Assembly: GCA_017619375.1 (NCBI GenBank)
Contig: JAFZSL010000073.1
Location: 1 to 35,240 of the forward strand
DNA: 35,240 nucleotides
Origin: Prevotella sp.
GTDB lineage: Bacteria; Bacteroidota; Bacteroidia; Bacteroidales; Bacteroidaceae
Direction of reading: 5' to 3'
Below, in pieces: positions 1-35,240 of the stretch. The notes below the pieces were generated by a model. The model saw only the letters and a program-made list of their open reading frames with translations. It was not told where the DNA came from and did not search any database. Within the stretch, counting starts at the first letter, position 1. The number at the start of each line of letters is the position of its first letter. The position numbers and the translations under genes were made by a program.

Positions 1-8
1 CACCTTGA

Positions 9-183
9 AGGCCGAAGGCCTGGTCAGACCATAGGCAGGGGTGAAACCCCTGCTAATAAGTGGTTTATACAATAACCCCGAAGGGGTGACAGATCATTCT
101 GTCACCCCTTCGGGGTTATTATGTGTGTCGCCTATACCGGGTGCTCCACCCCCGGCTGTGGTCTTTTCGCCCCTTCGGGGCTT
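9..183. repeat. GC-rich intergenic hairpin repeat cluster (copy R1)
   Basis: A run of short inverted repeats with no credible gene: AGGCC/GGCCT around GAA (9-21), GCAGGGG/CCCCTGC around TGAAA (35-53), the long palindrome at 71-120, and GCCCC/GGGGC around TTC (169-181). The core AACCCCGAAGGGGTGACAG recurs at 10.8, 23.6, 23.66 and, as a variant, 33.15 kb, which marks it as a dispersed element. The copy may continue beyond the left edge of the window. Confidence 0.75.
71..120. repeat. Perfect 50-nt palindrome (23-bp stem, 4-nt loop)
   Basis: Bases 71-93 are the exact reverse complement of 98-120, with loop TCAT at 94-97. Each arm contains a smaller hairpin, CCCCGAAGGGG. It could act as a strong bidirectional terminator for genes left of the window, but no T-rich tail is obvious. 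It belongs to the same family as the other GC-rich repeats in the window. Confidence 0.85.
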
Positions 184-291
184 GATTTCATCAGCTACAT
201 TATAAGGTGGGAAACTTCAGTAATGTTATTCGCTGAATTGTTATGGAACATCAGTGAAATTTTAAATTATCCTAAATAGAATTGTATTGAT

Positions 292-322
292 TTGGATAAT
301 TGTAAGATAGCCATTATCTTTG
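292..322 (+). promoter_or_regulatory. Bacteroidetes-type promoter for the gene at 363
   Basis: TTG at 292-294, a 20-bp spacer, then TATCTTTG at 315-322. This matches the primary sigma factor consensus of Bacteroidetes (TTG, 19-21 bp, TAnnTTTG). The start codon lies about 40 bp downstream. Confidence 0.7.
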
Positions 323-362
323 CTCTAAAAAGGAAAATAACAATATTAAAGAAACAGACATT

Positions 363-929
363 ATGAAGAAAGTGTTGACAATGCTATTGCTCAGCGTCTT
401 GACGCTCAGCACAATACAAGCACAGAACCAACCCGCTGGCATGCGGGTGGAAGTTGCCGAGGCCGAAACCGACAATGGCGAGTACACTATCTTCACCTAT
501 AAGGATACCGACGATGATGACAGCTTCGGCTACTATCTCAGTCTCGGGCGTGTCGCAGACTTCCTCGGTGCCGACGAGATTCTCGGCATGGAGGTGCAGA
601 ACATCCACGAGGTCACCATCCGCCTTGGTTCCAACACCGAAGAGGCATTGGCCACCATCGGCTCCATCCTCGACCTCTACGACAAGGACCTTGACACCAC
701 TGTCGAGTTTAAAGGCCGCGCTGCCACCAATGGCTTCAAACTCGGTGAGTCGGTCACGACCACCTGCACGGTGGTGAAGAAAATGCTGGGCGGCAAGCGT
801 CTTCAGTTCCTCTTCCCCGAAGGCAAACGCCAGGCTCGCGCCTATCTTTCAAAATCCACTCTCAAAGAGCTTCGCACAGGCTTTAAATTCGACATCAAAT
901 TGCATCCTAAACAACATCGTAAGCCGTAA
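363..929 (+). CDS. Small secreted protein of unknown function
   Basis: The protein has 188 residues. Residues 1-21 form a clear Sec signal peptide (MKK, a leucine-rich core, then IQAQ), so it should be exported. The mature part is acidic near its N-terminus, with a DTDDDD run at about 48-53, and basic at its C-terminus (KLHPKQHRKP). I see no lipobox cysteine, membrane segment or catalytic motif, and I do not recognise the family. The ATG at 363 is preferred because it begins the signal peptide and follows a good promoter. A hairpin at 990-1022 lies downstream, so it is probably a single-gene transcript. The small overlapping open frames on either strand are shadows. Confidence 0.8.
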   Translation: MKKVLTMLLLSVLTLSTIQAQNQPAGMRVEVAEAETDNGEYTIFTYKDTDDDDSFGYYLSLGRVADFLGADEILGMEVQNIHEVTIRLGSNTEEALATIGSILDLYDKDLDTTVEFKGRAATNGFKLGESVTTTCTVVKKMLGGKRLQFLFPEGKRQARAYLSKSTLKELRTGFKFDIKLHPKQHRKP

Positions 930-989
930 AACAGGTCTGTTTGGATGACGTGTATGGCTCATTCGTAAGACATCGCCTCCAAGATCATC

Positions 990-1022
990 TCAAGCCTCCA
1001 TGTGACGAGCATGGAGGCTTGA
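990..1022 (+). terminator. Hairpin downstream of the 363-929 gene
   Basis: TCAAGCCTCCATG at 990-1002 pairs perfectly with CATGGAGGCTTGA at 1010-1022 around a 7-nt loop. The following sequence (TGTTTCATAT) is only moderately T-rich, so termination is likely but not certain. Confidence 0.6.
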
Positions 1023-1068
1023 TGTTTCATATAAATAGGTTTTTCCTTATGTGAAAGTAGGGGCGGGG

Positions 1069-1146
1069 AGATGAGCACAGCCATTTTTGGCGTTTTTTGC
1101 GGAGGTTGAACATCATGTTGTCAAGGAAATGCGCCTACGGCGCACA
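1069..1146. repeat. Degenerate fragments of the dispersed repeats
   Basis: AGGGGCGGGGAGATGAGCAC at about 1069 resembles the end of copy R2 (AGGGGCGGGGATATGCGCAC near 10689). ATGCGCCTACGGCGCA at about 1131-1146 is a small hairpin of the type also seen near 15922 and 23932. No gene is visible between 930 and 1273. Confidence 0.45.
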
Positions 1147-1190
1147 ACTTCCTAAAATCCTTGTTTCCTTAGACTTTTAACGACATGCGC

Positions 1191-1227
1191 AAAAAGGGAG
1201 GGGATGCGAAACCACATCCCCTCCCTT
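1191..1227 (-). terminator. Rho-independent terminator of the large T9SS cargo gene
   Basis: A 13-bp perfect stem (1194-1206 with 1215-1227) has an 8-nt loop. Read on the minus strand it ends in TTTTTG. It lies about 45 bp past the stop codon at 1274 and is correctly oriented for that gene. Confidence 0.8.
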
Positions 1228-1231
1228 GAAT

Positions 1232-1272
1232 GTTTTAGGAAGTCTTAGGAAGTCCTAGGACTTTTTAGGATT
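1232..1272. repeat. About 10-bp tandem array next to the stop codon
   Basis: On the minus strand the units read approximately AAATCCTAAA, AAGTCCTAGG, ACTTCCTAAG, ACTTCCTAAA. The array begins within a few bases of the stop codon of the 1274-6646 gene and ends just before its terminator hairpin. A related stretch occurs at 1147-1180. Confidence 0.6.
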
Positions 1273-1273
1273 T

Positions 1274-4200
1274 TTATTTCACCATGACAGCTTTGCCATT
1301 GACGACATAGACGCCCTTGAGGCCGTCGAGGCTCTTGGCTTGCTTGCGCACGAGCTTGCCGTCGACAGTGTAGATGTCAACAGGTTGTCCGTCGACCATG
1401 ATGTTCTCAATGCCGTCGGTCACCAAAACGGTGGCGGTGGCAGGCTTGGACTCCTGACCGTTGGGATAGACAGCGCTCACGCCGAAGGTGTGCTCACCAC
1501 CGGTGATTTGGTCGATGCCCACGGTGTAGGTGGTCACGTCGCCTGCAACATTGGCGATGAGTTGACCCTCATAGTAGATGTTGAAGGAAGCAACGTCTGC
1601 GCCACCAGCGGTGTAAACGACGTCGTCAACGAACAATCCGAAGATGTCACCAGAGGTGTGGCGGATGGCGAAGTACTTCGTGTCGGCGGGAAGGTCGACA
1701 GAGAACTCCGTCCATTCTGTCACTTCGGTGCTGAAGTTTTGCACCTTCTTGAAGCTTTCGGGCTTGTTGTCGGTGGTGGAAGCGAGCACCTCGAAGGTCT
1801 CAGCGCCATACTGTGCGGTGATGGTGCGAGCCTGGAACTTGATGGTCTGTGCGATGCCGGGGAGTTCGGGCGAGATGAGCCAGTGGTCGGTGTAGTTGAC
1901 ACTGCCATCATCGTTTGGAATCACGCAGATGGACATCATGAACTGATTGCCGCTGAAGGCAGGCATGCTGCCGGCAAATCCAGCCTGGTCGGGATCAAAC
2001 ACCTGCCATGCGCAAGGAGCGGTGGCGTTGTCATAGGAGATGGAAGAACTGCTCCAAGTGTAGACCTCGATGCCTGTGGCGTCATAGACAGTCCAGTCGC
2101 CAAAAGCACCGTTGTGCTCGGTAGCGGTGATGCCGCCGATGCTGAAGGTCGGGAACACCTCGGTGTTCTCAAAGTCTTCAGTCTGCTCAACAGCACTGGT
2201 GTTGGGAGCTTCCCAGCTGAGGTCCACGCCTTCGCCACCCTTGTCTTGTGCTACAAGGTTTGTCGGAGCTGCAGCGGTGGACTCCTTGATGGCCACCACG
2301 GTCTCTGCGGTGTTGTTGGCGGTGTTCAGGTCCTTGTCGTAGGAAACTTCAGCCACGATGTTGACATCGCCAGCCTCGTCGAAGATGGAGGTTGCCAACT
2401 CTGCAGTGAACTCCTTGCTCTGAGCCGGGGCGAGAGCCTCGTCAACTGTCTGGGCAAACAATTCCTTGCCATTGGCCTTGAAGGTCACGATGTAACCGGA
2501 AGCCTCCTTCTCGCCCTCGTTCTTCACAACGGCGGTGATGGTGGCGGACTTGCCGGCTTGCACGGAAGCAGGAGCGGAAACGGTGATGGAGAGGTTGTGC
2601 TCGAGCAGGTCAACGATGCGGATGTTGTCGATCATCAGTGCGTCGCCCAGTTCCTCGATGCCGCCTGTCCACCAGTCGAACGTGGTGGCGTTGGCGAATT
2701 CGGCTGCGATGCCTACCCTGGCATATCCGTCATTCTTGAGTGCGGTCAGAGGCACTTGCACGGTGGTGTATTCATCGGTGGGCTTGACGGTGGAGAGCAC
2801 CTCCAAGGCTTCGCCGTTGACAGAACCGGTCACCTCAATCTGGTCGATACCGTCGGCAGCGACGTCGAACAACAAGGTGGGGTTGGAGGCGGTCTTCAAG
2901 TTCAGCTTGCCGGAGTTGAAGTAAGCCTTGCCAGGCTCTTCCACCAGCATCATCAGGGCTACGCCGTCGTCATCGGTGGACTCATCGGAAACCATCAAGC
3001 TGGCGTTGCTTTCCCAGTAATAGTGCAGTGTGCTGTTGGTGAAACCTTCCACCACGGGGAGGTCGTAGGGTGTGCCTACGAGGAGCGATGTGGAGCCAAT
3101 TCCACTTTCGCCCTTGTCGTTGCTGGCGATGATGCCCCAAACGATATCTTGTTGCTCGCCTTCCTCTGTGTTGTAAGGTGCCTCATAGGTGTTGGCATCG
3201 CGCAGGACGGCCATTGGTTCTTCGTCAAGCACGAGCATCTGGCCAAGCCAGGTATCCTCGTAGTGTGTGCCATAGACGCTGTAATCCACAGTAGCGGGAT
3301 CGACATAGCCACCAAGGGCGCCGATGTTGCCCACCTTGTCCCAGCCAAACAATACGCTGGAAACCTTGTCGTATGCAGTGAAGTTCTTCACGTCGGCTGG
3401 GACGTCGAAGCCTACAAAGACGGAGGCCTTGTTGCTCTTCAGACCAATGCCGAATTCATTGTAAGCCACGGCATAGTAGGTGTGGATGCTGTCGGCGACA
3501 GTCTCGTCAAGGTAGTTGACGGTTGCTCCGGGAGCAACTTCTGCTATTTCAGTCAGCAATTCACCGTCGCGGTAGATTTCCATCTTGTCCAGGCCGGTCA
3601 AGTCTTGACCAGCGACGGTCTTGGTGGGAGCGACCACCTCGATGCTGGCGTTCTTTGCACCTTCGGCACCAGGAGTGGCAGTCAGTTCGGGAGCGGCGGG
3701 AGCCTCGTCGGCAGCGCCCACTTCCACAGTCAGTTTGTTGATGAGAAGCAGGTATTGGTCAGCGTCGGAGATACCGTGGATGGCCACATAGTAAGTGCCC
3801 TCTTCAGTGCAGGAATAGACGCCTTCGAATGGCTCATTTTCCTCGTTGGTCAGTTCCACCGGGCCGAAGACCTTGTTGGAGAGACCTGCAGCGGTGGGTT
3901 CCTTGCCAATCACCACTTCGAAGCGCTCGTCATAACCATAGGAGCCGGCGTTGACGGTGATGTCGTAGTTCTTGCCAGCCACCATATGGAGCGGAGGAGA
4001 AATGAGGTAGTCGTCGGCGGCCTCTGAGCCGTTGTATCTGTAGTATGCTGCACTGTAGCTCTCGCTCCAAGCCCAGGTGTAACCGTCGTTGTTGGCATCG
4101 ATGTAGGTGAACTGCTCAAATGCTGTTCCAGTGCTGAAGTCGGCAGTGTAGGGGATTTCCATAATGGCTGTCAGGAACACTTCCACCTCGGCGCTCTTCT

Positions 4201-6646
4201 CACCAGCGCCTGCAGCGTTGTAGGCGATGACTTGATAGACGTGCTTGCCATAGGAGATGGCAGGGTCGTTGTCGAGGTAGGACAGTTCGGTGCCGGGAGC
4301 CACATCCTCGAAGGTCTTGATCACTTCGCCATCGCGGAGAATCTCAATCTTCGTCAGGTTGGCGGTCAGTTCTTCGCCAGCGTTGTTTTTGGTGGGAGCG
4401 GTGAAGTTGATGGTGGCTTCAAGCACGTTGTCGCCAGGAGTCACGGTGAAGTTGCTCACTGCTTCTGGTGCGTCGGCGTTGATTTCCTCGAGGAGGAAGT
4501 TGTCGACAATCAACACGTTTTCGTCAGCATCGGAGATACAGTGGATGCCGACGGCATAGTAGCCATCCTCGGCCACTTCAAAGAAGTTGGAGAAGGTCTT
4601 CGGGTCGTTCCAGTCCACATCGGTGGCGGGAATGATTTCGATGGACATGGCTTCGCCAGTGAAGGCGTTGCCGGCGTACACCTCGAAGCGCTCCGGGTAG
4701 CTCTTGCCATTGACGTCGATGGAGAAGCGGTATTTCTTGCCTGCCGCCATCTTGATCATCGGTGAGAAGAGCCAGTCGTCGGCATCGTTCGTCGAGTTGT
4801 AGCGATAGCGGACGGCGTTATCATAGAATGACCATGTGCTGCCGTCGCCGTTGACGTCGAGGATGGTGAACTCACCCTGCTCGTCAGCGGTGTCGAAGGT
4901 GTTGCTGTAAGGCAGTTCCTCGATAGGCTTGGCAGGATTCTCCATCTGGATGGTGAGGTCGGTGTACCAGTCGAGGTAGTAGATCCTGTCCATGGCGGCA
5001 TTGGCCAGCAACTGGTTGGTGGACTTCAGTACCTTGTTCTCTGCGTCGAACGTCATGGTGAAGTTTTCCAAGTCTTCGCCGTCGGTGCCGATGGCGTAGA
5101 TTTCGTAGGTGTCATAATACAAGCCTTGATATTGGAAGCCTTCGAACGTGACGGTGCTGCCCTCGATGGTTCCCTTCATCCATGCATCGGGGAAGTCGGC
5201 GAATATGCCTTTGAGATAGACATCAGAGCCGTCGAAGCCGATGGTGACGTTGCCCTTGAAGGATTGTTCTGCCTGTTCGACAACCTGCTTGCCCAAGGTG
5301 AACCAAGTCTCGGTGACAAGGTCAGCCGGAGGAGTGACGGTGACGACGGCTGGTCCCTCGTAGTCGTGCATGATGGAGACGTCGGTGTACCAACTCAGGT
5401 AGTAGATCCTGTCAGTGGCGGCGTTGGCCAGCAACTGGTTGTTGGATTTCATCACCTTGTTCTCTGCGTCGAAGGTCATGGTGAAGTCCTCCAAGCCACT
5501 GCCATCGGTGCCAACGGCATAGATCTCGTAGGTGTCATAATACAAACCTTGATATTGCAAGCCCTTGAACGTGATGGTGTTGCCCTCGATGGTTCCCTTC
5601 ATCCATGCTTCGGGGAAGTCGGAGAACATGCCTTTGACATAGACATCATTGCCGTCGAAACCAACGGTGACGTTGCTCCTGAAGGATTGCTCGGCTTGTT
5701 CGACATATTGGTGGCCCACGGCGGTCCAAGTCTCGGTGACAAGGTCTGCCGGTGCGGTGATGGTGACGGTTTGAGGCTCTTCGTAGTCATGTGAGTAAGT
5801 ATATACCGTCTCGTAGTCGCCATAGCCGGAGAAGCTGTTGTCGTCATCCCAGACCATGGCCATGAAGACGTTTTCAGAGGTGCCTTCCAGTTTGAAGGTA
5901 TTACCATCGATGGTGAAGGTGAAATGGTCGGAGAGTTCGTCGTAAGCTACGACATCACCGCTGTTCACCTTTGCCCAGCGGATGCTGAGGGTTGCATTGT
6001 AACTGCTGTTGAAATAGACGGGTTGCTTGGTGGGCACGGTGATGGTGTTGCCATCCTTGGTTCCTTTCACCCATGCGCCAGTGCCGGCGCCGGAGATGAT
6101 GTCTTTGAAATAGATGGTGCCATCCTCGCATTCCACAATCTGGATGCTGCCGCTTTGGTCGGTATTCTGTACGCTGCCACCGCTATAGACATAGGCTTTT
6201 CCCGAACGGGTGTAAACCTTGCGGACGCCATCAGCCGGGGTGGTGATGATGCCGTTGGCATCTTTCTCCTCACCAGTGGCGTTGAAGACCAACTTCGGAG
6301 AGGCAAATCTTGTGAATGACATCGGGGAGAAGATGCTCCTGTTGTTGAACATTCTCTCGTTGGGGGTCCTGGGCTCCTTCTTGGTGATGGGCACCTTGGC
6401 ATTGGGGTCCTTGGTTTGGGGAGCCTTGAAAGTTGTAACTTGGGTGCCTGCCTGACGGAAGGAGAAACCCTCTGGAATGAAGTCCTTCGACTTGGGAGCT
6501 TCGACCTTCTTCACCACGGAGGAAGGCTGGTTGGCCTTCAACACCTTGGATGGGCCTCGCTTCGTCGAGAAGTCTTGCGCTTGTAGCGGCAATGTGATAA
6601 ACATAGCCACCAACATCCATAAGATAGATGTAGACTTTTTAATCAT
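1274..6646 (-). CDS. Very large multidomain secreted protein with T9SS sorting tail (choice-of-anchor J / cleaved-adhesin type)
   Basis: The protein has 1790 residues and a signal peptide at 1-24 (ending LPLQAQ). Two near-identical 141-residue repeats containing PADLVTETW and VEQAEQSF lie at about 293-433 and 434-574. Beta-sandwich modules of the choice-of-anchor J type begin near 578 (ELPYSNTFD) and 830 (EIPYTADF), each followed by a fibronectin-III-like segment. A third related module starts near 1196 and a CARDB-like domain near 1350. A module resembling the cleaved-adhesin domain of gingipains lies at about 1490-1678 (DHWLISPEL, then FGLFVDDV). The last 40 residues (IYTVDGKLVRK...LKGVYVVNGKAVMVK) look like a T9SS type A sorting signal. 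It is probably exported through T9SS and held on the cell surface or released, as an adhesin or binding protein. No protease catalytic site is evident. A terminator lies at 1191-1227. Confidence 0.85.
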   Translation of the reverse strand: MIKKSTSILWMLVAMFITLPLQAQDFSTKRGPSKVLKANQPSSVVKKVEAPKSKDFIPEGFSFRQAGTQVTTFKAPQTKDPNAKVPITKKEPRTPNERMFNNRSIFSPMSFTRFASPKLVFNATGEEKDANGIITTPADGVRKVYTRSGKAYVYSGGSVQNTDQSGSIQIVECEDGTIYFKDIISGAGTGAWVKGTKDGNTITVPTKQPVYFNSSYNATLSIRWAKVNSGDVVAYDELSDHFTFTIDGNTFKLEGTSENVFMAMVWDDDNSFSGYGDYETVYTYSHDYEEPQTVTITAPADLVTETWTAVGHQYVEQAEQSFRSNVTVGFDGNDVYVKGMFSDFPEAWMKGTIEGNTITFKGLQYQGLYYDTYEIYAVGTDGSGLEDFTMTFDAENKVMKSNNQLLANAATDRIYYLSWYTDVSIMHDYEGPAVVTVTPPADLVTETWFTLGKQVVEQAEQSFKGNVTIGFDGSDVYLKGIFADFPDAWMKGTIEGSTVTFEGFQYQGLYYDTYEIYAIGTDGEDLENFTMTFDAENKVLKSTNQLLANAAMDRIYYLDWYTDLTIQMENPAKPIEELPYSNTFDTADEQGEFTILDVNGDGSTWSFYDNAVRYRYNSTNDADDWLFSPMIKMAAGKKYRFSIDVNGKSYPERFEVYAGNAFTGEAMSIEIIPATDVDWNDPKTFSNFFEVAEDGYYAVGIHCISDADENVLIVDNFLLEEINADAPEAVSNFTVTPGDNVLEATINFTAPTKNNAGEELTANLTKIEILRDGEVIKTFEDVAPGTELSYLDNDPAISYGKHVYQVIAYNAAGAGEKSAEVEVFLTAIMEIPYTADFSTGTAFEQFTYIDANNDGYTWAWSESYSAAYYRYNGSEAADDYLISPPLHMVAGKNYDITVNAGSYGYDERFEVVIGKEPTAAGLSNKVFGPVELTNEENEPFEGVYSCTEEGTYYVAIHGISDADQYLLLINKLTVEVGAADEAPAAPELTATPGAEGAKNASIEVVAPTKTVAGQDLTGLDKMEIYRDGELLTEIAEVAPGATVNYLDETVADSIHTYYAVAYNEFGIGLKSNKASVFVGFDVPADVKNFTAYDKVSSVLFGWDKVGNIGALGGYVDPATVDYSVYGTHYEDTWLGQMLVLDEEPMAVLRDANTYEAPYNTEEGEQQDIVWGIIASNDKGESGIGSTSLLVGTPYDLPVVEGFTNSTLHYYWESNASLMVSDESTDDDGVALMMLVEEPGKAYFNSGKLNLKTASNPTLLFDVAADGIDQIEVTGSVNGEALEVLSTVKPTDEYTTVQVPLTALKNDGYARVGIAAEFANATTFDWWTGGIEELGDALMIDNIRIVDLLEHNLSITVSAPASVQAGKSATITAVVKNEGEKEASGYIVTFKANGKELFAQTVDEALAPAQSKEFTAELATSIFDEAGDVNIVAEVSYDKDLNTANNTAETVVAIKESTAAAPTNLVAQDKGGEGVDLSWEAPNTSAVEQTEDFENTEVFPTFSIGGITATEHNGAFGDWTVYDATGIEVYTWSSSSISYDNATAPCAWQVFDPDQAGFAGSMPAFSGNQFMMSICVIPNDDGSVNYTDHWLISPELPGIAQTIKFQARTITAQYGAETFEVLASTTDNKPESFKKVQNFSTEVTEWTEFSVDLPADTKYFAIRHTSGDIFGLFVDDVVYTAGGADVASFNIYYEGQLIANVAGDVTTYTVGIDQITGGEHTFGVSAVYPNGQESKPATATVLVTDGIENIMVDGQPVDIYTVDGKLVRKQAKSLDGLKGVYVVNGKAVMVK

Positions 6647-6884
6647 AATAGATTTTTTTTGTTTGACAATATAGTTAGATAATTAAAAGTTGTTACTTCT
6701 TAGGTTTGTCCGTCATTCAGGCAGCCTCCCATTGCTTATGTCTTGATGACCAAATGGCATGGCATGTGCCGAAAGTTAGAATAATTTGCAAAATTAATCA
6801 TTTTCCTATAAAAACGAAAAAAAATATCCTTTTTTTCGCTTTGTTGTTAATAAATGATGTGCAGATGCTATATACTAAGGTGTT
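6647..6884. other. Intergenic region upstream of the T9SS cargo gene
   Basis: AT-rich spacer between two genes that both read leftward. It must hold the promoter of the 1274-6646 gene. The closest sequence to a -7 element on the minus strand is TATATTGT, near 6670, which fits the consensus poorly. Nothing else is supported. Confidence 0.4.
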
Positions 6885-6962
6885 TAAAGCCCCTAAGGAC
6901 CTTAAAGCCCCTAAGGCCCCTAAAAACCTTAAGGACCTTAAAACCCTTAAAATCCTTAATCC
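6885..6962. repeat. 9-bp tandem array next to the GH2 stop codon
   Basis: On the minus strand the units read GGATTTTAA, GGGTTTTAA, GGTCCTTAA, GGTTTTTAG, GGGCCTTAG, GGGCTTTAA, GGTCCTTAG, GGGCTTTAA, about eight and a half copies of GGnnTTTAA/G. The array starts immediately after the TGA of the beta-galactosidase gene. I see no hairpin terminator nearby. Confidence 0.8.
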
Positions 6963-6963
6963 C

Positions 6964-10537
<3,574 letters not shown>

Positions 10538-10603
10538 CATTGCATACCTTTTAATGTAAAACAGAAAATGATTATATTTCATGCCTTTCAGCACATCAGT
10601 TTA

Positions 10604-10634
10604 CAAATGTAGGCATTTTCTTCAAACTCACCAA
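10604..10634 (-). promoter_or_regulatory. Promoter for the small secreted protein and GH2 unit
   Basis: Minus-strand TTG (10632-10634), 20-bp spacer, TACATTTG (10604-10611). It fits the Bacteroidetes consensus and leaves a 5' leader of about 60 nt. Confidence 0.7.
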
Positions 10635-10676
10635 GAATGAAGACAAAAATATTTGAAGGGGAGTCTGTCTGTTTGT

Positions 10677-10873
10677 TTAGGAGTTAAAGAGGGGCGGGGA
10701 TATGCGCACGGGCCTTTTGCTCGCAGTGCGCACCCTGTGTGTCTTTAACTCCCGATACAAACAGACATACGTCCCTCCCGGGGGTTGACACCCCCGTCTG
10801 TGTTCTGTCACCCCTTCGGGGTTGGTGCCCTTTAACTCCATCTCCCCTCCGAACGGGCAAGTGGACATATGTC
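10677..10873. repeat. Dispersed GC-rich repeat (copy R2)
   Basis: Contains GGGGGTTGACACCCCC, ACCCCTTCGGGGTT and the palindrome GGACATATGTCC (10863-10874). In reverse complement it matches copy R3 at 23.66-23.77 kb over more than 100 bp. R2 has an extra segment of about 28 bp flanked by GGGAG on both sides. Small open frames through it are translations of the repeat, not genes. Confidence 0.8.
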
Positions 10874-10917
10874 CCTTTAACTCCTCTTTAACTCCCTTTT
10901 AACTCCTCTTTAACTCC
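10874..10917. repeat. 11-bp tandem array abutting the tcdA stop codon
   Basis: On the minus strand there are four units of GGAGTTAAARR in perfect 11-bp register, followed by GGACATATGTCC. The first unit begins at the base after the TAG of tcdA (10918-10920). Confidence 0.85.
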
Positions 10918-11736
10918 CTATAAAACAGACTCCTCATTATTAACTAAAACATCCTTGATGACCAATCCCGCAAGCATGAATCCGAAGATGGCGGTGATGT
11001 GAGCCAATGTGCCGTTGATTTGGGCTTTGGAAGAGCACCATTCATGGTTGAGCAGGTCGGGGTTGCCGGGTCCGGTTTTCGCTTTGGGACACATGCACTT
11101 CTCCGTGCCGCAGGTGGCATTATGCCCCTTGTTTCGCAGCAATTCGTCGGAGAAGACGCAGAGGAATTTGCGTTTTGGGAATTGATTGGTCTCCTTGAAG
11201 CGTTTCCGCAGCGCACGTGCCAGCGGGTCGCCATGCACTTTCCAAAACTCCGCCACCTTGATGCGCGTGGGGTCCATCTTCAGTGCGGCTCCCATCGACG
11301 AGAAGAATTTCTTCTTCATCTCACAGGCCATTAAGATGAGCAACTGCTTGTCTTTCAGCGAGTCGATGGCGTCGATGATGTAGTCGTAATCGCCAAGATG
11401 GAAACTGTCGGCCGTCTCTGCATTGAAAATCTGCTGCAGGGCGACGATGTCGGCGGAAGGATTGATGGCGAGCAATCGCTCACGCAGCGCATCCACCTTC
11501 ACTTGTCCCACGGTCTTCGTCGTCGCCATCAACTGTCGGTTGATGTTGGTGATGCATACTCGGTCGGAATCGACGATGGTCAGGTGCCGGATGCCGGAAC
11601 GCACGAGGCTCTCGGCGCACCACGAACCGACGCCGCCCACGCCGAAGATGATCACTCTCTTGCTGCTTAGCAGATCCATCGACTCTTCGCCCACCAGCAA
11701 CTCTGTCCTGCGAAATATACCTTTTTCTATTGCCAT
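10918..11736 (-). CDS. tcdA: tRNA threonylcarbamoyladenosine dehydratase TcdA (ThiF/E1-like)
   Basis: The protein has 272 residues, close to the 268 of E. coli TcdA. In this family the enzyme uses ATP to cyclise t6A37 to ct6A37 in ANN-decoding tRNAs in the cytoplasm. The E1-like nucleotide-binding motif VIIFGVGGVGSWCAESLVRSG lies near 28-48, followed by DSDRVCITNINRQ and the acidic strand DYIIDAIDSLKDK. The start FRRTELLVGEESMDLLSSKRV is typical. Cysteines in NATCGTEKCMCPK probably mark the region near the active-site loop. I chose the ATG at 11736 because MAIEKGIFRRTELLVG is the conserved N-terminus; the longer open frame runs through the promoter. The gene is divergent from the helicase at 11961. 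Its stop codon abuts an 11-bp tandem array. Confidence 0.93.
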   Translation of the reverse strand: MAIEKGIFRRTELLVGEESMDLLSSKRVIIFGVGGVGSWCAESLVRSGIRHLTIVDSDRVCITNINRQLMATTKTVGQVKVDALRERLLAINPSADIVALQQIFNAETADSFHLGDYDYIIDAIDSLKDKQLLILMACEMKKKFFSSMGAALKMDPTRIKVAEFWKVHGDPLARALRKRFKETNQFPKRKFLCVFSDELLRNKGHNATCGTEKCMCPKAKTGPGNPDLLNHEWCSSKAQINGTLAHITAIFGFMLAGLVIKDVLVNNEESVL

Positions 11737-11775
11737 GCTATTGCACGATGTCTTGATTGTTACCAAATACGGGCG

Positions 11776-11783
11776 CAAAGGTA
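11776..11783 (-). promoter_or_regulatory. Likely -7 element for tcdA
   Basis: Minus-strand TACCTTTG lies about 40 bp before the tcdA ATG. No clear TTG sits at the expected upstream distance, so this call is weaker than the others. Confidence 0.5.
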
Positions 11784-11828
11784 CGATTTTTTTAGGAGAG
11801 AATGGAAGGTTTTTTTCCCTTCTTGTCT

Positions 11829-11858
11829 TGTTTTTCCCGTTTTCTTGCATTACCTTTG
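11829..11858 (+). promoter_or_regulatory. Promoter for the helicase gene
   Basis: TTG at 11829-11831, a 19-bp spacer and TACCTTTG at 11851-11858. It leaves a leader of about 95 nt before the ATG at 11961. Confidence 0.65.
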
Positions 11859-11960
11859 CAAAGTCCTTTTCGGCGGCCCCGAAAACAAAGGCATGTTAAA
11901 CAATGATGGCATTCGGGCTGGGCCAACCACAAGATTTGTCATATAGAAGAAAAAGCGGAA

Positions 11961-14129
11961 ATGGAGAGAAACACCCAACTGCGCACGGCGTGGGACTTTG
12001 TGGAAAACACAGGCAAGAGCATCTTTCTCACGGGAAAAGCAGGAACAGGAAAGACCACCTTTCTCAAAACCGTCGTGGAACGGTCGAGGAAAAGGACGGT
12101 GGTCGTGGCGCCAACGGGCGTGGCAGCCATCAACGCCGGAGGGGTGACCATACACTCCTTCTTCCAACTGCCGCTTTCGCCCTTCGTGCCGGAAACCACC
12201 ATCAAAAACCGCTTCGACTTCGGAAAGGACAAGCGGCGCATCATCGCGTCGATCGACTTGCTCATCATCGACGAGATTTCCATGGTGCGCAGCGACCTCC
12301 TCGATGCCGTGGACAATGTGCTCAGACGCTTCCGCGACCGTTTCGCTCCTTTCGGAGGGGTGCAACTGCTGATGATAGGCGACTTGCAGCAACTCACACC
12401 CGTCGTGACACCCGAGGAAGAGAGGATGCTGGCACCCTATTACGACACGCCCTATTTCTTCGGGTCGAAAGCACTCAAGCAGGTGGACTATGTCACCATA
12501 CAATTGGACAAGGTGTATCGCCAGCAGGACAACTCCTTCATCCACATCCTCAACCACATCCGTGACGGAAACGTCACCGATGACGACCTCAAGGCTCTCA
12601 ATAGCCGCTACGTACCAGGTTTCATCCCCAAGGATGACGATGGATACATTCGTCTTACCACGCACAACCGGATGGCCGACCAATATAATGAGGATGCACT
12701 CAAGAGACTGCCTTCAAGGTCGTTCCGCTTCAAGGCGGAGGTGGAGGGCACCTTCCCCGAATATTCCTATCCTACCAGCGAGACGCTTGAAATCAAGGTC
12801 GGCACACAGGTGATGTTTGTCAAGAACGACCCCACCTCACAGCAAAGGTATTACAATGGGCGCATCGGGAAGGTCACCTATGTGGACCAGGAGAAAATCC
12901 TCGTGAAATGTCCGGATGACGACAACCACATCGAGGTGGAACCCCTGGAATGGGAGAATGCCAAATACACCCTCAACCCACAGACCAAGGAGATAGAGAC
13001 GGAAGTGCAGGGCGTGTTCAAGCAATATCCGTTGCGGCTCGCATGGGCCATCACCATCCACAAGAGCCAGGGACTCACCTTCGACAAGGCCATCATCGAC
13101 GCCGGTTTCTCCTTCGCCCCCGGGCAGGTGTATGTGGCACTCAGCCGATGTCGCACCATCGAAGGGATGGTGCTCGCCTCTCCCTTGCAAGCCCGGGCCA
13201 TCATCAACGACAGGAGGGTGGACGACTACATCTCGCACCAGGAGGAGAACACGCAGGCGAGCATCGCCAGGTTGCCGCAACTCAAGGAGGAATATTTCAG
13301 GTTTTTGCTCACCGAACTCTTCGACTTCAACCCCATCCTAAGGCATCAGGAGCATATGGTGCGCGTATTCATCGAGTTCTTTTCCAGAAGCCACCCCCAA
13401 CTTGAGGCACTCCAAAAGCAGACATTGGCCGATTTCAAGGCCAAGGTGGTGGATGTGGCTGGCAAATGGACGGCAGGCATCCGGCAAATGCCTTTTGATG
13501 CGTTGCACCAAGAGACTTTCCTCGACAGGGTGAAGAGAAGCACCGTCTATTTCGTCGACACCATCAAGGAGTTGTTTGACAAACCGACGAGACTCACCCA
13601 AGGGGTAACTTCAAACAACAAGCAGGCGATGACAAGGCTCGATAATGTTTTTGTAGAACTCCGTCAGACCGTCAGGGCGAAAACCATCCTCCTCGGGCAC
13701 ATCGCCGAGGAAGGTTTCTCCAGCACCATTTACTTGAAACAAAAGCAGTTGGCGCTGCTCGATGCCATGGGCGACGGTAGTCCTAACTCCTCCAAGAAAA
13801 GCACTGCGAGCCAGAAAAAGCAAAAGGAGAAGAAGCCACCCAAGGAAAAGACGTGGGTCACCTCGTTCTTGCTTTTCAAGCAAGGCAAGAGCGTCAAGCA
13901 AATCGCCAAGGAGCGCGGACTGACCACCGCCACCATAGCAAGTCATCTCGCCAAATACATCCCGCAAGGACTGGTCAAAGTCGACGACCTTGTTCCTCAA
14001 GAGCATCAGCAAGTCATCCAAAGGGTCATCAACCTCGTGGGGAGGAAAGAGGGAGTCACCGCCATCAAGTCGCTCTCCCCTCCCGACGTGGAATACTGGG
14101 AAATCAAACTCATGTTAGGAGATGCTTAG
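11961..14129 (+). CDS. PIF1-like superfamily 1B DNA helicase with C-terminal helix-turn-helix region
   Basis: The protein has 722 residues. Walker A is GKAGTGKTT near 25-33, followed by VVVAPTGVAAINAGG. Walker B is LLIIDEISMV near 98-107, and GDLQQLTPV near 140 is motif III. The C-terminal helicase motifs ITIHKSQGLTFDKA and VYVALSRCRTIEGM fall near 365-400. This matches the PIF1/RecD-like family, cytoplasmic ATP-driven 5'-to-3' helicases that act on DNA forks or structured DNA. A lysine-rich linker (SKKSTASQKKQKEKKPPKEK, near 617-636) leads to a helix-turn-helix-like tail (GKSVKQIAKERGLTTATIASHLAKY), as in many Bacteroidetes members. The ATG at 11961 is the natural start. No accessory gene suggests a mobile origin. 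Confidence 0.9.
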   Translation: MERNTQLRTAWDFVENTGKSIFLTGKAGTGKTTFLKTVVERSRKRTVVVAPTGVAAINAGGVTIHSFFQLPLSPFVPETTIKNRFDFGKDKRRIIASIDLLIIDEISMVRSDLLDAVDNVLRRFRDRFAPFGGVQLLMIGDLQQLTPVVTPEEERMLAPYYDTPYFFGSKALKQVDYVTIQLDKVYRQQDNSFIHILNHIRDGNVTDDDLKALNSRYVPGFIPKDDDGYIRLTTHNRMADQYNEDALKRLPSRSFRFKAEVEGTFPEYSYPTSETLEIKVGTQVMFVKNDPTSQQRYYNGRIGKVTYVDQEKILVKCPDDDNHIEVEPLEWENAKYTLNPQTKEIETEVQGVFKQYPLRLAWAITIHKSQGLTFDKAIIDAGFSFAPGQVYVALSRCRTIEGMVLASPLQARAIINDRRVDDYISHQEENTQASIARLPQLKEEYFRFLLTELFDFNPILRHQEHMVRVFIEFFSRSHPQLEALQKQTLADFKAKVVDVAGKWTAGIRQMPFDALHQETFLDRVKRSTVYFVDTIKELFDKPTRLTQGVTSNNKQAMTRLDNVFVELRQTVRAKTILLGHIAEEGFSSTIYLKQKQLALLDAMGDGSPNSSKKSTASQKKQKEKKPPKEKTWVTSFLLFKQGKSVKQIAKERGLTTATIASHLAKYIPQGLVKVDDLVPQEHQQVIQRVINLVGRKEGVTAIKSLSPPDVEYWEIKLMLGDA

Positions 14130-14176
14130 GAGGCCCTAAACAAGGTGATGAAACGTCTTTTTTATAGATTTTTTCG

Positions 14177-14184
14177 TACCTTTG
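14177..14184 (+). promoter_or_regulatory. Likely -7 element for the aspartic protease gene
   Basis: TACCTTTG lies in the 113-bp gap after the helicase stop, about 60 bp before the next ATG. No clear TTG occurs at the usual distance, so only the -7 box is supported. Confidence 0.5.
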
Positions 14185-14242
14185 CATTGAAATGTTTGTC
14201 GATGAAGTCATATCCCATTAGAAGACGATATCACAATTTAAG

Positions 14243-15460
14243 ATGAAATCAAAGATGTTCTTGATACGAAAGAAGGTCGTTGCCTTCAAAGCATTGTTTT
14301 TGATGGCTGTCCTGTGCTTCCTTGTTTCACAGCAGTTGTCGGCGCAGGTGAATGACAGCATCCCGATTCTATACCGTGGACATATTTATGTTCCTTCCAT
14401 CATCAATGACTCTGTCAACTGCAACGTCATATATGATACTGGAGCAGCCAATATGTATGGTGTGGACAGCGTCTTCTTGGAACTATCCGGATGGCATCCA
14501 GAGCATATTGGTTTTGCCTATACGAGTGGCGCTGCCGGAAAGACAAAGGTGCGAATCATAAAAGATTATACGAATGTGAAAACCGGGAACATCGAGGACC
14601 GTTATGGCATCGTGCCCATCTTCAAACTCCGGGATGTGGTGGACTGCCACGTCGATGGAATCTGGGGAATCAAAAACATTACCGACTGCCCGTTTGAAAT
14701 CAATTTCGAACATTCTTATTTGAAACAGCATAAGACGGGAATGCCTCGCCTGGACGGATATCAGAAACTGCCCATCCGATACGAGAATAACAAGATCATG
14801 CTTCCGGCGGAGACACGCATCGGTGAGACAGTGGTCAAAGGGTGGTATCTGATGGACACCGGCGGTGGCGGCTCTGTCGATTTCACGGCGCAAACGGTCA
14901 AGGAATTTCGATTGGATTCCATCCCAGGAAAGAGATACATCACCGATATGACTCAATACGGAATAGGGGACAAGGAGCAGGAATGGTTTGTTGATATGAT
15001 GTCTGACATCATCGTCATGGGCGAGGACACCATTCACAGAGAGCCGATATCCTATTTGCCCGAAGGGGCCGGTGCATTCAGCGACAGACCTTATGTTGGA
15101 ATTATCGGAAATGATGTTTGGTCGGAATTCAACATGATTATTGATGTCAAGGACAGTGTGCTCTGGCTTCGTCGTTTCAAGCCCGACAGTCCCCAACATC
15201 CCATTTATGACTTTGGGTTCAGAAACCGTACCGACATTTGCCGCGGCTGGGTGGTGTCGAGGCTGACAAGGGATGGAGATGCCGTCAAGGCCGGGATGGA
15301 ATTGGGCGACACCATCATTGCCGTAAATGGGAGAAATGTTGCCGATTATTCTTGGGACGAGGAATACGATATCGTCGACTTGCCTAAACTCCTTCTATAT
15401 ATCGTTGGCGCAGACGGCAAGGAAAAGCATATCACCTTGGAATCAAAAGAGCGGTGGTGA
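14243..15460 (+). CDS. Exported two-lobed aspartic protease with C-terminal PDZ domain
   Basis: The protein has 405 residues. A long signal sequence or anchor spans about 1-35 (basic start, hydrophobic 17-31, then LSAQ). The first lobe carries IYDTGA with Asp65-Thr-Gly and a later VDGIWGIKNI. The second carries LMDTGG with Asp205-Thr-Gly and a later YVGIIGNDVWSEFNMIIDV. These are the catalytic triad and the hydrophobic-hydrophobic-Gly partner of retropepsin-like proteases. Both lobes keep DTG, so a single chain could form the whole active site, as in pepsin. Residues 330-402 form a PDZ-like domain (GWVVSRLTRDGDAVKAGMEL, then GDTIIAVNGRNV). It probably cleaves peptides in the periplasm; the substrate is unknown. 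Related Bacteroidetes proteins are usually annotated as aspartyl protease family. Confidence 0.85.
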   Translation: MKSKMFLIRKKVVAFKALFLMAVLCFLVSQQLSAQVNDSIPILYRGHIYVPSIINDSVNCNVIYDTGAANMYGVDSVFLELSGWHPEHIGFAYTSGAAGKTKVRIIKDYTNVKTGNIEDRYGIVPIFKLRDVVDCHVDGIWGIKNITDCPFEINFEHSYLKQHKTGMPRLDGYQKLPIRYENNKIMLPAETRIGETVVKGWYLMDTGGGGSVDFTAQTVKEFRLDSIPGKRYITDMTQYGIGDKEQEWFVDMMSDIIVMGEDTIHREPISYLPEGAGAFSDRPYVGIIGNDVWSEFNMIIDVKDSVLWLRRFKPDSPQHPIYDFGFRNRTDICRGWVVSRLTRDGDAVKAGMELGDTIIAVNGRNVADYSWDEEYDIVDLPKLLLYIVGADGKEKHITLESKERW

Positions 15461-15495
15461 AAAACAGACAAAAAGCCCTCGGCGAATACCTTGTT

Positions 15496-15741
15496 TCACC
15501 ACAATGCCATCCTGTTCGAGATGGCGCCGCCGTGGCCGCCGGCAATGTTTTCCATGATGGTGCATTCGTCGATGGTCATCACCGTGACGCCCACAGCATT
15601 GGCAAGTGCGCCGGCACCTGTGGAGCCCATATTGCCGGTGATGGTTTCTCCAAGGCGTGGGTGAAAGCCAGTCAAGGGGCACTGTATGACCAAGAAAGCC
15701 CCGTATGCACGCTCAGCGTGCAAAGTTACACAAAAAATCAC
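15496..15741 (-). pseudogene. Possible remnant of a parallel beta-helix surface protein
   Basis: A short minus-strand frame (81 codons) contains GAGALANAVGVTVMTIDEC followed by TIMENIAGGHGGAISN. The pattern of an S/T-I-x-x-C-T segment, then xxN and GGAI, is that of polymorphic beta-helix outer-membrane proteins. There is no signal peptide and no full repeat series. It sits in a 646-bp gap between convergent genes. I read it as a decayed fragment; it could be a chance frame. Confidence 0.3.
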
Positions 15742-15908
15742 AACAATCGAAATAATTATTCATCATATGTTATTTACACGATGATTTGACATATAATATT
15801 AGAGGATTGCCCGATTCTATCGATAACAACAACTTCAATCCACTCCAAAAGTCTTTCCAACTTCCGGGGTGGGGGTGCGCGCCTGTGGGCATCCTGGCCC
15901 TCGGCTCC

Positions 15909-15999
15909 GTAGACAATAACAATGCGCCTCTGGCACGTCGACCTACGGTTCCGCCTGAACATTCGCATATAGTCTTTTTAGTCCTAAAAGTCCGTAGAC
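15909..15999. repeat. Dispersed repeat on the downstream side of the SusCD locus
   Basis: Includes AATGCGCCTCTGGC, CCGCCTGAACATTC, and a 29-nt stretch at 15971-15999 that matches 23952-23980 in the same orientation with one mismatch. The related copy lies on the other side of the locus. Confidence 0.75.
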
Positions 16000-16050
16000 A
16001 ATAACATGGCGCTTTGTTGGGCTAAAGCCAACCGATTGTCATGCATAATA

Positions 16051-16081
16051 AAAAAGGGATGCGCCAGACGCATCCCTTTTT
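16051..16081 (-). terminator. Terminator of the SusCD operon (probably bidirectional)
   Basis: A 13-bp perfect stem (AAAAAGGGATGCG at 16051-16063 with 16069-16081) has a 5-nt loop. It ends in a T run on both strands and lies 25 bp after the susD-like stop codon. Confidence 0.85.
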
Positions 16082-16106
16082 GAATTATGAATGATGAGGA
16101 CCGCTC

Positions 16107-18368
16107 TCAAGGCAGCGTGTCTGCGAGGGGGTCGAAGAGGCCGTCGGCGTTGCGGCCCAAGTCGTGCCAACCCACGGTCTGGTGTAGCGTGGGGTTGGTC
16201 TGCATGGCGTTCTGGCGCAGGCCGAGGAAATAGTAGGTGGGACGATACTGGATGGTCAGCGACTCGTCGTTGCCGTCGAGATTCACGTCCTTGCGGCCGA
16301 GGAAGGTGTCGTAGAACTCTGCCAGGGTGCGCACCTTCTCGTTCTTGTACTCTCCATTGATGTAACTCATGTCCTCGTCGAGGGTGAGCGCCTCGGGACG
16401 GCTCCCTATGGTGGGGTCGGTGGCGGAGGCAGTGCGGCAGTAGATGATGATCTGATGGCGCTTTGTGCCGTTCAATGGTTTTACACCCAGGTAGTTGCAT
16501 GTGTTGCCACCGAAGCCGGTGAGTGCCCAGGTGGGTTTGATGGCTGCTTGGCCGACGCCACCGTCGAAGAGCATCCAGCGGTGCATGTCGTCGTAGCGGT
16601 TGCCCTCGTAAGCCAGTTCTATCTGACGCTCGTAGAGGATGGTGGCCAGCAGTCTTGCACGGTCGCCGGCGACGCCGGAGGGAAGGCCGTAGTTGTTGTC
16701 TGCCGTGTAGCCCACGCGGCTGCGGATTTGCTGCAAGGCGTTGACGGCCTCGTCGAAATGTCCGGCGCCGCAGGCTGCCTCTGCGAAGTTGAGCAGCACC
16801 TCGGTGTAGCGCATGGAGAGCAGCGGGGCGGCGCATTTCATGAAGCCCTTCGGGTTGCTCTGGCTGTTGATGTACTCATAGAAAGGAGTGCTGTGCAAGT
16901 AGAGGTCGTCGCTGCGCTTGCGCACATAGACGGAGTGGCTGCCGGCCTTGTCGGTGGTCTGTGTGAGCAGGTCGGGCCAGTAGCCGTTGGAGGAGGATAT
17001 TTTTGTCAGGTCGTCCTCATTGTCGTTCCACATGTAACTCCACAATTCGTAGTTGCGGCCGGAAGGATAGATGTCGGCAGGGATGATGCCCACGAGCGAC
17101 GGGTCGGAGAGGCTTACGCCGCCCTCGCTCCACTGCCACTGCACGCCGGGGAAGGCGAAGGTGCGGTAGAAGCGCGGGTCGCGGTTGAGCCAGAACTTCT
17201 TCTTGTCGTAGGGGATGCTACTCTCGCCGGGCTTCAGGCCGTCGGCCATGGGGAAGAGGTCCACCATCTCCGCCGTGGGGGTGTAACCGCCGCCACCATT
17301 GGCGTTGTGCGGACGGATGCTGTGCTCCCAGCGGTTGTACTTGCCGTAGTCGGGCTGGCCCGACACGTTGTCCTTCGTGTTGTGGAGGGTGGCGAAGACG
17401 GCCTCGGAGATGCTTCCGTCGCTGCCGATATAGTCCGTCCATTGGCGGGCCCAGTTGGCACCGTTGTTCTCACCACCGTTGCCGGCGTAGGCCAGTCCGA
17501 AGCCACCCTCGTTCAACTTGGCGAGGGCTTGCTTGTTGGTGACGTAGGCCTCCTCCCAGCGGGTGAGGTCGTCGGCGCGGTTGAAGACGGGGCTGGCCCA
17601 ATAGAGGCGCATCTTGCCAAGGAGGGCTTGCGCCAGGCCGGAGGTGACTCGTCCGAAGTCCTGGGCCTCGTTCTGCCATCGTGCGGGAAGCATGTTGGCT
17701 GCTTTCTCCAGGTCCTGGCAGATGAAATCTACGCAGTCCTTGGTGGTCTGCCTCGGGATGATGAGGTCGGAGCCGTCGCCGTCCTTGCCCAGGATGGGGT
17801 CTTGCACCTTGTCGATGATGGGCACGCCGCCGTAGATGGTCACCAGATGGTAGTACATGTAGGCGCGGAAGAAATAGGCCTGTCCGAGCAGCATGCCTTT
17901 CTCCTCGTCGGTAAACGACGATTTCTCCACGTTCTCTATCACGTCGTTGCAGTTGCGGATGTGTCCCCATGGGCTGTACACGTCGTTGGCCACGTAAAAG
18001 AAGTCGAAGTTGGAGCCAGAGAAGTTATAGGTGATTTCCTCCTCCGGGTCGACGAAGATGGAGAAATTGCCATATTCTTCGGTGCTCTTCGACCATTTGT
18101 CGGGGTTGCCCACCGACGTCCAGTCGTTGGGGTGGTTGGTGCCGTTGCCGTCGCCTCCGTCAGAGACGGGGAGCATCCAGTAATAGAGGTTGTTGACACG
18201 CTCCTGGGCACCGTTGAAGTTGCTGTAGGCGGTGGTCTGGTTGAAGTTGCCGTAGTTCTTCTTCTCTTTCAGGAAGTCGTCGCTGCACGAGGTGATGCCC
18301 ATGGCCATGGATGTGAGCACGAGGGCTGTTATGATATGATGCTTGTTGTTCATCTTGTAAATCCTCAT
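16107..18368 (-). CDS. SusD/RagB-family glycan-binding lipoprotein (long form)
   Basis: The protein has 753 residues, clearly longer than typical SusD proteins of about 500-600. A lipoprotein signal ends in GITSC (Cys28 with this start), followed by SDDFLKE, the usual SusD opening. Family features include GQAYFFRAYMYYHLVTIYGGVPII near 200 and the C-terminal LLNFAEAACGAGHFDEAVNAL with QIRSRVG. The late ERQIELAYEGNRYDDMHRW is a SusD hallmark. It should sit on the outer leaflet and bind the glycan that its SusC partner imports. ATG codons at 18368 and 18353 are both plausible. I prefer 18368, 7 bp after the susC stop; 18353 only shortens the signal peptide. The operon ends at the hairpin at 16051-16081. 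Confidence 0.92.
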   Translation of the reverse strand: MRIYKMNNKHHIITALVLTSMAMGITSCSDDFLKEKKNYGNFNQTTAYSNFNGAQERVNNLYYWMLPVSDGGDGNGTNHPNDWTSVGNPDKWSKSTEEYGNFSIFVDPEEEITYNFSGSNFDFFYVANDVYSPWGHIRNCNDVIENVEKSSFTDEEKGMLLGQAYFFRAYMYYHLVTIYGGVPIIDKVQDPILGKDGDGSDLIIPRQTTKDCVDFICQDLEKAANMLPARWQNEAQDFGRVTSGLAQALLGKMRLYWASPVFNRADDLTRWEEAYVTNKQALAKLNEGGFGLAYAGNGGENNGANWARQWTDYIGSDGSISEAVFATLHNTKDNVSGQPDYGKYNRWEHSIRPHNANGGGGYTPTAEMVDLFPMADGLKPGESSIPYDKKKFWLNRDPRFYRTFAFPGVQWQWSEGGVSLSDPSLVGIIPADIYPSGRNYELWSYMWNDNEDDLTKISSSNGYWPDLLTQTTDKAGSHSVYVRKRSDDLYLHSTPFYEYINSQSNPKGFMKCAAPLLSMRYTEVLLNFAEAACGAGHFDEAVNALQQIRSRVGYTADNNYGLPSGVAGDRARLLATILYERQIELAYEGNRYDDMHRWMLFDGGVGQAAIKPTWALTGFGGNTCNYLGVKPLNGTKRHQIIIYCRTASATDPTIGSRPEALTLDEDMSYINGEYKNEKVRTLAEFYDTFLGRKDVNLDGNDESLTIQYRPTYYFLGLRQNAMQTNPTLHQTVGWHDLGRNADGLFDPLADTLP

Positions 18369-18375
18369 TTTTAGG

Positions 18376-21300
18376 TTAGAACGATACACTGACACCCATG
18401 GTGTACTTGCGGAGGTTGGGGTAGCGGCCATAACCGCCAGCCCACGACGCCCAACTCTTGTCGGGGTAGTTGTTGATGAAGTTGACAGCGTTCTGGATGG
18501 TGAGGTTCAGGCGGACGTTGCTGACGCCGATTGTCTTCACCCAGGTGCGGGGGAGTTGGTAAGCCACGGTGATGTTGCGGAGCGTCAGCGTGGTGCCGTC
18601 GATGAGCCAGTAGGAGGAGGCTGCGTCGTTCACTTTGTCGTAGCGCATGTTGGGCATCTTTCCGGAGAGGTTGGCAGGGACGGTGATGCGTCCAGAGGCG
18701 TCGTAGATGTCCTCGTAGTTGAACATGTCGCTGAAGGAGGAGGGCATGTTCTCATACTCGTAGTTCTTGGCGGCCTGGCGGAAGTCGTTGCCCACCATGA
18801 TCTTGGAGCCCCAACCGGCGCTCAACTGCGCTTGGATGGAGAAACTCTTGTAACCGCCTTTGAGGTTCAGCGTGCAGCCATAGGGGTTGCTGGTGTATTC
18901 CGAGAGGCGGATGTAGTCGTTGCCGGCGGTCACCTTGCCGTCCTTCGGGCCATAGGTGCCGTCGCCGTTGTTGTCGCCATGGATGTCCTCGTAGATGAGC
19001 ATGCCGGGACGCACCTCGCTCTTCGTCATGCCCAGGTATTCGGTGATGCCGTAGCGGTCGAAGTATTCCTCGATTTCCTGGTAACTGCGGAACATTCCGA
19101 GACATTTAAAGCCCCACAGGCCGCGGTCGCTACGCTCGCCATAGACCATGTCGTCGTAGTTGGGGATGGCTTGGAAGTTGGTCTTCAGCACCTTGTTGTC
19201 GCTGAAGCCGGTGGAGAGTTTCACCTCATAGTAGATATCGCTGCCGATCTTGTCGCGCCAGCCCACATTGAGTTCCCATCCCCATGCGTCGAGTTCGCCG
19301 TAGTTCTCCGGGGTGGCCTGCGTTCCCACGGTGGTGGGGAACATCGAGGTGCCGGTGCGGGTGGCGAACATCTCGCGTCCTCGGTCGTAGTAGTAGTTGA
19401 AATCGAAGGTCAGGCGGTTGCGCAGGAAGTGCGCGTCGATGCCGATGTTCGTCTTGTAGGTCTTGTCCCAGTGTACGTCGGAGTTGACGCCGGCCTTGGG
19501 CATCACCAGTGCGTAACTCACGTCGGTGTTCAGGCCGTTGCTGCCGAAGACGGCTCCCTTGGCGGCGTTGCGCTCATAGAGTTGCGCCCAGAGCCATGCG
19601 CGGATGTTGTCGCGGCCCATCAAGCCCCACGATGCGCGGAGTTTGAGGAAGTCCACCCATTTCACATGTTCCTGGAACCAGTTCTCTTCGGATATCACCC
19701 ATCCGGCGCTCACCGACGGGAACTTGCCCCAGTAGTTCTTGGGGGCGAACTTGGTTGAGGCGTCGGCGCGGAAGAGGAACTCGAAGAGGTATTTGCTGGC
19801 GTAGGCGTAGTTGAAACGTCCCACATAGGAGAGCATGCCGCTCTCGCTGCGGTTGAACGACACGTCCTTGTCGCCCGTGCCGGAACTCGACTGTCCGTCC
19901 TGGTAGTCGATGAGGTCGGTGATGCTGCCGTAAAGGGGTTCGCTCCACGCCTCGCTCTTCTCGATGGAGAAGAGGCCGCTGACGTCGTGGAGTCCGAACT
20001 GCCGTGCATATTGCATGGTGAAGTTGAACTGGTAACTGTCGCTGCGCCCCATGTTGCGGCTGAGGAGGCCGCCGTTGCTCACCAGTCGGAGCACGCCCAT
20101 CGTGGTGTCGTCGTAAACGGCTCCCTCGCCGGTGTAGAGGTGGCCGCCCGACCCGGTGCGGTCGAGCATGCGATAGACGTTTTGGATGGTCTGCACCGTG
20201 TTGGTCTTGCTGTTGCTGATGTACTTGGAGTAGGAGAGTTTCGCAGAGAGGCCCTTCAAGGCGTGAATCCAGTCGAAACCGAGTTCGATGCTTCCGTTGA
20301 TGTTCAGGTTGTTGGTTTGGTTCTGCACGTTGTCGCTGTGGTTCTGCACGGCGGCGAAGTTGTAGAGTTGTGTCGCACTGGTGGGGATGCCGTTCTCCAT
20401 GCCGCTATAGACGAGGGGATAGCCGCCCACGTAGTCGGGGACGAAGGGGAGGTGCGTCATCAACCACTTGTAGTCGTAGTCGGTGCCGCCGCCCTGGGGT
20501 GAGGTGGAGTTGTTGCGCTCGCCCCAGTCGCCGCTAACTTGCAAGGCGGTCTTCACATACTTGCCGATGTTGGCGTTGATGCCGGCGCGGAAGTTCCAAC
20601 GCTCGTAGTCGAGACGTCCGATGTTGCCGTCTTGTGTATAGTAGGAGACGCCGCCGAAATAGGTGGCCTTGTCGTTGCCGCCGTTGATGTTGAGGCTGTG
20701 GCGCTGGGTCAGCGCCGTGCTCCATTCCTTGTCGAGAAGATTGTAGTCGAGGCTTCGTGCGGCTTCCATTTCGTCGGCTTGGAAGAGTTGGGTGCGCAGT
20801 TCGATGTTGTCCTGTGTCGAGGTGTTGGCGGCACGGATGGTGTTGTACACCTTCATGTAGTCATACGAACTGAGCATCTTCGGCGTGTAGAGTGCGTCGG
20901 TCCAGCCAAACTGTCCCGAATAACTGATTTTTGGGGCGGCGTTCTCGCCTTGCTTCGTCTTCACCAGCACTACGCCGTAGGCGGCACGGGCGCCATAGAC
21001 GGCGGCGGAGGCGTCCTTCAGCACGGTGATGCTCTCCACTTCGCTGATGTCGAGGTTGTTGAAGGCATTCTCTGTGGAGATGAAGCCGTCGATGACATAG
21101 AGCGGGGTGGGGTCGGGCTCTCCGCCACGGGTGGAGCCGGGGTCGTTGGTCGTGGCCATCACGTTGCTCTGTCGGATGTTGAGCGAGGGGCTTTGTCCCG
21201 GACGGTAGCCGTTGGCATTGACGCTCACGCCGTTGAACATTCCCACGAGGGCGTCGCCGAGGCTTCCCACCGAGAGGTCTTGGATGTCCTTGGGTGAGAT

Positions 21301-21669
21301 GGTTTCCACGGCGCCGGTGACATTCTTCATTTTCTGCGTGCCATAGCCCACCACCACGACCTCTTCGAGGCTTTGGCTGTCCACCACCAGGCGGACGACG
21401 CCGCCGGGTTTCACGGTCTGGGTGAGATAGCCGATGTAGGAGATGGAAATCTTGGCATCGTCGGGCACTTGCAACTCGTAGTTGCCGTCAATGTTGGTGA
21501 TGACGCCACCGGTCTTCTGCCCTACAATGGTGACAGTGGCTCCGATGACGGGTTCGCCGTTCTCGTCCAACACGGTGCCTCGCACCGTCTGACCTTGTGC
21601 AAAGGCCAGGGAGGGCAACAGGGTGAGGAGCAGCCCCAAGCACCAACGGATAAGGTGTGTCTTTTTCAT
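18376..21669 (-). CDS. SusC/RagA-family TonB-dependent outer-membrane transporter
   Basis: The protein has 1097 residues. The signal peptide is 1-25 (LPSLAFAQ). A carboxypeptidase-D-like regulatory domain follows at about 27-105 (TVRGTVLDENGEPVIGATV). The TonB-box region is LEEVVVVGYGTQKMKNVTGA. The plug contains PLYVIDGF and ITVLKDASAAVYGARAAYGV, both SusC signatures. The remainder is a 22-strand-type barrel ending in aromatic RKYTMGVSVSF. It imports oligosaccharides powered by TonB, with the SusD protein as its lid. It follows the beta-helix lipoprotein gene by 36 bp and precedes susD by 7 bp, so all three should be co-transcribed. The substrate cannot be read from sequence. Confidence 0.95.
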   Translation of the reverse strand: MKKTHLIRWCLGLLLTLLPSLAFAQGQTVRGTVLDENGEPVIGATVTIVGQKTGGVITNIDGNYELQVPDDAKISISYIGYLTQTVKPGGVVRLVVDSQSLEEVVVVGYGTQKMKNVTGAVETISPKDIQDLSVGSLGDALVGMFNGVSVNANGYRPGQSPSLNIRQSNVMATTNDPGSTRGGEPDPTPLYVIDGFISTENAFNNLDISEVESITVLKDASAAVYGARAAYGVVLVKTKQGENAAPKISYSGQFGWTDALYTPKMLSSYDYMKVYNTIRAANTSTQDNIELRTQLFQADEMEAARSLDYNLLDKEWSTALTQRHSLNINGGNDKATYFGGVSYYTQDGNIGRLDYERWNFRAGINANIGKYVKTALQVSGDWGERNNSTSPQGGGTDYDYKWLMTHLPFVPDYVGGYPLVYSGMENGIPTSATQLYNFAAVQNHSDNVQNQTNNLNINGSIELGFDWIHALKGLSAKLSYSKYISNSKTNTVQTIQNVYRMLDRTGSGGHLYTGEGAVYDDTTMGVLRLVSNGGLLSRNMGRSDSYQFNFTMQYARQFGLHDVSGLFSIEKSEAWSEPLYGSITDLIDYQDGQSSSGTGDKDVSFNRSESGMLSYVGRFNYAYASKYLFEFLFRADASTKFAPKNYWGKFPSVSAGWVISEENWFQEHVKWVDFLKLRASWGLMGRDNIRAWLWAQLYERNAAKGAVFGSNGLNTDVSYALVMPKAGVNSDVHWDKTYKTNIGIDAHFLRNRLTFDFNYYYDRGREMFATRTGTSMFPTTVGTQATPENYGELDAWGWELNVGWRDKIGSDIYYEVKLSTGFSDNKVLKTNFQAIPNYDDMVYGERSDRGLWGFKCLGMFRSYQEIEEYFDRYGITEYLGMTKSEVRPGMLIYEDIHGDNNGDGTYGPKDGKVTAGNDYIRLSEYTSNPYGCTLNLKGGYKSFSIQAQLSAGWGSKIMVGNDFRQAAKNYEYENMPSSFSDMFNYEDIYDASGRITVPANLSGKMPNMRYDKVNDAASSYWLIDGTTLTLRNITVAYQLPRTWVKTIGVSNVRLNLTIQNAVNFINNYPDKSWASWAGGYGRYPNLRKYTMGVSVSF

Positions 21670-21705
21670 ATCTTGTATTCCTTTTTTTGTTCTACATGGT
21701 TGGGG

Positions 21706-23154
21706 TTAGTTCCACCAGCGGGGGTCGCCGGTCTTGCGCTCCACCTGTTCGGCGCCGGTGGGGGTGAAATTGCCGTTGGCGGGGTCGATGAAGGCCGGGT
21801 CGGTCTGCAGCGCATTGTTGCTGATGTCGTAGGTGTTGGTGGTGAAGCCTTCCGTCTCTGGAGCGCCGTCATACCAATAGGTGTTGTAGGCGAAATTGAG
21901 GACGGCCGACGTGTTGATGCGTCCGGTGAGGCGGCGTGGCACCTGTCCGCTGCCACAGTCCACGAAGATGTTGTTGACGATGTCGTAGTTCGATGTGGCC
22001 TTGCCGTCAAAGCCGCTGTGGTTGGCCATCTGCCCTTTGTAGGCGATGTTGTAGAACGTGCAGTTGCGCAGGTTGATGGAGTTGGTCAGGTAGCCGGCGC
22101 GGTCGCAGCGGCAGGAGTTGTTATAGCGGATGAAATAGTTCACCGGGTTGTCGTTGGCCGACCAGAAGGTGCAGTTGGTGACTGTAAAGTCGTTGATGAA
22201 GCCGCCGCCGTCGTAGATTTGGAAATAGGCGGTGCTACCCATCTTCTCGTCGGGGGTGAATTTCACCAGGACGTTGGTCATCGAGAAGGTCTTCACGCAA
22301 TACTTGATTTTGCTGTCATACATAAAGGGACGGTTGACGTTGCTCACCGTGCAGTTGGTGAAGGTGATGGGGTCGGTGATCTGGTAGTAGTTCTGGTGGT
22401 CTGTGTCCAACTTGTCGGGGTCGGGGTTCTCGCTCAGGGCGATGAAAGGCTGGTTGGACTCTCCGCACTCGAAGTTGATGTATTTCGCCTTGAAACCGCT
22501 GCTGGTGGCCAGTCCGCCGGTGGGGCCATAGGTGATGGTGGCGTTGTTTGTCTTGCTGGTGGTGCGGAGGGTGACCACCTTGTTGCCGAAGTCGAGCACA
22601 GACGATAGGGTGTAGTGTCCGCCGGGGGTCAGGTCGAAGTTGAGGTTCATCCCCACGGAGTCTTCTGGGATGGGGTTGGCGGCGAACCACTCGTAGAGGT
22701 CGCCCTCGGGGATGGCGGCGTAGGAGGCTTCAAAGGAGTTGAAGAGTTTCTCGGTGGCCGTGGTGGCGTCGCTGTTGTTCAACTCGCTGTTGCCCAATGT
22801 GCGGAGGATGAGTTTGTAGTTCATGTCCTCCTCCCTGTCGGTGGTGATGGAGCAGCCGTCAACCACCTTGCTCACCAGCGGCTTACTCTCGTCGCTCAAG
22901 TCGTAGAGCGTCACTTCGTAGCCACGGGCGCCGTGCACCACGGGCCAGGCAATGGTCATCCGGTCGCCGTCGATGTTGGGCGTGATGGTGATGTCGCCTT
23001 CTGCGGGTGACGACAACTGCGTGTTCTTCACGTTGCTCACGAATTTCTCGTTGTCATCATAGGTATCCGCGCAGGAGGCCAGGAGCCATGCTCCTACTGC
23101 AATGGCGCATAGGAAACACAACCCCTTGATCGATACAAAGGATGATTTGTTCAT
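21706..23154 (-). CDS. Beta-helix lipoprotein, DUF4957/DUF5123-like, first gene of the SusCD operon
   Basis: The protein has 482 residues. The lipoprotein signal ends LLASC (Cys28), followed by ADTYDDNEKF. Residues about 45-130 resemble a fibronectin-III or SusE-like domain (PVVHGARGYEVTLYDL). Residues about 170-465 have the spaced NCT and FxN pattern of a right-handed parallel beta-helix (FTNCTVSNVNRPF, VTNCTFWSANDNP, LRNCTFYNI). The end, GDPRWW, is typical of DUF5123 proteins. Such proteins occur in Bacteroidetes glycan loci; I recall several beside pectin-degrading genes, but that is memory, not evidence from this window. It probably sits on the cell surface and binds glycan. No lyase catalytic residues are evident. 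The ATG at 23154 opens the signal peptide. Confidence 0.82.
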   Translation of the reverse strand: MNKSSFVSIKGLCFLCAIAVGAWLLASCADTYDDNEKFVSNVKNTQLSSPAEGDITITPNIDGDRMTIAWPVVHGARGYEVTLYDLSDESKPLVSKVVDGCSITTDREEDMNYKLILRTLGNSELNNSDATTATEKLFNSFEASYAAIPEGDLYEWFAANPIPEDSVGMNLNFDLTPGGHYTLSSVLDFGNKVVTLRTTSKTNNATITYGPTGGLATSSGFKAKYINFECGESNQPFIALSENPDPDKLDTDHQNYYQITDPITFTNCTVSNVNRPFMYDSKIKYCVKTFSMTNVLVKFTPDEKMGSTAYFQIYDGGGFINDFTVTNCTFWSANDNPVNYFIRYNNSCRCDRAGYLTNSINLRNCTFYNIAYKGQMANHSGFDGKATSNYDIVNNIFVDCGSGQVPRRLTGRINTSAVLNFAYNTYWYDGAPETEGFTTNTYDISNNALQTDPAFIDPANGNFTPTGAEQVERKTGDPRWWN

Positions 23155-23277
23155 AGGTTGGTTATTAAGTTATACATGTATGATTGTTCTAATTCATAGA
23201 CGTCAAAAAGGTGGTGATGCAACAACCATCTTTTGGGTTTCCTGGTTAGGAAGTAGGTCTCGTTTTTTAAGCAGTTT

Positions 23278-23308
23278 CAAAAGTAGTGAAAAAATATCAT
23301 ATCAACAA
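23278..23308 (-). promoter_or_regulatory. Promoter of the SusCD operon
   Basis: Minus-strand TTG (23306-23308), 20-bp spacer, TACTTTTG (23278-23285). It would give a 5' leader of roughly 115 nt before the ATG at 23154. No hybrid two-component or ECF sigma regulator gene lies in the window. Confidence 0.6.
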
Positions 23309-23447
23309 CTTTCAACATCGAAAACTACTCAAAAAGGGTCGATTTTTAATCTTTTCGGCCATTTTTTTGTCTGAAAACCACCAAAACGGGCTCGGTTTCC
23401 CTTTTTTCCCGTGACAATATGATAATCGGGCGGGCCCTACGACTTCG

Positions 23448-23520
23448 GGGGACGTATGTCTGTTTGATTCGGGAGTTAAAGAGGAGTTAAAGGGGAGTTA
23501 AAGGGACGTATGTCCACTTC
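23448..23520. repeat. 11-bp tandem array between two near-palindromes
   Basis: GGGACGTATGTCTGTTTGATTC (23448-23470) precedes three units of GGAGTTAAARR (23471-23503), then GGACGTATGTCC (23504-23515). It is the same module as at 10.9 and 33.2 kb but lies in a divergent gap, away from any stop codon. Confidence 0.8.
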
Positions 23521-23587
23521 ATCACTTTAATACAATTTAGTCCACTTGGGGCCTTTTGTCCAAGGTACTCGGTGTGTTAACTTGTAA

Positions 23588-23790
23588 AACCAACCCCGAA
23601 GGGGTGATAGAACACAGACGGGGGTGTAACCCCCGGGGACAGCAGGCCTATGCGCACCCCAACCCCGAAGGGGTGACAGAACACAGACGGGGGTGTCAAC
23701 CCCCGGGAGTTAAAGACACACTGGGTGCGCACTGTGAGCAAAAAGCCCGTGCTCATATCCCCTCCCCGGGGAGGGGATGGGGTGGGGTCT
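23588..23790. repeat. Dispersed GC-rich repeat (copy R3, two tandem units)
   Basis: The unit AACCCCGAAGGGGTGAYAGA, then ACACAGACGGGGGTGTMAAC, then CCCCGGG occurs twice, starting near 23592 and 23662. The second unit continues into GAGTTAAAGACACAC and a GGTGCGCACTG segment shared with R2. The 85-codon frame over it (NPEGVTEHRRG twice) is a repeat translation, not a gene. Confidence 0.8.
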
Positions 23791-23847
23791 GTAACTTGTT
23801 GTGTTTCAAATGATTTTTACACCCTCTTTGTACATTCCTCCGCCTGA

Positions 23848-24099
23848 ACATTCTTGGCGTTTTTGCTGCACTGAGGAAAGGACAATGCGTCTTTGGCGCA
23901 TGAAAAATTCCTTGACTCTGTAGGCAATATTAATGCGCCTCTGGCGCATAAAGTCCTTTTAGTCCTAAAAGTCCGTAGACCAACAGAGAACGGCTTTCCG
24001 CAGGGGAGACAGGAAGAATCCCGTCTCTATAGTGCGCACGGCGGGTTATGGGGCAATGCGAAGAATGTTCCGCCAGTGCAGCAGAAACGCCAAGAATGT
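23848..24099. repeat. 26-bp inverted repeat flanking about 200 bp
   Basis: Bases 23848-23873 (ACATTCTTGGCGTTTTTGCT and GCACTG) are the reverse complement of 24074-24099 with one mismatch. The interval holds two ATGCG..GGCGCAT hairpins (about 23884-23901 and 23932-23949) and the 29-nt repeat at 23952-23980 shared with 15971-15999. The total is about 252 bp. It could be a small non-autonomous mobile element or a composite of the local repeat family. I see no target-site duplication. Confidence 0.65.
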
Positions 24100-24265
24100 G
24101 CTGCTGGATGCGAATAACGGGTAAGGATTTTTTTTATCACCATCCCCATTTGAAGGTATGGGTCAGTCGATTTGATTGCCGACCATCATAACAATATGGT
24201 ATGCGGCTCATTAATAGCAATTAGCCTTATCAAAGAGCGTCGTCCAGATTACTGATTTTTGGGTA

Positions 24266-24296
24266 TTGTGCACTTTGGTGGAAGGGAGTAATTTTG
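24266..24296 (+). promoter_or_regulatory. Promoter of the porin-imelysin-dihaem-CcsBA operon
   Basis: TTG at 24266-24268, a 20-bp spacer and TAATTTTG at 24289-24296. Transcription would start about 25 bp before the ATG at 24330. No convincing Fur box is visible around it. Confidence 0.7.
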
Positions 24297-24329
24297 CACC
24301 GCCAACCAGATTATACTCATTTTATTGAT

Positions 24330-25727
24330 ATGATAAGAACTTTATTTTTCACTGCCGTTCTTGCCTTGTCGCCCCTTGTCGCTTCATCTCAGGAAACAGA
24401 TGACACGGGCGTGGATGCCATTACCGGCGCCACACGACAGGAGGCGAAGACCGAGAAGCAGGCAAACGCCATCTCCCGCCTGCATATCGGCGGTTATGGC
24501 GAGGCTGTCATGACACGTAATTTCTATAGTCAGAGTTTCAACCGTTATAAGAAACCCGAGAACTATGCCGATGACAAGAGTCATGGGCGCTTCGACCTCC
24601 CCCACGTGTGCCTGAACATCGGCTACGACTTCGGCAAGGGATGGACGATGGGTTCTGAGATAGAGTTTGAACATGGCGGCAATGGCACCGCCGTGGAGAT
24701 AGAGGCCGAGGAGGCCGGTGAATATGAGGCCGAGGTGGAGAAAGGCGGCGAGGTGAACATAGAGCAGTTCTGGATCAACAAGGAGTTCTGGAACGGCAAG
24801 TTCAACATCAAGGCTGGCGAAATCATCGTGCCGGTGGGCTACTCCAACGCCTACCACGAACCCAATCAGTTCTTCACCGCCTATCGTCCCGAGGGTGAGG
24901 CCACCATCATGCCCAACACCTGGCATCAGGTGGGACTCTCGTTGTGGGGACGGCTGAAGGAGTGGCGTTATGAGGCCCAACTGCTTTCCGGACTGAATTC
25001 CGAGAGTTTCACGGCAGAGAATTTCGTGCACTATGGAGCCACCAGTCCCTATGAGTTCAAGGTCGCCAACAACTACGCCGGTGCGTTGCGCATCGACAAT
25101 TATTCCGTCAAAGGCCTGCGCATCGGACTGAGCGGCTATTACGGCTACACTTTCCGCAACACCCTGCGCACGCCAGGCGCCAAATACGATGACGTGACGG
25201 GAGCATTGGGAATCGTTGCCTTGGATTTCTCACTCAATCGCTGGAACTGGATTGTTCGTGGCAATGTGGATTATGCCCATTTCAGCGATGCCGACGAAAT
25301 CTCGGCCTACAACCAAGCCAACTGGACGCACCACAAATATCAGGATGGCAATCCGCACCACTATTCCAACATCGGAAGCAATGCTCTGTCTTATGCCATC
25401 GAGGCCGGCTACAACGTCTTCTCGCAAATCCCCAGGTTGCATCAGGCGAATGAAAGACTATGGGTGTTCGGACGATTCGAACATTACGACACGATGGCTG
25501 CTGGCACCTATGAGTCGATGTACAAATATACGAAGAAATACCGCTGCGCTTTCGGCCTGAACTACTCGCCTGTGAAACAAGTCACCATCAAGGGAGAGTA
25601 CTCCTACCGGTACTTCGAGAAGCCAAACAACAACGGTCTCACTTCGGACAGCCCGCTTTACAAGCAACCCTACAACAACGAGCCAAGCATCAGCCTGGGC
25701 GTCACCTACTGTGGGAAACTGCTGTGA
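24330..25727 (+). CDS. Porin-like outer-membrane beta-barrel protein, first gene of the imelysin operon
   Basis: The protein has 465 residues and a signal peptide at 1-21 (LVASSQ). Alternating barrel-strand patterns run from about 50 to the end, for example LHIGGYGEAV, RFDLPHVCLNIGYDF and FNIKAGEIIVPVGYSN, closing with ISLGVTYCGKLL. It resembles phosphate-selective-porin-like proteins of Bacteroidetes. Residues 121-142 form a Glu-rich stretch (EIEAEEAGEYEAEVEKGGE), probably in a loop, which could attract cations. I chose the ATG at 24330 because it opens the signal peptide; the earlier in-frame ATG at 24294 overlaps the -7 box. The imelysin gene follows after 45 bp. Its likely role is passage of a small ligand, possibly iron, across the outer membrane; this comes from context only. 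Confidence 0.82.
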   Translation: MIRTLFFTAVLALSPLVASSQETDDTGVDAITGATRQEAKTEKQANAISRLHIGGYGEAVMTRNFYSQSFNRYKKPENYADDKSHGRFDLPHVCLNIGYDFGKGWTMGSEIEFEHGGNGTAVEIEAEEAGEYEAEVEKGGEVNIEQFWINKEFWNGKFNIKAGEIIVPVGYSNAYHEPNQFFTAYRPEGEATIMPNTWHQVGLSLWGRLKEWRYEAQLLSGLNSESFTAENFVHYGATSPYEFKVANNYAGALRIDNYSVKGLRIGLSGYYGYTFRNTLRTPGAKYDDVTGALGIVALDFSLNRWNWIVRGNVDYAHFSDADEISAYNQANWTHHKYQDGNPHHYSNIGSNALSYAIEAGYNVFSQIPRLHQANERLWVFGRFEHYDTMAAGTYESMYKYTKKYRCAFGLNYSPVKQVTIKGEYSYRYFEKPNNNGLTSDSPLYKQPYNNEPSISLGVTYCGKLL

Positions 25728-25772
25728 AAAGATGAAAGATGAAAACTAACGATAAATTAATAAAAGATTGAA

Positions 25773-26969
25773 ATGAAAAACAGGGATTTATTGAAAATGA
25801 CAGCCTTGGCTGTCGTGTTTACAACAGGCTTCGCCTCATGCTCAAGCGACGACGATGCCAACACGGAAACTGTCACAGGAAGCCAGGCCGCCCTCGACCA
25901 GGCTTGCAAGGACTGGAAAACGGCACGTGCCAACTGGGAGAATACCGAAGCCTTCCTCTTTGGTGCCGCAGACGTCTATTCCATCGACCCCCACACCGAC
26001 ACATGGCCGGTGGCCGCCAACGACCTGGCCGATGTGCTGCGAGATGAGAAGGCGATGTCCAACCTTGACAACTTCATCAAGACCGCCAACTCAGGCATCC
26101 TGGGCTATCATGGTTTGGAATACGTGCTCTTCCGTCAGGGAGCGCCACGGCAAATCAGTCAAATCACCAATCTGGAGTACAACTACATCTGTGCCGTGGC
26201 CAAGGACCTCTACAACGCCACGGCAACCTTGGAGGCCGCTTGGGACTCGCGTGAGAGCAACTCCGACCGGCATCAGATAGCCGTCAACTACGTGGCCACA
26301 CACAACGCCATCAACGACGACGGAGATGTGGAAGGGAAGTTGGGCTCGTTCCAAAACTTCGGCAAGGCCTTCAAAAACCCCGGCACTGGCGACTGGGCCA
26401 CGGCGCTCGACGCCACGCTGGAAATCATCTCCGGCTGCCAGGACATCATCGGCGAGGTGGGTGACTCCAAGATAGGACTTCCCTACACTGGCGAGGACGC
26501 CACCTACATCGAGTCGCCTTATGCCTACAATTCCATCACCGACTTCTACGACAACATCGTCAGTTGCAAAAACGCCCTCTTCGGAAAGATGGATGCCACC
26601 TCTCCCACACAGCAGTCGCTGGTCTACTTCTGCCAGAACTCTGGCAATGCGACGCTGGCAGGCCAGGCCAACATGGTGGTGACCAAACTTGACGTGGCAT
26701 TGGCCAAAATCAAGGCCATGAAGCATCCGTTCGCCCTCTACTTCTCCGACAACTCCTGCAAGGTGGCCATCGACGCACTCGAAGAGTTGGATGACGCGCT
26801 TGGCGCACTCTCCGAGACGCTCGCCGGATATGCCGGCAACAATACCGTGGAGGCACAATGCCAGGTCATCAACGAGAACTATGTGGACAACGTGGTGCTG
26901 GCCACCTACCGCACACTGGCTGACAATGCACAGAAACTCTATCAGTCGATTGTGAACATCAAAAAATAA
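25773..26969 (+). CDS. Imelysin-family (M75, IrpA-like) lipoprotein
   Basis: The protein has 398 residues. The lipoprotein signal ends GFASC (Cys23), followed by an acidic SSDDDAN tether. The imelysin signature GxHxxE appears as GYHGLE at 111-116, within SGILGYHGLEYVLFRQG. The upstream NTEAFLFGAADVYSIDPHTDTWP is also typical of the family. Imelysin proteins are all-helical. Despite the peptidase name, the family is linked to iron acquisition, and the His and Glu are thought to bind metal. It should be anchored in the membrane, facing the periplasm or the cell surface. The di-haem gene begins 6 bp after its stop, which suggests tight co-expression. Confidence 0.92.
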   Translation: MKNRDLLKMTALAVVFTTGFASCSSDDDANTETVTGSQAALDQACKDWKTARANWENTEAFLFGAADVYSIDPHTDTWPVAANDLADVLRDEKAMSNLDNFIKTANSGILGYHGLEYVLFRQGAPRQISQITNLEYNYICAVAKDLYNATATLEAAWDSRESNSDRHQIAVNYVATHNAINDDGDVEGKLGSFQNFGKAFKNPGTGDWATALDATLEIISGCQDIIGEVGDSKIGLPYTGEDATYIESPYAYNSITDFYDNIVSCKNALFGKMDATSPTQQSLVYFCQNSGNATLAGQANMVVTKLDVALAKIKAMKHPFALYFSDNSCKVAIDALEELDDALGALSETLAGYAGNNTVEAQCQVINENYVDNVVLATYRTLADNAQKLYQSIVNIKK

Positions 26970-26975
26970 ACTGCC

Positions 26976-28679
26976 ATGAACAAACCTTTCTTTTTCGGGA
27001 TTGTTCTGATGGGAACCTTCGTCATCGCCGGTTGTTCCGACGATGACGATTCTCCCACGACATGGGAGATAGGCGACCCTGCCACGTCGGACTATCCAGA
27101 GGATTACTACGCTGGCGGACAACTCGGCACCACCACGGTGAACACCGCCACTGCCTTCGAGCAACCCTCGAAAGCAGTGGAGAATGCCGGAATGATGACG
27201 GCCTTCAACGAGGGAGAATATCTCTTTGAAAAGGACTATAACACCAACACCGACGGTGCTTTCCATGGCCTCGGACCCGTCTATGTGCGTCGTGGATGCC
27301 TTTACTGCCACCCGGGCTACGGCCATGGGGCACGGCAGACGGAATACAAGGCCGACATGCACCGCAACGGCTACCTGCTCGTCGTCTACGACAAGACTAC
27401 CAACGCTTACATCCGCTCCGTGGCCGGCATGCCGCAGACCGGTGCCGTGAAGCCTTTCAAGGCTCCCATCGACGAGAACAAAATCAGCATCGCGTGGAAC
27501 AACTACACCGACGAATGGGGCAACAAATTCCCTGACGGCGAGACCTATTCGCTCATCTATCCGGAGGTGACCATCCCCTACAGTGCCTATTACGCTCCAG
27601 TGGTGGTGCAGCGCGGCGGTGCCGACGTGACCCTCTCCGAAGCGGAATACAACAACGACATCGGCGTGCTGCTGGAATCGACCATCGGCATTTACGGCAC
27701 AGGAATGACCGATGCCATCCCCGATGAAGATATCACCGCCCAATGGAGGGCGGAGAGTGAGTATTTCAACAGCATCGGCCGCACCGACGCACTGAACCCC
27801 GCCATGTGGAACCAAGCCACCAACACTTGGAACAGTTATTACAGCAACTCATTGCAAGGAGACGGTACGAAATATGTGCGCCGATACACCTATGCCCTGT
27901 CACGCGGACCCATCCTTGACGCCGCCGGTGCCAACGCCATCTGGAACATCACCAATGTGACGCGTTCCGACCGCCGCTACCACTACCTCGACCTCGCTGG
28001 CAAGTACTATGCCACGACCTCGTCGAAAGACCCGGAGGTGCAGGCGGGCTTCACCGAATACATCAATCGTGTCGACCCGGCTAAGATGCACCCCGAATGG
28101 CACACGGGGGACTTGGAGAAAGACATTTACACCTATCTGACCAGCAAGTCGCTTGATGCCGAGATGACCGATGCTCAATACAAGAACCTCATGATATGGC
28201 ACCGCGGCTTGGCCGTCCCTGCCGCACGCAACACCACCACCGATGACTTCAAGGAGGGCAAGCGCCTGTTCACGCAGATAGGTTGTGCCTCCTGTCACCG
28301 TCCATCGTGGCAGACGGGCGAGGACCACATCCAGGACCCGGCCAGGTTCTTCTTGTCCGACAGCGACATGCCACGCTATCCCCACCAGAAGATATGGCCC
28401 TACACGGATTTCGTACAGCATCGCCTGTGGATGAAGAACGACATTCGTACCGGCTGGTGCCGCACCACACCGCTGTGGGGGCGCGGACTGGCCGCCAAGT
28501 GTGGCAGCGGCGTGGAACGTCTGCACGACTGTCGTGCACGCAACGTCATGGAGGCTATCATGTGGCACGGCTGCAAGAACGAGGGCGGCACGAGTGATGC
28601 CTACAACTCCGTCGTGCAGTTCCGCAACCTGACGAAAAAGCAACGTGACCAAATCATCTTTTTCATAGAATCCATATAA
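26976..28679 (+). CDS. Di-haem c-type cytochrome lipoprotein (DUF1111 / thiol-oxidoreductase-like)
   Basis: The protein has 567 residues. The lipoprotein signal ends VIAGC (Cys20). There are two covalent haem motifs: CLYCH at 108-112 and CASCH at 437-441. The C-terminal block TTPLWGRGL, then RLHDCRARNVMEAIMWHG, matches the DUF1111 family, which is related to di-haem peroxidases and often labelled thiol oxidoreductase. Extra cysteines occur at 495, 509, 519 and 533; 519 replaces the glycine I expect in LHDGRA. It probably passes electrons in the periplasm or at the surface. With imelysin beside it, a role in changing the redox state of iron is plausible but inferred. Haem attachment would need the CcsBA encoded 10 bp downstream. 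Confidence 0.9.
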   Translation: MNKPFFFGIVLMGTFVIAGCSDDDDSPTTWEIGDPATSDYPEDYYAGGQLGTTTVNTATAFEQPSKAVENAGMMTAFNEGEYLFEKDYNTNTDGAFHGLGPVYVRRGCLYCHPGYGHGARQTEYKADMHRNGYLLVVYDKTTNAYIRSVAGMPQTGAVKPFKAPIDENKISIAWNNYTDEWGNKFPDGETYSLIYPEVTIPYSAYYAPVVVQRGGADVTLSEAEYNNDIGVLLESTIGIYGTGMTDAIPDEDITAQWRAESEYFNSIGRTDALNPAMWNQATNTWNSYYSNSLQGDGTKYVRRYTYALSRGPILDAAGANAIWNITNVTRSDRRYHYLDLAGKYYATTSSKDPEVQAGFTEYINRVDPAKMHPEWHTGDLEKDIYTYLTSKSLDAEMTDAQYKNLMIWHRGLAVPAARNTTTDDFKEGKRLFTQIGCASCHRPSWQTGEDHIQDPARFFLSDSDMPRYPHQKIWPYTDFVQHRLWMKNDIRTGWCRTTPLWGRGLAAKCGSGVERLHDCRARNVMEAIMWHGCKNEGGTSDAYNSVVQFRNLTKKQRDQIIFFIESI

Positions 28680-28689
28680 AACAATTCTG

Positions 28690-30888
28690 GTGAACAAGAA
28701 ACTCATCCTTGCCCTATACACATCCATCATGGTGTGTATAGGGTTTGCCACTATCATGGAGAAATATCATGACACCGGTTTTGTCAGAGAGCACATCTAC
28801 GGCGCCTGGTGGTTTTCCACGCTGTGGGCGATACTCACCGTGGCATCTTGTGCCTGTTTCTTCAAGCAGCGCCTGTACAAGCGTTTTGCTGTCATGTTGC
28901 TGCACTTGTCGTTCGTTGTGATACTGGCTGGCGCGTTGGTTACCCATCTCTTTGCCCATAGCGGCGTGGTGGCGCTTCGCACCGGCCTTCCCGTCATGTC
29001 GTATGTCGACCACGAAGGCAATAGCCAGCCGCTGCCCTTCTCCCTGACATTGAAGGAATTCCGCATTGTCAACTATCCTGGGACCGACGCCCCTCTCGAT
29101 TACCAAAGTGTCATACAAACAACTGGTGGGGATACATCCCCGACCGAAGTGCTTGTCTCCATGAACCACATCGGGCACATCGGAGGCTATCGTTTCTTCC
29201 AGTCCAGTTTCGACTCCGACGGTCAAGGTGTCTTGCTCGGTGTAGGCTACGACCCGTATGGCATTGCCGTCACCTATTGTGGCTACCTCCTGCTCTTGGT
29301 GGGCATCATCGCCACGCTGCTGTCACGCAAGACGCGGATGCGCACCCTTTATCGCAAAGCCATGCAGCCGCTGGCCATCCTTCTGGTTTTGGCTTCTTAC
29401 GCCTCACCTCTCCGTGCCAACGATGACTTGCAGACTGTCGACAAGGACATTGCTCATCGCATGGGCGCCATCAGCGTACTCTACAACAACCGTATCTGTC
29501 CGCTCAACACCGTGGCGACGGATTTCGTCACCAAGTTGTCGGGCAAGGCATCGTGGAAAGGCTATTCTGCCGACGAAATCTTCACCAGTTGGATGATTTA
29601 CTACTCACCTTGGGAAAAGGAGAAGATGATACGCGTGAAGAACCGCGATGTGCAGCAGATGCTGGGTATCGACGGACAATGGGCGTGCTACAGTGATTTC
29701 CTGGATGAGTACAAGGAATACAAACTGAAGAAAGCCATAGAGGACATGAGGAACGGGGATGGTTCCATCCCTAAGAAAGGCTTGATGGAGGCGGATGAGA
29801 AATTCCATCTGGTGGAGATGTTCTATCGCGGAGAGTTCATTAGGATGTTTCCCTACCGCGTAGGAGACGATGTCAATTGGTACGTGCCCGGCGGACAGTC
29901 GCTGCCGAAGGAGATTCCAGTCAAGGAACAGTTCTTTGTCAAGCAGTCCATGGATTTTCTCACGGAAAGCATAGTGACGGGACAGCGCGACAGGGCTTTT
30001 GAAATCATCGCGAAAATCAAACTCTTCCAACGTGAGATGGCTGGCGAGGTTTTGCCCGATGAAAGCATGACCAAAGCGGAGGTTTTCTACAATACTATGC
30101 GAAGTCGGAAATGGCCGGTGTTACTTGCCCTGACGCTTGGTTTGCTGCTGTGCGTGGTCATGCTTGTTTCTGCTTCGCTGGGAAAGTGGCTCAAGGTGGT
30201 GGCTCTATCGTATGTCATATTGTTGGCAACGTATGTCACGGTGCTGCTCGGCCTGCGCTGGTGGTTGAGCGGACACATTCCCGTGAGCAACGGACACGAG
30301 ACGATGCTCTTCATGGCATGGGTGCTGCTCTTGCTGACCATCCTCCTACGCCGTAAGTTTTCCATCGTCCTGGGCTTTGGACCTTTGGTCGCTTCTTTTT
30401 GCTTGCTGGTGGCCATGCTGGCGGGAAGCAACTCGCAAATCACCCCTTTGATGCCCGTGCTTCAGTCGCCCTTGCTCTCCGTCCATGTCATGACGGTGAT
30501 GTGCGCCTATGCATTGTTCGCCCTGCAATTGCTCATGGGCTTGCAGGCTTTACTCTTGGCAAGGAATGAAAAGGATGCGGAATTGGAGAGGCTCACCGCC
30601 CTGTCGCAACTGATGCTCTATCCCGCCGTGTTCCTGCTCGCCATCGGCATATTCCTCGGGGCTGTATGGGCCAATGTGTCATGGGGCAATTATTGGTCGT
30701 GGGACCCCAAGGAGTCGTGGGCGCTCATCACGCTCATGGTCTATGCCGTGCCTTTCCACAAACAGTCTTTCGGCTTTTTCCAAAAACCTCTCTGCTACCA
30801 CATCTACATGGTGGGCGCCTTCCTGACAGTCGTCATCACCTATTTCGGTGTGAATTATCTCTTGGGAGGCATGCACAGTTACGCCTGA
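28690..30888 (+). CDS. Cytochrome c biogenesis fusion protein CcsBA (system II)
   Basis: The protein has 732 residues. System II synthases export haem and attach it to CXXCH motifs. The N-terminal part is CcsB/ResB-like, with membrane segments near 5-22, 40-57 and 65-90 and another near 190-212. A large periplasmic domain spans about 235-460. The C-terminal CcsA half has a series of helices with the tryptophan-rich haem-handling motif WANVSWGNYWSWDPKESW at about 660. The fusion form is usual in Bacteroidetes. The start is a GTG at 28690, 10 bp after the di-haem gene stop; no ATG fits as well. Its place at the end of the operon suggests that it matures the di-haem protein. It could also serve other c-type cytochromes of the cell. 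Confidence 0.93.
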   Translation: MNKKLILALYTSIMVCIGFATIMEKYHDTGFVREHIYGAWWFSTLWAILTVASCACFFKQRLYKRFAVMLLHLSFVVILAGALVTHLFAHSGVVALRTGLPVMSYVDHEGNSQPLPFSLTLKEFRIVNYPGTDAPLDYQSVIQTTGGDTSPTEVLVSMNHIGHIGGYRFFQSSFDSDGQGVLLGVGYDPYGIAVTYCGYLLLLVGIIATLLSRKTRMRTLYRKAMQPLAILLVLASYASPLRANDDLQTVDKDIAHRMGAISVLYNNRICPLNTVATDFVTKLSGKASWKGYSADEIFTSWMIYYSPWEKEKMIRVKNRDVQQMLGIDGQWACYSDFLDEYKEYKLKKAIEDMRNGDGSIPKKGLMEADEKFHLVEMFYRGEFIRMFPYRVGDDVNWYVPGGQSLPKEIPVKEQFFVKQSMDFLTESIVTGQRDRAFEIIAKIKLFQREMAGEVLPDESMTKAEVFYNTMRSRKWPVLLALTLGLLLCVVMLVSASLGKWLKVVALSYVILLATYVTVLLGLRWWLSGHIPVSNGHETMLFMAWVLLLLTILLRRKFSIVLGFGPLVASFCLLVAMLAGSNSQITPLMPVLQSPLLSVHVMTVMCAYALFALQLLMGLQALLLARNEKDAELERLTALSQLMLYPAVFLLAIGIFLGAVWANVSWGNYWSWDPKESWALITLMVYAVPFHKQSFGFFQKPLCYHIYMVGAFLTVVITYFGVNYLLGGMHSYA

Positions 30889-30929
30889 GAGAAAGCCTTT
30901 ATCACCACTTCAAACAGCCTCTTGATGAA

Positions 30930-30960
30930 AAACAGCGGCTTGCCTGGCAAACCGCTGTTT
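30930..30960. terminator. Near-perfect 31-nt palindrome between convergent genes
   Basis: AAACAGCGG, C, TTGCC, T, GGCAA, A, CCGCTGTTT: one mismatch and a one-base centre. It lies between the ccsBA stop (30888) and the stop of the leftward gene (30982), so it probably terminates both transcripts. Confidence 0.8.
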
Positions 30961-30981
30961 CGTGGTCATATAAGTGAGTTA

Positions 30982-33030
30982 TTATTTCACCACTTCCTTT
31001 CTTGTGGTGCCATCGCTCATGCGAACGATGTTGATGCCCTTTGTGGGATTGGTTACCTGCCTGCCGCTTAAATCGTAGGTTGCCGAAGTGGCTGCATTGA
31101 GGGTGACGATGGATTGGACAGCGGTATTGTGGCAGTTCAAGCGGGCGACGGAGAGACCGTTGCCGTTGTTTGAGGTGTAATGAGTGAGCCAGATGAGGTC
31201 GCGCTTGTCGTCGATGGTGATTCTGGTGACTTCATTGAAGGCAATGCCGGAGTTGTCGACATTGTAGGTATGCCAGTCGGTGCCGTTGAAACTGGCAATG
31301 CCGATGTCGCCCGCTGCGGCCATCCACTTGTTGTTGTCGGCATCGATTTTAATGTCATACAAGCAGTTGCTGTGTATGGGGGAGTTGCTGCGGCTGTAGG
31401 TGTTCCAATGCGTGCCGTCGAAACGTGTGAGTCCGAAACCGAATTCCAAACCGTATTTATCGGGATTCTGCGGGTCGCGGCAGTTCAGCCATAGAATGTT
31501 GTCGTTGTCGACGGCCACGAAGCCGACGTAATCGGATGGAAGTGGGGAGTTCTTGGTGGTGTATTGCGTCCATTTGCTGCCGTCGAAAAGGAAGAGACCA
31601 CCGCCGAAGGTGCCGCACCACACGCGGTCGTTGTCGTCGAAGGCGAGGCAGGTGACGTTGTTGAACGACAGACCGGAATTATCCTTGTCATAGGCCGTCC
31701 ACGCCTGTCCGTCGCGGCAGTAGATACCTTTGGTCGTGGCGAGCCATAGACGGTTGTGGTGGTCGAACTTGATTTGGTTCATGTCGATTTCGCTGAAGGG
31801 ATAGTCGCTTTTTCGATAGACATTCTTACCCGTCGGCGTGATTTCCATCAGGCAAGTGTCGGTCGAGAACCAGTGCCACCTGACCCACACGTCCCCGTCG
31901 CCATCGGTCTCCGTCTGTGCCGTCTGCGACATGGGTGTCAGGGTGGCTTCGCCAGTTTCCATGTTGTAGGTCTGCAGGCCGTTTATCGTGGCTCCGTAGA
32001 AGATGCCGTTGCGGTCGAGACTTCCTGTGAACAGCGTAAACGAGTTGTCGATGAGTTGGCTGTCGATGAGGGGGATGTTTTTCAGGCCCTCGGTGGTCAG
32101 ACGTAACAAGCCTTGAACGCGAGAACCTACATAGACATCGTTTCCATCAACGTCGATGCTTATCAGAAAGTCCACATCGGAACGTGACGGGTATGGAAAA
32201 CTCTCGAAGCGGCTGCCGTCGAACTTGACCAGGTAATGTCCGCACACCATCCACAGATTGCCCTTGTCGTCGGCCTTCAAGTCGTATAGAGTCGCTTCGG
32301 GCAGGTCGGAGTTTTCAGGGGTATAGGCGGTGAAGTCTGTGCCGTCGAATTTGACAAGTCCGCTTTCCGATGCCATCCACAAGCAGCCGTCGGCATCTGT
32401 TTCGAGTCGGTTGATGCTACGGTACGTGTTTGCAAATGGCATCAGGCCTTCGGAGGTAAAGACGCATAGCGTCGCCAGATTCAGCGCATCGTAGCATCCC
32501 ACCCAAATGCGGCCGTCCTTACCTGCCTTGATGCTGTTTACATAGTCGAAGGGGCTAAGAGGATTGATATCATAGGTAGCAGTCACCCGCTTACCGTCGA
32601 ACTGATACAAGGAGAAGAGTCCACCGACGAGCATGGTGCCATCGCTCCCGAAATAGAAGCCGCCGAGGTTTTGGTTGTTGGAAAAGCCTGCGTTCCTTTT
32701 GTCGAACTTCTCGATTTGGCCGTCCGTAATCTTTGCCAGTCCATTGTATCCCGTGCCGACCCACAATGCCCCGTCGTGGATGGCCATGTCATGTATCGTG
32801 TTGTCTGTCATGCTGCCATCGGCGCGGTAAAGCATGGTTTGTTCGCCCGACTGTTTGTCAATCTTGATGATGCCCCCGCCTTTTGTGCCGACATACAGAT
32901 AGTTGTCATCGTGGATGATACGCGACACAAAGTTCTTGCTCGTCAAGTTCTGCCAGTCCGTCAGTTGCGAGTTCGCGGTAAGGGCTACGACTATGGCTAA
33001 TAATACGGTGATGACGGCCTTCTTATTCAT
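30982..33030 (-). CDS. Secreted two-component-regulator-type beta-propeller protein with T9SS-like tail
   Basis: The protein has 682 residues and a signal peptide at about 1-21 (VVALTANSQ). Most of the chain is repeats with W-[LVM]-[AGV] at their ends (LWVGTGYNGLAKI, IWVGC, LWMASESGLVKFDG, LWLATTKGIYC, VWCGTFGGGLFLFDG, KWMAAAGDIGIASF), the Reg_prop pattern. These would form one or two beta-propellers. In hybrid two-component sensors such propellers sense glycans from the periplasm, but here no membrane segment, kinase or DNA-binding domain follows. The end (ATYDLSGRQVTNPTKGINIV...KEVVK) resembles a T9SS type A sorting tail. It is therefore probably a surface or released binding protein. I chose the ATG at 33030; the frame also has an ATG five codons upstream. 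Confidence 0.85.
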   Translation of the reverse strand: MNKKAVITVLLAIVVALTANSQLTDWQNLTSKNFVSRIIHDDNYLYVGTKGGGIIKIDKQSGEQTMLYRADGSMTDNTIHDMAIHDGALWVGTGYNGLAKITDGQIEKFDKRNAGFSNNQNLGGFYFGSDGTMLVGGLFSLYQFDGKRVTATYDINPLSPFDYVNSIKAGKDGRIWVGCYDALNLATLCVFTSEGLMPFANTYRSINRLETDADGCLWMASESGLVKFDGTDFTAYTPENSDLPEATLYDLKADDKGNLWMVCGHYLVKFDGSRFESFPYPSRSDVDFLISIDVDGNDVYVGSRVQGLLRLTTEGLKNIPLIDSQLIDNSFTLFTGSLDRNGIFYGATINGLQTYNMETGEATLTPMSQTAQTETDGDGDVWVRWHWFSTDTCLMEITPTGKNVYRKSDYPFSEIDMNQIKFDHHNRLWLATTKGIYCRDGQAWTAYDKDNSGLSFNNVTCLAFDDNDRVWCGTFGGGLFLFDGSKWTQYTTKNSPLPSDYVGFVAVDNDNILWLNCRDPQNPDKYGLEFGFGLTRFDGTHWNTYSRSNSPIHSNCLYDIKIDADNNKWMAAAGDIGIASFNGTDWHTYNVDNSGIAFNEVTRITIDDKRDLIWLTHYTSNNGNGLSVARLNCHNTAVQSIVTLNAATSATYDLSGRQVTNPTKGINIVRMSDGTTRKEVVK

Positions 33031-33042
33031 AATTATTCCTTG

Positions 33043-33051
33043 CAAAGATTA
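33043..33051 (-). promoter_or_regulatory. Weak -7-like element for the propeller gene
   Basis: Minus-strand TAATCTTTG differs from TAnnTTTG by one extra base and lies about 13 bp before the ATG at 33030. No TTG element is clear. Tentative. Confidence 0.3.
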
Positions 33052-33088
33052 ATAGTAGGTTGGGTGCCATGACATGCCCTATCGTTTC

Positions 33089-33203
33089 GGGGGTTGCACC
33101 CCCGTCTGTGTTCTGTCCCCGGGGGTTGACACCCCCGTCTGTGTTATGCCACCCCTTCGGGGTTGGTGTGCGTTGTGCTTGCATCCCGGGGGTTGACACC
33201 CCC
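33089..33203. repeat. Dispersed GC-rich repeat (copy R4) with three short hairpins
   Basis: GGGGGTTGCACCCCC (33089-33103) and GGGGGTTGACACCCCC (33121-33136 and 33188-33203) are each followed by GTCTG. ACCCCTTCGGGGTT occurs near 33151. These are the same modules as in R2 and R3. The gap 33031-33332 contains no gene. Confidence 0.8.
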
Positions 33204-33211
33204 GTCTGCGT

Positions 33212-33353
33212 GAAACAAACAGACATATGTCCCTTTAACTCCTTTTTAACTCCTCTTTAACTCCCTTTTAACTCCCGAAACAAACAGACATATGTCCCTT
33301 TAACTCCCTTTTAACTCCCCTTTAACTCCTCTTTAACTCCCTTTTAATTCCCC
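33212..33353. repeat. Higher-order repeat: two 65-bp units with 11-bp arrays, running into trmD
   Basis: GAAACAAACAGACATATGTC occurs at 33212 and again at 33277, 65 bp apart. Each copy is followed by four or five units of TTTAACTCCYY (GGAGTTAAARR on the minus strand). The last units extend past the trmD stop codon (33333-33335), so the final codons of trmD are made of array sequence. Confidence 0.85.
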
Positions 33354-34043
33354 TTCGGGCGAGTCCATTTTCTCCAGCAGATCGGGGCGGAGGCGTCGGG
33401 TGCGCTCCAGACTCTGTTCGATTTCCCAGTCCTTGATTTTCCCCTCGTTGCCGCTCAGCAGGATGTCGGGGACCTTCCATCCCTTGTAGTCTGCCGGGCG
33501 GGTGTAGATGGGAGCGGAGAGCAACCCGTCCTGGAAACAGTCGGAGAGAGCGCTTTGGTCGTCGCTGATCACCCCGGGCACCAGGCGCACGATGGCGTCG
33601 GCCATCACGGCGGCCGCCAGTTCTCCACCGGTGAGCACATAGTCACCGATGGAGATCTCGCGGGTGATGAGGTGGTCTCGGATGCGTTGGTCGATGCCTT
33701 TGTAGTGTCCGCAGAGGATGATGATGTTGTTCAGCATCGACATGTCGTTGGCTATCTCTTGGGAGAACTGCTCGCCGTCGGGAGAGGTGAATATCACCTC
33801 GTCGTAGTCGCGTTCCGCCTTCAAGGCGGAGATGGCGCGGTCGATGGGTTCGCATTGCATCACCATGCCGGCGAACCCTCCGTAGGGATAGTCATCCACA
33901 CGGCGCCACTTGTCGAGCGTGTAGTCTCGAAGGTTGTGAAGGTGGATTTCTGCCAGTCCTTTCTTTGCCGCACGGGCAAGGATGGACTCGTGCACGAAGC
34001 CCTCCAGCATCTCGGGCAAAACGGTGATGATGTCTATTCTCAT
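33333..34043 (-). CDS. trmD: tRNA (guanine-N1-)-methyltransferase TrmD
   Basis: The protein has 236 residues, the usual bacterial length. TrmD methylates G37 of tRNAs with a G at position 36, using S-adenosylmethionine, and prevents frameshifting. The N-terminus [16 protein letters not shown] is characteristic. The SPOUT knot is visible in [14 protein letters not shown], then [19 protein letters not shown] and [27 protein letters not shown] and [13 protein letters not shown] are also conserved. I chose the ATG at 34043; the frame runs further upstream into its neighbour. The upstream gene stops 7 bp before it, so the two are probably co-transcribed. The final residues (GELKGS) are encoded by the repeat array and are unlikely to be functional. 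Confidence 0.96.
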
Positions 34044-34050
34044 GCCAGCC

Positions 34051-34869
34051 TTACATATTGGTATCCACACCTTGGTCTTGCAGCCAGGTGACATAATTCA
34101 TCACGACGTTCATACCCATCTCCTGACTGTGGGACATCAATGAAGCGGCTCCTTTCATCACGTCCTGCCATGCTTGCTTCTTGCCGAGTTCGAGGCCAAA
34201 CTTCATATCCTCTTCTGTCAGGATGCCATAACTCTCGTTGAGGAGCACCGTGCAAAGATTGGAAGAGAGATACCCTTTGATTTTTTCCATCATGGATTTT
34301 TGATCGTCTGAGAATGATTCGGTAAGGCCATTGAACGCAGAGGTGAGCAACCCTTCTTGTCCTGACTCTTTATAGAATTGTTGGAAAAGATTCTTATAAC
34401 TTTCAGGGCAGGTGACGGCTTGTACAGGTGTAGGCTCTTCGCCACTCATTACTTTTTGGGCAATCTCTATGCCTAATTGTTCGAATTTGCTTCCGGTGCC
34501 GTTGATTTTGCCCCAATGTTCTTGGAAGGTTTTCCCTTGGCCAGAAGAGAATATGTCAGTCAACTCTTTGATTTCATCTACACTGACATATTCTTCCATG
34601 AAGGGGAGCATGGCATCAACCAAGTCATCCATGAAAGATTCTTCCAGGTATTTGTTTACCAATTCTTTCGACTTGGCCTCTTCATAGTTTTTCATCAGGC
34701 CTAAATTCATCGCTTCGAGAGCATTCCCCATGGTTTCAGGGCTCATGTTCGTGAATGACGGATTGGTTTTTATGTATGCCTTGAATGCCTCCTTCATTGT
34801 GGTTTGAGCGGTGGCTGCCATGCTGACTGAGAGCAGCAGCAAGATGAACAGTGATTTAAAAGTTTTCAT
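34051..34869 (-). CDS. Secreted helical protein, DUF2059-like
   Basis: The protein has 272 residues and a signal peptide at about 1-21 ([22 protein letters not shown]). The mature chain is predicted to be mostly helical. Two segments, [21 protein letters not shown] and [14 protein letters not shown], resemble the pattern of DUF2059 (E-L-x-x-L near F-x-S-x-x-G). I call the family with moderate confidence, and its function is not known. There is no lipobox, and the two mature cysteines are far apart. I chose the ATG at 34869 because it opens the signal peptide. The gene stops 7 bp before trmD, so it probably drives trmD expression from the promoter near 34991. Confidence 0.7.
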
Positions 34870-34990
34870 TGTCTGTTGATGTTTAAAATTGTTATGAATT
34901 ATGATGTGTCGATTTTGTATGGTAGAGAAGGGATTTTCCCATCTCAACGCCTGTCGCACCCGCCAAATGGGGTGTGGGCGAAAAACTTTG

Positions 34991-34998
34991 CAAAAATA
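34991..34998 (-). promoter_or_regulatory. Likely -7 element for the DUF2059-like gene and trmD
   Basis: Minus-strand TATTTTTG fits TAnnTTTG and leaves a leader of about 115 nt. No TTG lies at the expected distance upstream. Confidence 0.5.
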
Positions 34999-34999
34999 G

Positions 35000-35240
35000 T
35001 GAAAAAAAACGAATGAAAAGGGAAAGGGATGGGAAATTAAAGATGGAAGATGAAAAATTAAAAATGAAAGAGGGCAAAATGTCCTCGCTTGTTCTCACCT
35101 TTTTCTTCCTTTTTCAGAAACGCTTGCGTTTTTTTATTTCTTCATAAACAAGATATTTTCAAACTTTTTATTTCTTTTTCTTAAGCGAAGCGTTTTTTTA
35201 TTTTATTGTCATTCAGAAGGATGCAGACTTGTGTATAGAA
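35000..35240. other. AT-rich right end without a recognisable gene
   Basis: Low-complexity A- and T-rich sequence with small AACGC/GCGTT (about 35119-35131) and AAGCGAAGCG motifs followed by T runs. These could be terminators of a gene beyond the window. No frame is supported. Confidence 0.4.

Follow-up and report, generated by a model that had tools for sequence, protein, structure and literature searches.

Gene content and layout of the operon

The window, i.e. the whole stretch of 35,240 nucleotides that was analysed, belongs to a Prevotella sp. that probably lives in the rumen. Positions 24330-30888 are taken up by a tight operon of four intact ORFs. Their products are a porin, two lipoproteins (an imelysin and a di-haem DHOR) and a haem lyase in which ResB and CcsA are fused:

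24330..25727, + strand: porin gene, 465 aa, signal peptide, predicted 16-strand barrel
25773..26969, + strand: imelysin (M75) lipoprotein gene, 398 aa, circularly permuted
26976..28679, + strand: DHOR di-haem c-type cytochrome lipoprotein gene, 567 aa
28690..30888, + strand: fused ResB-CcsA (CcsBA) system II haem lyase gene, 732 aa, GTG start

The original prediction, made from the DNA alone, had described such a four-gene module; all ORFs were found intact and the families of the last three were matched by profile search, and the spacings it gave were borne out as 45 bp (25728-25772), 6 bp (26970-26975) and 10 bp (28680-28689).

The imelysin is a circular permutant

The second gene had been described as an imelysin lipoprotein with a GxHxxE motif and, indeed, the protein matched PF09375 (E 3.1e-36, 125.9 bits vs a gathering cut-off of 23.5) and carries the motif as GYHGLE, which is found exactly once in each of 88 complete relatives. 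The relevant features are:

25842..25856, + strand: SSDDD, acidic export-type signal after the lipobox Cys
26103..26120, + strand: GxHxxE motif GYHGLE, residues 111-116
26838..26963, + strand: C-terminal residues 356-397, the counterpart by homology of the N-terminal helix in canonical imelysins (32.9 bits alone)

The segments of the window protein are arranged in the order B-C-A (cut between A and B), whereas the canonical order is A-B-C. Doubling the sequence gained 26.4-35.4 bits in 67/67 near sequences, while all 18 canonical imelysins lost 2.4-3.3 bits and the three PIBO-type imelysins gained 144-158 bits. PIBO, the imelysin of B. ovatus (3n8u), is described in PMC3143127 as an M75 protein that is likewise permuted, but PIBO-type imelysins run C-A-B, the cut lying between B and C. 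By its sequence, the window imelysin is a circular permutant cut at another site than PIBO. Since the imelysin family already includes permuted proteins (PMC3143127), the non-canonical order does not bar membership.

The di-haem lipoprotein and its haem lyase

DHOR matched PF06537 (DHOR/DUF1111) with an E-value of 3.2e-29 and 102.2 bits vs a gathering cut-off of 22. The two predicted CXXCH sites were found as CLYCH and CASCH, and each of 93 complete relatives has two such sites. Features of DHOR and CcsBA are:

27036..27050, + strand: SDDDD, export-type signal after the DHOR lipobox Cys (C-SDDDD)
27297..27311, + strand: haem site 1, CLYCH, residues 108-112; Cys, Cys and His invariant in 41/41 aligned sequences
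28284..28298, + strand: haem site 2, CASCH, residues 437-441; Cys, Cys and His invariant in 41/41 aligned sequences
30682..30705, + strand: WGNYWSWD, residues 665-672 of CcsBA, haem-handling motif

The fourth protein, foreseen as a haem-attachment synthase, matched ResB (PF05140, E 3.2e-16) and Cytochrom_C_asm (PF01578, E 2e-33) and contains the WWD motif as WGNYWSWD; it scored below the curated cut-off of the CcsB equivalog NCBIfam TIGR03144 (145.4 vs 187.6 bits). The same genome encodes two more ResB/CcsA pairs, both split, one of which adjoins a probable nrfHA. The SDDDD of DHOR equals the consensus of the lipoprotein export signal of B. fragilis, as given in PMC5080379; from their export-type signals, DHOR and the imelysin are probably surface lipoproteins. 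The structure model of DHOR resembles bacterial di-haem peroxidases.

The porin and its glutamate-rich loop

The porin-like barrel of the original prediction is supported by the structure model, in which 16 strands were counted and which is closest to OprO/OprP. Matches less than 1 Z apart were treated as tied in model comparisons and PorB lies within 1 Z of OprO/OprP, so that the sub-family is tied. The window porin matched no Pfam or NCBIfam family in the profile search; Porin_O_P (PF07396) was matched by 10/42 aligned porins, the window porin not being among them, and the family placement is weak. Compared with the phosphate porins OprO/OprP, identity is 12%, and an acidic Glu loop is found here instead of the arginine ladder there:

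24657..24764, + strand: Glu-rich predicted extracellular hairpin, residues 110-145; 10 Glu invariant in 42/42 porins

Among the porins examined, the full Glu loop is confined to those next to imelysin and DHOR, and it is missing from 2/6 triad (porin-imelysin-DHOR) porins outside the order. The tip of the loop (residues 115-139) has a pLDDT below 50 in the model. An alternative porin start at TTG 24294 was rejected; this TTG falls within the -7 box, and ATG 24330 gives a signal peptide.

Conservation of the gene order

The order of the genes is kept on one strand in 60/79 close loci, with 16 further loci interrupted by contig ends, and in 16/23 loci belonging to other families within the order. 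Since the arrangement is conserved across relatives, chance grouping is excluded on sequence grounds. Among 198 genomes of the order, imelysin is present in 23, DHOR in 24 and both in 22, where 2.8 would be expected, and the two genes are neighbours in every case; the possibility that the families rarely co-occur, named at the outset as a refutation, does not hold for imelysin and DHOR. The porin-imelysin-DHOR triad was found outside the order as well, a linked CcsBA only inside it. The claim that the operon carries its own cytochrome maturation stands for the window and for 17/22 of the genomes with imelysin and DHOR, but the linkage of CcsBA to the triad is not obligatory: three near loci and four distant genomes have the triad with no CcsBA nearby, and in these a ResB gene is located elsewhere.

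Promoter and putative regulator

A promoter is predicted upstream of the porin gene at 24251-24296, with two elements:

24251..24268, + strand: conserved promoter/operator element ACTGATTTTTGGGTATTG, overlapping the -33 region
24289..24296, + strand: -7 box TAATTTTG, of the Bacteroidota TAnnTTTG type

The first element was found within three mismatches in 53/67 promoters (the window and 66 close loci) and in 0/1760 shuffles, and in 46 of these 53 the -7 box is spaced exactly 20 bp after it. This conserved element lends sequence support to the single promoter proposed before. Its sole exact match in the genome is the copy of this operon; one further match with two mismatches was found and controls gave two matches, and no regulon was recovered in this genome.

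A gene for a CdhR-type hemerythrin-LuxR regulator lies near the operon in 40/79 relatives and is divergent to the porin gene in 34/79. It is not adjacent to the operon in the genome of the window, and it is absent from the stretch examined in 28/67 near loci with a porin. Regulators of this kind (PG1236-37, BT0519-20) are up at low iron according to PMC10434189; they likewise combine hemerythrin and a LuxR HTH, fused in P. intermedia (PMC10434189), but differ from the gene seen here in its position divergent to the porin. We infer that a CdhR-type hemerythrin regulator may control the operon.

Proposed function

We consider the operon to be, with reasonable probability, an outer-membrane iron-starvation module, which most likely helps the cell to obtain iron under scarcity. 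Imelysin and DHOR would be lipoproteins that are flipped across to the cell surface, next to the 16-strand porin, whose Glu-rich extracellular loop would draw metal cations. The imelysin, with GxHxxE as metal site, would capture iron, and DHOR would alter its redox state or remove peroxide that would react with it; the iron would then go via the porin to the periplasm and on to FeoB. CcsBA would carry haem across the inner membrane and, before DHOR is exported, attach it at both of its CXXCH sites. Iron binding, the redox step and complex formation of these proteins are what we infer.

The iron link of the original prediction gains support from three sides: the regulator gene in 40/79 relatives, operons of imelysin and DUF1111 that PMC3143127 ties to iron uptake, and B. 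theta BT2473-2482, whose expression is raised 62.7-323.7-fold by low iron and which is also raised in a colitis dataset, both according to PMC10434189. The earlier interpretation as a whole is partly supported; the redox-linked acquisition or sensing that it proposed may apply. Against the iron module weigh the larger size of the B. theta locus in which iron regulation was measured, the absence of a TonB receptor or inner-membrane iron permease from the operon and of an FTR1 match from the genome, the non-adjacent regulator gene and missing regulon, the low pLDDT of the loop tip, the two triad porins lacking the full loop, and the weak family placement of the porin.

The peroxidase-like model of DHOR would also suit a peroxidase, at the surface or in the periplasm, that consumes H2O2 with electrons from Fe2+ or small donors, the imelysin holding the resulting Fe3+; the module would then protect an iron-starved anaerobe from peroxide rather than feed it. 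The hemerythrin domain of the regulator speaks for this, as does the rise of Leptospira imelysins and 'thiol oxidoreductases' under H2O2 (PMC7567364). This explanation is unlikely but deserves mention: the B. theta locus reacts strongly to iron depletion itself (PMC10434189), and uptake is suggested by the export signals and by the porin with its Glu loop.

It is quite improbable that DHOR is a MauG/MbnH-like maturase which builds the metal site of the imelysin (or porin) by oxidising one of its Trp or Tyr residues. We give the same low rank to its fuller form, in which DHOR would act at the surface on an invariant Trp of the imelysin (or the porin loop region) to yield an iron site, not on iron directly, and Glu-loop porin, imelysin and DHOR would together form a single iron gate in the outer membrane, independent of TonB and equipped with an enzyme of its own for haem loading. 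Plain peroxidases match the DHOR model equally well (less than 1 Z, i.e. tied), and no modified residue is known to us from crystal structures of imelysins, which counts against a maturase.

The cargo would, on another view, be haem or a different metal (copper, zinc or manganese) instead of free iron. In its favour, these bacteria show an overlap between haem stress and iron stress. The M75 protein EfeM also binds three metals, Cu, Fe and Zn (PMC9174327), but the published B. theta induction is by iron depletion (PMC10434189) and relatives are iron-regulated (PMC3143127, PMC7567364). Such a cargo is very doubtful. An MtrCAB-like porin-cytochrome conduit for extracellular electron transfer is hardly credible: a porin and a c-type cytochrome lipoprotein do share the operon, but two CXXCH sites are too few for membrane crossing, and the barrel is modelled as 16-stranded and OprO/OprP-like, which is narrower than the MtrB type.

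If the operon is indeed an outer-membrane iron-starvation module, it would represent a TonB-independent, haem-dependent surface iron route in gut and rumen bacteria of the order, and one that in B. theta is turned on by iron starvation and in colitis. The working of imelysins and their di-haem partners is still poorly understood, and the operon offers concrete handles: a porin loop with ten invariant Glu that goes along with the imelysin, two lipoproteins probably exposed at the surface, and candidates for operator and regulator. Besides, the window imelysin gives the fold a second circular permutation that occurs in nature.

Comparison with known systems

The operon is not a new kind of system since a locus whose genes bear the same names is already published for B. 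theta. BT2473-BT2482 likewise groups a porin with a thiol oxidoreductase (DHOR), a peptidase M75 (imelysin) and CcsA, but has ten genes, including a fimbrillin, an HTH regulator and hypotheticals (PMC10434189), whereas the window form has four. Homology is presumed from annotation names and from loci with a similar gene set; the names fit our larger loci L115, L116, L117 and L120, which have a second porin-like protein and a CXXCH lipoprotein.

EfeUOB likewise pairs an M75 domain with a haem peroxidase partner, but DHOR is a c-type di-haem protein and the window parts look outer-membrane rather than inner-membrane. The operon has neither a TonB receptor nor an inner-membrane iron permease, and the FTR1-type permease EfeU (PF03239) had no match in the same genome, while 4/14 control genomes matched.

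In the ICMP/imelysin-DUF1111 operons P. aeruginosa PA4370-4373 and V. cholerae VC1264-1266 an imelysin lies beside a DUF1111 di-haem protein under iron regulation by Fur, with two imelysin-like proteins per operon (PMC3143127). Imelysins flanking DHOR on both sides were found in loci L150, L152 and L155, all outside the order, whereas the window operon has one imelysin, joined by the Glu-loop porin and CcsBA.

Conservation of the operon and its haem lyase

The operon lies in the window (contig C14; genome size 4.26 Mb), and its four genes were assigned as follows:

24330-25727, +, porin gene (465 aa; no Pfam match)
25773-26969, +, imelysin lipoprotein gene (398 aa; Peptidase_M75, 3.1e-36)
26976-28679, +, di-haem (DHOR) lipoprotein gene (567 aa; Pfam DHOR, 3.2e-29)
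28690-30888, +, CcsBA gene, a fused ResB-CcsA haem lyase (732 aa; ResB, 3.2e-16, and Cytochrom_C_asm, 2e-33)

Gene coordinates and Pfam matches bear out the four-gene module of the original prediction, with intergenic gaps of 45, 6 and 10 bp. A TTG at 24294 was rejected as start of the porin gene in favour of the ATG at 24330. Imelysin and DHOR are each present once in the genome, and the closest DHORs in named records (96-92% identity) are from Prevotella/Prevotellaceae MAGs, several of them labelled as from rumen or forestomach. Elsewhere in the window, a SusD/SusC-like pair and a DUF4992-DUF4957-DUF5123 protein (16107-23154) look like an ordinary polysaccharide utilisation locus, and a protein of 1790 aa encoded at 1274-6646 has both CARDB and a cleaved-adhesin domain.

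The synteny search proposed with the prediction found the gene order widely kept. Among 79 loci of close relatives in named genome records, 60 have porin, imelysin, DHOR and CcsBA in this order on one strand, 16 are interrupted by a contig end and three (L042, L048 and L052) keep the porin-imelysin-DHOR triad with no CcsBA within 8 kb downstream. Across 198 genomes of the order (probably Bacteroidales), DHOR was found in 24 (one match below the cut-off, one fragment) and imelysin in 23; both occur together in 22, compared to 2.8 expected, and are adjacent in every case (Fisher 7e-26, a statistic that ignores relatedness). Besides the window's, these genomes hold 23 DHOR loci: 16 have the four genes in order and five have no CcsBA nearby, including L119, which sits at the edge of a contig; the other two are a fragment and an unrelated locus. 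One locus (L124, G189:C7) carries a tandem pair of DHOR genes. At another (L137, G106:C11), a 464-aa ORF with three CXXCH motifs adjoins a split ResB/CcsA pair; its DHOR-like match is weak and under the family cut-off.

That the module carries its own CcsBA held for the window and for 17 of the 22 genomes with imelysin and DHOR (window included), but not for the three close and five further loci without it. ResB as such is common (135/198 genomes). Since three close genomes (frames of 291-320 aa) and the distant genomes G003, G020, G088 and G105 (727-858 aa) that lack a linked CcsBA have ResB elsewhere, the haem lyase is a frequent, dispensable partner of the triad. Two further CcsA-type matches in the genome of the window, three in all, are split ResB/CcsA pairs on contig C44. 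One is directly preceded by two ORFs with four CXXCH motifs each, probably nrfHA (L114, 34.7-38.7 kb), with a Crp-like regulator ORF, assigned by eye, upstream; the other, ~10 kb away, adjoins an ammonium-transporter-like ORF.

To look outside the order, a phylum sample was used: DHOR was found in 37 of its 198 genomes, and 20 loci of our own selection were examined from the 36 besides that of the window. The triad was present in six (L146-L148, L151, L156 and L157), imelysin and DHOR without a porin match in seven, and DHOR and porin without imelysin in seven; CcsBA was found in none of the 20 within the stretches covered. The triad may therefore be older than the CcsBA linkage.

Porin, putative export signals and imelysin

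The AlphaFold model of the porin (pLDDT 83) has 16 strands by our count, and its structure matches (VIA-align) to OprO (24.6), OprP (24.5) and PorB (24.1) are tied. Residues 110-145 are modelled as a hairpin placed outside the cell, whose tip (115-139) has a pLDDT <50. Of the 14 acidic residues of the protein that are invariant in 42/42 sequences (down to 30% identity), ten lie in this hairpin, and all ten are Glu. Outside the order, 13 porins encoded next to DHOR were compared. Four of them, all at triad loci, have the full Glu loop: L147, L156 and L157 (10/10 Glu) and L146 (7/10 Glu). It was missing from the triad porins L148 and L151 and from 7/7 porins without imelysin. Relatedness may account for part of this association with imelysin.

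The mature lipoproteins begin with C-SDDDD (DHOR) and C-SSDDD (imelysin). At least two acidic residues follow the Cys in 31/40 DHORs and 27/36 imelysins; random 5-mers of the same proteins have them in 13% and 17%, respectively. Surface lipoproteins of B. fragilis are reported to have SDDDD as their consensus, and in C. canimorsus this sequence works as export signal, albeit more weakly than the native signal (PMC5080379). BT_2479, the M75 protein of B. theta, was detected in the culture supernatant (PMC6282197) and its signal peptide was employed for colicin secretion (PMC13192842). An outer-membrane location had been predicted for PIBO, the permuted imelysin of B. ovatus, and for ICMP (PMC3143127).

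The canonical imelysin order is A-B-C and that of PIBO, in the same notation, C-A-B (PMC3143127). Unlike either, the window imelysin is cut as B-C-A: its final ~40 residues, scored alone, reach 32.9 bits against the first helix in a profile of canonical imelysins (18 sequences), and the order is also visible by eye in the alignment. When sequences were repeated so that this profile could align across the junction, imelysins of close relatives gained 26.4-35.4 bits (67/67) and PIBO-type proteins 144-158 bits (3/3); canonical sequences changed by -3.3 to -2.4 bits (18/18). The permutation may be partly known already, since PMC3143127, the sole paper found on circular permutation of imelysin, names a permuted Prevotella bergensis protein. 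By alignment, the window imelysin retains E56, E59, D72 and D76, spaced as in the metal site IV proposed for IrpA (PMC9174327).

Regulation and relation to iron-responsive loci

Promoters of the window and 66 close loci (67) and of 21 distant loci were compared. The element ACTNATTTTTRGGTATTG (24251-24268, + strand) was matched with at most three mismatches in 53/67 close promoters, a count that is partly circular because the consensus was derived from them, and in 0/1760 sequences made by simple base shuffling of all 88. From the end of the element to a downstream TAnnTTTG box, the distance is exactly 20 bp in 46 of the 53. Three of the 21 distant promoters are within three mismatches, and in eight the best match is spaced at the same 20 bp.

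A hemerythrin-LuxR gene (PF01814, PF00196) lies near the operon in 40/79 close loci (34 divergent from the porin, six downstream) and 5/23 distant loci. None was seen in 28/67 close loci with porin, with >3 kb upstream covered in 23 of the 28. The genome of the window has a 67% identical copy on a different contig (C52). Window positions 23160-24240 (~1 kb), where 34/79 relatives have the divergent gene, contain no ORF of at least 90 aa beyond 23102-23374. The regulator is of the CdhR type; in P. gingivalis and B. theta such genes are up under low iron, and CdhR regulates hmuYR (PMC10434189). We infer that it controls the operon.

In the accessible parts of the literature, no published description was found of the four-gene set in Prevotella, the B-C-A imelysin or the imelysin-linked Glu-loop porin. 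A surface iron-acquisition module is the best-supported reading of the operon and a reasonably probable one. The predicted iron role is largely supported, though one of this kind is already on record: in B. theta, a locus with the same named genes (BT2473-2482) is reported to be induced 62.7-323.7-fold at low iron and to be up in colitis (PMC10434189). The B. theta nrfAH operon includes its own ccsA and ccsB and is 30-36-fold down at low iron (PMC10434189); B. theta thus seems to exchange haem lyases as iron drops. In L115, L116, L117 and L120, DHOR is followed by a second porin-like protein (by eye; ORFs of 405-456 aa), which lacks the Glu loop, and by a lipoprotein of ~250 aa with a single CXXCH; a 366-384 aa protein is encoded close by. 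The gene set after DHOR in these four loci fits the published name order of BT2473-2482.
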